Assembly (NCBI RefSeq): GCF_003337245.1
Contig: NZ_QPJE01000014.1
Location: forward strand, 1 to 60,033
DNA: 60,033 nucleotides
From: Halanaerobium sp. MA284_MarDTE_T2
GTDB taxonomy: Bacteria > Bacillota > Halanaerobiia > Halanaerobiales > Halanaerobiaceae
Direction: 5' to 3'
This document shows positions 1-60,033 of the stretch, piece after piece; position 1 is the first letter of the stretch, and the number at the start of each line of letters is the position of its first letter. Position numbers and translations under genes: made by a program. A model generated the notes under the pieces. The model made no database searches. It was given only the letters and a program-made list of their open reading frames with translations, and had not been told where the DNA came from.

Positions 1-2
1 TT

Positions 3-122
3 ATTCTGGAACAGGGGATTTTGAGCGAAGAAGAGCTTGAGGAAATTCTAAATCCATTTGAAATGACAGAACCAGGTATTGCTGGGAAAAATCTCCTAAA
101 CTGTGAGGAATCCGAATTATAA
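3..122 (+). CDS. aspartate ammonia-lyase-like C-terminus (partial)
   Basis: An open frame enters from the left edge and ends at TAA 120-122. Its last residues include GILSEEELEEIL, NPFEMTEPGIAGK and NLL, the usual C-terminal tail of aspartase/fumarase-class lyases, where xxPGIAGK is strongly conserved. Only about 39 residues are visible, so aspartase cannot be cleanly separated from class II fumarase; the wording of the tail favours aspartate ammonia-lyase (aspartate to fumarate plus ammonia). The next gene is a dicarboxylate/amino-acid symporter, which would suit uptake of aspartate or a C4-dicarboxylate. Confidence 0.7.
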   Translation: MLEQGILSEEELEEILNPFEMTEPGIAGKNLLNCEESEL

Positions 123-274
123 TGGAAAATATAATTACTTAATAAATAAAAATTGAATTTTAAATTATTTGAAAATAGTTAATTTTCCTGAAAGAACCAA
201 TTTTTTTAAAGTAAATTTAATAATAAGAGTAAATGTTCAGCATAAATATTATTGAAGAAAGGAGTAATATTGAA

Positions 275-1540
275 ATGCAAAAAGAAAAAACTTTATGGCA
301 AAAGTATCGCTCAATTCCATTAGTTTACAGAATTGCAGTATCTTTTATTCTAGGTTCTATAATGGGACTTATTTTTGGAGAAGCAATGGTTTCCATAAAA
401 TTTTTAGGAGATATTTTTATCAAATTACTTAAAATGATTGTTATTCCAATTATATTTTTTACTTTAATAATGGGAATGAAGAAATTAAGTCCTTCTAGAC
501 TTGGTAGAATTGGTATTCAAACTGTTTTATTTTATAGTTTGACTACAGCTATAGCTATATTAATTGGATTGTTTATGGCAAATCTTATTGATCCAGGTAT
601 TGGTTTAACTCTTAAAACCAGTGCTGAGATATCGGCTGAAAAAGCTCCTGGTTTTCAGCATGTTATTATGAATATTTTCCCAGATAATGTTGTAGGAGCA
701 ATGGCGGAAGGAAATGTATTACAGACAATATTTTTTGCAATTATTTTTGGAATAGCTTTGGCTATAGTAAAAGAAAGTGGAAAAGCTAAAATTAAAAAAA
801 TTGCTGAATTATTATTTGATCTTGTGGAAACAATTTCAGAAGTAATGTTCAAAATAGTATGGGGAATTATGGAATATGGGGTATTAGGTATATTTGCTTT
901 AATGGCTGGAGTTTTTGGGGAATCAGGATTAAATGTAATTATTCCCTTTGCAAAATTAATTTTTTCTTTACTATTAGCTGTAATAGTTCATATTTCAATT
1001 ACATATCTTTTAATAATAGTAATAGGCTTTTTAAGAAAATCACCACTATCTTTTTTAAATGGTTCCAAAAATACAATGCTGACTGCTTTGAGTATTCGTT
1101 CTAGTAGTGGAACTTTGCCTGTGACAATGAATGATGCTGAAAATAATTTAAAAATTGATGAATCTGTTTATAGTTTTACACTTCCTTTGGGTGCAACAAT
1201 TAATATGGATGGTACAGCAATGTATCAAGGTGTAGCAGCTATATTTGCTGCCAATTTAATCGGGCAGGCATTAACAATAGGAGAACAGATGACCATTGTT
1301 TTAACAGCAACCCTGGCGAGTATTGGTACTGCAGGTGTGCCTGGTAGTGGTTTAATTATGCTAACTATGGTTTTAACACAGTTAGGCCTTCCATTAGAGG
1401 TTGTTGGTTTTGTGGCAGGAATAGATCCTATTTTAGATAGAATAAGGACTATGAATAATGTAACAGGAGATCTTGCAGTAACTTCTCTTGTAGCAAAACT
1501 AAATGATGCTATTGATTTAGATAGTGGAACCTGGATTTAG
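275..1540 (+). CDS. dicarboxylate/amino acid:cation symporter (DAACS, GltP-like)
   Basis: 421-residue polytopic membrane protein of the Na+/H+-glutamate/aspartate/C4-dicarboxylate symporter family. It carries the family's serine-rich re-entrant loop (RSSSGTLPVTM, about residue 288) and the NMDGT cation/substrate motif in ATINMDGTAMYQG, followed by the glycine-rich TAGVPGSG loop. An earlier in-frame ATG exists at 233, but AAAGGAG at 258-264 lies about 10 bases before the ATG at 275, which also restores the normal family N-terminus. It lies 152 bases after the aspartase-like gene and could feed it. The exact substrate (Glu, Asp or C4-dicarboxylate) cannot be read from sequence. Confidence 0.85.
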   Translation: MQKEKTLWQKYRSIPLVYRIAVSFILGSIMGLIFGEAMVSIKFLGDIFIKLLKMIVIPIIFFTLIMGMKKLSPSRLGRIGIQTVLFYSLTTAIAILIGLFMANLIDPGIGLTLKTSAEISAEKAPGFQHVIMNIFPDNVVGAMAEGNVLQTIFFAIIFGIALAIVKESGKAKIKKIAELLFDLVETISEVMFKIVWGIMEYGVLGIFALMAGVFGESGLNVIIPFAKLIFSLLLAVIVHISITYLLIIVIGFLRKSPLSFLNGSKNTMLTALSIRSSSGTLPVTMNDAENNLKIDESVYSFTLPLGATINMDGTAMYQGVAAIFAANLIGQALTIGEQMTIVLTATLASIGTAGVPGSGLIMLTMVLTQLGLPLEVVGFVAGIDPILDRIRTMNNVTGDLAVTSLVAKLNDAIDLDSGTWI

Positions 1541-1849
1541 TAATTAATTGTATTGTTTCTGATAAGTTCAGTAAATTTCAAAATACTTTTGTAGTCCTGG
1601 GAATTGATGCAGCTGTTGGTTTTTTTGGTTGAGACGTTTTCTTCTATAAATAGCAAGCTAATGCTTCTTCTTTTATCTATAATTTTATCGGTTTTACCAT
1701 TATATTTTTGATCTGATATTATTAATCTATTAATCTTTCAGAATTGTAATAGTCAATGAAATTTTCTATATTTTCTTTAGCTTCATAAAATTTCTGATAG
1801 ATTTCTTTTCTATAGATATTCTTATACACTGGATGCAGATTGCAGATTC
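1541..1849. other. intergenic, no clear gene
   Basis: About 300 bases between the symporter and the recognisable transposase remnant. All frames are broken by stops. It may contain the decayed 5' part of the ISL3 element but I could not recognise conserved blocks in it. Confidence 0.4.
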
Positions 1850-2406
1850 AATAAAACGTTTTTTTCCATTGATAAAATTGGTTTGCATAAATTCCATGTA
1901 ATGAAAGCTGTAAATTAAGATGTTGATCAGGTAAGATGCAATGAACAGAATAAGCAGTTTGATAATAAAGAACTCAAAAGACAATGCACATCTGTCTTAA
2001 ATACAAGAAGAATTTAATTAAAGGGCAGAAAAAGAAACTAAAATCACTATCCGAAATGAATTTAAAAACAATGAGAGCCTATAATCTTAGATTATTTCTG
2101 CAGAAATTCTGGAATATAGATGATCTCACAATAGCAGCAAGTTATCTGAAGAAATAATAACTCTGGGCGATTTGCAGCCAGCTGGAACCAATGGTTGAGA
2201 TAGGCTGATTTATCTATAGACACTGGCAGGGGATAATAAACGATATTGAAAGCCGAATCAATAATGGTATATTAGAGGGTTTAAACAGTATTGTTTAGAC
2301 CAGAAAGAGAAAAGCCAGAGGGTTCAGGAATTTTAATAATTTCATGACAGCTATATATTTACAGTGTGGTAAACTTGAATTTGATTTATTTAAAGCATTT
2401 ATTTAA
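1850..2406 (+). pseudogene. ISL3-family transposase remnant
   Basis: Degenerate remnant of an ISL3-type DDE transposase. Recognisable pieces in order are KFHVMKAVN...DVDQVR (from about 1889), then after a frameshift near 1985 the run LKSLSEMNLKTMRAYNLRL, LFLQKFWNIDD, a piece around QLEPMVEIG, and the conserved C-terminal block GILEGLNSIV, TRKRKARGFRNF, TAIYLQCGKLEFDLF. In-frame stops occur near 1919, 2155-2160, 2206 and 2297, so it cannot make a transposase. No clear upstream half or left terminal repeat was found; GGTTATCCACACTAA near 2479 might be part of the right end. Reading of the family comes from the C-terminal motifs and is fairly secure. Confidence 0.75.
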
Positions 2407-2502
2407 TATTAAAATTCAGGCTGACTTGAGGGTGTATTTAAATTTTACGTTACCACTAATGTTAATATATACCATTTAGGTTATCCACACTAAACAGTTA
2501 AG

Positions 2503-2534
2503 AGCCTATTTCCTCATTAAGCAGGCTTTTTTTA
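2503..2534 (+). terminator. rho-independent terminator
   Basis: AGCCT (2503-2507) pairs with AGGCT (2523-2527), followed by seven Ts. The T-run is on the plus strand, so it would end transcription coming from the symporter/ISL3 side. It also sits 4 bases past the stop of the opposing XRE gene. Confidence 0.5.
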
Positions 2535-2537
2535 TAT

Positions 2538-2885
2538 TCAATTTTTTTCTGCTTCAATAAATTCTATCAGCTTTCTGTAAAAACTAATATCTTTAGAATC
2601 CATTTCTTTAAGGTAATCCACCAGCTGTTCCAGCTCTTTATTGTCAGTTATTTCTTTCAGCAGGGATTTTTCTTTAACAGCATTTTTTTCATTAAAATCC
2701 AGCAGTGTGTCAATACTGCACTGTAATGTATCAGAAATTTTTTTGAGAATTTCATAAGAAGGCTCCTGATTTTTGCTCTCATAACCGGCCACAGTTGATC
2801 TTTTTATTCCCACCAGCTCTGCCAATTCTTTTTGTGTTAAACCGCGTTTTTTTCTCATTTTTTTTAGGTTTTCACCAAAAGACAT
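2538..2885 (-). CDS. XRE-family helix-turn-helix transcriptional regulator
   Basis: 115 residues. Residues 1-62 form a Cro/CI-type HTH: FGENLKKMRKKRGLTQKELA, then LVGIKRSTVAGYESKNQEP and EILKKISDTLQCSIDTLL. The remaining ~50 residues are acidic and helical, probably for dimerisation. The start ATG is preceded on the minus strand by AGAGGTG. It is divergent from the threonine catabolism genes and its start lies only about 60 bases from their sigma-A promoter, so it may regulate them or itself; this is inference from position. Its target is not evident. Confidence 0.85.
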   Translation of the reverse strand: MSFGENLKKMRKKRGLTQKELAELVGIKRSTVAGYESKNQEPSYEILKKISDTLQCSIDTLLDFNEKNAVKEKSLLKEITDNKELEQLVDYLKEMDSKDISFYRKLIEFIEAEKN

Positions 2886-2944
2886 AAAAACACCTCTGAT
2901 TTTGTCGAAGGATTAAATAAAAAAGAAAATTTATGTAATTTGAC

Positions 2945-2973
2945 TTGACAAAGTTCTGAATTGACACTATAAT
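2945..2973 (+). promoter_or_regulatory. consensus sigma-A promoter for tdh-kbl
   Basis: TTGACA (2945-2950), 17-base spacer, TATAAT (2968-2973): a perfect sigma-70/A consensus. Predicted transcription start is near 2980, leaving a leader of almost 400 bases before tdh at 3375. Confidence 0.85.
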
Positions 2974-2979
2974 ATAATT

Positions 2980-3374
2980 AAAATGTGGTAATTAAGAACA
3001 AAATTGTTGTAATACTAAACTGCAGCAGTAGATAAAAAAATAGATTAAAGACTATAAAAGGACAGAGTTCTTCCCCGAACTCTTAAAATTAAGAAAGGAG
3101 GGATTAAGTTTAAATAATTAAAATGTGGGGTAACAGATTACAGCTGCCACTGTTCTGTTAGTCAAACACTCTCTGACAAATTATATCATATTAATTAGTT
3201 TGTGTAAATTTATCACTGTTACTTTTGCCAGAAGTATCAGAATATTGTTACATACTGAAAATTATAATTTAAGAACTAGGGCTCTGGGCCGGGAGATATA
3301 TTTCCCCGGCCTTTTTACATGTATAAGTAATAAGTTTGGGTTAATAAAGTTTAGAAATAGAAAAGGGTGTTTTT
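2980..3374 (+). promoter_or_regulatory. long structured 5' leader upstream of tdh
   Basis: About 395 untranslated bases between the consensus promoter and tdh. It contains a 7-bp hairpin AGAGTTC/GAACTCT (3064-3083) with loop TTCCCC, a purine-rich AAGAAAGGAGGG at about 3092-3102 with no useful ORF behind it, and a strong terminator just before the gene. This layout is typical of transcription attenuation, but I found no T-box (no GGGTGGNACCGCG) and no complete glycine-riboswitch aptamer, so the effector is unknown. Confidence 0.5.
3287..3316 (+). terminator. intrinsic terminator/attenuator before tdh
   Basis: GGCCGGG (3287-3293) pairs with CCCCGGCC (3304-3311) and is followed directly by TTTTT. 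It lies between the promoter at 2945-2973 and the tdh start 58 bases further on, so transcription of tdh must pass it. This makes it a likely conditional terminator. Confidence 0.75.
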
Positions 3375-4415
3375 ATGTGCAAAAAAATGAAAGCTGTTGT
3401 CAAGGATAAACCTGGAAAAGGTGCTGTATTAAAGGAGGTTGATATTCCGAATTGTGGTCCTGAACAGGTTTTAGTAGAAGTGGAAAGTACTTCAATATGT
3501 GGAACAGATCTTCATATTTATGAATGGAATAATTGGGCACAGCAAAACATTAAAGTACCACAGATAATGGGACATGAACTTGCAGGTAAAGTTATAGAAA
3601 AAGGTGAAAGAGTTGAAAATGTAGAGATTGGGGACTTTATATCAGCAGAAACACATATTCCATGTGGACATTGTTATCAGTGCAAAACAGGTAAAAGACA
3701 TATATGTAATGATATGAAAATTTTAGGAGTACACACAGATGGTGTATTTGCTAAATATGCAGTTATAAATAAAGTCGATGTGTGGGAAAATGATGATTCT
3801 ATTCCTCCTGAATTTGCTTCTCTGCAGGAACCGATGGGAAATGCTATAGATACTATAAGTGCTGGCAATGTAGCCGGAAAAAATATTTTAATTACCGGAG
3901 CAGGACCGGTAGGTCTGCTTGCCATAGCTGTTGCCAGAGCATTTGGAGCAGCCATTATTATAGTGAGTGAAATTAATGATTACAGAAAAGAACTTGCGGA
4001 AAAAATGGGAGCTGATATTGTTGTTGATCCTACCAGCAGTAATTTAGAAAATGTAGTTATGGATAATACTAATGGAATAGGGGTTGATTTTGCAGCAGAG
4101 ATGTCCGGAAATGAGAATGCTTTAAAGCACTCACTGAAATCAATTACTTCCGGTGGAAGTATGGCTGTATTAGGTCTGCCGGACGGCAGTGTTGATTTAA
4201 ATTTAACCGATGATGTAGTTTTTAAAGGTATAGATCTGCACGGTATAACCGGCAGAAAAATGTTTAATACATGGTATACCGCAAAACGTCTGCTGAAAGA
4301 AGAACTTGTTGATCTCAGTCCTTTGATTACTCATACCTTTTCATTAGAAGATTTTGAAAAGGGTATGAAGCTAATGGAAGAAGGAAACTGTGGTAAAATA
4401 ATTTTGAAACCCTGA
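3375..4415 (+). CDS. tdh: L-threonine 3-dehydrogenase
   Basis: 346-residue zinc-dependent medium-chain dehydrogenase that oxidises L-threonine to 2-amino-3-ketobutyrate with NAD+. Visible motifs: catalytic zinc site TSICGTDLHIYEW and GHELAGKV; structural zinc cysteines in CGHCYQCKTGKRHIC; NAD-binding GAGPVGLLAIAVARAFGA. The length matches bacterial Tdh. ATG 3375 has AAAAGGGTG upstream; ATG 3387 (MKAVVKDK) is an alternative that resembles the E. coli start. It lies 12 bases before kbl, its classic partner, which makes the threonine assignment much firmer than the dehydrogenase fold alone would. Confidence 0.92.
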   Translation: MCKKMKAVVKDKPGKGAVLKEVDIPNCGPEQVLVEVESTSICGTDLHIYEWNNWAQQNIKVPQIMGHELAGKVIEKGERVENVEIGDFISAETHIPCGHCYQCKTGKRHICNDMKILGVHTDGVFAKYAVINKVDVWENDDSIPPEFASLQEPMGNAIDTISAGNVAGKNILITGAGPVGLLAIAVARAFGAAIIIVSEINDYRKELAEKMGADIVVDPTSSNLENVVMDNTNGIGVDFAAEMSGNENALKHSLKSITSGGSMAVLGLPDGSVDLNLTDDVVFKGIDLHGITGRKMFNTWYTAKRLLKEELVDLSPLITHTFSLEDFEKGMKLMEEGNCGKIILKP

Positions 4416-4427
4416 GGAGGAATTTTT

Positions 4428-5606
4428 ATGAATACCGAATTTCAAAGAGAATTACAAAATAGAATTTCAGATTTAAAAAAAGAAGGACTATATAATAAAA
4501 TAAAAACTTTAGAGAGTCCACAGGGAGCATGGCTGGAAATTAACGGAGAAGAAGTTTTAAATTTCAGTTCGAATAATTATCTGGGACTGGCAAATCACAA
4601 AGAAATTGTTAAAGCTGCTCAGGATGCTCTCAATAAATTTGGAATTGGTCCCGGTGCTGTAAGGAGTATTGCTGGAACTATGACACTGCACAATGAACTC
4701 GAAAAAAAGCTTGCAGAGTTTAAAAAAACAGAGGCTGTTTTAACTTTTCAATCCGGTTTTAATGCCAATTTAGCTGTAATACCTGCACTTGTTGGCAGAG
4801 AAGATACTATAATTAGTGATGAATTAAATCATGCCAGTATAATTGATGGAACCCGTCTTTCTGGTGCTGAAGTAAAAGTCTATAACCACGTAGATATGAA
4901 ATCATTGGAAGAGGTTCTGCAGTCAGATTGTAAGGGGAGAAAATTAATTGTGACAGATGGTGTTTTCAGCATGGATGGAGACATTGCTCCACTGGCAGAT
5001 ATCGTTGAGTTAGGTAAAAAATATAATGCTTTAGTTATGGTTGATGATGCTCATGGTGAAGGTGTTTTAGGGTCTCACGGACGCGGTATTGTTGATCACT
5101 TTAATCTTCATGGAGAAGTGGATATTGAAGTAGGAACTTTTTCTAAAGCAATTGGAACAGTTGGTGGATGTGTTGCTGGAAGTAAAGTACTTAAAGAGTA
5201 TTTAAAACAGCAGGGAAGACCATTCTTGTTTAGTTCTGCAGTTACACCACCAGATATAGCAGCAACAATTAAAGCAGTAGAAATTTTGCAGAGAGATGAT
5301 AAATTAGTCAGTAAACTCTGGGAAAATGGTGATAAATTTAAAGAAAAATTAAAAGAAGCTGGTTTTGATGTAGGCCACAGCGAAACTCCTATTACACCGG
5401 TTATGATAGGTGATGCAAAAACTGCTCAGGAATTGAGTGACAGACTATTTGAAGAAAAAATATTTGCACAGTCGATCGGTTACCCAACTGTACCGAAAGG
5501 GAAAGCAAGAATAAGGGTTATGATTTCAGCTGTTCACAGCAGTGATGATCTGGAATATGCTGTAGAAAAGTTCAAAAAGGTAGGTAAAGAAATGGATTTA
5601 ATTTAG
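4428..5606 (+). CDS. kbl: glycine C-acetyltransferase (2-amino-3-ketobutyrate CoA ligase)
   Basis: 392-residue PLP enzyme of the alpha-oxoamine synthase family. It splits 2-amino-3-ketobutyrate with CoA into glycine and acetyl-CoA, completing the Tdh/Kbl threonine pathway. Motifs: [11 protein letters not shown] near the N-terminus, [22 protein letters not shown] with the PLP-contacting Asp/His, and the Schiff-base lysine in [11 protein letters not shown] (about residue 241). GAGGAGGAA lies 6 bases before the ATG. By sequence alone it could be confused with BioF, but the tight tdh linkage settles the role. Confidence 0.92.
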
Positions 5607-5651
5607 ATAAAATTAATTCTAAAAAATTTTATAATCAACAAATTTAAAACT

Positions 5652-5687
5652 CCTTTCTTATTGAAGTAGAAAATTCAATAAGAAAGG
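5652..5687. terminator. 14-bp perfect inverted repeat after kbl
   Basis: CCTTTCTTATTGAA (5652-5665) pairs perfectly with TTCAATAAGAAAGG (5674-5687) across an 8-base loop. No T-run follows on the plus strand; the minus strand has a weak TTTTAAATTT. It is probably an mRNA 3'-end or stabilising hairpin between kbl and the symporter. Confidence 0.55.
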
Positions 5688-5846
5688 GGTACTTAAATAA
5701 TAGAAAAGAAAGAAAATTCTAAAATAACATATATAATAGTTAGTTAGAAACATTTTATTTATATTTTAATAAACTAGAAGTTTCCTTTTCTATTTTAGTT
5801 AATTAAAATACAGTAAAATCAAAATATTTTAAGGGGTGTCTAATTA

Positions 5847-7028
5847 ATGAAAAAATTAGGTTTGGTTCCCAGGTTATTGATAGGTATTATAATAGGTATA
5901 ATAATTGGTATGATTTTTCCTACCTGGATGTCTAGACTGATTTACACATTTACTCATATTTTTGGAGAATTTTTAAATTATATTGTTCCCTTTGTAATTT
6001 TAGCATTTATTATTCCTGGAATTGCAGAACTTGGTGATAAAGCAGGTAAACTTTTAGGTTCCACAGTTTTAATTGCTTATGGGTCTACTATTACTGCAGG
6101 TACAATTGCTTATTTAATTGCAAGCAGAATAGTACCTGCTATTGTAAAAAGTGCTTCTGTTGCTAATCCTGAAGAAGGGGGATTGGAGCCATATTTAAAA
6201 TTGGAAATTCCACCATTACTTGGTGTGATGACAGCACTTGTAACTGCTTTTATAATTGGTCTGGGTATAAATTATATTAGATCTCAAAAAAATCTTCAAA
6301 ACCTGTATGGATTTATGAATGAATTTAGAGAGATAATAGTATTAGTTATTGAAAAAGTAATTATACCATTTTTACCATTTCATATTGCCGGTGTATTTGC
6401 AAATATGGCACATTCCGGGACTGCATTTCAAACCCTTAGTGTCTTTGGTAGGGTATTTGCCTTAATTATAGCAATGCATCTTGGTTATTTGGTACTACTG
6501 TTCTCAATTGCTGGTGGATTTTCTGGTAAAAATCCATTTACAAGTTTAAAAAATATGATTCCAGCTTATACGACTGCTATTGGTACTATGTCGAGTGCAG
6601 CAACAATCCCAGTAACTTTAAAAAGTGCGAAAAAGAATAATATTAGTGAACGAGTTGCTGATTTTGTTATTCCCTTAGGTGCTACAGTTCATTTAGCAGG
6701 AAGTACAATTACATTAACAACCTGTGCCATTGCAGTAGTATTAATCCAGGGGGGAACACCAGTATTTGGACATTTCTTTCATTTTATAGTTCTACTTGGT
6801 GTAACGATGATTGCTGCACCTGGAGTTCCTGGTGGGGCAGTAATGGCTGCTTTAGGCCTTCTAACCTCCATTCTTGGCTTTGGTGAAGGTGCAACTGCGT
6901 TAATGATTGGACTTTATCTGGCTCAGGATAGTTTTGGAACAGCATGTAATGTTACTGGTGATGGAGCAATTGCTATAATAGTTGATTCACTGCGGAAAAA
7001 AAGTAGAGAAGGGGTAAATGCAGCGTAA
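5847..7028 (+). CDS. DAACS symporter, probably serine/threonine type
   Basis: 393-residue polytopic membrane protein of the dicarboxylate/amino acid:cation symporter family, only distantly similar to the one at 275. Motifs: SSAATIPVTLKSAKKN (serine-rich re-entrant loop) and ATVHLAGSTITLT, which replaces the NMDGT motif of glutamate carriers, plus the APGVPGGAVMAALG loop. RBS AAGGGGTG. Lying between threonine catabolism genes and glyA, it is likely to import serine or threonine (SstT-like role); the substrate is inferred from neighbours only. A separate promoter is likely because the intergenic gap is 240 bases. Confidence 0.8.
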   Translation: MKKLGLVPRLLIGIIIGIIIGMIFPTWMSRLIYTFTHIFGEFLNYIVPFVILAFIIPGIAELGDKAGKLLGSTVLIAYGSTITAGTIAYLIASRIVPAIVKSASVANPEEGGLEPYLKLEIPPLLGVMTALVTAFIIGLGINYIRSQKNLQNLYGFMNEFREIIVLVIEKVIIPFLPFHIAGVFANMAHSGTAFQTLSVFGRVFALIIAMHLGYLVLLFSIAGGFSGKNPFTSLKNMIPAYTTAIGTMSSAATIPVTLKSAKKNNISERVADFVIPLGATVHLAGSTITLTTCAIAVVLIQGGTPVFGHFFHFIVLLGVTMIAAPGVPGGAVMAALGLLTSILGFGEGATALMIGLYLAQDSFGTACNVTGDGAIAIIVDSLRKKSREGVNAA

Positions 7029-7181
7029 TGCAAAAAAGGTTGATTTAGATAATTCGTAGTATTAGTGTTTTTTAGAATATATAATACCAGGACATTTGTC
7101 CTAAATATAAATTTTTAATTTAGTTAGAATCATTTTTTAAAATTTTAAGGTTCATATGGTCAAAATAAGGAGATGAAATTT

Positions 7182-8411
7182 ATGCATAATTTAAAAAAGG
7201 TTGATCCGGAAATGGTTGATATAATTGCTGAAGAAAAAAATCGTCAGGCTAAAAATATTGAACTTATTGCATCCGAAAATTTTGTTAGTGAAGCTGTAAT
7301 GGAAGCAGCTGGTTCTATATTAACTAATAAATATGCAGAAGGATATCCTCATAAAAGATATTACGGCGGCTGTGAAGTAATAGATAAAGCAGAAGAACTG
7401 GCAATAAAAAGAGCAAAAGAACTCTATAATGCAGAACATGCAAATGTGCAGCCTCATTCAGGATCTCAGGCAAATCAGGCTGTTTATTTATCACATGTTC
7501 CAGTTGGTGGAACTATTCTGGCTATGGATTTAACTCACGGTGGACATTTATCTCATGGGAGTCCAGTTAATATATCCGGTAAATACTTTAACTTTGTCCA
7601 TTATGGAGTAACAAAAGAAGAAGAAATTATAGATTATGATCAGGTCCAATCTTTAGCAGTAGAACATAAACCAAAATTAATTGTTGCTGGCGCAAGTGCA
7701 TATCCGCGTGTGATTGATTTTAAAAAATTCAAAGATATTGCTGATTCAGTTGGAGCATTATTTATGGTAGATATGGCACATATTGCTGGTCTGGTAGCTG
7801 TTGGACTGCATCCTAATCCAGTAGAAGAGGCTGATTTTGTGACAACCACAACTCACAAGACACTTAGAGGTACCAGAGGAGGAATGATTCTCTGCAAAAA
7901 AGAATATGCAAAAGATATTGATAAGGCAATTTTCCCGGGCCTGCAGGGTGGTCCTCTAATGCACATAATAGCAGCAAAAGCAGTTGGTTTTAAAGAAGCA
8001 CTGACAGATGAATTTATGGATTACCAGCAGCAGATTATTGATAATGCACAAACTTTAGCTCATGAATTAAAATCACATGGTATGCGGCTGGTTTCTGGTG
8101 GAACTGATAATCACCTTATGCTTGTGGATTTAACCAATATGAATATAACAGGTAAGGAAGCAGAAGAGGCGCTGGATAAAATTGGAATTACAGTTAACAA
8201 AAATACAATTCCCTTTGAGACAAGGAGTCCATTTGTAACAAGTGGAATCAGAATAGGTACACCTGCAGTTACTACCAGGGGTATGAAAGAAAAAGATATG
8301 AAAAAAATAGCTGAATTTATATTTGAAGCATTAAAAGCTTCAGATGATGAAAAAACTCTTAAAGAACTAAAAAATAAGGTACATAAATTTTCTGAACAAT
8401 TTATCAACTAA
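7182..8411 (+). CDS. glyA: serine hydroxymethyltransferase
   Basis: 409-residue PLP enzyme interconverting serine plus tetrahydrofolate with glycine plus methylene-tetrahydrofolate. Motifs: [58 protein letters not shown], and the Schiff-base lysine in [14 protein letters not shown] (about residue 225). An ATG at 7173 overlaps the Shine-Dalgarno AAGGAG at 7167-7172; ATG 7182 is 9 bases away and is the better start. With Tdh/Kbl upstream it links threonine-derived glycine to serine and one-carbon metabolism. Confidence 0.95.
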
Positions 8412-8457
8412 TTAAAATTAAATACTTAACATTCAGGCCGGGATATCCCAACAGAAC

Positions 8458-8536
8458 AATAGTACCGGGTACAAATGAAATTTTTCACTTGTACCCGGTA
8501 CTATTTCCTTTTTATGTACCCGGTACCTATCTTTTT
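8458..8536 (+). terminator. glyA terminator region with three copies of a near-palindrome
   Basis: AATAGTACCGGGTACAA (8458-8474) pairs exactly with TTGTACCCGGTACTATT (8489-8505); the stem extends inward through TGAAA/TTTCA. A third copy, GTACCCGGTACC (8517-8526 and flanks), follows and is itself almost self-complementary, then TATCTTTTTTTT. The final copy plus T-run can act as the terminator; the large hairpin may protect the 3' end. Confidence 0.7.
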
Positions 8537-8621
8537 TTTCTAAAAATACAGCAGGATTATTTTAACAAATGTAGAATTATACCATAATTGTACTAAAATA
8601 ATTTTTTTAGGAGGTCAGCAG

Positions 8622-11366
8622 ATGAGCAGAAAAGAATTAGGCAGGAACATATTTTTAAAAATGTCACTATTTATTTTTATTTCATTAATTGTTTTTTCTT
8701 TTACTATCTGTACTGCAGTAGAAGGTAAATCTAATAATACAGTGATGGGTGGTTCAGAATTTATTCAGGCTGTAGTGGATAATAATATTGATCAGATTAA
8801 AAATTATGTGGAGCAGGGAGGAGACCCAAATCTAAAGCTAACATATCAGGGAAAGGAAACCTATCCCCTCATTATGGCTGTAAGGACAGATAATATTGAT
8901 CTGGCCAAACTGCTGCTTAATAATGGTGCAGATATTTCTATTACCAATTCTAAGGGACAAAATGCCTACCAGATAGCACAGAACTCCGAGGTGAATCCAC
9001 TGCTGTTGGCAGAGTTATATAAAGCTAAAAGCAGGTGGGAAGAAGAAACTGGAGAGACTTTAACTGCTGATACTGGTAATTCTGATAAAAATGGACAATC
9101 TAACAGCAGTGCTAAAAATGAAACTAAAAAAATTGCAGTTACAAAAAAAATCAGAGATGAAAGAAAAAAAGAAGAGAATAAAATTATCGAAATTGTTACC
9201 AAAGAGAAAACTAAGATTTTCACCTATACTAGTGGTGAATCATTCACAAAAAGGATGGGCGGTTTTAATGATGCTATTTTCAGTCAGAATGGAAAAACTC
9301 TTGTCTTAGTTGAAAGTTATGATAAAGGTCACAGAACAGTCAATGGGAATAGGCAGTCAAGAGATTATCACAAATTCAGTCTTTATCGGCTCAAAAACGG
9401 AGTATATAAATTTATTGACAGTTTAAATTTTAATACTTTTGTAGATACAGGCGGCCGATCCTATAGAGAGAATTATAATATGGCATTATCTCCTGATGGA
9501 AGTCTAATAGCTATACATAGAGAAAATAATATTTATTTATATCAGGGGGATAATTTCAATTTTATTTCTACTTTACCAATATCAAACTCTGATGAAGGAT
9601 ATTATATCGCAATAAGCCCTGATAATAAATATATTTCGGGAATTTATAGTTCTCGCTCAGATGATGTTTATTATAATAAGTGGTCAATCAGCCGGAAAAG
9701 TAAAGTTGTTACTAGAGAAAAAATTAATTTAATTAAAAATAATGCTTCAGGAAGATATATATATAAAGGTCTTGATTATTCTCCTGATGGCCGTTATTTA
9801 ATAATAAAAGGGTATTTATATGCAGACCCTGGAGATTATTATACGGTGGCACTGATTGATGCAGAAAGTTTAGAGGTAATAAATGATTTTAATGCCGCCC
9901 AAAAAAATGATGTAACAGCAGATTATGTATTTGACCTATATTTCGATGGGGTTGGCAAATATGCATTTCTGCACACCTATGACAGCCATAAATTATTTAA
10001 TTTACAAGAAAAAAGAATTGAAGATCTAAATTTTGAAGAGAGAATTAAGTTTTATGCAAGTGAAGATTTAGTTGACGGAAAATTTTATAAAAACTGGCTG
10101 GTAGGACTTTACAGTAGAAATGCTTTTTATGAGGTACTGCTGACCGAAAGTGATTCTGCTGAATATGCAAAAAAAGCAGTGAAAAATAAAAAACTAACAT
10201 TTGATGAGAAGATTTATGGAATAAGCTATTTATATGATACTGATGAATGGGTGATCGCTGCCAGAGATGGGCTCCATTATATTGAAGCAGAAGATCAGGA
10301 AGAATATGAAGCAGCAAAACAGGCAGAAGCTGAAAAAGAAGCTCTGGCAGCAGAGCGAGATAAAAAGCTGGCAAAAATGGTGGCAGAAAGACAGAAAAAA
10401 AGAGAAAAAGCAGAAGCATTATACAAAGAAAGTCTTGAACTTATCAATGTTGGCTTTGTTGATCAGGGTTATAATAAATATATAGAGGCTGTTAAGACCG
10501 ATCCTTTAACAGCCCGAAATATGGCCAGACTTGATCAGCTTTATAATATGCTGGGGACTATAGAAGTTTATCAGCTGGCAGAAATTTTCCGCTATCAAAA
10601 AGAAGTTATTTTAAATCAGGATAAAACAGCCAAACTCGGATTTATTCCTGAGCTGAAAAATAATCAGTGGAAGATCAAATCAGTTACTGCAGGTACTCCA
10701 GCTGAAGAGGCCGGAATGGAAGTTGGTGACCACATATTATTATTTGATGAGCAGTATCCAGAAAATCAGGAGGAATTATTCTGGCTTTTAGAAGAAAAAT
10801 CTCCCGGTGATCAAATTGGATTAACATTTATAAGTGCTGATGCAGAAGGTGATTATAAAGAAGATGCTTATTTTAGACTTGTAGAAGGATATAGAGAAAA
10901 TTCAGCAGTGGCAAAGCTGACAAATAGGATATTTGACTATGGACTGCTTGCTTTTAGAAGTGGACACAACCATTTGACCAGAAAAAGTATTGAAGAGCTG
11001 GAAAAACTGGCGGAAAAATATCCAGCTGATTTTTATCCACAGCTAAAAGAAGTAAATAAAGACTCAATTATTATTTTGGAAGCTCTGCTTAAAACATCAG
11101 CTGACAGCAGCAGTGCCTACAATTATATGCTGGAAAAATTGGATGGAAGAAAGCTGAATGAAGTACTGCAGGGATATTTTAAATTTTTTATTACAGCAGA
11201 AATAATGGCACCACTTTATGCAGATAGAGTTAAATTGTCATATTTTACAGGTGTTCCGCAGGAAGAACTGCCGGAAGTAGAAATGTGGCCACAGCAGAAA
11301 TTGAATTTTGTTGATTTGAACGGCAGCTTCATACAGGGCCAGGCAGCAGACCCGTATAAAAAATAG
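8622..11366 (+). CDS. exported ankyrin / beta-propeller / PDZ multidomain protein
   Basis: 914 residues. Residues 12-33 form a hydrophobic segment (LKMSLFIFISLIVFSFTICT) that looks like a signal peptide or membrane anchor. Residues ~45-130 contain ankyrin-type repeats (FIQAVVDNNIDQIKNYVEQG; LIMAVRTDNIDLAKLLLNNG). Residues ~205-560 look like a WD40/TolB-type propeller with recurring blocks such as ALSPDGSLIAIHRENN and DYSPDGRYLIIKG. A charged Ala/Lys/Glu coiled coil spans ~565-610, a TPR-like stretch ~610-660, and a PDZ-like domain ~680-760 (GTPAEEAGMEVGDHILLF). RBS TAGGAGG. It is probably a cell-envelope scaffold; there is no enzymatic motif and I do not know its function. Confidence 0.75.
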   Translation: MSRKELGRNIFLKMSLFIFISLIVFSFTICTAVEGKSNNTVMGGSEFIQAVVDNNIDQIKNYVEQGGDPNLKLTYQGKETYPLIMAVRTDNIDLAKLLLNNGADISITNSKGQNAYQIAQNSEVNPLLLAELYKAKSRWEEETGETLTADTGNSDKNGQSNSSAKNETKKIAVTKKIRDERKKEENKIIEIVTKEKTKIFTYTSGESFTKRMGGFNDAIFSQNGKTLVLVESYDKGHRTVNGNRQSRDYHKFSLYRLKNGVYKFIDSLNFNTFVDTGGRSYRENYNMALSPDGSLIAIHRENNIYLYQGDNFNFISTLPISNSDEGYYIAISPDNKYISGIYSSRSDDVYYNKWSISRKSKVVTREKINLIKNNASGRYIYKGLDYSPDGRYLIIKGYLYADPGDYYTVALIDAESLEVINDFNAAQKNDVTADYVFDLYFDGVGKYAFLHTYDSHKLFNLQEKRIEDLNFEERIKFYASEDLVDGKFYKNWLVGLYSRNAFYEVLLTESDSAEYAKKAVKNKKLTFDEKIYGISYLYDTDEWVIAARDGLHYIEAEDQEEYEAAKQAEAEKEALAAERDKKLAKMVAERQKKREKAEALYKESLELINVGFVDQGYNKYIEAVKTDPLTARNMARLDQLYNMLGTIEVYQLAEIFRYQKEVILNQDKTAKLGFIPELKNNQWKIKSVTAGTPAEEAGMEVGDHILLFDEQYPENQEELFWLLEEKSPGDQIGLTFISADAEGDYKEDAYFRLVEGYRENSAVAKLTNRIFDYGLLAFRSGHNHLTRKSIEELEKLAEKYPADFYPQLKEVNKDSIIILEALLKTSADSSSAYNYMLEKLDGRKLNEVLQGYFKFFITAEIMAPLYADRVKLSYFTGVPQEELPEVEMWPQQKLNFVDLNGSFIQGQAADPYKK

Positions 11367-11596
11367 TGCAGGAGGCTTTACCGTATCTTTTGGAAGGAAC
11401 AGCTGCATATCAGTCTCAGATTTACAGAGGTGCAATTCAGTCTGTAGGAGGATCACAGATGAAGGCTGTCCTTTCTCTTGGTATGACAAAATGGGAGGGA
11501 ATAAGGCATATTATTCTGCCACAGGCTCTGAGGAAAGTTATTTCGGCCTTTTATTTCCACTTTACATCAGCTTTTTTTCTGGGTACAGTTCGCTGA
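11366..11596 (+). pseudogene. amino-acid ABC transporter permease fragment
   Basis: The segment includes GTAAYQSQIYRGAIQSV, MKAVLSLGMTKWEGIRHI and ILPQALRKVISA, the EAA-loop region of HisM/GlnP-family permeases (EAA...G......I.LP consensus). Only about 60 residues remain, with no membrane segments on either side; homology stops near 11548, where sequence of the opposing nitroreductase fragment begins. The frame opens with GTG directly at the stop of the preceding gene and reads on into unrelated sequence. It is a non-functional remnant of a lost transporter operon. Confidence 0.75.
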
Positions 11597-11832
11597 TATT
11601 CAACATCAGGATAACCGATTATCATAACTGTCACGAGCACTTTGTTTTCTTTAAGGTTGAGAAAATCTTTAATTTCCTGATTATCTTCTGCAGCTGTTAC
11701 AGAAAAGCCGCTGAATACGACTCCCAAATTTAGTGCATTTGCCATCAATTCCATGTTTCCGGATGCAAGTGCAGCATTTACCGGAGATTCTGCAGAAACT
11801 GCTATCACTGCCGGAGCATTGAAAAACAGGTT
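11551..11832 (-). pseudogene. nitroreductase-family C-terminal fragment
   Basis: Minus-strand frame with LFFNAPAVIAVSAES, NMELMANALNLGVVFSGF and the C-terminal QRTVPRKKADVKWK followed by a natural stop. These are typical of flavin nitroreductases of the ferredoxin-nitroreductase group. The N-terminal half is absent: the frame is cut at about 11833, where the TnpB-type insertion element begins. No N-terminal nitroreductase blocks were found beyond that element. The fragment keeps its stop codon but has no start of its own. Confidence 0.7.
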
Positions 11833-11875
11833 TTGACCCTCCTCGGGGCAAGCCCCCGAGGATTCCTGCTTCTTA
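11833..11875 (-). repeat. IS605-type right-end hairpin (possible omega-RNA 3' end)
   Basis: On the minus strand CCTCGGGG and CCCCGAGG form an 8-bp GC-rich stem with a GCTTG loop, immediately before the junction with the nitroreductase fragment. GC-rich right-end hairpins are characteristic of IS200/IS605 elements, where the end of the omega-RNA scaffold abuts the guide taken from flanking DNA. The exact element boundary is not determined. Confidence 0.55.
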
Positions 11876-11934
11876 GAAGTAGTAATCCACCATCTCCACA
11901 GGCTTAAAATCCTGTTAGCCCAACAGTATATCCT

Positions 11935-12494
11935 CTAACTTGCCTTTTGTATTTTTAAACCTTCATCTAAGATGTTTTTGCTAGCATTAATATCTCTATC
12001 GTGTACTTTTCCACATTCAGGACACTTCCACTTTCTAATATTTTGCCTTTAACTTTTTGAGATTTACTGAATTTAACCCATCCCAATTTAGGCAGCTTAA
12101 TCTTATTATCCTTTATTTCAATATTGGTAGTTCCACTTTTTCGAATAAACTTATTAGTTCGATAAGAATTTTTAATATTCTTTTTAGATTTAAACTGGGG
12201 AAAATTATATTTGCCGCTAAAAAAATTATTAAAAGCTTTATCTAAATCTTTAAGAGCATTTTGTAAAGCAAATTTATCTGGCTCTTTAAGCCACATTAAT
12301 TCTCTTTTTAATTGTGTTAGCTGCTTAGAATATTCAGTATATGTTTTATATTTATCTTCTTTAGCTTTTGCAAGAAAATGGTTATATACATACCTTGTAC
12401 AACCAACTGATTTATTTATTAATATTTTTTGTTTTTTATTAGGATATAGCCTGAACTTATATCCTTTTTCTCTTATAATTTTTTTGCTTGTCAT
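11935..12494 (-). pseudogene. tnpB: TnpB (IS200/IS605 OrfB) with deleted catalytic core
   Basis: RNA-guided nuclease TnpB remnant. The N-terminal half is intact: GYKFRLYPNKKQKILINKS, VGCTRYVYNHFLAKAK, FALQNALKDLDKAFNNFF, FPQFKSKKNIKNSYRTNK, LPKLGWVKF. After residue ~148 the frame shifts, and the other frame reads [32 protein letters not shown] and a stop at 11935-11937: the C-terminal zinc-binding end and the last RuvC aspartate. Intact TnpB is usually ~370-400 residues; here about half is missing, including the first RuvC Asp and the Glu. It is therefore catalytically dead. RBS GAGGAGGTG precedes the ATG at 12494. Confidence 0.85.
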
Positions 12495-12736
12495 GCTTTC
12501 ACCTCCTCACTAATATTACGTTACGTCAAATCTAATAGTTTTTTTAAAAGTATTAATAGTTATCATAATTGCCAGGTTAGGAATCTGCATAAAATGAAGG
12601 AATCGCCTCCTCTGAGCTAGTAAATAGTAATTGAGAAGTCACAACCTTCTACACCTAGAAAGGAAGTGTTACCTTCCATCTTCATCTCACTGACTTCTTC
12701 ACTGTGTATTTTCAAAAGCAAAATTAAAGCTATCTG
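12495..12736. other. left part of IS605-type element and unassigned sequence
   Basis: Non-coding. It contains small dyads (GGAAG/CTTCC near 12662-12677) that may belong to the left end of the TnpB element. No transposase tnpA gene is present, so the element was non-autonomous. Confidence 0.35.
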
Positions 12737-12763
12737 ATACTACCCCGTATGGGTATATAGTAT
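12737..12763 (-). promoter_or_regulatory. CsoR/CstR-like operator palindrome
   Basis: Plus-strand ATACTACCCC-GTAT-GGGTATATAGTAT: an interrupted palindrome with a C-rich half and a G-rich half flanked by TA-rich arms. This resembles CsoR-family operators (copper or persulfide sensors, TACCC...GGGTA type). It lies 8 bases downstream of the minus-strand -10 at 12772-12777, where repressor binding would block initiation. No csoR-family gene or target gene is present in the window. Confidence 0.45.
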
Positions 12764-12771
12764 TTACATTA

Positions 12772-12800
12772 AACATATCATTTGATTTATTGTTTGTCAA
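12772..12800 (-). promoter_or_regulatory. sigma-A promoter reading left, stranded
   Basis: On the minus strand TTGACA (12795-12800), a 17-base spacer and TATGTT (12772-12777). It reads through the operator-like palindrome and into the TnpB remnant. The gene it originally served appears to be lost. Confidence 0.6.
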
Positions 12801-12905
12801 GAAATTTTCACGAATGTGAACTTTCCTTTGTCAGTTTTAATAATTTTTACCCATTATTCCTATGAGGTATATTTAAGAATAAAAATTTTTCTCCCGTCTT
12901 CCAAT

Positions 12906-12934
12906 TTGTAGGATACTGAGTTAAGATATATAAT
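12906..12934 (+). promoter_or_regulatory. sigma-A promoter for M42 aminopeptidase
   Basis: TTGTAG (12906-12911), 17-base spacer, TATAAT (12929-12934). Predicted start is near 12941, giving a leader of almost 200 bases before the gene at 13137. Confidence 0.65.
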
Positions 12935-12950
12935 AAACTAAGGCAGCATT

Positions 12951-13121
12951 CAAGGGAAAATTTATTCAAAAGATTACAGGGAGGTTAAGTTCGAATTTTT
13001 AGCTGATGATATGGATGTTAAAATCTTTCGCGCTGAAAAACTTCTCTTTGACAGATCTATCAGGGAGAAGTTTTTTGAACTGCAGCAGCTTAACTGCTTT
13101 GTATTTATTAAATTTAAATAA
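12951..13121 (+). pseudogene. possible gene remnant, no start codon
   Basis: An open frame of about 56 codons begins just after a TAA (12948-12950) and ends at the TAA just before the aminopeptidase RBS. It includes YSKDYREVKFEFLADD, VKIFRAEKLLFD and REKFFELQQLNCFVF. It has no ATG, GTG or TTG start and I do not recognise it. It may be a decayed gene fragment or simply open by chance in leader sequence. Confidence 0.25.
13037..13076 (+). terminator. leader hairpin with T-run (possible attenuator)
   Basis: AAAACTTCTC (13037-13046) pairs with GAGAAGTTTT (13065-13074) across an 18-base loop, with six Ts at the 3' side. It lies between the promoter at 12906-12934 and the aminopeptidase start at 13137, so it could attenuate that gene. 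Confidence 0.45.
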
Positions 13122-13136
13122 AAAGGTGGGATTTAT

Positions 13137-14204
13137 GTGAAATCTATTGATTTAATTGAAGATCTTTCCAATGCAAATGGTATTTCTGGATTTGAAGATG
13201 AGGTTCTTGAGGTGATCAGGGATTATGTCGGAGATGACCTTATGGTTAAAGAAGACAAGCTGAGAAATCTTTATCTGTATCATAAAAACTTTGATAAAAC
13301 AAAGCCGGTGCTGATGCTAGATGGACACTCAGATGAAATAGGATTTATGGTCAAATCGATCAACAAAAATGGTACTCTTAAATTTATTACAATCGGCGGC
13401 TGGTATTCGCAGAATGTGCCGGCACATAAGGTTAGAATCAGAAATAAAGATGGGAAATATGTTAAAGGTATTGTAGCATCAAAACCACCTCATTTTATGA
13501 CAGATGAAGAAAAAGATAAGGTTATTAAAATTAATGAGATGGTAATTGATATTGGAGCTGTAAACAGGGAAGAAGTTTTGAGAGATTACCGGATAGAAGC
13601 CGGTGCTCCCATTATCCCCGATGTTGAGTTTGAATATTATGAAGATAGAGAAATTATGACAGGTAAAGCTTTTGACAACAGGCTGGGTACCGCCTGTGTG
13701 GTTGAAATAATGAAAGAGTTAAAAGATGATCAGCTGGATATAAATATTGTTGGTGCACTATCGGCTCAGGAAGAAGTTGGTACAAGGGGAGCAGAAATTA
13801 CGGCGCGAACTGTTAAACCAGATCTGGCAGTTGTTTTTGAAGGTACACCGGCTGATGATACATTTAAGGATGAATATGATGCTCAGGCAAAATTAAAAAG
13901 TGGTCCACAGATAAGGCATATAGATGTTTCTGTTATAGCAAGTCCGAGATTTACAAAATTTGCCCGCCGGACAGCTAAAAAAAATGATATACCTTTTCAG
14001 GATGCAGTGAGGGTTGGTGGAGGTAATGATGGAGGCAAAATAGCTTTAAGCAGTTCCGGAATACCAACTATTATTATAGGAGTACCGGCTAGGTATGCCC
14101 ACACCCATTACGGGATTTCCTCTTTTGAAGATTACAAAAATACTGTCAGGTGGAGTACGGAGATCATTAAAGCTTTAAATAGAGATGTTATTAGTTCTTT
14201 TTAG
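13137..14204 (+). CDS. M42-family metallo-aminopeptidase (FrvX/glucanase-like)
   Basis: 355 residues starting at GTG with AAAGGTGGG upstream. It is a co-catalytic two-metal aminopeptidase of family M42, expected to form a dodecameric cytosolic peptidase trimming short peptides. Metal and catalytic motifs are all present: MLDGHSDEIGFMV (His/Asp, about residue 64), AFDNRLGTACVVEIM (bridging Asp), SAQEEVGTRGAE (catalytic Glu pair), VVFEGTPADD, and the C-terminal ARYAHTHYGISS histidine. Length matches the family. Such proteins are often annotated as endoglucanase, but the metal ligands support peptidase. Preference for N-terminal residues cannot be read. Confidence 0.9.
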   Translation: MKSIDLIEDLSNANGISGFEDEVLEVIRDYVGDDLMVKEDKLRNLYLYHKNFDKTKPVLMLDGHSDEIGFMVKSINKNGTLKFITIGGWYSQNVPAHKVRIRNKDGKYVKGIVASKPPHFMTDEEKDKVIKINEMVIDIGAVNREEVLRDYRIEAGAPIIPDVEFEYYEDREIMTGKAFDNRLGTACVVEIMKELKDDQLDINIVGALSAQEEVGTRGAEITARTVKPDLAVVFEGTPADDTFKDEYDAQAKLKSGPQIRHIDVSVIASPRFTKFARRTAKKNDIPFQDAVRVGGGNDGGKIALSSSGIPTIIIGVPARYAHTHYGISSFEDYKNTVRWSTEIIKALNRDVISSF

Positions 14205-14505
14205 ATTTTTTCCGTGAAAAATCATTTCAATATATCAAAATTAAATATTTAGTCTTAATTTAAATAAAAAGCACCTATAATTGCATGCTTATGTTAGGAA
14301 ATTTATTTAGAGAATCTGGAGTAATGATTTCCATTTTTGGTTAATTAAATGATTTTAGTAGTATGTAAATCATTTTTGTTTTAGATAATTATGCAGCTGA
14401 AGGAGGTGTTGATATGTAAAAAATATTTTATAAGAATTGTTCAGTATATAAGAAAAATGTTCAAAAAGATTTTACAGTACTTAAATTATTTAAGGGGGAA
14501 AATAT
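14205..14505 (+). other. intergenic with a start-stop codon pair
   Basis: 301 bases. GATTTTT/AAAAATC near 14203-14228 is a weak AT hairpin after the peptidase. At 14400-14406 an AAGGAGG Shine-Dalgarno with 7-base spacing precedes ATG (14414-14416) immediately followed by TAA: a minimal start-stop pair, or a gene destroyed at codon 2. The next gene has its own RBS at 14491-14497. Confidence 0.4.
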
Positions 14506-15708
14506 ATGAAAGCTTTAGAAGGAATTAGAGTAGTAGACCTTGGCCATGTTCTAGCAGCTCCGTTTTGTACAATGATTCTGGCTGATTTAGGAGCAGAAGT
14601 TATAAAGGTTGAGCCACCTTTTGGTGATGATTCAAGAGAATTTGGACCATTTGCTGAAAAAGGTGATGAAATTCAGAGTGGATATTTTATAAGTGTTAAC
14701 CGTAATAAAAAGAGTACTTGTATTAATTTAAAGACTGAAGAAGGTAAAAAAATACTTACTGAACTGATCAAAAAATCAGATGTTGTAGTGGAAAACTTTC
14801 GTCCAACAACTATGAAAAAATTAGGTTTTTCCTATGAAGATATGAAAGAAATTAAGTCAGATATTATTTATTGTTCAATATGTGGTTTTGGACATGACGC
14901 TTTACCAGAATATGCTACAAAACCAGCTTATGACATGGTAGCCCAGGCATATAGTGGACTAATGAGTATTACTGGTCCAGTAGGAGGACCTCCCTGTAGA
15001 GTTGGATCTTCTGTTGGAGATATTTTTGCAGGACACCAGGGAGCTATAGGAATACTGGCAGCTTTACAATACAGAGAAAAGACCGGTGAAGGTCAACATG
15101 TCGATATATCTATGGTAGATGGATTAGTTTCTGTTCTTGAAAATGCTGTAGTTCGCTATACTATAAATGGTGAAATTCCAGGTCCATTAGGTGGAGCTCA
15201 TCCCACTATTGTTCCTTTCCAATCTTTTGAAACAAAAGATGACTGGATAATTACTCCTATTGGTAACGATAAATTGTGGAAGGACTTCTGTAAGGCAATT
15301 GATAAAGAAGAATTAACAGATCATCCTAAATTTAAAACAAATCGTCTCAGAACAGAAAATAAGGATGAACTCATTCCAATTCTTGCAGAAGTTATGAAAT
15401 CTAAAACTACTAAGGAATGGATTGACATTTTTGAAGAATATGGTTTACCATATTCACCACTAAATACAGTTGATAAAGTAGTTGAAGATGACAATATTAA
15501 TTATCGGGGTATGATGAAAGAGGTAGAACAACCTGGAATTGGTAAAGTGAAGATTGCTGGTTCTCCATTGAAATTATCTAAGACTCCTGGAGAAGTAAGA
15601 TCACATGCTCCAAAACTTGGCGAAAATACAGAAGAGGTTTTGAGTAAGTTGTTGAATTACAGTAATAAAGAAATTGAAAATCTTAAAAATAATGAAGTTG
15701 TTAAATAA
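14506..15708 (+). CDS. CaiB/BaiF-family (type III) CoA-transferase
   Basis: 400-residue family III CoA-transferase that moves CoA between carboxylic acids. N-terminal GIRVVDLGHVLAAPFCTMIL and LGAEVIKVEPP, then FGDDSREFGPF, NRNKKSTCINLKTEEGK and DVVVENFRPTTM are family hallmarks. The conserved nucleophilic aspartate is expected in GSSVGDIFAGHQGA, about residue 172. RBS AAGGGGG. It is followed after 66 bases by a malonate-type transporter, so its substrate is probably a dicarboxylate such as malonate, oxalate or succinate; Frc (formyl/oxalyl-CoA) or succinyl-CoA-dependent types are all possible. Confidence 0.9.
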   Translation: MKALEGIRVVDLGHVLAAPFCTMILADLGAEVIKVEPPFGDDSREFGPFAEKGDEIQSGYFISVNRNKKSTCINLKTEEGKKILTELIKKSDVVVENFRPTTMKKLGFSYEDMKEIKSDIIYCSICGFGHDALPEYATKPAYDMVAQAYSGLMSITGPVGGPPCRVGSSVGDIFAGHQGAIGILAALQYREKTGEGQHVDISMVDGLVSVLENAVVRYTINGEIPGPLGGAHPTIVPFQSFETKDDWIITPIGNDKLWKDFCKAIDKEELTDHPKFKTNRLRTENKDELIPILAEVMKSKTTKEWIDIFEEYGLPYSPLNTVDKVVEDDNINYRGMMKEVEQPGIGKVKIAGSPLKLSKTPGEVRSHAPKLGENTEEVLSKLLNYSNKEIENLKNNEVVK

Positions 15709-15733
15709 TTAAGTAGTTCAATAAATATAATCT

Positions 15734-15755
15734 GAGGGGGCAGTAATGCCCCCTC
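15734..15755 (+). repeat. perfect GC-rich hairpin between CoA-transferase and madL
   Basis: GAGGGGGCA (15734-15742) pairs perfectly with TGCCCCCTC (15747-15755) across a GTAA tetraloop. There is no T-run; instead AAAAAGGAGG, the madL Shine-Dalgarno, follows 4 bases later. It is probably an intercistronic processing or stability element that sets the CoA-transferase:transporter ratio. Confidence 0.7.
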
Positions 15756-15774
15756 GGAAAAAGGAGGATCTTAA

Positions 15775-16140
15775 ATGGAAATATTGGGAATGGGTTATGT
15801 GGCCTTGTTTATGTTAATTGGTTCATTTTTAGGTAGAATTTTAGGTCAGTTAATAGGTGTTGGCGGAGATGTCGGTGGTGTTGGTATTGCTATGCTTTTA
15901 ATGGTGGTTACTACAAATTATTTAAAATCAAAAGGTAGACCACTCCATAAAAATACTGAACGGGGAGTTAAATTTCTCAGTGCTATTTACATTCCTGTAA
16001 TTGTAGCCATGGCTGCACGCTTAAATGTTGTAGGTGCTCTTAGAGGAGGATTTGTTGCCTTGTTAGCAGGAGGAGTAGCAACTATAGGTGCCATGTTTTT
16101 AGTACCTTTAATTTCAAAATTGAGAAAAACAAATGATTAG
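15775..16140 (+). CDS. madL: malonate transporter subunit MadL
   Basis: 121-residue small membrane protein with about four hydrophobic segments. GSFLGRILGQLIGVGGDVGG near the N-terminus and the RGVKFLSAIYIPVIVAMAA block are typical of MadL, the small subunit of the Na+-dependent malonate:H+/Na+ symporter (MSS family). It begins with ATG 10 bases after AAGGAGG and is followed after 16 bases by MadM. No malonate decarboxylase genes are nearby, so malonate is inferred from the transporter family and another dicarboxylate is possible. Confidence 0.85.
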   Translation: MEILGMGYVALFMLIGSFLGRILGQLIGVGGDVGGVGIAMLLMVVTTNYLKSKGRPLHKNTERGVKFLSAIYIPVIVAMAARLNVVGALRGGFVALLAGGVATIGAMFLVPLISKLRKTND

Positions 16141-16156
16141 AGAGGAGTGATAATAA

Positions 16157-16936
16157 ATGTTTCAAGCAGCTTTAGAATCCTTTATGGGGGCAGATCATCT
16201 TATAATTGCAATTGCCTTAGTAGCTTTTATTATGTTAATTACTAAAAAAATATCTAAAATGTTAGGAGAAGAAAGAATTGCTTCTGCTTTGGCCATTATT
16301 ACGGGTTTAATACTGGCATATATAGGAGGAAGAACAACAGGCGGTGATAGTGGTCTGGCTGATGTATATATTTTTGGAGGAGCAAGTGGATTAGGTGTGG
16401 GTTTGCTTGGAGGTAGTATGATTAGAGATTATACTATTATTTCAACAGCTTATGGTGTAAAAACTGAAAATTTAAAAAAAGCGGGTCCGATTGGAGTCAT
16501 CTCTCTTTTTATTGGTGTTATATTTTCATTTATAGTTGGTGCCCTAATAGCCAGAATTCTAGGATATACAAATCCAGCTGAAATAACTACAATAGGTGCT
16601 GGAGCAGTAACATTTATAGTTGGACCTGTAACAGGAACATCTCTAGGAGTAAGTTCAGATATAATTGCTTTATCAGTAGCAGCAGGTCTTGTAAAGTCTA
16701 TTTTGACTATGATAATAACTCCATTTATTGCTGATTTGATTAACCTAGATAATCCCACTGCTGCTATGGTATATGGAGCTTTAATTGGAACAACGAGTGG
16801 TGTAGCTGGTGGATTGGCTGCAACAGATAAAGAACTTGTTCCTTATGGGGCGATGACTGCAACATTTTATACAGGTCTAGGAACTTTGTTAGTACCCTCA
16901 GTAGGCTTTCTTCTTATGAGAATGTTATTTGCTTAG
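16157..16936 (+). CDS. madM: malonate transporter subunit MadM
   Basis: 259-residue polytopic membrane protein, the large subunit of the MadLM carrier. Glycine-rich helices include FGGASGLGVGLLGGSMIRDY, IGAGAVTFIVGPVTGTSLG and ALIGTTSGVAGGLAATDKEL. Its length agrees with known MadM (~254). RBS AGAGGAG 9 bases before the ATG. It is probably cotranscribed with the CoA-transferase and madL, forming an uptake-and-activation unit in which imported acid is converted to its CoA ester. Transcription ends at the terminator at 17107-17140. Confidence 0.88.
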   Translation: MFQAALESFMGADHLIIAIALVAFIMLITKKISKMLGEERIASALAIITGLILAYIGGRTTGGDSGLADVYIFGGASGLGVGLLGGSMIRDYTIISTAYGVKTENLKKAGPIGVISLFIGVIFSFIVGALIARILGYTNPAEITTIGAGAVTFIVGPVTGTSLGVSSDIIALSVAAGLVKSILTMIITPFIADLINLDNPTAAMVYGALIGTTSGVAGGLAATDKELVPYGAMTATFYTGLGTLLVPSVGFLLMRMLFA

Positions 16937-17106
16937 CTATTTAAATAGGGCAATTTTAAATTATTATCCTGGGTCACTTTTAGATTATCATATATATAAA
17001 TTTTGTGTAAAAGACCAGATAAATGTAGTAGAGGAGTAGAGAGGTGTAAAAAAGACGTAGATTGTTTTTGTGATTTAAAAATGATAAATAATATTCTCAA
17101 TATGTA

Positions 17107-17140
17107 AAAGCTCCCTCATTATGCGGGAGCTTTCTTTTTA
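17107..17140 (+). terminator. rho-independent terminator after madM
   Basis: AAGCTCCC (17108-17115) and GGGAGCTTT (17125-17133) form a 6-bp GC-rich stem flanked by A/T pairs, followed by TTTCTTTTTA. It separates the metabolic region from the defence island. Confidence 0.8.
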
Positions 17141-17343
17141 GTTAAAATTGATATACACCTGTTTGCGACAGTATGGTGGCACAGTAATGTGTTATATTAA
17201 TATTAGGTAAAAACTTCTTGTTTTTAAGAAGGTTTATTCTGATAAATCGAGAATTTTAATAAATAGAAAATAAAAGTATTTTAAGTATATGGCGACTTTG
17301 TGTGACTTTAATCGACATAATATTTAGAATGAGGTGGTTTAAA
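17141..17343 (+). other. boundary region before defence island
   Basis: About 200 non-coding bases. ACTTCTT/AAGAAGG forms a small hairpin near 17211-17233. No convincing promoter spacing was found, although one must exist for the helicase operon; AT-rich TAATAT at about 17320 is a weak -10 candidate. Confidence 0.35.
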
Positions 17344-20298
17344 ATGCAGAGTAACTTCTCTTTTTTAAAGACGAAGTGGTCAAATTTAGCAGAAATAGCT
17401 GAACTGGCAGAAGAAAACTTATATCAGGACCCAAATACTACAATTGTCAAATTAAGGATGTTTACAGAACAGATTGTAGATTATATATATGCCTATGATA
17501 ATTTAGAAGAACCTGAAGAAAACAGCTTTTTTAATAAATTAAAATTACTGGAAAGAGAAGAATTAATTCAAGGAGAAATTGAAGATGTATTCCATACTTT
17601 AAGAATTGAAGGTAATAAAGGTGTACATGAGTCTTTAGATTCGACTGAAACTGCTAAAACCCTGCTTTCTTTAAGCCATAAACTTGCTGTCTGGTTTATG
17701 CAGCTTTATGGAGACTGGAATTATGAAGCAGAAGAATTTAAACTTCCCGAAAAAAATGATGAGCAAAAAACAGACTTAACAGCACTTGAAAATAAATATG
17801 ATAGTCTGATTGAAGAACTACAGCAAGAAATAGATGATTTAAAGAAAAGTCAGAACAGTCAGGAAATAGAAGATAGAAAAGAAAAAAGCAGAAAAATAAG
17901 TAACAACTTAGTATTTAATGCTGATGAAGATAATATTATTAAAATTAATAAAGATAACAGCATTGAAATCAGTTCAGAATATAAGTTTATAACTACAGAT
18001 ACTATTGAAGATAAAACACCAGCTTATAAAGACTCCTGGGATGCTGTAAGAAGAGCTTTTAGCGGCAGACAGTGTCTTGCCTACTGGCGTTATCCGCTTT
18101 TTTCTAAACGAGGCGAAAAACATAAAGAACCTGATATTACAATAATTGATAAAGATTTAGGTGTTGTAGTCTTAGAAATAATTGATATTAAATTAGATGA
18201 ACTGACTAATGCTCAGTATGAGCGCTGGGATTTTAAAAATGGCAGCAGCCAGGAAGTGATCTATAAAGTTGAAGATAACTTATATGAACTAAAGGGTCTT
18301 TATCAGGGTAATAGAAACCTAAGAAGAATTAAAGAGAGTTCTGCAGTGATTTTACCTGAGATAACTAAAGAGCAATGGTTAGAACAAGACTTTGATGATA
18401 AAAAAATTATTTTTAAAGATCAATTAACACCGAAGAAATTTTTGAATAGAATTGAAGAAATTGATACTTTAGCAGGAAATGAAAAGTTGAGCAGTGAAGC
18501 CTGGAATGATATCTTAATGATATTAACAGGTCAGATTACTCACAGTGTTCAAAGTTCTACAGATATTAATTCCACTAATGAATCGGATAAATTGAAAAAG
18601 CGCAGTCAGATAAAACAGAAAATTAAAGAGGATCTTTATGAAGTAGATATGCAGCAGGAGGTAATTGGTAAAACAATACCACCCGGTCCCCAGCGGATTA
18701 GAGGAATTGCTGGTTCAGGTAAAACTGTACTTTTAGCTCAAAAAGCTGCTCATATGCATTTGAAACATCCTGACTGGAAAATAGCTTTAGTATTTTTTAC
18801 CCGCAGCCTATATGATAGCGTCATCGAAGAGGTAAATAAATGGCTTAAAAGATTTAGTAATGGCAAGGTTGAATATGATCCAAATAATAATAATTTACAA
18901 GTATTACACGCCTGGGGAGCTAAGGATCAGCCAGGATTTTATAGAGAATTGTGTAAGGCTCATGGTAAAAAACCATTAAGTGCTAGAAGAAAAAAATTAG
19001 TAGATGGAGCCCCAAATGAAAAGTTAGTTCATGCCTGCAAATATTTGTTGGAAGATGTTGCTGAAATAAAAGAAATTTATGATGCAGTTTTAATAGATGA
19101 AGCTCAGGATTTAGTAGTTGATAATGAAGAAATAAAATATGAGAATAAACAGCCATTTTACTGGCTTGCTTATCAGAGCTTAAAAACAATCGATAAAGAT
19201 AAGGATAAACGTCTGATCTGGGCTTATGATGAAGCACAGAGTCTGAATTCACTAAATATACCTACTGCACCACAGCTATTTGGGGATGATCCGCATTTTA
19301 AAAGATTGGTCAGTGGTTTTCATCCCGGTGGAATTAGAAAAAGTGAAATTATGAATAAATGCTACAGGACTCCTGGCCCAATTTTAACTGCAGCTCATGC
19401 AATAGGAATGGGGCTTTTAAGAAAAGACGGAATGCTTAGAGGCTATACAACTCAGGAAGACTGGGAAAATATAGGTTATGAAATAAAGGAAGGGAGCTTT
19501 AATCCAGTAGGACAGAAGGTAGTCTTACATCGTCCTAAAGAAATGACTCCCAACCGGGTACCGGAATTATGGCCGGATGATATTATAAAATTTAACAGCT
19601 ATAATACTCGTAAGGAAGAGCTTAACAATTTAGTGGAAAAAATAAAATATAATATTGAAGTCGATGGCCTCTCACCAAGTAGAGATATTTTAGTTATTGC
19701 TTTAGGAGAGAGTAGAGAAGCATATAATCTAAAAGTCAGAGCTGCTAAAAGGCTCAATAAAGAAGGATTTGATATTTATATTCCTAAAGCACTGAAAAAT
19801 AATATTTTTTATCCCAAATTTCCTAATGAAGATAGAAATAAATTTTGGAATGAGGGTGGAGTTACCTTTACAACTACTTACAGAGCCAAGGGTAATGAAG
19901 CTTATATGGTCTATGTAATTGGTCTGGATAAAATTGCAGAAGATGAAAGTAATTTTGCCTTAAGAAACCAATTGTTTGTAGCTCTAAGCAGAACTAAAGG
20001 CTGGTTAGAAGTTAGTGGCATTGGTGATTTCCCGATGTATGATGAATTTAGAAAAGTTATTAAAAGTGGCAATACTTTTGAATTTAACTTTCAGAGGCCG
20101 CTATTAGAAAAGAATGAAAAGAAAAAAGAAGCAAGACAAATAAAAATTAATGATATAGTTGAACTAAACGATGGAGAAAGAGCAAAAGTAATTGAAAGGA
20201 ATGATAAACAGCTGATAGTTAAAGTATCTCAAGATGAGACTAGAGTTATAAAAAATAATGAATGCAAGTTTATAAAAGAAGGTAAAAAAGTTTATTAA
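17344..20298 (+). CDS. DUF4145-like / NERD-like / SF1 (UvrD-type) helicase
   Basis: 984 residues. The frame is open from 17302, but GAGGTGG at 17331-17337 points to ATG 17344. Residues ~1-130 resemble DUF4145 (VKLRMFTEQIVDYIYAY, GNKGVHESL); a short coiled coil lies near 150-185; residues ~235-330 look like a nuclease-related domain (PDITIIDKDLGVVVLEI, but the usual E-x-K is altered). The SF1 helicase has Walker A GIAGSGKTVLLA (~455), Walker B AVLIDEAQDL (~580), FTTTYRAKGNEAYMVYV (~845) and FVALSRTKGWLEV (~877). The last ~50 residues are an SH3-like tail shared with the next protein. First gene of a probable three-gene defence operon, with 24 bases to the next. Confidence 0.75.
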   Translation: MQSNFSFLKTKWSNLAEIAELAEENLYQDPNTTIVKLRMFTEQIVDYIYAYDNLEEPEENSFFNKLKLLEREELIQGEIEDVFHTLRIEGNKGVHESLDSTETAKTLLSLSHKLAVWFMQLYGDWNYEAEEFKLPEKNDEQKTDLTALENKYDSLIEELQQEIDDLKKSQNSQEIEDRKEKSRKISNNLVFNADEDNIIKINKDNSIEISSEYKFITTDTIEDKTPAYKDSWDAVRRAFSGRQCLAYWRYPLFSKRGEKHKEPDITIIDKDLGVVVLEIIDIKLDELTNAQYERWDFKNGSSQEVIYKVEDNLYELKGLYQGNRNLRRIKESSAVILPEITKEQWLEQDFDDKKIIFKDQLTPKKFLNRIEEIDTLAGNEKLSSEAWNDILMILTGQITHSVQSSTDINSTNESDKLKKRSQIKQKIKEDLYEVDMQQEVIGKTIPPGPQRIRGIAGSGKTVLLAQKAAHMHLKHPDWKIALVFFTRSLYDSVIEEVNKWLKRFSNGKVEYDPNNNNLQVLHAWGAKDQPGFYRELCKAHGKKPLSARRKKLVDGAPNEKLVHACKYLLEDVAEIKEIYDAVLIDEAQDLVVDNEEIKYENKQPFYWLAYQSLKTIDKDKDKRLIWAYDEAQSLNSLNIPTAPQLFGDDPHFKRLVSGFHPGGIRKSEIMNKCYRTPGPILTAAHAIGMGLLRKDGMLRGYTTQEDWENIGYEIKEGSFNPVGQKVVLHRPKEMTPNRVPELWPDDIIKFNSYNTRKEELNNLVEKIKYNIEVDGLSPSRDILVIALGESREAYNLKVRAAKRLNKEGFDIYIPKALKNNIFYPKFPNEDRNKFWNEGGVTFTTTYRAKGNEAYMVYVIGLDKIAEDESNFALRNQLFVALSRTKGWLEVSGIGDFPMYDEFRKVIKSGNTFEFNFQRPLLEKNEKKKEARQIKINDIVELNDGERAKVIERNDKQLIVKVSQDETRVIKNNECKFIKEGKKVY

Positions 20299-20322
20299 AT
20301 AATTATATTGGAGAGATGATAT

Positions 20323-23300
20323 ATGCAGGATATTGTAAAAAATGGATTAAATCTTTTTAAATATTTAGAAGAAGTCATTCGATTGAGTTATAAGGTAACC
20401 TATAATGTTGATAACTACAACAACCTTTTATTATACGAATATCAGTTTCAGTCTGAAGAATTTATTACTATAGAAAAAGAAACAGAATTATCTCCTCCAG
20501 TAATAACAATTAAGAGGCCAGATGAGCCAGAGAGACCGGAAATACCAGAAATATTAAAAGGATGGATTGAATTTGAAGAAAATGATAAATACATTCTGCC
20601 AACTAAAATAAATAAAAAATCTGTTGTTAATGAAACTGGAGAGGAAGAAGAGATATATTTTTCTGATGAGGATCAAAGAATTGAAAGCTATCAGAAGTAT
20701 GTAAATAAATTAGAAAATTGGTTAGAAGAAATTGAGCCGGTTTTAAAAATCAGAGATATTTATAATAAGTTATTCCAGGAAAGAAAAGCTCTGGATTATC
20801 AGGATAATATTGAGTTTGTAGTTGGTTATGGTTTAATGCAGTGGCAGAAAGATAATTCATTCCTCAATTATCCAGTTATTACCCACAATATGACTATTAA
20901 TTATGATGGTAAATCAAATGAAATAAAAATTACATATCCAGATGATGCAAGCTGGATGTTACAGGACGAGCAACTTTCAGAATTTACATCTATGTCAGAA
21001 AGAGAAAGTATAAAAAAGGTCTTCAATGAATTAGTGAGTTCAGATCCTACTGAAGAGGGATTTCTTGATTTATTATATTTTTTAAAAGGACTGGCTCCAG
21101 GTGCGGAAGTCAAAAAAATAGATAAATTAGATTCAGCTAAGATTAGTCAGGATTTAAAAATTTTTGACGGCTGGCTTTTATTTACCCGCAAAAAAACAAT
21201 TGTTGAACAGATAAAGGATATTGATGAATTTAAAAAGGAAATAAAAAATGCTTCAGCTATTGATAATCCAATTTTAGAACAAATTTTAACTCCACCGGAA
21301 GATAAAAAAATTGATCACAGTCAAATTGATACCCACACCGAGTGGGACAGCACTTTGGATAAGAAGGTCTTATTTCCTAAGAAAATCAACCAAGAACAGG
21401 TACGTATTTTAGATTATCTGCAGCAGAGTCAGGGAGTTGTAGTCCAGGGACCTCCTGGTACTGGTAAAAGTCACACGATTGCCAATCTTGTCTCTCATTT
21501 TGTCGCCAGTGGGAAAAGAGTATTAGTGACCAGTGAAAAAGAACAGGCTTTAAGAGTGTTATCTGATATGCTGCCTGATGCTGTTGAAAAATTAAGTATG
21601 ACTGTTTTATCAAATGATGATGACAGGATTAAGAGGCTGGAAAGAGTAATAGATAATATCACTAATATAGTTTCCAACTCATCTGAAGCCCAATTATTTG
21701 AAAAGAGATCAAATCTGGAAAAATCATTTGAACATAAAAGAAAGAAATTAGAGTCTATCAAAGCAGATATGAAAAAATTATCTAATGCTGATAAGGCAGT
21801 ATTTATAGAACCAATGGATAAAGAATTATATCCAGCTGATGCTCAGAGATTTGTTAAAAATGAAGAACATAAATATCAATGGTTTAATGATTTTCCTGCC
21901 TATGAAATAGAAGAAAAAAGAACTAAATTTGAAGAGATCATAAAACTACATTCGACAAATATTCCTTCAGCTGAAAGTCTCAGTGAAGCTTTAAAAATTA
22001 GAAAAGATATTGAAGATAATCTGGAAGATTTGGTAAATTATAAGCTACCTGATCTAAATCAAATAATAACCAAAGCAGAATTTGAAAAGATTGCAGAAAA
22101 CAAGTATGAAATTGCAAAAAAAGAAGCAGATATTAATAAATATTTTGAGGGCTTAGAGTTAAAAAATAATTTAGATGATTTAAAAGAAGCATATAATTTT
22201 ACTCAAGAAGTAAATGAGATTTATTCTGATATTGAAGAAAGCTGGGCTCTGGAGTTTATTGAAAACAATAAAAAAGAGATGGATAATATTGAAAAAAGTT
22301 TAAAAGAAATAAATGAGTTAAATAATAAAATGCAAAAAGAGGCAGAAAAATTAAGTTTTACAGATAATATAGAGCTTAATGATAAATATGATTACGAGAG
22401 TTATCAGAAGTTTATTGATCAGGCTCTTGAGAGAGTTGAAAATGGGAAAAATGCCTGGAATGTTTTAAGCTTCTTTGGTCTATTAGATAAGGGGCAGAAA
22501 GAGGCTATTAAATCTGTCCGTTTAAATCAGGAACTTCCAGAAACAAAAGAGACTTGGAAAAAGATTAAAGCATATATTGAAAGCAAAATTATTCAAAAAG
22601 AACTTATTGTCAAATGGGATAATTTTGCTGCTAATTTTATAGATAATAATTTGCCTGAAATAAAAATAGAAGACAAGGCGAAAAAAGTGAATTCAATTGT
22701 TAACAAAATTGTTAATGCCTTTAACTATAATAAATCCTTAAAAAATCAATTAAAAATGAAATTAAATAAAGTGATCTATGGTTCTGGAAAAATAATTCTA
22801 AATAATCTAGAAAAAGAATTTACAAATATATTAGAGGTTTTAGAGCTTAAAATAGATAATTTAAAGTTGAATCAGGCTGATGATAAATATAGCAAGCAAA
22901 AAGAATATTTATTGAAATTTAAAAATAAAAATGTTCATCCTACAGCTTTAAAATTGTTTGAAATCTTAGAAAAAGATTTTGCAGAATTCAGAGATCATGT
23001 AGATAGCTGGGGAGAACATTATAATCAATTAGTTAAATTAGATAAGGCTCAAAAAAAGCTGCAGGAAATGAAAAGTTATTTAGAGATTCTTAAAAAAGAA
23101 GCTTTTCGCTGGTATCAGGATTGGTTAGATTCTGAAATTGATTCTAATGAGCTTAAACCAGATAACTGGAAAGAAGCCTGGAAATTTAATATTCTAAAAT
23201 CTTATCTAAAAGATATAGCAGATAAAAATGAGAAAATGTCTAAATTAGAAGCTGAACTTAAAGAAAATCAGGATAAGATTAGAGAATTAAAAGAAGACAT

Positions 23301-25083
23301 TGTGGAAGTGACTACCAAAATTAGTTTGATCAATAATATTACTCAAAAGAATATAGGGGCCTTAAAAAGCTGGAAAAGTATGGTCAAAAAAATTGGAAAG
23401 GGTTATGGTAAATATGCCAGTAAATATGCTGCCAAAGCCCGTAAATATATGAAAGAAGCTAGAGATTCTGTACCTGCCTGGATAATGCCTGTCTATAAGG
23501 TTTCTGAGACAACAGTGAAAAAAATGTCAACTTTTGATGTTGTCATTATTGATGAGGCAAGTCAATCTAATGTAACTAGTTTACTGGCCCTTTTGCGAGC
23601 TAAAAAAGCAATTATTGTTGGAGATGAAAAACAGATTACTCCTTCTGCAGTAGGTAGAGATAAGCAGAAAGTTTTAGATTATATTACTCGTTATTTAGGT
23701 GATATTCCTTTTAGTGATAACTTTGACTTAGAAACTAGTATTTTTGAGTTAGCAGAAATATTTTTTGGGACAAAGAAATTGATGTTAAAAGAACATTTTA
23801 GATGTTTACCTGAGATTATATCTTTTAATAATGATCTTTTTTATCAAAATAAAATAATTCCATTAAGAAATCCGGCTCAGAGCGAAAAATTAGAGCCTGT
23901 TTTAGAAAATGTTTATGTAAAAGATGGTTATAGAAAAAATAAAGTTAATAAAGTAGAGGCAGAAGCAATTTGTAAAAAAATAGCAGAGTTAATAAAAAAA
24001 GATAAATATCGAGATAAAACCTTTGGTGTTATCTCTTTAACCGGAAGAGATCAGGCCAAACACATTTATAATTTAATTGATAATTATATTAGTACTAATG
24101 ATCAAGAAAGAATAAGATTTCATGCTGGCGATGCTTATGATTTTCAGGGTGATGAAAGAGATATAATTATTTTATCAATGGTTGTTGGTGGTCAGAATGA
24201 TAATTATCGAGCTTTATCCGGTAAAACCTATGAACAGCGAATTAATGTTGCTACCAGCCGGGCTAAAGATAAATTAATCTTATTCCATTCCGTTCAATTG
24301 GGAACTGATCTTACCAATCCAGATGATCTGCGCTATAAATTATTGAATTATATTAAAAATGGAATTACAGAAAAAGATTTAGATGAAAATAAAAAGAAAA
24401 AATGTGATTCTGTATTTGAAGAAGATGTCTATGACTGGTTAACTGAACGCGGATATGAAGTTACACCTCAGGTAGAAGTAGGTGCTTATAGAATTGATCT
24501 GGTTGTTGAAGGAGAAAACAACAGACTGGCTGTAGAGTGTGATGGTGACCGCTGGCATCCACCGGAAAAATGGTGGGCTGATAAAATGCGTCAGCATCAA
24601 TTAGAAAGAGTTGGCTGGACCTTCTGGCGAGTATCAGGTTCTGCTTTTTATAATGATCCAGACCAGGCAATGAGTTCTGTAATTAAAATACTTAATTCTT
24701 TAAATATAAAACCTCAAAAAAGAAAAAAAGAATTTGAAGAAGAGTCTAAACAAATTGAAATAGATAATGAGAATCAGGATAGATTAAAAGAGCATAATCA
24801 AGTAAAGGATAATGAAAATGATGAAGTTGGCTCTAATAGTTTTCAAGTTATCAGCAGCCAAAAAGAAATCACTGAAAATGAAGAATTAAATCTTAAGTTT
24901 GATTTTGGAGAAAGTAATGAAGAAGACTTTGATGAGTTTGATCTACACGATATTGTAGAAAATTATGATGGTAGAACAGGGAAAGTTTATGATATTGAAA
25001 ATGATCATCTGATTGTTATTAACGAAGCAGGCAAGATTGAAAAGTGGAAGATCAAAGATGTTGATTTGATTAGGCCAAGTTGA
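20323..25083 (+). CDS. giant SF1 helicase with C-terminal Vsr/MTES_1575-like nuclease
   Basis: 1586 residues. Walker A VVQGPPGTGKSHTIANL at about residue 375; a long Lys/Glu-rich coiled-coil insertion (~440-1050); Walker B FDVVIIDEASQSNVTSLLAL (~1070) with GDEKQITPS; helicase motifs YDFQGDERDIIILSMVVGG (~1270) and NVATSRAKDKLILFHS (~1307). Residues ~1360-1455 match the very-short-patch-repair/DUF559 nuclease fold: IDLVVEG, LAVECDGDRWH, WTFWRVSG. The end (1535-1586) repeats the SH3-like tail of the upstream helicase. The layout recalls the single-gene DUF4011-helicase-Vsr protein Hhe, but the partners differ. RBS GGAGAGATG; it is cotranscribed with both neighbours. Confidence 0.8.
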   Translation: MQDIVKNGLNLFKYLEEVIRLSYKVTYNVDNYNNLLLYEYQFQSEEFITIEKETELSPPVITIKRPDEPERPEIPEILKGWIEFEENDKYILPTKINKKSVVNETGEEEEIYFSDEDQRIESYQKYVNKLENWLEEIEPVLKIRDIYNKLFQERKALDYQDNIEFVVGYGLMQWQKDNSFLNYPVITHNMTINYDGKSNEIKITYPDDASWMLQDEQLSEFTSMSERESIKKVFNELVSSDPTEEGFLDLLYFLKGLAPGAEVKKIDKLDSAKISQDLKIFDGWLLFTRKKTIVEQIKDIDEFKKEIKNASAIDNPILEQILTPPEDKKIDHSQIDTHTEWDSTLDKKVLFPKKINQEQVRILDYLQQSQGVVVQGPPGTGKSHTIANLVSHFVASGKRVLVTSEKEQALRVLSDMLPDAVEKLSMTVLSNDDDRIKRLERVIDNITNIVSNSSEAQLFEKRSNLEKSFEHKRKKLESIKADMKKLSNADKAVFIEPMDKELYPADAQRFVKNEEHKYQWFNDFPAYEIEEKRTKFEEIIKLHSTNIPSAESLSEALKIRKDIEDNLEDLVNYKLPDLNQIITKAEFEKIAENKYEIAKKEADINKYFEGLELKNNLDDLKEAYNFTQEVNEIYSDIEESWALEFIENNKKEMDNIEKSLKEINELNNKMQKEAEKLSFTDNIELNDKYDYESYQKFIDQALERVENGKNAWNVLSFFGLLDKGQKEAIKSVRLNQELPETKETWKKIKAYIESKIIQKELIVKWDNFAANFIDNNLPEIKIEDKAKKVNSIVNKIVNAFNYNKSLKNQLKMKLNKVIYGSGKIILNNLEKEFTNILEVLELKIDNLKLNQADDKYSKQKEYLLKFKNKNVHPTALKLFEILEKDFAEFRDHVDSWGEHYNQLVKLDKAQKKLQEMKSYLEILKKEAFRWYQDWLDSEIDSNELKPDNWKEAWKFNILKSYLKDIADKNEKMSKLEAELKENQDKIRELKEDIVEVTTKISLINNITQKNIGALKSWKSMVKKIGKGYGKYASKYAAKARKYMKEARDSVPAWIMPVYKVSETTVKKMSTFDVVIIDEASQSNVTSLLALLRAKKAIIVGDEKQITPSAVGRDKQKVLDYITRYLGDIPFSDNFDLETSIFELAEIFFGTKKLMLKEHFRCLPEIISFNNDLFYQNKIIPLRNPAQSEKLEPVLENVYVKDGYRKNKVNKVEAEAICKKIAELIKKDKYRDKTFGVISLTGRDQAKHIYNLIDNYISTNDQERIRFHAGDAYDFQGDERDIIILSMVVGGQNDNYRALSGKTYEQRINVATSRAKDKLILFHSVQLGTDLTNPDDLRYKLLNYIKNGITEKDLDENKKKKCDSVFEEDVYDWLTERGYEVTPQVEVGAYRIDLVVEGENNRLAVECDGDRWHPPEKWWADKMRQHQLERVGWTFWRVSGSAFYNDPDQAMSSVIKILNSLNIKPQKRKKEFEEESKQIEIDNENQDRLKEHNQVKDNENDEVGSNSFQVISSQKEITENEELNLKFDFGESNEEDFDEFDLHDIVENYDGRTGKVYDIENDHLIVINEAGKIEKWKIKDVDLIRPS

Positions 25084-25104
25084 TTTTAGCAGAAAGGGGC
25101 AGTT

Positions 25105-26497
25105 ATGAGTTATCAAGAGATGAATCTAGATTTTGATAATCAAATTAATTATAAAAAATTAGCAATAGACTTTATTAAAGCGGAAACAGAAAAAGAAATT
25201 GATTCTATCTTAAATAAACATGAAATTTTTGCTGATGATAATAACTGGCGAAATTATGGTGATTTAGATAATAACTTTGGCACTATTGGTAATCAACAGA
25301 GTGATTCTACTTTAGCTTTAGTAGAAAAAATAATCAATAGTATAGATGCAGTTTTAATATCTGAAGCTAAAAAGACCGGTATAGATCCTAGTAGTGATGC
25401 TGCGCCTAAAACTATGAACCAAGCAGTTGAAAGGTTCTTTAATATTCAAGATGGTAAAATTTCTCTTCTTAGTTCAAAAGAACAAACTAAACTAGCTGAG
25501 AAAATAAACTTGATTGCAACAGGATCCCGTCAAAATCCATCTTATATTATTTATGATAAAGGTGAGGGGCAAAGACCAGAAGACTTTCCGGATACTCTAT
25601 TAAGTTTACATAAATCAAACAAAGACAAAATTTTATTTGTTCAGGGTAGATTTAATATGGGTGGTACTGGTGCCCTTCCTTTTTGTGGTCATAAAAATTA
25701 TCAGTTTGTTATGTCTCGAAAACATCCTGAAATTGATGATTCAAATAATGAATGGGGCTTTACTTTAGTTAGAAGAAGGCGCCCCAAGGATGGAGAAAAA
25801 TTTTCGGTTTATGAATATTTTGCACCAGATCAAAAAATTGCAAGTTTTAAGGCTGATAACTTAGATATACTACCTGATAGTAAATCTGGGAAATATCAAA
25901 ACAGAATAAATTATGGTACATTAATTAAGCTATATGAGTATGATATAACTGATAGAACTTTAATTACTTTTGATTTATATTATAGCTTAAACAGAAAAAG
26001 AGGGAGATAGGATTACAATTGATGTTGAACTAGACAGTTTTGGTGCTGCACCTACTTTTGCGAAGAGTTTAATTTTAAATATAACTGAAACTGATAAAGG
26101 AAAGAAAAAGAAGACTAAAACTAATAAACCTAAAGATAAAAATGATAATTTAAATTTACCTAATATTTCTTTATTAGAAAAAGAGGATTGGCCTGAAAAA
26201 TGGAGTGAAGATAGTACAATTTTAATTAAAGAGTCAGATAAAGACTTAGATATTTATGTAAATAGAGATAATGTTAATTTAAAGAGAACTTTAAAAACTA
26301 AAAAATTAGATCAGAGTGAAATAGAGCTCTATGAAGAAAGATTTAAAATAGCTCTGGGATTAATAGGCTTTTCTATCTACTCTCAGTTAGAAGATGAGCA
26401 GGATAAAGAAAAAGTGATTCAAAAAACTACTAAGCCCATTTCTCAAATCATATTGCCCTTGATTGAAGAATTGGGAGATTTATCAGATTTGATGTAG
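25105..26497 (+). pseudogene. GHKL (Hsp90-like) ATPase, broken by internal deletion/frameshift
   Basis: The first 301 codons (25105-26010) include GHKL-type ATP-binding motifs: ALVEKIINSIDAVL (N-box-like, ~residue 75), YIIYDKGEGQRPEDFP (G1-like, ~150) and GRFNMGGTGALPFCG (G2 lid, ~185). The frame stops at TAG 26008-26010. A second frame, open from about 26003, runs ITIDVELDSFGAAPTFAKS ... IILPLIEELGDLSDLM to TAG 26495-26497 and has no usable start. Together they look like one gene that lost an internal piece around 26000. It lies 21 bases after the helicase-nuclease, so it was the third gene of that operon. Confidence 0.7.
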
Positions 26498-26593
26498 AAT
26501 AAGATATTTTATTATAAAATCATTTTCTGCTGCAGTTATAACAATAACATCAAATTCATCAATTTCTGAATAATATCATTATTTTCCTTGTTA

Positions 26594-26622
26594 TTGCAGG
26601 GATTAATTAACTTATGTATAAT
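26594..26622 (+). promoter_or_regulatory. sigma-A promoter of the BREX operon
   Basis: TTGCAG (26594-26599), 17-base spacer, TATAAT (26617-26622). It lies in the 170-base gap after the GHKL pseudogene and about 50 bases before brxA, so BREX has its own promoter. Confidence 0.7.
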
Positions 26623-26673
26623 ATAACAAGTAGGAGTTTAATTGGCCCGATTTACAAGGAGAAGTGATATTTG

Positions 26674-27282
26674 ATGAAAGAAAAATTAAAATATAGTTCA
26701 GGAATCAAGTCTAAACCCTTCCTGTATGTAGAGTTTAAAAAGGCTGCCGAGCTTATGTTAGAGCATCCCGACCAGTCTATCAGAGATTTAAAAAAGAAAA
26801 CTGTAGAAGAAAATATATTTCAATTTGATTCAACTAATCGTAAAAAAGAAGTCGCTTCTGCAGTTTTTAAACGATTAAAAGTTTTAGATGATTTTTTAAT
26901 AGAAAAATTATTAAATGGCACCATTGATAGTGGTAAGCAAATAACAGTTTATTCTATTTTAAAAACCGACCGACTCTTTTTTGAATTTATGAATGAAGTT
27001 TATAAAGATAAATACCAAGTGAGAGATCCATATTTAAGAGATAAAGACTTTAATATTTTCTTTCAACATAAGGCTGAGCAGAGTGAAAGAGTCGCTAAAT
27101 GGGTTGATTATACCTATTACAAGTTGAAGCAGGTTTATATAAGAATCCTATTTGAAGCTAATTTTATTAAAGACCAGGATGAAAGAGAAATAAATAAACC
27201 CTTAATTAGTCCAGAACTTGAAGATCATTTAATTAATATCGGAGACAAAGTATATCTAGAAGCTATGCTGGGGGGAGAATAA
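26674..27282 (+). CDS. brxA: BREX protein BrxA (DUF1819)
   Basis: 202 residues. The composition, length and position fit BrxA/DUF1819, a small helical DNA-binding protein of type I BREX: YSSGIKSKPFLYVEFKKAAE near the N-terminus, then SVFKRL-type helices and YTYYKLKQVYIRILFEANF near the end. AAGGAG at 26656-26661 serves either TTG 26671 or ATG 26674; the ATG is listed. The stop overlaps the brxB start by one base (TAATG), so the two are translationally coupled. Confidence 0.9.
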   Translation: MKEKLKYSSGIKSKPFLYVEFKKAAELMLEHPDQSIRDLKKKTVEENIFQFDSTNRKKEVASAVFKRLKVLDDFLIEKLLNGTIDSGKQITVYSILKTDRLFFEFMNEVYKDKYQVRDPYLRDKDFNIFFQHKAEQSERVAKWVDYTYYKLKQVYIRILFEANFIKDQDEREINKPLISPELEDHLINIGDKVYLEAMLGGE

Positions 27283-27878
27283 TGAGCGAGATAAGAAAAA
27301 GATTAGATCAAATACTGCCAGAAATAAAAAAGAAAGATTTTTTAAATAACAAAGGATTAGGTAATGAAATAGGATTTTATTTATTTGATTATGATCCTGA
27401 AGATGAATTAATAGTCAGAGATCATATTGATTTTTTAATTCGCAAGATGAATAATAATCCAGACACAGCAGATATAGTAGAATTTGATCTTTTTAATATT
27501 ATGATAGAAATTCTTGAAGATAAAGGTTATTTGGATAAGACTTTTAAGATGGAAGAAAAAAGCGGCAGTCAAAAGATGATAAAAAAAATAAAGACTACTT
27601 TAAGTTTAAAAAGTAATGCCCGTTTATTTACCAACTACATTTCTGAAAGAGTTGAAGAAAATCAGATAATATTCATCACAGGAGTTGGTAAGGCCTGGCC
27701 GATTGTAAGATCACATACAGTTTTAAATAATTTACATCCTAAAATAGAGGATAATCCCTTAGTAATGTTTTTTCCAGGAAACTATGATGGTGCCAGCTTA
27801 AGTCTATTTGGGGATATTCATGATGATAATTATTATAGAGCTTTTTCTTTAGTACCCAGAAAAGATTCAGTCATTTAG
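27282..27878 (+). CDS. brxB: BREX protein BrxB (DUF1788)
   Basis: 198 residues matching BrxB/DUF1788, an essential BREX component of unknown biochemistry. Typical segments are EIGFYLFDYDPEDELIVRDH, FITGVGKAWPIVRSHTVLNN and VMFFPGNYDGASLSLFGDI. Length is standard. It is coupled to brxA by start-stop overlap and followed by brxC after 12 bases with RBS AGGAGG. Confidence 0.93.
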   Translation: MSEIRKRLDQILPEIKKKDFLNNKGLGNEIGFYLFDYDPEDELIVRDHIDFLIRKMNNNPDTADIVEFDLFNIMIEILEDKGYLDKTFKMEEKSGSQKMIKKIKTTLSLKSNARLFTNYISERVEENQIIFITGVGKAWPIVRSHTVLNNLHPKIEDNPLVMFFPGNYDGASLSLFGDIHDDNYYRAFSLVPRKDSVI

Positions 27879-27890
27879 GAGGCTAAATTA

Positions 27891-30800
27891 ATGAGAATTG
27901 AAAATATGTTTAAAAAAGACATAAATAGAGAGATCAGAGGAGTTATTAAGGTTGCTCAGAATGATGAAAAAATAGTTAAAAATGAATTAGAAGAATATGT
28001 TGTTACCAATGAATTAGAAATGCACTTCCAGGACTTTTTTGAAGCCTATAAAAAAGGAATTGACGATTATACAGATAAGATGGGAGTATGGATTTCAGGT
28101 TTCTTTGGATCTGGTAAATCACATTTTTTAAAGATACTTTCTTACATATTAGATAATCGTGAAGTTAAGAATAAAAAAGCTAGAGATTTTTTTGATGAAA
28201 AGATAAATGATCCAATGCTGCTTGCAGATATGCAGAGAGCAAGTGAAATTCCTTCTGATGTTATTTTATTTAATGTTGATTCTAAGAGTGATTCTGACAG
28301 TAAAGCTGATAAGGAAGCAATTGTAAAAGTTTTTATGAAAGTTTTTAATGAACATCAGGGTTATTGCGGTAGTATTCCCTGGCTTGCAGATTTAGAAAGA
28401 AGATTGGATCAAGAAAATAATTATCAAAAATTCAAAAATGAATTTGCAGATATTGCAGGAGATAACTGGGAGAATAAAAGAGAAGATTTCTATTTTGAAG
28501 AAGAAGCAATTATTGAAGCTTTAGTTAGATCAACCAAAATGAACAAAGAATCGGCCAAGCACTGGTATGAAACTTCTGAAGATAATTACAGTATTAGTAT
28601 AGAAAAGTTTGCAACAAGTGTTAAAGAATATATAGCAGAAAAAGAAGATAATCACCATGTATTATTTTTAGTTGATGAGATTGGTCAGTATATTGGCGAT
28701 GATGGACAGTTAATGCTTAACTTGCAGACTGTAGCTGAAGACCTTGGTATTCACTGTGGTGGAAAGGCCTGGGTTATGGTAACATCTCAAGAAGAATTAG
28801 ACAAAACTGTTAAAAGAATTAAAGGTATGGACTTTTCTAAAATTATGGGAAGATTTGATACCAGATTAAATCTTTCTGGGGCTAATGTTGATGAAGTTAT
28901 TAAACAGCGTATTCTTGCTAAAAATGAAACAGCAATTGATACTTTAAAACTCCTTTATAATGATAAGAGTGCTGTTCTAAAAAATATAATCACCTTCAGT
29001 GAGGGTACCAGATTTATGGAAAACTATAAAGATGCTGCAGAATTTGCAGAAGTTTACCCGTTTGTGCCTTATCAATTTAAACTTTTACAGCAGGTTTTCG
29101 AAGAAATAAGAAGACATGGAGCTACAGGTAAACACTTATCTGAAGGTGAAAGATCTTTACTAAGTGCTTTTCAGGAAGCAGCTCAAACCATTACTGATTC
29201 TGATGAAGGTGAAATAATACCATTTTCAACCTTTTACAGACCAATAGAATCATTTTTAGATTCAAATATTAGAAGAGTAATTGAAAATGCTAAAATGAAC
29301 GATAATTTAAGAGATTATGATGTTGAAGTTTTAAAGCTATTATTTTTAATCCGTTATGTTAACTTTGTTACAGCAAATATAGAAAACATTACTACTCTTT
29401 TAGTTTCTAAAATTGATGAAGATAAAATAGAGCTTAAAAAGAATATTGAAGAATCTCTACGCCGTTTACTCAAAGAAACATTAATTCAGAGAAATGGTGA
29501 AGAATATTTCTTCTTAACAAATGAAGAGCAGGATATTAATAGAGAAATTAATTCTATGGATGTCGATAGTTCTAAGATTTTAAAATATGTAGGAGATATT
29601 ATTTTTGAAGAAATTTATACTGATAAAAAATATAGATACAATAAGAAATATGACTTTGCTTTTAATCAAATAATTGATGAAATGAATAGAGGTCGTCAGA
29701 CTGAAGATATTGGGATTAAGATTTTAACACCATATTATCCAACAGTTGATGATCGTCAGCTATTATTAGAGTCTTCAGGTGAAAATAATATCATTGTCAA
29801 AATGCCTGATAATGCTAACTTCTTAGATGAGGTAGAACAGTCTCTAAAAATAGAAAAATATTTACGGAAAAGAAGCAGTCAGAATAAAACTAACGCTTAT
29901 GAAGATATTATAAGCCGAATTCAAAGAGAACAGACAACTCGTAAAAAAAGAATTCAATCTTTAATTGAAGATAATTTAGGTGAATCTAAAATATTTGTTA
30001 GAAATAGCAATCCTGATATTGGAACTACTGATCCAGTTAAAAAAATTAACGAAAGCTTTAAATATTTAATTGAATCTCTTTATGAAAAGCTTAATTATAT
30101 TAATAAACACTATGAATCTCAAAGTGATTTAGATGATTTAATCAACTCTGATAAATTGCAGTTAGAGTTAGGAGAGAATAAAAATAACAAACTGGCCTAT
30201 GATGAAGTAAAGAATTATTTGGATAGAAAAAATAAACAAAATATGCGTGTTAGTTTTAAAAACTTAGTTGAGAAATTTACTTCTGTTCCTTATGGTTGGA
30301 GAGAATTAGACTTAGCTGCTGTTATAATCCAGCTTTTAAAAGCTAAAGAAATTAATCTCCAATACAATAGTGAAAATATTAATCTGAATAATAAAGACTT
30401 AACTGAGTATTTAACAAAGAAAAGACATCAGGAAAAATTAGTTATCAAAAAAAGAGTTAAAGTAGATCAGTATTTAATTAATAATGCTAAAAGCTTGGGT
30501 AGAGAATTGTTCAATAAAAGTACCTTACCTGATGATGAAGACAAGTTAAAAAAGAAATTGCAGTATTTAATTAATAATGAATATCTATCTAATATAAAAT
30601 TTACTTTAAGAGAATATCATGAAGAAAAAGGGTATCCAGGCAAAAAAGAATTGAAATCTGCCCAAAAGGTGTTTAACGAGATTGAAAATATTGATGACTC
30701 CTATCAGTTTTATAAAGAACTTGATGAGCAAAGTGAAGAACTAAAAGAAACTGGAAGAAAACTAGACAGGATATTTGGGTTTTTTGAAAATCAAAGGGAA

Positions 30801-31466
30801 CATTTTGATAGAGCTTTAGAGACTCTTCAGCTTTACGATAAGAATAAAAACTATATTGAAAACCAGGATTTAATTGAAATAGCTAAAGAACTTAGATCAA
30901 TAGTTAATTCTGATAATCCTTATGCTAAAATACATTCTATTCCTAATTTAAGAGATGAATTTAATGAAATATTTGTTGATCAAATTTTAGAAGAAAAAAG
31001 TAAATCGAAAAAAGAAGATATCTTAATAGATAAAGAAAAAGTAAAAAGTGAATTAGAAAATAGTTCTTACGAATTTGAAGAGAATTTTAAGACTAATTTA
31101 ATAAAGCGTTTTGATGAACTTTTAGAAAGATTAAAAGAGTCTAATAATATTAATGAGATAATTGCTATGCCTCAAGAAAGTGAAGTTATAAAACAGAAAT
31201 GTTTTGATGATATTAATAAAAAAATTGCTGAAATAAAAGAGAAGCAGGGTAATGATCAAGAACCTGATATTGAATATGGAACAAAAAAAGAAAATGAACC
31301 AGAAACTTTGGTTAGAGAAAAAGAAACAAAAAACATTAGTTTAAATAAGCTTTTTAAAACTACTAAAACTATAAAAAATGAAGATGATATAGAAGAAGTT
31401 TTAAATGAAATTAGAGCTGAATTAAAGAATATTCTAGATGAAGATAAAAATATTAAATTAATATAG
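27891..31466 (+). CDS. brxC: BREX P-loop ATPase BrxC
   Basis: 1191 residues, standard for BrxC/PglY. MFKKDINREIRGVIKVAQND at the N-terminus is highly typical. Walker A ISGFFGSGKSHFLKIL lies at about residue 68, Walker B-like VLFLVDEIGQYIG at about 258, and a sensor/arginine-type segment in IMGRFDTRLNLSG. The C-terminal two thirds is helical and highly charged. BrxC is an AAA-type ATPase thought to assemble with BrxB, PglX and PglZ. The gene is full length without disruption. Confidence 0.95.
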   Translation: MRIENMFKKDINREIRGVIKVAQNDEKIVKNELEEYVVTNELEMHFQDFFEAYKKGIDDYTDKMGVWISGFFGSGKSHFLKILSYILDNREVKNKKARDFFDEKINDPMLLADMQRASEIPSDVILFNVDSKSDSDSKADKEAIVKVFMKVFNEHQGYCGSIPWLADLERRLDQENNYQKFKNEFADIAGDNWENKREDFYFEEEAIIEALVRSTKMNKESAKHWYETSEDNYSISIEKFATSVKEYIAEKEDNHHVLFLVDEIGQYIGDDGQLMLNLQTVAEDLGIHCGGKAWVMVTSQEELDKTVKRIKGMDFSKIMGRFDTRLNLSGANVDEVIKQRILAKNETAIDTLKLLYNDKSAVLKNIITFSEGTRFMENYKDAAEFAEVYPFVPYQFKLLQQVFEEIRRHGATGKHLSEGERSLLSAFQEAAQTITDSDEGEIIPFSTFYRPIESFLDSNIRRVIENAKMNDNLRDYDVEVLKLLFLIRYVNFVTANIENITTLLVSKIDEDKIELKKNIEESLRRLLKETLIQRNGEEYFFLTNEEQDINREINSMDVDSSKILKYVGDIIFEEIYTDKKYRYNKKYDFAFNQIIDEMNRGRQTEDIGIKILTPYYPTVDDRQLLLESSGENNIIVKMPDNANFLDEVEQSLKIEKYLRKRSSQNKTNAYEDIISRIQREQTTRKKRIQSLIEDNLGESKIFVRNSNPDIGTTDPVKKINESFKYLIESLYEKLNYINKHYESQSDLDDLINSDKLQLELGENKNNKLAYDEVKNYLDRKNKQNMRVSFKNLVEKFTSVPYGWRELDLAAVIIQLLKAKEINLQYNSENINLNNKDLTEYLTKKRHQEKLVIKKRVKVDQYLINNAKSLGRELFNKSTLPDDEDKLKKKLQYLINNEYLSNIKFTLREYHEEKGYPGKKELKSAQKVFNEIENIDDSYQFYKELDEQSEELKETGRKLDRIFGFFENQREHFDRALETLQLYDKNKNYIENQDLIEIAKELRSIVNSDNPYAKIHSIPNLRDEFNEIFVDQILEEKSKSKKEDILIDKEKVKSELENSSYEFEENFKTNLIKRFDELLERLKESNNINEIIAMPQESEVIKQKCFDDINKKIAEIKEKQGNDQEPDIEYGTKKENEPETLVREKETKNISLNKLFKTTKTIKNEDDIEEVLNEIRAELKNILDEDKNIKLI

Positions 31467-31482
31467 TGGGGAGCATAATATA

Positions 31483-34400
31483 ATGAATAAATCAGCTATA
31501 AAAAAGTTTGCTGTTCAAGCAAGAAATCAACTTATGAAAGAAATTGATCAGAAGGCTTATGAGATAGGTATAGAAAAAGATAAAATTCATAGTTTAGAAA
31601 ATAATGCTCAAATACACGGGAGAACTTTAAATTCAACTGAGATAAATCAGAGAAATAAGTTAATTGAAGAAATAGAACAAAAAGGTTATGAACAGGTTAT
31701 AGATGAAGTAGCTTATACCTGGTTTAATAGATTTGTTGCTTTAAGATTTATGGAAGTGAATGGTTACTTACCTACAGGTGTTAGGGTGCTTTCTTCTAAA
31801 ACAGAAGGTAAAATAGAGCCTGATATAATACAAGAAGCCTTAAATATTGATTTGGATATTGAAGCAGAAATAGTTCATCAGTTTGAAGATAATAGTGATA
31901 CTAATGGTTTATACCGTTATCTTTTAATTAAACAGTGCAATTCTTTGAATGATATTATGCCCTTTATTTTTGAAAAAATAGCTGATTACACAGAGATATT
32001 ACTACCCAATGATCTCTTGAAAGAAGACTCAGCTATTAGAAATCTGGTAGAAAATATTGATAATGAAGACTGGCAGGATGTTGAAATTATCGGTTGGATT
32101 TATCAGTTTTATATTTCTGAAAAGAAAGACGAAGTTTTTGGTTCCTCAGGGAAAGTAAAAAAAGAAGAAATTCCTGCTGCCACTCAGTTATTTACACCTG
32201 ACTGGATAGTTAGATACATGGTTGAAAACTCTTTAGGGAGATATTGGCTGGAATCTAATGCTAATGATAGTTTAAAAGATAAATGGGAATATTATTTAGA
32301 AGAGGCTGAACAAGAGCCTGGGGTAATAGAAGAATTAGAAAAAATCAGAGATAGAAATATTAATCCAGAAGAAATAACTTTTTTGGATCCTGCTGCAGGT
32401 AGTGGTCATATTTTAGTTTATGCTTTTGAAGTGCTTTATGATATTTATAAGTCGGCAGGATATATGGAATCTTCCATACCTCAATTGATTTTAAATAAAA
32501 ATATATATGGTCTTGAAATCTGTGATAGAGCAGCACAGCTAGCTTCTTTATCAGTTATGATGAAGGCAAGACAAAAAGATTCTAGAATTTTTGAAAAGAA
32601 AGTTGACTTAAATATTGTTTCTATTCAAGAAAGTAACATTATAGATGAAACAGCAATTGATTTATTAGTTGATAGTATTGAAGAGCAGAAATATAAAAAT
32701 TATTTAGAGAAAGATTTAAAATATTTAGTTGATCTATTTGAAGATGCTAAAAACTATGGTTCTATTTTAAAGATTGAACAGGATATTTCTATTGATTTAA
32801 TTAATAAAGCTTTAAATAACTTAAGTAATAGTGCTGTTGATTTATTCGGAGGGAAAAATAGAGGAATAATTATCAATTTGCTTCCTAAATTATTAGAACA
32901 ATATCAGATTATGAGGAATAAGTATAATATTGTTGTTACCAATCCCCCTTATATGGGAGATAGAAATATGAATAAAAGTCTTAAAGATTATTTGAATAAT
33001 AATTATAAAAAAAGTAAAGATGATTTATTTACAAGCTTTATAGAGAAAATTTTTATTTTTACTAATTCAAACGGCTTAATAGGACTAATGTCCCCAAATG
33101 TTTGGAGATTCAATAAAGCAAGTACAAATTTTAGAATAAATCTATTAAATAAACAAAATATTAATAGCTTAATTCAATTAGAAGAATCAAGTTTTTTAGA
33201 GGCTTCTGTTTCAATTACTACTTTTATATTAAGAAATAAAAAAGTTAATAATTTTTTAGGGACTTACATAGATTTATCAAATTTTAAAGGTGCTAATATT
33301 CAACCTACAAAAGTTAAACTTTCAATAAATAATAATGTAAATTATAAAAAAATTATTAATCAAGATGTTTTTAAAAAAATTGATGGAGCACCGATTACTT
33401 TAGATATTAATCATAATATATTAAATATACTTGAAGAAAGTGAAAAACTCAAAAATCATATTGAGTTTAAATCTGGTCTATCAACAGGAAATAATGACTA
33501 TTTTCAAAAATTTTGGTATGAAGTTGATTTTTTTTCAATTGGATTCAATTATAAATCAGTTGGAAAAACAAAGTCAAAAGATAAAAAATGGTTTCCTTGT
33601 AATAGTGGAGGTAGTTTTCGAAAATGGTATGGTAATAATGAAAAAATTATTAATTATAAAAATAATGGTTATGAATTAAAAAATTATAGAGATTCCTCTG
33701 GAAAACTAAAATCTTCATTGAGAAATAAAGAATATTATTTTAAAAAAGGTATAACATATAATAAGATAGGTTCAGATAGATTTAGTGCTAGATACAAAAA
33801 TCATGGTTTTATTTTTGATGATACTGGTAGATCGGCTTTTACTGGAAATGAAATTTGGGACAAAATAATTTTGTCATTTTTGTGTTCTAAATTATCTATT
33901 TTATTTCTAAAATTGATGAATAAATCAATCAGTTTTACTCATAGTGCTCTTAACCGTATTCCATTTTTATATAATAATGTTAAAACTCAAAAAGATGAAA
34001 TTGCTTATTTAACAAATAGCTCAATATATATATCAAAAAAAGATTGGGATTCTTTTGAAATATCCTGGGACTTTAAAAAGCATCCATTATTAGCATATAA
34101 AAATGAAGCTAATACTATTCAAGAAGCTTTCAATAACTGGTCAGAGTTTGCAGAAGAAAAATTCTATCAACTAAAAGAAAATGAAGAAAAACTAAATGAA
34201 ATATTTATTGAAATATATGGTTTAGAAGATGAATTAGATCCTGAAGTCAAAGAAAAAGATGTAACAGTAAGAAAAGCAGATAAAGCAAGAGATATAAGAT
34301 CATTCATGTCTTATGCAGTTGGCTGTATGCTCGGAAGATATTCTTTAGATGAAGAAGGTTTAGTTTATGCAGGAGGAGAATTTGACCATTTAAAATATGA

Positions 34401-35010
34401 AACATTTAAGGCAGATAAGGATGGAATAATTCCTGTTTTAGATAAAGAATACTTTGATGATGATATAGTAGCTAGATTTGTTGAATTTGTTAAGGTAACA
34501 TTTGGTGAAACAAACTTAGAAGAAAATCTTGAATATATAGCTGATGCTTTAATTGAAGGTGGAACGAGTGACCAGGATACAGCAAGAGAAACTATTAGAC
34601 GGTATTTCCTCTTTGACTTTATAAAAGACCATACTTCTGAATATAATAAGTGCCCTATTTATTGGTTATTTCAGTCAGATGGAAGAGGTAAAGCCTTTAA
34701 TGCTCTAATTTATATGCACCGTTATGATAAAGGAACTGTATCCAGAGTAAGAACTGATTATCTACATGAACTGCAGAATAAAATAGAATCAGAAAAGGTT
34801 AGACTGCAAAATATAATTGATTCTGATCTTTCAGGTCGCCAGAGAACTCAGGCTAAGAAAGATTTAGAGAAATTAGAAAAACAGACAGCAGAACTAAAAG
34901 AATACGATCGAAAATTAAATCACTTAGCAAATCAGCAGATTGAGATAGATTTAGATGATGGAGTAAAAGAAAACTACGCTAAGTTTGATGAAGTATTGAA
35001 GAATATTTAG
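31483..35010 (+). CDS. pglX: BREX adenine-specific DNA methyltransferase PglX
   Basis: 1175 residues. It modifies the host recognition site and gives BREX its specificity. SAM-binding motif I FLDPAAGSGHILVYAFE at ~300 and catalytic motif IV NPPY in VVTNPPYMGDRN at ~488 mark a gamma-class N6-adenine methyltransferase. N-terminal AYTWFNRFVALRFMEVNGYL and C-terminal YDKGTVSRVRTDYLHELQNK are standard PglX blocks. The middle (about 33180-34050), covering target recognition, is AT-richer than either flank (about 20-25% against 30-40% G+C in sampled lines), suggesting a swapped specificity domain. The gene is intact; 16 bases from brxC and 10 from pglZ. Confidence 0.95.
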   Translation: MNKSAIKKFAVQARNQLMKEIDQKAYEIGIEKDKIHSLENNAQIHGRTLNSTEINQRNKLIEEIEQKGYEQVIDEVAYTWFNRFVALRFMEVNGYLPTGVRVLSSKTEGKIEPDIIQEALNIDLDIEAEIVHQFEDNSDTNGLYRYLLIKQCNSLNDIMPFIFEKIADYTEILLPNDLLKEDSAIRNLVENIDNEDWQDVEIIGWIYQFYISEKKDEVFGSSGKVKKEEIPAATQLFTPDWIVRYMVENSLGRYWLESNANDSLKDKWEYYLEEAEQEPGVIEELEKIRDRNINPEEITFLDPAAGSGHILVYAFEVLYDIYKSAGYMESSIPQLILNKNIYGLEICDRAAQLASLSVMMKARQKDSRIFEKKVDLNIVSIQESNIIDETAIDLLVDSIEEQKYKNYLEKDLKYLVDLFEDAKNYGSILKIEQDISIDLINKALNNLSNSAVDLFGGKNRGIIINLLPKLLEQYQIMRNKYNIVVTNPPYMGDRNMNKSLKDYLNNNYKKSKDDLFTSFIEKIFIFTNSNGLIGLMSPNVWRFNKASTNFRINLLNKQNINSLIQLEESSFLEASVSITTFILRNKKVNNFLGTYIDLSNFKGANIQPTKVKLSINNNVNYKKIINQDVFKKIDGAPITLDINHNILNILEESEKLKNHIEFKSGLSTGNNDYFQKFWYEVDFFSIGFNYKSVGKTKSKDKKWFPCNSGGSFRKWYGNNEKIINYKNNGYELKNYRDSSGKLKSSLRNKEYYFKKGITYNKIGSDRFSARYKNHGFIFDDTGRSAFTGNEIWDKIILSFLCSKLSILFLKLMNKSISFTHSALNRIPFLYNNVKTQKDEIAYLTNSSIYISKKDWDSFEISWDFKKHPLLAYKNEANTIQEAFNNWSEFAEEKFYQLKENEEKLNEIFIEIYGLEDELDPEVKEKDVTVRKADKARDIRSFMSYAVGCMLGRYSLDEEGLVYAGGEFDHLKYETFKADKDGIIPVLDKEYFDDDIVARFVEFVKVTFGETNLEENLEYIADALIEGGTSDQDTARETIRRYFLFDFIKDHTSEYNKCPIYWLFQSDGRGKAFNALIYMHRYDKGTVSRVRTDYLHELQNKIESEKVRLQNIIDSDLSGRQRTQAKKDLEKLEKQTAELKEYDRKLNHLANQQIEIDLDDGVKENYAKFDEVLKNI

Positions 35011-35020
35011 GGGTGAAGTT

Positions 35021-37564
35021 ATGAACTTAGATGAAATAAAAAATTTGCTAGAAAAAGAATTCAACCAAGCAACTAAAGAAAAGGAGCGTCATATCATTTT
35101 TTGGTATGACGCTAATGCTGCCTTTGTCGAAGAAATAAATAATTTAGAAATAGAAAATGCAGAGATCTGGAAGTTAAAAGATAATAATAACTTTAGAACT
35201 AAATATCAGCTGGAAGTTGAAGATACTAAATCAAATTATTTAATTTATTCCAGCCAAGCAAAACCAGAAAAAAAAGAAAACTGGCTTTTAGATATTTATA
35301 GATACTCACAGGAATTTACTGCCGATAAAACTACTTTAATAATGAGAGACTTTGGAGTAGAAGAAGAGTATATGCGGCCAGCATTTGAAAAACATGAAAA
35401 GTTTTTTAATAACAAACAAAGATATAACAGACTTAAAAATTATAATATAAAGGATTTTAATCAAGAAAAATTAGATATTGCAATCTTTTCAGCTTTAGCT
35501 AAACTAAAAACACCAAATTTAGAAAGAGCAGTAAAAGAACTTTTAAAAGATGTTTTAAATGAAGATAATAGTATCTGGGAGAAGTTAAATAAGTTCAGTT
35601 ATAGTCAAAGTATCTGGGACCTTATTTCCAAAAAATATGGGTATGTTAAAGAAGAAAAATCATTAAAACAGTTAATGCTGATGTTTTTAATCACTAATAT
35701 CAGACACAATCTAAAAAGAGATTTGCCAGAAAACTGGCAGAATGAATTATCTACAGAAGAGGCTAACTGTGTGGTCTTTTTGAGTAACTGGATGAACCAT
35801 GCTAAAGATTATAAAGAATTTGATCAAAAGGCAGATATGCTGCAGGAAGATTTAAGTCTAAAAGATTATTTGAAGAAATGGGATATTAATGATTATCTGC
35901 AGTGTGAAAGTTTTAGAGCTTTTGATGAAATGATTATTCAAAAAATAGTTGATAACTTAGTATCTGGTTCAGAAGAGTTTAATAATTTTAAAGAAATCAT
36001 TTCAATTCGTAAAACAAAACACTGGTATCAATATTTTAATAATACTTATCAGGCAATTGATTCTGCAATTGAGCTATTGAGACTAAAAAAAGAAGTTGGA
36101 GATATTCCACAACTAAAAGCTGAACAATTTTTTGAGAAATACAAAGAAGAATATTATCAATTTGATAAAGCCTACCGTCATTTTTATTTAGCCTATGATC
36201 AGGTAAAGAATAAAGGTATTCTAGCTGAATTAAAAGAAAGAATAGAAAATCTTTATTCTAACTGGTTTATCCAGGAATTATCAATCAAGTTTTCCAATAG
36301 TTTAGCTGATAAAGAAGAATGGAAGATCGGCTCTATAAAACAGCAGCAGAAATTTTATTACAATAATATTAGAAAGAAAATGGATAAAAAAGAAAGAACC
36401 TTTGTTATTATTTCAGATGGGTTTAGATATGAAGCAGCTCAAGAATTAAATGAGCAGCTGCAAAAAGAATTTAAATCACCAACAGAATTAATGGCCTATC
36501 AAGGCAGCATCCCCAGTGAAACAAGTTTAGGGATGGCCAGCCTACTTCCGAATAATAAAATTAATATTGATCAAGAATTTAATCAAGTTTTAGTAGATGG
36601 AATGCCTACTAATTCATCTAAAAATAGAGAAAAAGTTTTAAATTCATTTGTAGAAAAATCAGTCGTCTTAAGTGCTAAAGAATTATTGCAGATGACAAGA
36701 GAAGAAATGAGAAAAGTTATCTTTGGTAAAAACTTAGTTTATATCTATCATGATTTAATTGATACTATGGGAGAAAGCCACCAAACAGAACAAAAAGTCT
36801 TTGAAGCAGTTAATGATACTTTTGAAGATTTAAAAACATTGATTAATGCTTTAAAAAATAATGTTAGTGCCAGCAATATTTTTATTACTGCTGATCACGG
36901 TTTTATTTATAGAAGAAGAAAACTAGAAGCCAGTGATAAGACTAAACATAATGCAAAAGATTCTAATAAAGAAAGTAAACGCTATTTAATCAACAAAGAA
37001 AAGCAGGATGTAGATGGAGCTTTAACATTTAGCCTTAATTACTTAGCTGAAGATAATGACTTATATGTTTCAGTTCCCAGGGGAGCTAATAGATTCTCAA
37101 CTCGTGGAGGCAACCTAAACTATGTCCATGGAGGAGCTTCTTTACAGGAGATAGTTATACCTGTAATTAAGTTTAAGTACGACAGAAAGGGCAAATATAA
37201 AGCCTCTAAGGTAGATTTAAAACTAACTAATATCTCAAGAAAGATAACCAACAGCATCTTTAGATTAGAATTCTTTCAGACTGATCCTATAAGTGAAAAA
37301 ATAACTTCTCGTAAGGTATTAGCTTACTTTGTTGATGAGGAAGGAAATAAAATATCTAATGAGAACATTATTATTGCTGACAGCAAAGAAGAGGATGCTA
37401 AAAAGAGAAATTATAAAGAGAAGTTCACTCTCAAAAACCAGCAGTATGATGAAAATAAAGATTATTATTTAATACTTGAAGACCAGGATGAGTCAGTGGA
37501 GAAGATTTATGAAAAAATTGCTTATAAAATTAGTTTAGCAATAACTAATGATTTTGGATTTTAA
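35021..37564 (+). CDS. pglZ: BREX alkaline-phosphatase-fold protein PglZ
   Basis: 847 residues, matching type I BREX PglZ. The C-terminal half has the phosphatase-fold metal motifs: FVIISDGFRYEAAQELNEQL (~460), YQGSIPSETSLGMASLLP and IFITADHGFIYRRRKLE (~620), then VPRGANRFSTRGGNLNYVHG. The N-terminal half is helical. PglZ is required for BREX modification and defence in characterised systems. RBS GGGGTGA; preceded by pglX and followed after 30 bases by brxL. Confidence 0.95.
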   Translation: MNLDEIKNLLEKEFNQATKEKERHIIFWYDANAAFVEEINNLEIENAEIWKLKDNNNFRTKYQLEVEDTKSNYLIYSSQAKPEKKENWLLDIYRYSQEFTADKTTLIMRDFGVEEEYMRPAFEKHEKFFNNKQRYNRLKNYNIKDFNQEKLDIAIFSALAKLKTPNLERAVKELLKDVLNEDNSIWEKLNKFSYSQSIWDLISKKYGYVKEEKSLKQLMLMFLITNIRHNLKRDLPENWQNELSTEEANCVVFLSNWMNHAKDYKEFDQKADMLQEDLSLKDYLKKWDINDYLQCESFRAFDEMIIQKIVDNLVSGSEEFNNFKEIISIRKTKHWYQYFNNTYQAIDSAIELLRLKKEVGDIPQLKAEQFFEKYKEEYYQFDKAYRHFYLAYDQVKNKGILAELKERIENLYSNWFIQELSIKFSNSLADKEEWKIGSIKQQQKFYYNNIRKKMDKKERTFVIISDGFRYEAAQELNEQLQKEFKSPTELMAYQGSIPSETSLGMASLLPNNKINIDQEFNQVLVDGMPTNSSKNREKVLNSFVEKSVVLSAKELLQMTREEMRKVIFGKNLVYIYHDLIDTMGESHQTEQKVFEAVNDTFEDLKTLINALKNNVSASNIFITADHGFIYRRRKLEASDKTKHNAKDSNKESKRYLINKEKQDVDGALTFSLNYLAEDNDLYVSVPRGANRFSTRGGNLNYVHGGASLQEIVIPVIKFKYDRKGKYKASKVDLKLTNISRKITNSIFRLEFFQTDPISEKITSRKVLAYFVDEEGNKISNENIIIADSKEEDAKKRNYKEKFTLKNQQYDENKDYYLILEDQDESVEKIYEKIAYKISLAITNDFGF

Positions 37565-37594
37565 TATACTTTAATCTTTAAAGAAGGTGAATTT

Positions 37595-39628
37595 ATGGAA
37601 GACTTTCTAAATGATAAATTAAATAAAGTATTTTCAGGTCGAGTAGTAAGAAAAGACCTTACTCAAAAAATAAAAGAAGGAGCTAATGTTCCAGTTTATG
37701 TTTTAGAATACTTACTTGGAATGTATGCTGCTACAGATGATGAAGATAGTATAGAAGAAGGAGTTCAGAGGGTAAAAGATATTTTATCCTCTAACTTTGT
37801 TCGGCCTGATGAAGCTGAAAAGATAAAATCAAAAATTAGAGAAAATGCTGTTTATACGGTAATAGATAAAGTAACTGTTAAATTAAATGAGAAAAAGGAT
37901 GAATATCAGGCCAGATTTTCTAATCTGGGAATTAGTGGGGTTACTATATCTAGTAATTTTGTCAAGCAGTATAATAAGCTTCTTTCTGGTGGTATCTGGT
38001 GTATTTTAAAGATGGAGTATTTTTTTGATGAAGAAGCTAAAGATAGAAATCCCTTTGGTATAAAAACTCTTACTCCTATTCAGATGCCTAATATGGATTT
38101 AAGTGAGATATTTGATGGTAGAAACGAATTTACTAAAGATGAGTGGATGGATGCTTTAATTAGATCGGTTGGTTTAGAGCCAACTCAATTTGAAAATGAA
38201 GCTAAATGGCATCTATTAGAAAGATTAGTTCCCTTAGTAGAGAATAATTATAATTTAGTCGAATTAGGGCCAAGAGGCACGGGTAAATCTCATATTTATA
38301 AAGAAATATCTCCCAATACAATTTTAGTATCTGGTGGCCAGAGTACAGTAGCAAATCTATTTTATAATATGAATACCAGGAAAATTGGTTTAGTAGGGCT
38401 TTGGGATACTGTAGCTTTTGATGAAGTTGCAGGTATCAAGTTTAAAGATAAAGATGGAATTCAGATTTTAAAAGACTTTATGGCTTCTGGTTCTTTTGCC
38501 CGTGGTAGAGAAGAAAAGAGTGCTAATGCTTCCATGGTTTATATCGGTAATATTAATCAGGATGTAAAAGTTCTTTTAAAAACTTCTCATCTATTTGATC
38601 CATTTCCCGATGAAATATCTTATGATTCAGCCTTTTTTGATAGAATTCACTACTATCTGCCTGGTTGGGAAATTCCTAAAATGAGGCCAGAGTATATTAC
38701 TGATCAATATGGGTTTATCAGTGATTATTTATCTGAATTTTTTAAAGAGATGAGGAAGTTCTCCTATTCGGATTCTATTGATAAACACTTTAAGTTAGGA
38801 AATAATTTAAACCAAAGAGATGTCATAGCTGTCAGAAAAACAGTTTCTGGTTTAATAAAACTTATATATCCCAATGGTAATTTTAATAAAGAAAATTTAG
38901 AAGAAATTTTACAATATGCTCTTGTAGGTAGAAGAAGAGTTAAAGAACAGCTTAAAAAAATAGGAGGAATGGAATTTTATGATGTACATTTTTCCTATAT
39001 TGATACTGAAAGTAATGAAGAGGAGTTTGTTTCAGTACCTGAACAGGGTGGAAACAAGTTAATTCCTGAAGGCCAGGGTAAACCAGGTCATGTTTATACT
39101 GTAGGTGATACTGAATCTGGTATTATTGGTGTTTATAAGATTGAAGTTGAAGTAGTAAGTGGTAAAGGTAAGTTTACTAAATCAGGTTTGAGTTCAAATA
39201 GATTGGCCAGAGAAAATATTGATATGGCTTTCAATTATTTTAAGGCTAATTCAAAAAGTATCAGTAATAGTATCAGCATCTCAAAAAACAATTATCTGCT
39301 TCATATACAGGATTTACAGGGGGTGGGATTAACACCAGAGTTAACCCTTGCTGCCTTTGTTGCTATGTGTTCTGGAGCTATGCAGAGGCCTGTGCAGGAG
39401 AGAATGGTTATTTTAGGTTCGATGAGTATTGGGGGAACAATTAAAAAAGTATCTTCATTAGCTAATGTGTTACAGGTTGCTTTTGATGCAGGAGCAAAAA
39501 AAGTATTATTGCCAATGTCATCTGCTTCAGATATTTCTACAGTGCCTTCAGAACTATTTGCTAAATTCCAGATTTCTTTTTATGAAGATCCTATTGATGC
39601 AGTTTATAAGGCTTTGGGTGTGGGGTAG
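37595..39628 (+). CDS. brxL: BREX Lon-like AAA+ protein BrxL
   Basis: 677 residues. The AAA+ ATPase part has Walker A ELGPRGTGKSHIYKE (~225) and Walker B VAFDEVAGIKFKDKDG (~275). The C-terminal Lon-protease-like domain (~530-677) includes AMCSGAMQRPVQERM, SIGGTIKKVSSLANVL and AGAKKVLLPMSSASDI. BrxL closes the canonical type I order brxA-B-C-pglX-pglZ-brxL. In studied systems it is needed for phage restriction but not methylation. RBS AAAGAAGGTGA. Full length. Confidence 0.95.
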   Translation: MEDFLNDKLNKVFSGRVVRKDLTQKIKEGANVPVYVLEYLLGMYAATDDEDSIEEGVQRVKDILSSNFVRPDEAEKIKSKIRENAVYTVIDKVTVKLNEKKDEYQARFSNLGISGVTISSNFVKQYNKLLSGGIWCILKMEYFFDEEAKDRNPFGIKTLTPIQMPNMDLSEIFDGRNEFTKDEWMDALIRSVGLEPTQFENEAKWHLLERLVPLVENNYNLVELGPRGTGKSHIYKEISPNTILVSGGQSTVANLFYNMNTRKIGLVGLWDTVAFDEVAGIKFKDKDGIQILKDFMASGSFARGREEKSANASMVYIGNINQDVKVLLKTSHLFDPFPDEISYDSAFFDRIHYYLPGWEIPKMRPEYITDQYGFISDYLSEFFKEMRKFSYSDSIDKHFKLGNNLNQRDVIAVRKTVSGLIKLIYPNGNFNKENLEEILQYALVGRRRVKEQLKKIGGMEFYDVHFSYIDTESNEEEFVSVPEQGGNKLIPEGQGKPGHVYTVGDTESGIIGVYKIEVEVVSGKGKFTKSGLSSNRLARENIDMAFNYFKANSKSISNSISISKNNYLLHIQDLQGVGLTPELTLAAFVAMCSGAMQRPVQERMVILGSMSIGGTIKKVSSLANVLQVAFDAGAKKVLLPMSSASDISTVPSELFAKFQISFYEDPIDAVYKALGVG

Positions 39629-39659
39629 AATCAAATTAATATAAATTGGGGGATTATAG

Positions 39660-39900
39660 ATGAGTAATAATATTGATAAATCTAAATTAGTTTATGTTAA
39701 CATAGTCTGGATGAAATATTATAGGGGTCTAAAAAATAATGACAAAATTAATCCAGAATCAGGTGGAGGATCTCATCCACAAAAACATTTAGATGCTTTA
39801 GAAAAAACTAAATTTAAAAGATCATTTTGAAGATACTGACGGTGAAAAGAGCCTTAAACTGGCTAATTTGAATATATTTAAATCAGAAAGAAGGAAAAAT
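39660..39900 (+). pseudogene. degenerate small gene after brxL
   Basis: ATG 39660 with GGGGGA upstream opens a 56-codon frame ending at TGA 39828: SKLVYVNIVWMKYYRGLKN, NPESGGGSHPQKH. A second frame with no start then reads LKDHFEDTDGEKSLKLANLN up to the start of the next gene. This looks like a gene of the type whose N-terminus is VNIxWMKxYxG..DxIxGGG, reduced by an internal deletion and frameshift. The intact family is not known to me by function. A 56-residue peptide could still be made from the first part. Confidence 0.45.
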
Positions 39901-39901
39901 C

Positions 39902-40987
39902 ATGAATGAAACTCGCTTAAAAGAACATATAAAAAAATATAACGAAAAAGTTAACAGTTCACCAGAAATAGTTAATGAAGATCTTTTAGAACAAGATCAG
40001 CGGATAAAATATTATCATTCTTGGACTAAAGATAAAATATTAGAAATGACAAGAGAAGATCTATACAAATTTTTCTCTAAACTCTGGGCCATGGTAATCT
40101 GGGGTAATAAAAAATATGCTGTAGATAAAATAATTGATGGTAATGGAATTGATAAATTGAAATCAAGAATGGCAGAGTTTTTGTGGAGTGAAAGAGATAT
40201 AGAAAAGCGATGGGATAAATTCAGAAAAGATATGAAAGGTTTTGGTCCAGCTATTATGAGTGAACTTTTATGTCATTTTCATCCTGATAAATATATAATT
40301 TGGAACAGCAAAACTTTGACAGGTTTAAACTACTTAGGGCTAGATGATCTTCCAAAATACAATTATCAACTTGATGGTAAAAAATATAAAGAAATTTGTC
40401 AAATAGAACAAAAAATTGCTGAATTTTTAGAAAGAGGAAGTGAACTTAAAGATGTTAATTTATTAACTGTCAATTATTTCATTTGGGACGAATTGCAGAT
40501 AAAAACTGCTGTTGAAACAGATACTCCAGAAGATGATGAAGAATTAGCTAAAATAACAGAGGAGGACAAGCGAGGCTTTGTTCATGATGAGATCAAAGAA
40601 AAATTAGCTGAAATTGGTGAGTGGTTAGGATTTAAAACTTATACTGAAACCAGGGTGGCTTCTGGTTCTGTTGTAGATACAGTTTGGGAATCTACTGTTG
40701 GTAATATGGGCCGTATTATATATGTTTTTGAAGTCCAGACTAAAGGTTCTATTGATAGTTTATCAATGAATTTACTTAAATCCTTAAATAATCCTGCAGT
40801 TCAAGGAGTTATAGCAGTTTCTGATCCTAAACAATTAGAAAAAATCAAAAAGAATGTTGCTGATATATCAACTTTAGAAAACAAATTAAAGTTCTGGAAT
40901 TATACTGAGGTTTTAGATAATCATGAAAGATTAGCCAGGGTAAATGAATCTATCAATAAGCTTGGTTTAGTACCAGAAGGATTTTAA
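39902..40987 (+). CDS. HhH-like / PD-(D/E)XK-like protein preceding mcrBC
   Basis: 361 residues. I do not know a named family. Residues ~100-150 (FRKDMKGFGPAIMSELLCHF, HPDKYIIWNSKTLTGLNYLG) resemble a helix-hairpin-helix DNA-glycosylase-like fold. Residues ~235-320 resemble a PD-(D/E)XK nuclease: EWLGFKTYTETRVASGSVVD, TVWES, then IIYVFEVQTKG. The Asp/E-x-Q substitution means nuclease activity is uncertain. It starts one base after the pseudogene with RBS AAGAAGG and is followed by mcrB after 25 bases, so it is probably part of the McrBC operon, perhaps as an additional sensor or effector. Confidence 0.55.
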   Translation: MNETRLKEHIKKYNEKVNSSPEIVNEDLLEQDQRIKYYHSWTKDKILEMTREDLYKFFSKLWAMVIWGNKKYAVDKIIDGNGIDKLKSRMAEFLWSERDIEKRWDKFRKDMKGFGPAIMSELLCHFHPDKYIIWNSKTLTGLNYLGLDDLPKYNYQLDGKKYKEICQIEQKIAEFLERGSELKDVNLLTVNYFIWDELQIKTAVETDTPEDDEELAKITEEDKRGFVHDEIKEKLAEIGEWLGFKTYTETRVASGSVVDTVWESTVGNMGRIIYVFEVQTKGSIDSLSMNLLKSLNNPAVQGVIAVSDPKQLEKIKKNVADISTLENKLKFWNYTEVLDNHERLARVNESINKLGLVPEGF

Positions 40988-41012
40988 ATAATTTTTGAAA
41001 GGAGTATAAATT

Positions 41013-42863
41013 ATGGCCCGTTATTCTAACTGTCCTCAAAGTTACGAAGTTTTTTCAGATTTTATGGATAGATGTCTTTTAAATGATCAAAGTTTAATCT
41101 GGCCTGAAAAAAATGTCTGGACTTTAGAAAACTTGAAGAAAATAAAGGTTAATTTTATAGATAATCCAATTATGGGTGGTGAATTTTGGGATAAACTTTT
41201 TAACCAATTTTCTGATTTGAATGATGACTGCTGGCGTATTTTGGCAGATGCATTTTTTGTCTATACGTTGCCTTCAACTTATATGAAACCAGAAAAGAAA
41301 TATGAATATATAAATAAGGTGTGTGAGCAGAGGAATTTAGAATTACCTGATTTTAAAGAGGATATGTGGGATGTTTTAAACCAGGGTTTTACAAGAACAG
41401 CTATTCAATATCATCAGAAATATAAACAGCTCTGGGTAATTTTTCTTTTTGCAATTAAAGTCAAGGAAAAAGAAGACAGAACAGAATTTTTAGATGATCA
41501 TTTAGCAGTAAGAGAAGAGTTATATAAGATAATTGATGATATTAATCCTAATGATAGATCTTACGGTATGTTAAACGCCATTTTACATTTAGGCTATCCA
41601 GAAAAATATGAAAGAATGATCAGTCTAAGTAATAAAAAGAAGGCTGTTAAATATTATGAAGATAAAATTAAAGATCAAATTGATTCCGAAGCTAATTTGG
41701 ACCAAAAGCTATTAGCTATTAGAAATTATCTAGAAGAAAAAGAATTAGTAGATGAAAAATTAAATTTTTATGCACCGCAATTCCAAGAGCGATGGAGAGG
41801 AAAAAATAAGGTAAAAGAGGAGAATGATGAGGAGTATACTACAGATGAGCAAGTGGAAGAAGATCCATTTTTAGATGAACTTGTTAAAACTTTAAGAAAT
41901 AAAAAGCAGATAATATTATATGGACCTCCTGGAACAGGAAAAACATATTATGCTAAAAAATTAGCTAGAGCCATAATTTCTCAGGATAATTTTGAAAAGG
42001 ATTATTCGCAATTAACTGCTTTAGAAAAAGATAAATTACAACTTGGAGCAGCTAAAAATAATGGTAATTCTCAAAAATATCTTCGTTTCTGTACTTTTCA
42101 TCCAGCTTATGGTTACGAAGAATTCATGGAAGGGTATAGACCGGCCTTATCAAAAACAGGAAAAGCTATTTTTGAACTACAGGATGGTATCTTTAAAAAA
42201 ATCTGTAATGATGCTAGAGAAAATCCAGAACAAACTTATGTTTTGATTATTGATGAAATTAATAGAGGAGATATTCCTAGAATTTTTGGGGAGTTAATTA
42301 CTCTTTTAGAAGCAGATAAAAGATGGAGCAAAAACAATGAAGAAGATTATATTTCACTTACTTTGCCAGCTTCTCAAGAAAACTTTACTGTTCCAGAGAA
42401 TGTTAACATCATAGCAACAATGAATACAGCAGATAAAAGTATTGCCTTATTAGATATTGCACTTAGAAGAAGATTTGGTTTTAGAGAATTACTACCTAAG
42501 CCTGAATTATTAGAAAATCAAACTATAGCAGGAATTAATTTATCAGAACTTTTAAATCATTTAAATAATAGGATAATAGAAAAAATAGACAAAAATTTAC
42601 AGATTGGACATTCATATTTAATGAAAAATGAAAAAGCAATTAAAACAGAAGAGCAGTTAATTAGTAGGATAAAAGATGAAATACTTCCACTGCTGCAGGA
42701 ATACTGTTTTGATGACTTTAGTACTTTAGAAGAAATATTGGGTCCTAAATTATTTAATTTAGAACAGGGTAGATTTAATGAAGAAATATTTTCTTCAGCA
42801 GGTAAAGAACTAATCTTAGATAGTTTAAAAAGCATATTAGCTGAGGAAAAAACAAATGAATGA
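41013..42863 (+). CDS. mcrB: McrB-type AAA+ GTPase of a modification-dependent restriction system
   Basis: 616 residues. Residues 1-290 are an N-terminal region without the DUF3578 sensor and without a family I recognise. The AAA+ part has Walker A IILYGPPGTGKTYYAKKLAR (~302), FCTFHPAYGYEEFMEGYRP, Walker B YVLIIDEINRGDIPRIFGEL (~410), and the GTP-specific signature IIATMNTADKSIALLD (~466) with RRRFGF. McrB translocates DNA as a GTP-driven hexamer with McrC. RBS GAAAGGAG. It overlaps the downstream mcrC by 8 bases. Confidence 0.92.
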   Translation: MARYSNCPQSYEVFSDFMDRCLLNDQSLIWPEKNVWTLENLKKIKVNFIDNPIMGGEFWDKLFNQFSDLNDDCWRILADAFFVYTLPSTYMKPEKKYEYINKVCEQRNLELPDFKEDMWDVLNQGFTRTAIQYHQKYKQLWVIFLFAIKVKEKEDRTEFLDDHLAVREELYKIIDDINPNDRSYGMLNAILHLGYPEKYERMISLSNKKKAVKYYEDKIKDQIDSEANLDQKLLAIRNYLEEKELVDEKLNFYAPQFQERWRGKNKVKEENDEEYTTDEQVEEDPFLDELVKTLRNKKQIILYGPPGTGKTYYAKKLARAIISQDNFEKDYSQLTALEKDKLQLGAAKNNGNSQKYLRFCTFHPAYGYEEFMEGYRPALSKTGKAIFELQDGIFKKICNDARENPEQTYVLIIDEINRGDIPRIFGELITLLEADKRWSKNNEEDYISLTLPASQENFTVPENVNIIATMNTADKSIALLDIALRRRFGFRELLPKPELLENQTIAGINLSELLNHLNNRIIEKIDKNLQIGHSYLMKNEKAIKTEEQLISRIKDEILPLLQEYCFDDFSTLEEILGPKLFNLEQGRFNEEIFSSAGKELILDSLKSILAEEKTNE

Positions 42864-44094
42864 TCTAAAAACAGTATATATATCGGAGTGGTCCAAATTA
42901 AGTGCAGAAGAATTGAGGGAAAAATATAATCTCAGACAGCTTGTTAACTCTGATTTTAAATTAATTAATGAAATAGAAAACAAATTAAAAATTAGACAGT
43001 TGAGTAATGGTATAGAGATAGAAAGTAATTCTTATGTAGGAGTAGTTAAATTAAATAACTTTCAAATCATAATTTCTCCTAAAATAACAAATTTTAATCT
43101 AGCTAAAATGATTGCCTTTGCTTATGATTTAGAAAGCATTGAAATATTAAATGAGCTTAATGAATTAGCAACTGATAAAGCAAATATTTCAGATATTATT
43201 TCTTTAATTTTTCTAAAAGAAACAGAAAATATATTTTATCAAGGTTTAAGAAAAAGATATCAGGAAAAAGAAGAAGATATAGCCTCCTGTAGAGGTAAAA
43301 TAAATTTTAATAAACTAGCTAAGAATTCTTCCTCTTCTGTAACACTACCTTGTAGATATCAGGAATTAACTGTTGATATAGAGGAAAATCAAATCATTTT
43401 GGCTGCTTTAAGATTATTATTAGCAAATACAAATAATAGAAAGTTAAAGAAAAAGTTAAATATTCTATTTTCTAAAATTAAAATTGAAGTCAGTTTAAGG
43501 TCATTATCTTATCAATTATTAACTAAAGGTTTAAATAATAGTGATCGTTTAAATAATAATTATAAGAATCTTTTTAGATTAGTTGAGTTGCTTTTAAGAA
43601 AAGAGGATTTTAATTTATTAGGGGAGCAAGATAATGACTTTCCAGGTTTTTTATTGGATATGAATCTTTTATTTGAAAGATTTTTAAAAAAATATTTTAA
43701 GAGTAAATTATCTCCAGGCGTTAAGGTTGAAGCTCAAAAGAGTTTAAAAAATAAATTTAGATCTGATAAATTATCATATAATTTAATTCCTGATTATCAG
43801 TTTTTTGAAGATGGAAAGTTAGTAAGAATAGCTGATGCCAAATATAAAAATTATGAGCAGAAAAAAGTGTCAGTTTCTGATTTATATCAGTTAACAGCTT
43901 ATGCATTAGCCAACAAAGGAAAGATTAATCAAGTTTACTTATTTTATCCAGGTTCTAAAATTGAATCTAAAACATTTTCACTTAATAATTTAGCTAGAGA
44001 TATCAAAGTTGAAATAATAGCTCAGGGATTGAATATTGAAAGGATTTTAGATGATATTGAAAATAAAAATTTGGATTTTAAATTATTTGATTAA
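42856..44094 (+). CDS. mcrC: McrC-type endonuclease subunit
   Basis: 412 residues. The C-terminal PD-(D/E)XK nuclease motif is clear: IPDYQFFEDGKLVRIADAKYK contains the Asp and the D-x-K of the active site (~312-328). Central residues LPCRYQELTVDIEENQIIL and FERFLKKYF are typical of McrC. McrC stimulates McrB GTPase and cuts DNA carrying modified bases. The gene overlaps mcrB and has no independent promoter, as in other mcrBC operons. Full length. Confidence 0.92.
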   Translation: MNDLKTVYISEWSKLSAEELREKYNLRQLVNSDFKLINEIENKLKIRQLSNGIEIESNSYVGVVKLNNFQIIISPKITNFNLAKMIAFAYDLESIEILNELNELATDKANISDIISLIFLKETENIFYQGLRKRYQEKEEDIASCRGKINFNKLAKNSSSSVTLPCRYQELTVDIEENQIILAALRLLLANTNNRKLKKKLNILFSKIKIEVSLRSLSYQLLTKGLNNSDRLNNNYKNLFRLVELLLRKEDFNLLGEQDNDFPGFLLDMNLLFERFLKKYFKSKLSPGVKVEAQKSLKNKFRSDKLSYNLIPDYQFFEDGKLVRIADAKYKNYEQKKVSVSDLYQLTAYALANKGKINQVYLFYPGSKIESKTFSLNNLARDIKVEIIAQGLNIERILDDIENKNLDFKLFD

Positions 44095-44107
44095 GAGGTG
44101 TATAATA

Positions 44108-44686
44108 ATGGATATTGCTAATGTTGCAAATGTCATTAATGATAAAAGCAAGGATTATAAAGTTGGAAATCTTCAATATTTTAGAAAAGAATATAAAGAT
44201 ATTCAACATCCAAATACATATAAATTATTTTCAAAAAGAACTATTATGGATGATGATCCTGATAACTCGTATATTTTTCATTCTGCTGGTAGAAAAGAAT
44301 TTCAAGTCAATGTAGGTTATGAAAAATTTAGAAATGAATTTAGAGCTGGTTTTGCTTTTTCTATAGAGCCAAGTAGATCTGTTACTGATCCAGTTTCAAT
44401 TTTTAAACCTAAAATAAAAATTTATAATAATTATATTGAAAAAAATCTTGATAAGTTTGATGATTTAATGATGTTTCATCATGATGAAGATTATAATAGG
44501 AGTTCTAATTATCCAATTGAAAAAATTGAAGATCATCTTATTGATCAAGGTATGTTTATATTTATGGGAACTATTTTCAAAAAAGAAGCTGATGAATTCT
44601 TAACTGAAAAAGAATATAAACATATTTTAAAGACATTAGATAGACTTTATGAGATCTATAAATATATTGAGAAAAGAGAATACTGA
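44108..44686 (+). CDS. uncharacterised protein after mcrC, sensor-domain-like
   Basis: 192 residues starting at ATG 44108, 8 bases after AAGAGGTG; upstream open frame belongs to mcrC. Features: RKEFQVNVGYEKFRNEFRAG, FAFSIEPSRSVTDPVSIF, DDLMMFHH and QGMFIFMGTIFKKE. The pattern F-R-x-G-x-A-F-S-x-E-P-S-R-S resembles the N-terminal domain of some HNH-type modified-DNA endonucleases, but no HNH follows here; this is a weak recollection. There is no catalytic motif. It lies 13 bases after mcrC and is likely cotranscribed, so it may be an accessory DNA-recognition factor or a truncated relic. Confidence 0.5.
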   Translation: MDIANVANVINDKSKDYKVGNLQYFRKEYKDIQHPNTYKLFSKRTIMDDDPDNSYIFHSAGRKEFQVNVGYEKFRNEFRAGFAFSIEPSRSVTDPVSIFKPKIKIYNNYIEKNLDKFDDLMMFHHDEDYNRSSNYPIEKIEDHLIDQGMFIFMGTIFKKEADEFLTEKEYKHILKTLDRLYEIYKYIEKREY

Positions 44687-44719
44687 GGTTAATAATAGAA
44701 AGTATCAAGGGGGGGATAT

Positions 44720-45540
44720 GTGTCAAAAAAATATATTGATGAATTTATAAAAGCACTAGATTCTGAAATAAAGAGCTTAAAAAAGGGAACTTATGGTAAT
44801 ATTGTTCCTATATTCAATGGAAAATTCAAAAGAAAAATAAATAATCTATATATTTACACTTTTAAGCTAGAAAATTTTCTTAGTGTTATGGATGATACCC
44901 CTGTTGAAATAATAATTAATAATAAAAATTATAAGGGACAAATAATTTCAGTTAAAGGGTTAGAAGTTGATATTGCAATTGAAGAAAAATTAGGAGTTTC
45001 TATTCCCAAAGCTATTATTAATACTAATTTATGGTTTTTATTAGAGAGATTAAAAGACAAATTTGAAGAGAATAAAATCAAACAAAATAGATTTAAAACT
45101 AGTGATAAATTGTTTGGTTTTAACTTTAAGAATAATAATTCAAACATTGAACCTAACTATACAATCTCAGATAAGGTTCCAAATCAATCTCAAAAAGATG
45201 CTATTTTTAATTATTTAAATAATGAAGTGTCAATAATTACGGAAAAGTACGTAAGTTTTTTCTACATTAAATTCTGAAAAATTAGAAAAAGGAAAAGATA
45301 ATATTTCAATTAAAATTAGTTCACTGAATAGGGTAGATAAAGCATTAAAAAAGGGAAAAGTTTCATTACTAGATATTCAATACAGAATGGCACCTCAAAT
45401 AGCAGATATTTCAAATAGATTTTTTTATAATAACATTAGCAGCTGCAATTGTTATGGGGAGAAATGCTAATGGTTTAAGAGAATGGAAATTAAAAAATGG
45501 AATGACTTTAAAAGAATTTGAAAAGCCTGATGAAGAATAA
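44720..45540 (+). pseudogene. wrecked SF1 helicase plus DUF4357 fragment
   Basis: GTG 44720 after AAGGGGGGG opens 185 codons that resemble the N-terminus of an SF1 DNA/RNA helicase and end near VPNQSQKDAIFNYLNNEVSI, exactly where the Walker A should follow; the frame then runs into a stop at 45277. At about 45360-45430 LLDIQYRMAPQIADISNRFF is a later helicase motif. From about 45435 a different frame reads AAIVMGRNANGLREWKLKN and GMTLKEFEKPDEE to TAA 45538-45540, a DUF4357 C-terminus from another gene. At least two large deletions have fused remains of two genes here. Confidence 0.65.
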
Positions 45541-45562
45541 ATTGTAATTATAAAAAATAAAA

Positions 45563-45597
45563 ACACCTGATAAAATATCAGGTGTCTTCATAATTTT
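45563..45597 (+). terminator. rho-independent-type hairpin, shared by convergent genes
   Basis: ACACCTGATA (45563-45572) pairs perfectly with TATCAGGTGT (45576-45585) over a 3-base loop. T-rich sequence follows on the plus strand (CTTCATAATTTTAATTTT) and an A-run precedes it (TTTTTATTTTTTA on the minus strand), so it can serve both the mcrBC side and the convergent PemK-like gene. Confidence 0.7.
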
Positions 45598-45668
45598 AAT
45601 TTTGCCCATTTAAGAGCTCTTTATAATTTTATTTTCTATATTAATAATACTATTTTATCAGTCAATTG

Positions 45669-46196
45669 TCAAGCAGTTTCAAACAAAAATTCACTTATTT
45701 TTTGGTTAAGATCTGCTGGTTTTTCTTTGATGTCATATATAGCTTTTTGTTCATTAATTCGCTGGATATCAATTGCTCTCATATCACTTAAATGAAGTCG
45801 AGAAGTTTTATCATTTTTAAAATCTTTAATTTTAATATCAATTTCAATTTTAGAATTAGGAGGATTAGAATTTTCTTTTACTGATGTTGTAGGAATAACC
45901 AAATATTTTGATCCAAAATCTTTTAATATATAGCAGTAATGACCACCATAAATTTCTTTTGGATATCCTCTTCTTAAATTAAAATATGCAATTTGTCCTG
46001 TGGTTGGCCTAGTTGCTGGTTTTATTTTATAAAAAGAGGTTGATGGATCATTCGTTTCGTTTGGAACAATTATATTGTAAAAAAAGTGTAGTTCTCTAAT
46101 CCAATATTTTAATTCTCTAGCAAAACCGTTAATATCATAGTTTTTAATTTTTTTGAGCGTAGCTTTAGCTTCCTTCACATCATCAGAAAAACTCAT
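45669..46196 (-). CDS. PemK/MazF-like toxin-family protein
   Basis: 175 residues. After an N-terminal helical segment (residues ~1-60, DDVKEAKATLKKIKNYD) comes a PemK/MazF-like barrel: RPTTGQIAYFNLRRGYPKEI, GGHYCYILKDFG, YLVIPTTS, HLSDMRAIDIQRI. The order of G-x-I/V-x-x-x-x-L, H/R-x-x-x-V/I-L and V-I-P-x-T/S strands fits the family, but key MazF ribonuclease residues are not all evident. No antitoxin gene adjoins it. It is divergent from a DUF3578-McrB-like gene with 113 bases between, and RBS GGAGGTG precedes the ATG. It may be a guard toxin for the neighbouring restriction system; inference. Confidence 0.55.
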   Translation of the reverse strand: MSFSDDVKEAKATLKKIKNYDINGFARELKYWIRELHFFYNIIVPNETNDPSTSFYKIKPATRPTTGQIAYFNLRRGYPKEIYGGHYCYILKDFGSKYLVIPTTSVKENSNPPNSKIEIDIKIKDFKNDKTSRLHLSDMRAIDIQRINEQKAIYDIKEKPADLNQKISEFLFETA

Positions 46197-46309
46197 ATTT
46201 GGTTCACCTCCATTAAATTATATTAATTATAACATAATTTCTATAAAAAGGAAATAAATTTCTGTAAATTTCAGAATATTATACGGAAAAATAAAAAGAG
46301 GTAGATACA

Positions 46310-48097
46310 ATGTCATCAATTAAAGATTACTTAGCAAAAATAGTTTCAGAATATAAAGAAGCAAGATTACATGAAGAATTTACTGGCCATAAACTTGGAG
46401 ATTTAATGCGCCATGAGCTCCCAGATTATCTAGAAGAAAAACTTTCATCAAATTTTAAAACAGAAAATTATATAATCAAAGGTTCAATTGGAATGGGTAA
46501 TTGGGCTAAAGTTCCCTGGCTTGCAATAATGAATAAAGATATAACAACTACAACTCAAGAAGGAGTCTATGTAGTTTATCTTTTTTCTCAAGATATGGAG
46601 AGAGTCTACTTAATCTTTAATCAGGGAGTAACTCGCAGCACCAAAGAAGAATTTATAAATAACCGTGATAAATTAAGATCTAAGATGGATTTAGGTGATT
46701 TTAAAACTGATAATGAAATTGATCTTGCTGAATCTGGTAAAGGTAAGGCTTATGAGTTATCAAATATATGTTATAATAAATATGAAGCTGAACAATTAAT
46801 TAATAATCAAATTCCAGAATCAGAATTAATAGATGATTTAATTCAAATGATGAAAATTTACCAAAGATATTATGAACAATATTATTTAGAATTAGATGAA
46901 GCTGAAATTGAAACAGGAGAAGGAGTTTCTGAAAATATGGATGACTTAACAACAAAAGAAAAACTAACTCAAATCAAAAACTACATCAAAGCTCAGGGCT
47001 ATACCTATCCTGACAATTTAATAGAAAACTTCTATCTTTCTCTAAAAACAAAACCTTTTGTCCTGCTGGCAGGTATCTCAGGTACAGGTAAAACAAAACT
47101 GGTAGAACTATTTGCCAGAGCTATTGGCTGCAGCTCAGATAATGACCGCTTTAAGTTGATTTCAGTTAAACCAGACTGGAATGACAGTGCAGATCTTTTA
47201 GGTTACAGCAATATCAGAGGAGACTTTCAGCCTGGCCCGATTTTAGAAATAATTAAAAAAGCAGCTGAAGATCCCGCTAACCCCTATTTGGTCTGTCTTG
47301 ATGAAATGAACCTGGCTCGAGTAGAATATTATTTCAGTGACTTTTTATCAAAGATGGAAACCCGTCACTATGATGGTGATCAGATAAAAACAGATAGATT
47401 ATTAAATGAAAATGATTTTGATCAAAATGACAGCAATGATTCTAAAGCTAAATACTCAAATCTACATATCCCGGACAACCTCTATCTCATTGGAACGGTT
47501 AATATGGACGAAACAACCCATCCATTCAGCAAAAAGGTATTAGATAGAGCAAATACAATTGAGTTCAATCAGATTGATTTAACAGCCTTTTTAGAGGAAG
47601 ATTATTCAGTGCAGGCTCAGAGCTTAAAGGTAAATAATCAATTTCTAGAAACAGAGTATTTAAATCTAAAAGATCTGCTGCCTGCTAAAGAAGGTGAAGT
47701 CAGAAGAATAACTGAAGAACTGGAAAGATTAAACCAGATACTTAAAAAGGCAAATCTACAGGTAGGCTACAGAATCAGAGATGAGATTAACTTCTACATA
47801 GTTGAAGCTCTGGATAAAGAACTGCTCGCTAAAAACACTGCCTTTGATAAAGAAATTCTACAAAAAGTATTACCCCGGATTCAGGGTAGTTCAGCCATCA
47901 TTAAAGAAATACTGCTGGAATTATTTGATTTCTTTAGTGGAAGCAGCTTCAGTCAAGAAAACGGTCAGCTGTCTAATAGAGTCTGGAATTATTATCAGGC
48001 AAATCAGGAAAGCTTTAAGTATCCGGAATCAGCAGAAAAAACAGCATATATGCTGCGGCGCTTTGAAGAAGATGGTTTTACTTCTTACTGGCTGTAA
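46310..48097 (+). CDS. DUF3578-McrB-like AAA+ ATPase
   Basis: 595 residues. Residues ~1-195 are a DUF3578 (MrcB N-terminal) modified-DNA reader: GSIGMGNWAKVPWLAIMNKD, YVVYLFSQDMERVYLIFNQG. The AAA+ part has Walker A LLAGISGTGKTKLVELFA (~256), KPDWNDSADLLGY, Walker B CLDEMNLARVEYYFSDFL (~328) and NMDETTHPFSKKVLDRA (~395). The McrB MNTAD signature is replaced by VNMDET, as in the MrcB-like branch. Its expected partner, a DUF2357 nuclease, lies at 55893, not adjacent. G+C rises from ~25% to ~38% near residue 215 in sampled lines, hinting that the reader domain was exchanged. RBS AAGAGGTAG. Confidence 0.82.
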   Translation: MSSIKDYLAKIVSEYKEARLHEEFTGHKLGDLMRHELPDYLEEKLSSNFKTENYIIKGSIGMGNWAKVPWLAIMNKDITTTTQEGVYVVYLFSQDMERVYLIFNQGVTRSTKEEFINNRDKLRSKMDLGDFKTDNEIDLAESGKGKAYELSNICYNKYEAEQLINNQIPESELIDDLIQMMKIYQRYYEQYYLELDEAEIETGEGVSENMDDLTTKEKLTQIKNYIKAQGYTYPDNLIENFYLSLKTKPFVLLAGISGTGKTKLVELFARAIGCSSDNDRFKLISVKPDWNDSADLLGYSNIRGDFQPGPILEIIKKAAEDPANPYLVCLDEMNLARVEYYFSDFLSKMETRHYDGDQIKTDRLLNENDFDQNDSNDSKAKYSNLHIPDNLYLIGTVNMDETTHPFSKKVLDRANTIEFNQIDLTAFLEEDYSVQAQSLKVNNQFLETEYLNLKDLLPAKEGEVRRITEELERLNQILKKANLQVGYRIRDEINFYIVEALDKELLAKNTAFDKEILQKVLPRIQGSSAIIKEILLELFDFFSGSSFSQENGQLSNRVWNYYQANQESFKYPESAEKTAYMLRRFEEDGFTSYWL

Positions 48098-48243
48098 AAA
48101 TATATAAGATTCCAGGCTAAATTGGGTAATAAAAATTAGTTATTTTTAAAGCTTTTACTTCAATAAAATTAAAAATGAATAGAGAGACAGTTTTCTTAAA
48201 TTAATGATAAGCAATAAATTTAAATATTTTTTTGATATCAGTC

Positions 48244-48270
48244 TGACATAATGTTGTCACACTTCTGTGA
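48244..48270 (+). promoter_or_regulatory. overlapping dyads upstream of small-protein genes
   Basis: TGACA-N6-TGTCA (48244-48259) overlaps TCAC-N6-GTGA (48257-48270), directly before AT-rich TATTATAAAA that could include a -10. It is a candidate promoter/operator for the two small genes that follow; no regulator is identified. Confidence 0.35.
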
Positions 48271-48348
48271 TATTATAAAAATAACAGAAGAAATATTGTA
48301 TTTGATTCAGGTATTAAACTTTAAATTATTTTTTAAGAGGTGATCCAA

Positions 48349-48495
48349 ATGGCAAAGTTCGTTTCTTTTCTCTACAAGCTGGCCAGAATTGCAAATGATG
48401 CAGAAACTTTAAGCAGCGGCAGTCCTAAAAGAATTGCTAAACGAGCCAAAAATAAAGTTATCGGTAGATCAATCATTAAAAAATTAATGAAATAG
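48349..48495 (+). CDS. 48-residue basic conserved small protein
   Basis: ATG 48349 follows AAGAGGTGA by 5 bases. The peptide has FVSFLYKLARIANDAETLSS followed by GSPKRIAKRAKNK, VIGRSIIKKLMK. The pattern LARxANDxxxLSSGxPKRIxKRAKNK recurs in small proteins of many Firmicutes, where function is unknown. It is strongly basic at the C-terminus and could bind nucleic acid. It is followed after 10 bases by another small gene. Confidence 0.65.
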   Translation: MAKFVSFLYKLARIANDAETLSSGSPKRIAKRAKNKVIGRSIIKKLMK

Positions 48496-48505
48496 GGGGA
48501 TATTT

Positions 48506-48688
48506 ATGGAAGAAATCTTAGATGAAGTAAAAATTGGTGAAAAGTTAACTGTAGGAGTAAATGCTTCTAATGAAGAAATTGGTCTATTTATTGCTTCAGA
48601 AGATGTTTCGGCAAGCTGTGCCTTTAGAAAAGAAGAGTGGGATAAATTTGTGGAAGCAGTAAATAAAGCTGACAAAAAAATAGAATAG
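48506..48688 (+). CDS. 60-residue acidic small protein of unknown function
   Basis: ATG 48506, 7 bases after GGGGGA. The acidic peptide (IGEKLTVGVNASNEEIGLFI, FRKEEWDKFVEAVNKADKK) has a predicted beta-hairpin plus C-terminal helix layout. No family recognised. It forms an apparent operon with the preceding basic 48-residue protein, and the basic/acidic pairing could mean the two products interact. Confidence 0.55.
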   Translation: MEEILDEVKIGEKLTVGVNASNEEIGLFIASEDVSASCAFRKEEWDKFVEAVNKADKKIE

Positions 48689-48757
48689 AGAGAAATAAAA
48701 ATAGGGCTGTAAGTTTTCATTGAACTTTACAGCTCTGTAATTTTCAGTATATCTTCA

Positions 48758-48796
48758 TGCATATGCTAAACTAAAAGTGTACCCAAAATAATGTTG
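48758..48796 (+). repeat. solo IS21-like terminal repeat
   Basis: TGCATATGCTAAACTAAAAG then TGTACC and AAAATAATGTT match 59939-59976 with a single mismatch (position 48784). At the right edge this is the end of an IS21-like element; here nothing of the element follows, so it is a solo end left by deletion or by later insertion of the adjacent IS. Confidence 0.7.
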
Positions 48797-48838
48797 TGAA
48801 TGTCAAATAATATTTTACGCTTTTCGCTCAATAAGATT

Positions 48839-50101
48839 TTACACCTAAGATTTTCCAAAAATGGTTTCTCTGTGAGTTAATCTGCAGCTATCAAACTAAT
48901 AGAGCTTAATAACAAATGAGTTTTAACTTTTTTAGCTCCCATTACAGTTAAGTTCTCTAAATTTAGATGCTCTTTTAATCTGGAAAAAGTTCTTTCAACA
49001 CTGGTTCTTTCGTTGTAGATCTTTCTCCAGGTTCTAGAATCCCTATGTGGAGTTGAAATATATCTGGGGTTCTCTTTTGGTCTGGTTTTAGTTACTCGAC
49101 CATAGTTGCTGTTAGAACACCACTTAGTTCCATGAATACAATCAACTTTACCACATACATGTGGGCATCTAAATTTATTGACCCCTTTGTAATGACCCCA
49201 GTAATACATTTTGTGTCCACCACTACAGACTGGTGTTCCTTTAAAATCATAGAAACCAGCTGGTGGCTGTTTAGCATTACGCTTGTTAATTGGGATAATG
49301 GTCTGAGATTCCTGCTCAAAGAGAATATACTCATAGATATCAGTATAGTCATAACCTGAATCCATAGTCCAGTATTTAGGTTTAGTTAAATCTCTTTCAG
49401 CTAAAAAGTCATTAACCTTTTCAACTAAAGATATTGCCTGAGTTTTATCTGCATGATTGGCTGGAGTCAAAGTTAAAGCAATTGGTAATTCTGAGTTAGT
49501 TTCAACTGCAGCATGTATCTTCCAGCCAAACCAGGTTATCTGATTTTTATGGGAGTCGAATTTAGTACCCCAATCAGGGGTAGAATTATTTTCCTTATCT
49601 ATCTTTGACCTTGGCTTAGCTCGTTCATATGCTTCAAGTTTTGAAGCATCAATAGCCATTATTTCAGTATCCAATAAATCAAGTTCTATACTTTGATCTA
49701 AAAGATTATTCATTAAAATTTCAGCTCCATCAGTCTCAGATAATTTGCTGTAATATAGGCTAAATGTTGCTTCACTGGGCACCCTACCAGTGGTAGAAAA
49801 ACCGCAGACATATCTGAGATAAGGACTTCTATCAATTTTACTTACTAAGTCTGCTCTGGTGGGAATCTTTTCGATCTGTTGGACCAGAAAAGCTCTTAAA
49901 ATAGCTTCTGGATTGTATCCAGTTGGTCCTCCATTAGACTTAGGCTTAATCTTTTCAACAATAGGTTTTAAATCAATAGGATCTAAAATACAAATTAATT
50001 TGTCTGTTTCCGATAAATTCAGCAATTCTTCAAAGGGAAAGAGACATTCTTGTCGAATAGTATTAATAGGCTTCACCTTCTTTCTGTTTTTTTAGGTGTT
50101 A
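48839..50101 (-). mobile_element. IS1182-like insertion sequence
   Basis: Element containing one transposase. Imperfect terminal inverted repeats TTACACCTAA (48839-48848) and TTAGGTGTTA (50092-50101) flank the gene. No target-site duplication was recognised. An extra inverted repeat at 50046-50133 extends past the right boundary, so the true end may be about 30 bases further out. Confidence 0.65.
48877..50076 (-). CDS. IS1182-like DDE transposase
   Basis: 399 residues. RNase-H-fold DDE residues are visible: EIMAIDASKLEAY (D1), KYWTMDSGYDYTDIYEY (D2), and YNERTSVERTFSRLKEHL (E). N-terminal FPFEELLNLSETDKL and the GYNPEAILRAFLVQQIEKIP block are typical of the IS1182/DUF772 group. A cysteine-rich insert (CSGGHKMYYW ... 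CPHVCGKVDC) sits between D2 and E. GTG start after AGAAGG. The gene looks intact and may be active. It was inserted between the McrB-like gene and its nuclease partner. Confidence 0.85.
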   Translation of the reverse strand: MKPINTIRQECLFPFEELLNLSETDKLICILDPIDLKPIVEKIKPKSNGGPTGYNPEAILRAFLVQQIEKIPTRADLVSKIDRSPYLRYVCGFSTTGRVPSEATFSLYYSKLSETDGAEILMNNLLDQSIELDLLDTEIMAIDASKLEAYERAKPRSKIDKENNSTPDWGTKFDSHKNQITWFGWKIHAAVETNSELPIALTLTPANHADKTQAISLVEKVNDFLAERDLTKPKYWTMDSGYDYTDIYEYILFEQESQTIIPINKRNAKQPPAGFYDFKGTPVCSGGHKMYYWGHYKGVNKFRCPHVCGKVDCIHGTKWCSNSNYGRVTKTRPKENPRYISTPHRDSRTWRKIYNERTSVERTFSRLKEHLNLENLTVMGAKKVKTHLLLSSISLIAAD

Positions 50102-50133
50102 CTATTAAATTCGACAAGAATGGGGTGAAGCCC
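50046..50133 (-). promoter_or_regulatory. inverted repeats across the transposase start codon
   Basis: In the transposase sense, ATTCTTGTCGAAT upstream is complementary to ATTCGACAAGAAT inside codons ~9-13, and GGCTTCACC upstream is complementary to GGTGAAGCC, which contains the GTG start. Either pairing would trap the ribosome binding site in any transcript that enters from outside, a known way for ISs to limit read-through expression. Confidence 0.55.
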
Positions 50134-50399
50134 TTTTTATATCATTAAAATCTTTGTTATATCAAGGCTTATTTTTATGAAATTCACTTAATATAACTGA
50201 ATTTATTCATTTCAATCTCCAATTATGGCATACTATACCTATAACCTATACTATAACAGAAGATGATTTTAATGTTTAACAATATAAATTTATTCACCCA
50301 GCCTTTATTAATGGCACTGCTGATAACTTTTCTCAGGATAAGGTTGTCTTTGATCAATTTCTATAAATTAGAATAACACAATAGGGAGATGTTAACATT
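50134..50399 (+). other. upstream region of restriction enzyme gene
   Basis: Non-coding. A tandem run CTATACC-TATAACC-TATAC-TATAAC lies at 50233-50256, with near 7-base periodicity; it may be a regulator site. An open stretch FIHPAFINGTADNFSQDKVV without a start (about 50280-50370) may be a gene scrap. Confidence 0.35.
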
Positions 50400-51188
50400 A
50401 TGAACAATTGGTTTTATCATGGAAATAATATTGATACAAAAATTAATAAGTCAAAACCATATAAAGGAATTAGACAGGAATTAAAAGATTTTAGAAAAAA
50501 TTATTATTTATCCTTTAAAAATAATTTGATGTCTATTACTGATATCAATAAAGAAGCAGTGTATAGTAAAGTTGAATTAATAAATAAATATTATAAAATT
50601 GCAGAATCATTTGAAAGAAAACATAACATTAGTTCCCAATCAAAATTCAGATCCACTATATTAGAGGAATTTATGGGTTATCTTTTTAAAGATATACCTG
50701 AAATAGAGGGTATGGGATTAGAGTTTAATAATAAAAATATATTTGCTGGGATTAAATTAGATCATAATGGCAATATAAATATTCAAACTAAAGATGTAGA
50801 TTTTTGTATTGGTAAAAATTTCGATATTTATGTTGACGCCCAAAAAAACAAATATGAAATATTTATTCCTATTGTTGCAATTGAATGTAAAACTTATTTG
50901 GATAAAACAATGTATAGTGAAGCACAGTTTTCAGCTCAAAAAATAAAAAATGGTACTCCTAATGCTAAAACATATATCATAATGGAAACTAATGAAGTAG
51001 CTCTTGATAAATATTCACCGCAAAGTCCAATTGATGAATTATATGTATTAAGAAAGGAGACTGGTAAAAACATAAGCAAAGAGATTACATATACTTTCTT
51101 TAAAGAACTTCATGAAGATATAAGACAGGTTAATAAATTAAATGAAATAATACTGCCGGGTAAAATTCTAAATCCTGATGTAGGATAG
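50400..51188 (+). CDS. Bpu10I-family type II restriction endonuclease
   Basis: 262 residues. KDVDFCIGKNFDIYVDAQKN (~131-150) followed by IVAIECKTYLDKTMYSEAQF (~157-176) forms a PD-(D/E)XK active site (D...E-x-K) in the arrangement of the Bpu10I family. SQSKFRSTILEEFMGYLF near residue 80 is also characteristic. Bpu10I itself is a heterodimer of two related subunits; only one gene is seen here, so this enzyme may be a homodimer. RBS AGGGAG. It is convergent with a DNA methyltransferase 98 bases downstream, forming a restriction-modification pair. Confidence 0.75.
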   Translation: MNNWFYHGNNIDTKINKSKPYKGIRQELKDFRKNYYLSFKNNLMSITDINKEAVYSKVELINKYYKIAESFERKHNISSQSKFRSTILEEFMGYLFKDIPEIEGMGLEFNNKNIFAGIKLDHNGNINIQTKDVDFCIGKNFDIYVDAQKNKYEIFIPIVAIECKTYLDKTMYSEAQFSAQKIKNGTPNAKTYIIMETNEVALDKYSPQSPIDELYVLRKETGKNISKEITYTFFKELHEDIRQVNKLNEIILPGKILNPDVG

Positions 51189-51285
51189 TTATTAGAAAAT
51201 TACATTTAAAAAAAGCAGAAAATTATTGGTTGAGAAAATTTTTTCCACCAATAATTTTAGTTTATTATAATCTATAATTTTTTTC

Positions 51286-52443
51286 TCATTCAAGATTCAA
51301 TTTTAACTGTTTAGGTACTTTTTTTACTCTTTCACGAGCTTTTTTAGTATATTCTTCAGATATATCTATTGAAATATATTTTCGGTTTTCCTTCTTGGCT
51401 ACTGCGGCAACAGTACCTACTCCACCGAATGGATCCAAAATTATATCTTCTTGATAGCTAAATAATTTAAGTATTCTTCTGGCTAGTTCTTCTGGGAACA
51501 TTGCAGGATGATCATATTCTTTCATATTTCTTTCGGGTGCAATACTCCATTTTGAGTATACCCATTCTTTAAATTCATCAGCAGTTATGTCTATATTTTC
51601 TTTTTTACCAGTTTTTTTGATATCGCCTTTACAGTAAACTTCAACAAATTCCCATGTATATTTAAAATAAGGGCTTGAAGGACTTTTCCAACTTCCCCAG
51701 GCAGTATATTTACAATTGTAATTATTTTTCTCCCATAATATTTCTGTTTTCCAAATCATCTTTTTATCTATGAAATATTTACCTACGATATGATGAAGTG
51801 GAATGTAATCAGAAAATAAGGGTTGAATATTTACAGCAAATCTACCACCATATTTTAGAACTCTAATACATTCATCAAAAATAGCAAAGAGTTGATCTAG
51901 ATACTGCTGCCACTTTATTGAATCATCGGTTGCTTCATAATCTAATCCAAAATTATACGGTGGTGAAGTAAAAATAAGGTCAATTGAATTATCAGGTATT
52001 GTTTTTAGATATTCTAAACTATCAGCGCATACAATTTGATTAATCTTTTCTTCTGTTAGCTTATTATTTTGTTTTTTAAAATTATTATCTTTTGCATAAT
52101 AATATTTACCTCTAGCTGTTTCTTTTTTCTTTCTGTTTTTTACTTTGCGTTCTTTATTATAATCAATATATATTTTTTTACCATTATCAATACCATAACT
52201 TTTATTTTTATTAATTTTTTGTTTAATAACTTGAAAATATTCAGGCTTTTCATTGAAAAAACTTTCAAATTTATTTATATCAAAACTATTAAGATATATT
52301 AAAATGTCATTATCATTATTCTTTTTAAGGAACAACTCATTTTCATCAAAATATTTATTTATTTCACTTAAAATATTTTCTGAACTTTCTTGTTTAAAAT
52401 TTTTCTTTTTGATTTTTATTTTGATATAATTGTTTTTGTTCAT
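51286..52443 (-). CDS. SPPY-type DNA methyltransferase (beta class), R-M partner
   Basis: 385 residues. The catalytic motif IV FTSPPYNFGLDY (~160) precedes the SAM-binding motif I DPFGGVGTVAAVAKK (~340), the beta-class order; SPPY favours N4-cytosine but N6-adenine is possible. The C-terminus YISIDISEEYTKKARERVK is typical. Residues 1-~125 are an unusual Lys/Asn-rich extension without recognised motif. An in-frame GTG at 52455 overlaps the Shine-Dalgarno AAAGGTGA, so ATG 52443 is preferred. It would protect host DNA from the endonuclease at 50400. Confidence 0.85.
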   Translation of the reverse strand: MNKNNYIKIKIKKKNFKQESSENILSEINKYFDENELFLKKNNDNDILIYLNSFDINKFESFFNEKPEYFQVIKQKINKNKSYGIDNGKKIYIDYNKERKVKNRKKKETARGKYYYAKDNNFKKQNNKLTEEKINQIVCADSLEYLKTIPDNSIDLIFTSPPYNFGLDYEATDDSIKWQQYLDQLFAIFDECIRVLKYGGRFAVNIQPLFSDYIPLHHIVGKYFIDKKMIWKTEILWEKNNYNCKYTAWGSWKSPSSPYFKYTWEFVEVYCKGDIKKTGKKENIDITADEFKEWVYSKWSIAPERNMKEYDHPAMFPEELARRILKLFSYQEDIILDPFGGVGTVAAVAKKENRKYISIDISEEYTKKARERVKKVPKQLKLNLE

Positions 52444-52451
52444 TATTTTAA

Positions 52452-52604
52452 TCACCTTTCAGTAGAATCATCAAATTTTTTTATATATTGTTCAATTGCT
52501 TTATTCACAAGCCAGCTTATAGATCTATCTTTTTTTTCAGATATTTTACCAAGTTTATCCCAATTTTTTTTATCATCTTCGGAAATATATATGTTTTTTC
52601 TCAA
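52452..52604 (-). CDS. ribbon-helix-helix regulator of the R-M system
   Basis: About 50 residues: RKNIYISEDDKKNWDKL, ISEKKDRSISWLVNKAIEQ, YIKKF. This is the Arc/CopG-type ribbon-helix-helix pattern (one beta strand, two helices with S-x-S-x-L-V-N-x-A-I). The frame is open to 52667, but AAGGGAG lies 8 bases before TTG 52604; TTG 52610 is an alternative. It ends 8 bases before the methyltransferase, so it is cotranscribed. Like C-proteins of other R-M systems it probably tunes expression, here with an RHH rather than an HTH fold. Confidence 0.7.
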   Translation of the reverse strand: MRKNIYISEDDKKNWDKLGKISEKKDRSISWLVNKAIEQYIKKFDDSTER

Positions 52605-52628
52605 GGTCAACACTCCCTTTTCTTTTAT

Positions 52629-52663
52629 GCATATATTATAATATGATATGCGTATAAATTCAA
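52629..52663 (-). promoter_or_regulatory. promoter and dyad operator of the RHH-methyltransferase operon
   Basis: On the minus strand TTGAAT (52658-52663), 17-base spacer, TATAAT (52635-52640). The dyad GCATAT (52629-52634) / ATATGC (52646-52651) embraces the -10, an ideal position for autorepression by the RHH protein. Confidence 0.7.
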
Positions 52664-52674
52664 GCATTTATATA

Positions 52675-52790
52675 ATTTTTTTGAGCGTATATTTAGCTTC
52701 ATTTATATTATCAGGAAAATTTATATAAAAGGAAAAATTTAAAAGGAGTAGATACGATGCCACAAATCCCTATATGGTAGACTAGTTGTC
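52675..52790. repeat. relic duplicate of the pemK-like/McrB-like divergent start region
   Basis: The minus strand reads INFPDNINEAKYTLKK, homologous to the N-terminus of the PemK-like protein (SFSDDVKEAKATLKK). Immediately beside it on the plus strand AAAAGGAGTAGATACGATG matches the RBS and start of the McrB-like gene (AAAGAGGTAGATACAATG at 46294-46312). The central promoter part is shortened, and the plus frame stops after seven codons. It is a scar of a second copy of that locus. Confidence 0.65.
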
Positions 52791-52853
52791 GTGGGGCACA
52801 AAAAAAATCTGTGTATAATAGAGTAACGACAATAAATCCTAAGGAGAATTACA

Positions 52854-53177
52854 ATGCCAAGAAAAGTTTATTCTAAAAAATTAAAAGAGTCCATATTTAA
52901 AAGACTGGCTCCACCTAATGCTGAAAAAGCACCTGATATAGCTAGAGAAACTAATATACCCGTTAATACTCTCTACACCTGGAGATCTAAAGTTTTAAAG
53001 AGTAATCCAACCAGCAATAAAAAAGCAAGTAAATGGTCTTCCGGTGATAAGTTTCAGGCTGTTTTAGAAACTGCAAGTCTCTCAGAACTAGAAACTGCTA
53101 AATACTGCCGTGAAAAAGATATCTATGTAGAAGATCTAAAAACTTTTTTTGGTAAAGACAGTACGGTATTTATTTAA
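52854..53177 (+). pseudogene. IS3-type transposase OrfA, C-terminally truncated
   Basis: About 100 residues of an HTH_Tnp_1-type transposase subunit: MPRKVYSKKLKESIFKRL, ARETNIPVNTLYTWRSKVLK, WSSGDKFQAVLETASLSELE, YCREKDIYVEDLK. After residue ~98 the sequence is unrelated and soon stops. There is no OrfB. TTGTCGT (about 52787) and ACGACAA (about 52825) form an inverted repeat around a TATAAT box upstream, probably part of the IS left end and its promoter. RBS AAGGAG. Confidence 0.75.
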
Positions 53178-53398
53178 AATTTTTTAAATTGTTTTTAATT
53201 GTATGGTAGATAGTTTGTGAGTTATTTAATATACTGTTTGTGTGGCTGATTTCCTTTCTTGGGTATTTATTTTTCATTAAAGATATTATATCAAAAAAGG
53301 AGGTCAGCTGCATTTTTATTTAGTTTTCTTGTAAAATGGTGATGATATAATTAGAATGAAATCAATATTGAAAAAACGCATTAAAAGGACTGATAAAT
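53178..53398 (+). other. intergenic after IS remnant
   Basis: Non-coding. AAAAAAGGAGG at about 53294-53304 has no start codon at a useful distance. TATAAT at 53346-53351 without a clear -35 may belong to the promoter of the next gene. Confidence 0.35.
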
Positions 53399-54550
53399 AT
53401 GCTGATCCAGGCAACTAAAAAGTTGAGAGATGAATTAAATCTGGAAGAATTTGAGCAAAAAGAAAGACCTGCTTTATTTTCCTGGCATGCTAATTTTTTA
53501 AGAATTAATCGGAGAAAAACAGTAGTTTTAGTTAATGATGCATGTGATTATACTGTGATATTATATGGTGTGAAAAAAGATGATCTTAATCATTTTCCAG
53601 ACCGGGTCAAAGAGGGAATAAAAAGATCTTTTGAGCGTGAAGGAATTAAGGGAAGTTTAATAGAAAAATATTTATCTCAATTTGAAGATTTTTTCTATCA
53701 GAAAGCAAAAAATAGAAGTCATATAGCCAGAATGAATAATTCCTGTAAAGAGGCCAAAAGATTTGCTGATAGATTTAATGAAAATGAAATTTATCAGCCT
53801 CAAGTAGCAAAGAATATAAATAATATGCTCCGCAAAAATGATAATAAAGATTATTTTTATCCTGATAAATCTCTGCAGCAGGAATTAGCAGAATATTATG
53901 GAGAAAAAGATGTAATCGAGACTAAAGCAGCTGTTTTAAAAGTTGAACTTGAACTGGGTAAATATGAAGCCTGGAGAAAAGTAATAGTACCCCTAAGTTA
54001 TACCTTTAGAGAGCTGCATAATGTTTTGCAGAAGCTCTATAACTGGCAGGATTACCATCTGCATGAATTTTTTGTCTACAGTGAAGAAAAAGATGATACT
54101 AAAAATTGGAACCATGGAGAATATCACCGGAACGGCTATAAGGCTATTTTGAATCTAACAATAAATCAGGATAATTTAGAATATAATAAGTATGAATTGA
54201 ACTATCAAGATGAAGATTTTGAACTGGCGGTAGAAAATGAAGTTAAATTAAAAGATGTTTTGCCTGCCAGAATAAAATACATTTATGATTATGGTGATAA
54301 TTGGCAGCATTATCTAGAAACTGAAAAAATCATAGAAGATTATAAGTCAAATCAGCCGACCTTTTTAGAAGGAGATGGAACTGCTCCCCCGGAAGATGTA
54401 GGAGGAGTAGGTGGTTTTGATGAATTTATGCAAATCATATCAAATCCCGAGCATGAAGATTACGAGTCAATGCTGGAGTGGGCTAAAAATCAGAGGTTTA
54501 AAGAATATGACCCGGAAGAAATAAAAACTAAGCTTGAGCGTCATTTTTAA
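53399..54550 (+). CDS. DUF6933-like / plasmid pRiA4b ORF3-like protein
   Basis: 383 residues. Residues ~1-140 (IQATKKLRDELNLEEFEQ, SWHANFLRINRRKTVVLVND) resemble DUF6933. Residues ~185-375 carry the pRiA4b ORF-3 fold: VELELGKYEAWRKVIVPLSY, TFRELHNVLQKLYNWQDYHL, HEFFVY, IKYIYDYGDNWQHYLE and the characteristic GDGTAPPEDVGGVGGFDEFM. Biochemical function is unknown; the family is common beside mobile and defence genes. RBS AAAAGGAC. Followed after 34 bases by a second protein of related fold. Confidence 0.8.
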   Translation: MLIQATKKLRDELNLEEFEQKERPALFSWHANFLRINRRKTVVLVNDACDYTVILYGVKKDDLNHFPDRVKEGIKRSFEREGIKGSLIEKYLSQFEDFFYQKAKNRSHIARMNNSCKEAKRFADRFNENEIYQPQVAKNINNMLRKNDNKDYFYPDKSLQQELAEYYGEKDVIETKAAVLKVELELGKYEAWRKVIVPLSYTFRELHNVLQKLYNWQDYHLHEFFVYSEEKDDTKNWNHGEYHRNGYKAILNLTINQDNLEYNKYELNYQDEDFELAVENEVKLKDVLPARIKYIYDYGDNWQHYLETEKIIEDYKSNQPTFLEGDGTAPPEDVGGVGGFDEFMQIISNPEHEDYESMLEWAKNQRFKEYDPEEIKTKLERHF

Positions 54551-54584
54551 ATATATAAATTAAAAAATCGGAGAGATAATTTTT

Positions 54585-55241
54585 ATGAAAGGTAAATGCA
54601 AAATTTGTGGTAATGAATATACTCAATCAGGAATGTCCAGACATTTAAAATCATGTCTAAATAAGAATTATGACAAAATAGTTGCAGAAGAACAAGCTCA
54701 GAAAACTTTATATTATCATATTTATATTAAAGGGACATATAGGTCAGAATACTGGCTGCAGCTGCAGGTCAAAGCAGACGCTAAATTAAGTGATCTTGAC
54801 AAGTTTTTGCGTGATATCTGGCTGGAATGCTGTAATCATCTGAGTGAATTTGAAATTAATGAGCGGCGCTTTACATCCAGTGGACTTAATATGAATCACA
54901 AAATTAAGGAAGTTTTAAGAGAAAAAACTAAATTTTCATATACCTATGATTTTGGTTCTTCCACTAAATTGGATTTGAATGTAGTTAATGTATTTAAAGC
55001 TGGGGAAAGAGAAGAAAAGATCAGTGTTCTGGCAAGGAATAACCAGCCTGAAATTAAGTGCAGTCACTGTGATAATCTCGCTGAATTTGTATGTCCAGAT
55101 TGCATTTATAACAGTGGCGGCTGGTACTGCAGTAACTGCCTTGATAAACATGAAGAAAATGACTGTATGAGAGAAACTGATAATCTACTGCCGGTTGTTA
55201 ATTCTCCCCGAGCTGGAGTCTGTGCTTATTCTGGCAGTTAA
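54585..55241 (+). CDS. zinc-finger protein with pRiA4b ORF3-like core
   Basis: 218 residues. An N-terminal C2H2-like finger (CKICGNEYTQSGMSRHLKSC) is followed by a pRiA4b ORF3-like core (YHIYIKGTYRSEYWLQLQV, LSDLDKFLRDIWLECCNHL, KFSYTYDFGSSTKLDLNVV) and a C-terminal Cys/His cluster (CSHCDNLAEFVCPDC, WYCSNCLDKHEENDC) that resembles a treble-clef or ZnF-UBP-like ribbon. The combination suggests nucleic-acid or protein binding. It appears to be an operon partner of the preceding gene. No enzymatic motif seen. Confidence 0.7.
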   Translation: MKGKCKICGNEYTQSGMSRHLKSCLNKNYDKIVAEEQAQKTLYYHIYIKGTYRSEYWLQLQVKADAKLSDLDKFLRDIWLECCNHLSEFEINERRFTSSGLNMNHKIKEVLREKTKFSYTYDFGSSTKLDLNVVNVFKAGEREEKISVLARNNQPEIKCSHCDNLAEFVCPDCIYNSGGWYCSNCLDKHEENDCMRETDNLLPVVNSPRAGVCAYSGS

Positions 55242-55377
55242 ATATTATTTCTCAAGGTTTTGGCAAAGGAGTTAAAAAAGATAGCTAGAGAAATCTTCAA
55301 AAAATATAACAGCTATAACATGGAAAATCATTTTGATTTACCTTTTTGATTATTTTCAAGAATAGAGGTGTTAAAAA

Positions 55378-55917
55378 ATGACACTTAGAGTTAATTTAGA
55401 AGATGTTTTAGAAGCATTAGAACTTAGAACCAGAGAGAGTAATTATTTTTATTATAAAAAAACTGGTGAAGTTTTCATGATAATGGATGATGAATTGAGA
55501 GCTGGAGAGGAAGATCCTGACCTTGATAAATTTCCAGAATGGCAGCGGGAGAATATTAAAGCTGCAGTAGATATTATCTCAACTAATGACTATATTAGGA
55601 GTTTCCCCAAAATTTATTTTCAAGCTGCAAAAAATGGGGAAAGTCCAGATGACTATATAAGACTTCCGGATGATTATGAAATTGATGACTATAGCATTAT
55701 GGAAGATTTTTGCTATTCAGTCGAAGATGAAGAACTGAGAGAGGAACTTCTTTATGCTATCCGAGGAAACGGTGCCTTTAGAATGTTTAAAGATAAGATT
55801 TATCAATATGATCTAGAAGATCAGTGGTATGATTATAAAGATCAGAGATATAAGGATATAGCAATAACGCAAAAGTTATTAAGGGTGATAAAATGGCCAC
55901 TAAAAAAATTGACCTGA
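55378..55917 (+). CDS. UPF0158-family protein
   Basis: 179 residues of UPF0158 type: VNLEDVLEALELRTRESNYF, YYKKTGEVFMI, RLPDDYEIDDYSIMEDFC and GAFRMFKDKIYQYDLEDQWY, where the family has a conserved FRxFKD...WY. The last ~25 residues depart from the family and overlap the next gene by 25 bases, so the C-terminus may have been rebuilt. Function unknown; members are frequent in mobile or defence neighbourhoods. RBS AGAGGTG. Confidence 0.75.
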   Translation: MTLRVNLEDVLEALELRTRESNYFYYKKTGEVFMIMDDELRAGEEDPDLDKFPEWQRENIKAAVDIISTNDYIRSFPKIYFQAAKNGESPDDYIRLPDDYEIDDYSIMEDFCYSVEDEELREELLYAIRGNGAFRMFKDKIYQYDLEDQWYDYKDQRYKDIAITQKLLRVIKWPLKKLT

Positions 55918-58361
55918 TCACAATTAAAAATAATAAATTTTCTTTAAACATCAAAGGAAAGCCTCTTCATCCTGATCACGAAAAAGAATTTCCGGAGGCA
56001 AATAAGGCTCAGGCTGCCTACAGCTTTAGCTCAACTCTAGAAGAGATCTTTGACTTCAAATACCATGATCCAGAAATAGACCAGCTCAGGCTGAGTAAGT
56101 TCAATTCCACAAAAAGCTATCCCCTCTTTTTTGAATATCAAAACTATGATTTTTATCTGGAAGCCGAAATGCCGATTGAGATCTACCATCCCAATCGCGA
56201 GATCAGAGAATCTCTGTCCCATCCTAATGATAATCCCAATGTGCTTTACGGCAGCATCAACTTCGGCAGTGATATCGGTTATTCTGAGTTTGAAATTCGC
56301 AGTAACTCTCAGGTGGTTTTAACTTTCAAACTGGAAGTTTTTCCGAGTAAAATTGACTACCAAAAGGACTACAATCAGCTTTTAGCGGAAGTAAACAGGG
56401 AAGTATATAATTTAGCCTATGATTTTTTGAGAAAGACCTACCAGCAGATGAAAATTTCCGAAAAGCAGAATATCACGGAAGCTGAGTTTTTTGTGATAAT
56501 TGAAAATATCTTTGATGATTTATTTAAAGCTCTAAAAAGAGTTGAGGAGTCACCTCATCACCGGATCATTAAGAAGAGAAATGTTCGGCCTGCTGCCAGA
56601 GTTAAAAAAATGGGCAGACAGAGCCTGAAGTGGTTGAATAAAAACAGCCGCCATTATGATCAGGAGCTCAAGCTGCCGGAAAAAATGCTGGCAGTGGAAA
56701 AGGAGTTAAGCTATGATAATTTTGAAAATAAGTTTATTAAATGGAGTTTCTCAGAGCTGATCAAAAGACTTAAACATTTTAAAGCAAATTACCGCAGTTA
56801 CAAGCTTAATCCGGATCCGGATTTGATTGCTGAAATCGATAAAATGATCAGAAAGCTTAAATTAAAGCTCAAGCATTCTTTTCTGGCTGAGGTAGGTAAA
56901 CTGCAGAAAATTGATTCCATTTCTCTGGTGCTGCAGATGGCCCCCGGCTACAAGGAATTATATAAATATTACCTGATGCTTTTAAAGGGGCTTTCTCTGA
57001 ATGGCGATATCTTCAGGCTTTCAATTAAGGAACTCTGGCAGCTCTATGAATACTGGACCTTTCTTAAATTAAACAGCCTGCTCCAGGATAAATATAAGAT
57101 GGTTAAAAATAACATCATTGAGCTTGATTACAGCGGTATCAATGTCACTCTCTCACAGGGAGCATCAGCAGAGGTCGAATATCAGAATCCAATTACCGGT
57201 GAAAAATTTACTTTAAGCTACAACAGAGCAAGCGGAGATTCTATTACCACCAATCAGAAACCGGATAATATTTTATCTTTAAGCAAAAATGATTCTGAGC
57301 ACCAGTATAAATTTATCTTTGATGCTAAGTATCGGCTCAACACTGCAGAAGATGGTACAGGATATAGCAAAAGGTACAACGGCATTCCTGGTCCGGAAGA
57401 ATCTGATATTAATACAATGCACCGCTACCGGGATGCAGTGGCAGCTGAGATGGGAGAAAACTACAGGAGAACAATGGTTGGAGCCTATGTGCTCTTTCCC
57501 TATCATGATCAAAAAAAATTTAAAAACCATAAATTCTTTCAGAGTATTGAACAGGTTAATATAGGAGCCTTTCCTTTTCTGCCGGACAGTACAGAACTGG
57601 TGTCCGAGTTTTTAGAAAATATTATCGATGAATCAGCTCAGAGCAACTTTAACCGCAATCTGCTGCCGACAGCTGCGGATGAATTCAGACCAGAACCGGA
57701 GTTTAAAGTTGACCTGCTGGTCGGTTCACTGAGCAGTAAAAAACAGCTGCAGTATTTACTGGACAACAATCTCTATTATCTACCCCTACAGCAGTCAATT
57801 TTAAATCATAATTTAAAGTACACAGCAATCTTTCAGAGCAAGGCGAAGTTTGGCGATCAGAGCGGGGTCACCTATTACGGCAGGATTAAGAATAAAAAAA
57901 TAGTTAAAAGAGACGAAATTGGTTTTCCCTCCACCAGAAGCAGTGGAGATCAGAACTATATTCTTTTTGAAGTTGAAAGCTGGCAGCAGCTGGGTAAAAA
58001 GATCAAATCAGAGGGTTATGGAGTTAGCGGCAGCCATATTTATTCAAATTTAATGCTGCTCAAAAAAGCTGATACCCTGCCTGAACTGAGTATACGCTCT
58101 CTTAAAGAATGGCGGCTCTGGCTGGAATTAAAGCGGCTGAAAGAAGATATAAAGCTTAAATTGAAAAATAATAACTTAGATCAGAACAAAAAAATTGAGG
58201 GTTTTAAAATCGGAAAAGTTGAAATTAAGTTTAAAGAAAATAGGCTGCTGGCTGGACTGAAAGATGAGCAGCTTGAGTTTTTTAAGTTAGAGTTTATGAA
58301 AAACCCGAGAGCTGTTTTAAATAAAATAATGGAACTTTTCAAAGAATATGAGGAAAATTAA
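55893..58361 (+). CDS. DUF2357 PD-(D/E)XK nuclease, McrC-like partner
   Basis: 822 residues. Residues ~85-330 match DUF2357 (LPEKMLAVEKELSYDNFENK, FIKWSFSELIKRL). The nuclease core at ~455-480 has KPDNILSL followed by YKFIFDAKYRLN, the D...D-x-K pattern of McrC-like enzymes. Such proteins pair with DUF3578-McrB-like ATPases, here the gene at 46310. The gene is clearly richer in G+C (up to ~50% in some lines) than the rest of the island and uses more CTG/CAG codons, like the AAA+ half of the 46310 gene. It starts inside the UPF0158 gene, with AAGGGTGA 5 bases before the ATG. Confidence 0.8.
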   Translation: MATKKIDLITIKNNKFSLNIKGKPLHPDHEKEFPEANKAQAAYSFSSTLEEIFDFKYHDPEIDQLRLSKFNSTKSYPLFFEYQNYDFYLEAEMPIEIYHPNREIRESLSHPNDNPNVLYGSINFGSDIGYSEFEIRSNSQVVLTFKLEVFPSKIDYQKDYNQLLAEVNREVYNLAYDFLRKTYQQMKISEKQNITEAEFFVIIENIFDDLFKALKRVEESPHHRIIKKRNVRPAARVKKMGRQSLKWLNKNSRHYDQELKLPEKMLAVEKELSYDNFENKFIKWSFSELIKRLKHFKANYRSYKLNPDPDLIAEIDKMIRKLKLKLKHSFLAEVGKLQKIDSISLVLQMAPGYKELYKYYLMLLKGLSLNGDIFRLSIKELWQLYEYWTFLKLNSLLQDKYKMVKNNIIELDYSGINVTLSQGASAEVEYQNPITGEKFTLSYNRASGDSITTNQKPDNILSLSKNDSEHQYKFIFDAKYRLNTAEDGTGYSKRYNGIPGPEESDINTMHRYRDAVAAEMGENYRRTMVGAYVLFPYHDQKKFKNHKFFQSIEQVNIGAFPFLPDSTELVSEFLENIIDESAQSNFNRNLLPTAADEFRPEPEFKVDLLVGSLSSKKQLQYLLDNNLYYLPLQQSILNHNLKYTAIFQSKAKFGDQSGVTYYGRIKNKKIVKRDEIGFPSTRSSGDQNYILFEVESWQQLGKKIKSEGYGVSGSHIYSNLMLLKKADTLPELSIRSLKEWRLWLELKRLKEDIKLKLKNNNLDQNKKIEGFKIGKVEIKFKENRLLAGLKDEQLEFFKLEFMKNPRAVLNKIMELFKEYEEN

Positions 58362-58531
58362 TCCAGTTTTCTTCCTAACGCACGATACTTTTTACGGATA
58401 AAACCTGCCTGTTTACCACAGAGAGACTTTTTCGGCTAAATTCGCTAAAATATCTTGTTGAAATTACCAGCAGGGAAAGGTCGTTGTAAAACCAGTCAGA
58501 TAATAGCAGCTGGGGTAGGACTGGAGCTGAA

Positions 58532-58561
58532 TTACTAAAGTAAAGTAGTCTGTGATATAAT
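58532..58561 (+). promoter_or_regulatory. sigma-A promoter for the nucleotidyltransferase module
   Basis: TTACTA (58532-58537), 18-base spacer, TATAAT (58556-58561), with TGTG just before the -10 (extended -10 character). It is 38 bases upstream of the ATG at 58600. Confidence 0.5.
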
Positions 58562-58599
58562 AAAATTAACTAAAAGTTAGAAATAGGGAGGTTTTCAGA

Positions 58600-58863
58600 A
58601 TGCCCAAAAAAACTTTTGCTGAGTATAGAAATCAGAAAAGTGACAAACAGTCTAAGATGAGAGAGGTAAGAAACTATTTAAAATCGACCAATAAAAATAA
58701 TTCAGAAAATAATTTGCCTGATATAAATGGAAAGGATAATTATCGTAGTGGATCCAGAAGAAGAAATCCTCAGAAAGAAATGCTTTTATTTAAAATGATG
58801 ATTAGATCCAGGAAAAATAAACTTGAAAGAATAGAGGATAGAAAATATAGACTTAAAAATTGA
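58600..58863 (+). CDS. 87-residue basic protein of unknown function
   Basis: Highly basic and low-complexity: PKKTFAEYRNQKSDKQSKMR, YRSGSRRRNPQKEMLLFKMM, IRSRKNKLERIEDRKY. No family recognised. RBS GGGAGG 8 bases before the ATG. It ends 10 bases before a nucleotidyltransferase gene, so the pair may be a toxin-antitoxin-like or nucleic-acid-modifying module; the basic nature suggests RNA or DNA binding. The role is inference from context only. Confidence 0.55.
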   Translation: MPKKTFAEYRNQKSDKQSKMREVRNYLKSTNKNNSENNLPDINGKDNYRSGSRRRNPQKEMLLFKMMIRSRKNKLERIEDRKYRLKN

Positions 58864-58873
58864 GGTGCTTTAA

Positions 58874-59458
58874 ATGGATTATAAAAAAGAAATAGAAATC
58901 ATTCTAAATGAAGATATTGATAATTTTTCTAAAAAAATAAAGATAATAGCAGTTTTAACTTCAGCAATAAAAGAAAATTTAAATATCACTCCAGTAGTAG
59001 TTGGTGGCCAGGCTGTCGAATTTTACACTGGGGGCGGGTATGCTACTATGGATATTGATATAATTTGTGAGGCTTCTACCGAAAAAATAGGAGAAATATT
59101 AGAAAAATTAGGCTTTTATAGAGATAATAAATACTGGATTCTTGATTCAAAAAAAATTGATTTAGCTGTTGAGACTCCATCTGGACCACTTGCAGGTGCA
59201 GATGATAAATTAATGGAACTTAAAAGTGGTCAGCATACTGCTTATTTTATTGGAATTGAAGATATAATAATTGATAGATTAAATGCCTATGTGCACTGGA
59301 ATGAAAAGTGGCAGGAAGAATGGATTCTCGGTATGATGGTGACTAATTATAAAGATATTGATTGGGAGTATTTAAATAAAAGGGCAGACCAGGAAAGAGT
59401 TAATGATGCATTAATAAGAATGATTAATAAAACAGAAGAAATTAATAAAACTATTTAA
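58874..59458 (+). CDS. DUF6036/AbiEii-like nucleotidyltransferase
   Basis: 194 residues. ITPVVVGGQAVEFYTGGGYA followed by TMDIDII gives the polymerase-beta-type nucleotidyltransferase signature (G-G...D-x-D); the third acidic residue is probably in KKIDLAVE. IEDIIIDRLNAYVHW and YLNKRADQERVNDALIRM resemble the C-terminal helical part of AbiEii/DUF6036 proteins. Some relatives are toxins that modify tRNA or proteins. It shares an operon with the small basic protein upstream. RBS TGAGGTG. Confidence 0.7.
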   Translation: MDYKKEIEIILNEDIDNFSKKIKIIAVLTSAIKENLNITPVVVGGQAVEFYTGGGYATMDIDIICEASTEKIGEILEKLGFYRDNKYWILDSKKIDLAVETPSGPLAGADDKLMELKSGQHTAYFIGIEDIIIDRLNAYVHWNEKWQEEWILGMMVTNYKDIDWEYLNKRADQERVNDALIRMINKTEEINKTI

Positions 59459-59884
59459 TAATAATATCAACTCAGTGATAAAACAGAAGAACTACTTATT
59501 AATGATATACAAAATTTATTTAATTGAATTTGTAGATCATTTTGTTTTAACTTTAAATATAAATATTGAAGGAGCCAAAAAAAGATTAAATTAATAGTTT
59601 TAAATCAGGCCGGGAATCCCCGGTTTTTTATTTTTTACAGGGAAAATCCGATTAATCAAGAATTATATAATAAGTTAATAAATATGGATATAGAATAAAA
59701 TATCTCCAACTATATTCTATAAAAAAGAGGTTATAAATAGCAATTTTTAAATTGGTTTAATTTTATGTCCTGAAGATAAAGAATAATTGATATTTATTTA
59801 AATTTGGAAAAAGATTGAGGATTATCTGTAATATTTTTGGGATGTGATCAGAGTTTTCAATTTTTAAGCATAAGGAGGCAAATT
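59459..59884 (+). other. intergenic, terminator and no gene
   Basis: 426 bases with no coding frame. GAAGGAG at about 59569-59575 has no start behind it. A clear terminator is at 59609-59637. The remaining sequence is AT-rich leader of the small gene at 59885. Confidence 0.5.
59609..59637 (+). terminator. rho-independent terminator
   Basis: GCCGGG (59609-59614) pairs with CCCGGT-type sequence (CCCGG 59619-59623) over AATC, followed by TTTTTTATTTTTT. It ends the nucleotidyltransferase transcript. Confidence 0.75.
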
Positions 59885-59950
59885 ATGACCTGCAGATGGT
59901 ATCCGATCTGTCCAATGAAAAGATATTATAAAGCCGGGTGCATATGCTAA
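59885..59950 (+). pseudogene. cysteine-rich small gene truncated by an IS
   Basis: ATG 59885 has a perfect AAGGAGG 7 bases upstream. It encodes TCRWYPICPMKRYYKAG, the conserved start of a family of small proteins beginning MTCxWYPxCPMKRF/YYExG, which normally continue for some 45 more residues with further cysteines. After the GG of AAAGCCGGG the sequence becomes the IS21-like end (59939) and stops four codons later. The gene is therefore interrupted; any continuation would lie beyond the window. Confidence 0.65.
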
Positions 59951-60033
59951 ACTAAAAGTGTACCAAAAATAATGTTCTGCTAATCGAAAAGTGTACCACC
60001 TCAACACCATCTCCTGTATAATTGATTTATCCA
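59939..60033 (+). mobile_element. IS21-like element, left end (partial)
   Basis: Starts TGCATATGCTAAACTAAAAG, TGTACC. The core AAAAGTGTACC occurs twice (about 59955-59965 and 59988-59998), as in the multiple terminal repeats of IS21-family elements. The element continues beyond the right edge, so istA/istB are not visible. The same end is found alone at 48758. Confidence 0.65.

Follow-up and report, generated by a model that had tools for sequence, protein, structure and literature searches.

The window, a stretch of 60,033 nucleotides, contains three genes, here called A, B, and C, which all lie on the + strand and are separated by gaps of only 24 bases between A and B and 21 bases between B and C. 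They are probably co-transcribed. The block that they form is flanked on one side by the malonate-transporter genes madLM and is followed directly by a BREX cluster, after which McrBC components are found at 41-44 kb of the window (Table 1). A sequence-only reading of this DNA had described three closely spaced ORFs in one direction, encoding a DUF4145/NERD-like helicase, a helicase-nuclease, and a GHKL ATPase, at the edge of a defence island beside BREX. The ORFs and their spacing are confirmed in the sequence, the domain content is supported by profile matches and, for the GHKL part of C, by the fold of an intact orthologue, and the island position is supported by the genes brxA-brxB-brxC-pglX-pglZ-brxL immediately downstream. 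As that reading also said, no named system with exactly this trio was found.

Table 1. Features of the A-B-C block and its neighbour, in window coordinates.
Feature	Position	Strand	Basis
Gene A	17344..20298	+	ORF listing, profile matches, start and tail by comparison with orthologues
Gene B	20323..25083	+	ORF, profile matches, comparison of 29 B loci
5' part of gene C, a 301-aa ORF with the GHKL (Bergerat) ATP-binding domain, ended by a frameshift past the internal deletion	25105..26010	+	ORF and Halanaerobium congolense comparison
Out-of-frame 3' remnant of gene C, with the Ig-like beta-sandwich and the helical C-terminal end	26011..26497	+	H. congolense orthologue
Recently transferred block, common to the window and H. 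congolense	17251..26502	+	DNA comparison
BREX cluster brxA, brxB, brxC, pglX, pglZ, brxL; neighbour, outside the block	26671..39628	+	gene content

Two further parts of the island recur elsewhere. Past BREX, the window encodes a McrBC-like pair (AAA_5 and McrBC) and a separate MrcB_N protein (41013-48097), relatives of which also adjoin B in loci L049, L051, and L060. At the far end of the island (53374-58330) lie genes for PRiA4_ORF3, DUF6933, and an 822-aa protein, and the same three genes, with 74-87% identity, directly follow A in another genome, G009 (L048:5670-11467), indicating that parts common to both islands are differently arranged in them.

Gene A encodes a protein of 984 aa from the ATG at 17344, or of 998 aa from the mechanical ORF start, a GTG at 17302. 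The ATG appears to be the more likely start, because homologue alignments begin there and a GAGGTGG motif lies just upstream. The protein consists, in order, of a DUF4145 domain, a NERD-like segment, a UvrD-type SF1 helicase with intact Walker A and B motifs, and a C-terminal tail of 54 residues, and it is matched by DUF4145 (E 1.1e-7), UvrD_C_2, and a PADLOC NERD+UvrD model. DUF4145 belongs to the HEPN superfamily (PMC3710099), and the version in A most resembles the one found at the N-terminus of type I HsdR subunits (HsdR-N-like). The HEPN Rx4-6H motif reads LRIEGNKGVH in A, so that the histidine is present and the arginine lies 8 residues before it rather than 5; this shifted spacing is also seen in most A orthologues and HsdR relatives. 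In an alignment of seven A orthologues, the NERD residues EPDI and LE are conserved and the lysine of ExK is absent, the position two after E being I, E, N, or another residue. Based on this alignment, A does not have the complete NERD nuclease active site (D and ExK). The combination of a NERD-like segment with a UvrD motor is shared with the NERD-UvrD helicases (PADLOC C3a187, 'Helicase' PDLC03002; STM2767 family), which are found as single genes on plasmids of Deinococcus, cyanobacteria, and haloarchaea. A differs from these proteins in having an extra DUF4145/HEPN-type domain in front, as in type I HsdR, and a short tail in the present genome. A sequence search of solved structures with A gave no match, and no relatives of A were found in the viral contigs scanned.

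The tail of A is related to that of B (window 20131-20298 and 24920-25083, ~50 residues each; E 1e-4 in a two-sequence comparison), and tails of this kind also end the B relatives in L051 and L056. Among the A orthologues examined, the tail is found only in the window protein and in a fusion protein of G009. The H. congolense A ends without it at the same point, despite nearly identical DNA on either side. The tail was rejected as proof of coupling between A and B, since the H. congolense A adjoins B and yet has no tail.

Gene B encodes a 1586-aa protein in which a long coiled insert divides a Upf1-like SF1 motor, and an MTES_1575 nuclease and a C-terminal tail follow. The profile matches are AAA_11/AAA_12 and MTES_1575 (E 1.6e-31), and the nuclease, which is of the Vsr type, occupies residues 1365-1456 with its motif residues present (ECDG..H). 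Sequence matches of B among solved structures are limited to Upf1/Sen1/Dna2-type helicases, and the viral contigs scanned contain no relatives of B. PDC-S37, a single-gene phage-defence candidate of PADLOC (naming per PMC12988326), likewise combines an SF1 helicase with a Vsr-type nuclease. Residues 298-1519 of B match positions 239-1393 of the 1550 in this profile, that is, most of it, with an E-value of 3e-81; the assignment rests on this E-value and coverage and not on PADLOC's own threshold. The N-terminal ~300 residues and the C-terminal tail of B lie outside the match. B also resembles PDC-S37 in its single-gene nature, since no gene family recurs beside it in 29 B loci, where the gaps to neighbours are usually >100 bp. 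A literature search for PDC-S37 by name and for the mechanism of Hhe returned surveys only, and no experimental test of PDC-S37 was found among them. Hhe and ProA share with B a C-terminal helicase motor half followed by a Vsr-type nuclease. However, B scores 180 bits against the NCBIfam cut-off of 2000 for Hhe and 260.8 bits against that of 1500 for ProA (NF058533), and it is therefore not filed as either. The Hhe match is mainly confined to the C-terminal third of B, and DUF4011, a domain of Hhe, is absent among the Pfam matches of B. From its sequence, B is best read as a single-gene helicase-nuclease of the PDC-S37/Hhe kind, and by analogy it may work like Hhe and ProA.

Gene C gives only a weak profile match, to HATPase_c_3 (E 0.0058), and a sequence search of solved structures with C found none. 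Its GHKL identity was confirmed from the predicted fold of the intact H. congolense orthologue, which has 764 residues. This model shows, in order, a GHKL domain, an S5-like middle domain, a long helix, an Ig-like beta-sandwich, and a helical end, and it matches the N and M domains of Hsp90/TRAP1 (Z 15.6 over 289 residues), with SMCHD1 as a further match in Foldseek. Compared to the intact copy, the window C carries an internal deletion of ~901 bp, which is not a multiple of three and has removed the S5-like middle domain and the long helix, so that frame 1 retains the ATP-binding domain alone and the C-terminal part is read in a different frame. The third gene is thus disabled, as the sequence-only reading had proposed. 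An assembly error was considered as the cause of the break and seems the less likely one: in the assembly, the two halves are ~97% identical to H. congolense around one clean junction.

The N-terminal GHKL domain and S5-like middle domain seen in the H. congolense model are those of MORC/paraMORC proteins; this comparison rests on the orthologue, the window copy being without the S5 part. Relatives of C often adjoin a DNA methylase, which the window copy does not. C differs from the MORC/paraMORC proteins in its C-terminal part, where an Ig-like beta-sandwich and helices are found and no nuclease fold appears among the top structural matches, and it is likened to this kind in general rather than placed in one of paraMORC1-5. 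A GHKL ATPase is also used in phage defence by VcSduA, a Shedu type with a GHKL domain that corresponds to paraMORC3 (PMC12137116). C resembles VcSduA in its GHKL ATPase, and the DUF4263 nuclease domain of Shedu is absent from the Pfam matches of 50 C homologues, the window copy being judged through its orthologue. The modelled fold suggests, as the best reading, that C is a paraMORC-type ATPase, which is dead in the window.

The block is 97-99.8% identical at the DNA level between the window and H. congolense DSM 11287, while the flanks differ on both sides. Its edges fall ~50 bp upstream of the GTG of A and 5 bp past the stop of C. For two other window proteins that were compared, identity between these genomes is only 58% and 81%. 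Such identity within edges fitted tightly to the trio, compared to 58% and 81% elsewhere, indicates that the three genes were transferred recently as one unit between two genera. The transfer is best explained as having come from, or together with, a Halanaerobium relative. Downstream of C, where the window has BREX, H. congolense has another defence-type cluster, including GmrSD, a DUF6079 protein, an N6/N4 methylase, and a SNF2-type helicase (L009:4440-15740).

The known copies of the block are damaged in different ways. In the window, A and B are open and C is partly deleted. In H. congolense, A and C are open, and the copy is split over two contigs that meet inside B. The contig ends (L047:1-95, L009:1-95) carry 29-bp inverted ends, a duplicated 5-bp target (TTAGA), and a sequence with many copies in the genome, which shows that B is interrupted by an insertion sequence, at which the contigs break. 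In G009, A is fused in frame to a B tail (L048:2367-5495; 76% identity over 53 residues), the rest of B is gone, and C is absent. This fusion is taken as the scar of a deletion that removed B, and it supports a former adjacency of A and B there. The loss of a different member from each copy is what independent genes would predict, and it could also reflect decay of the block as a whole. The dN/dS values are 0.085 for A and 0.12 for B against orthologues that are now without the other trio genes, and they span time both before and after the genes were separated.

The sequence-only reading took the trio for a new multi-gene anti-phage system, a claim that depends on whether its members occur together in unrelated genomes. 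In collections holding one genome per species, one scan found relatives of C at 421 loci. Of these, the best 79 besides H. congolense were examined together with 5 plasmid loci, covering many phyla, and neither A nor B was found near C in any of the 84 (flanks of at most 10 kb, and less at contig ends). Without correction for relatedness or for flanks that are cut short, this puts the linkage of C relatives to A or B at no more than ~3.5% of them (95% upper bound). Among 29 B loci, C lies near B in none and A in one, at a distance of 3.9 kb. Outside the window, H. congolense, and G009, the A orthologues have neither B nor C as a direct neighbour. A survey of 398 genomes of the phylum, uncorrected for relatedness, found A in 9 (in two of them solely by the HsdR-N domain), B in 31, and C in 5. 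All three genes occur together in the genome of the window alone, and A and B occur in one other genome, on different contigs, where 0.45 would be expected by chance. No intact A-B-C copy was found in the collections searched, both trio copies being broken. Homologues therefore occur alone, as the A orthologues of other genomes, 28 of the 29 B loci, and all 84 C relatives show. The sequence-only reading had itself named this outcome as one that would speak against its claim, and the proposed system is not supported. What stands of the trio as a unit is its joint movement between two genera, whereas its conservation as a three-gene system does not.

The neighbours of C relatives show a pattern of their own. 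An N6/N4-type DNA methylase lies beside the gene in 29 of 85 loci (within L092-L141, e.g. L095:12253-13434, N6_N4_Mtase) and is absent beside the window C; it is mostly convergent and immediately adjacent, and in the C tree such loci are spread across several clades. C is often preceded by one of several interchangeable small genes, encoding a 77-aa protein, an RHH-type protein of 350 aa, a VapBC-like pair or PIN-domain protein, or a ~200-aa protein. The C relatives have no meaningful PADLOC family, with one marginal match, and no NCBIfam family, and the Pfam match to HATPase_c_3 is weak. The association of GHKL ATPases with methylases, SF2 helicases, and Vsr-type endonucleases is a known theme (Iyer et al. 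2008, PMC2292703). It is conceivable, if only as a tentative proposal, that the C family, a widespread group of Hsp90-like ATPases, represents an uncatalogued GHKL-ATPase system in which a methylase and an exchangeable small gene form a restriction-like or epigenetically gated defence module with no recognisable nuclease. A location of C relatives in defence islands is not claimed, because PADLOC models show no clear enrichment near compared to far from them (2/80 vs 1-2/80 members per family).

Collectively, the trio is very probably a stack of three self-sufficient genes and not one machine, because relatives are nearly always found separately and the known copies of the block differ in the gene that they have lost. 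All three genes would have entered the defence island in one recent transfer. We infer an anti-phage activity for A, B, and C, with catalytic steps that could be as follows. B would act alone, its SF1 motor translocating on invading DNA and its Vsr-type nuclease cutting it, as proposed for Hhe and PDC-S37. A would be a separate stand-alone helicase, probably processing foreign or damaged DNA, in which the HEPN-like and NERD-like domains may serve as sensor or regulatory parts. Intact C would be a dimerising, Hsp90/MORC-like, ATP-driven clamp of the paraMORC kind.

Some observations count against such a stack. The precise edges in two genera and the short gaps give the look of a functional operon, the G009 fusion scar supports adjacency of A and B in a third genome, and these two genes carry related C-terminal tails. 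The operon-like spacing, the transfer as a precise unit, and the known GHKL-helicase-Vsr theme would suit a lineage-restricted three-gene system of the Halanaerobiaceae, in which C loads or gates B and A prepares the DNA end, by analogy with MutL-UvrD-Vsr/MutH or with MORC-helicase-endonuclease operons (PMC2292703). Such a system is improbable, considering that only two instances of the trio are known, that they stem from one recent transfer and are broken in different genes, that C relatives occur without A and B and B relatives without a fixed partner, and that the MORC operons of that study carry SF2 helicases. It is less probable still that A and B alone form a functional helicase pair with a related C-terminal tail domain, C being a passenger: the two genes are adjacent in the window, in H. 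congolense, and, by the deletion scar, in G009, but A is found with no adjoining B in G022, G025, G044, and G050, B is without A in 28 of 29 loci, and the tail that would unite them is missing from the H. congolense A and the other A orthologues examined, the G009 fusion excepted. We also think it unlikely that the three genes are DNA-repair or housekeeping factors that hitch-hiked into the island. Several A and B relatives do lie among ordinary genes, and the surroundings of C relatives show no enrichment of PADLOC-type defence genes, but the patchy distribution, the recent horizontal transfer, the island with BREX and McrBC, and the matches of B to the PDC-S37, Hhe, and ProA defence models argue against it.

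The reading of three independent genes does away with one false 'new system'. Close packing of genes and their joint passage between two genera are insufficient alone to define a multi-gene system, and scoring the decay of each copy of a block provides a cheap test for such systems. The GHKL family of C, which is poorly modelled by the curated libraries searched and often adjoins a DNA methylase, is the more promising lead.
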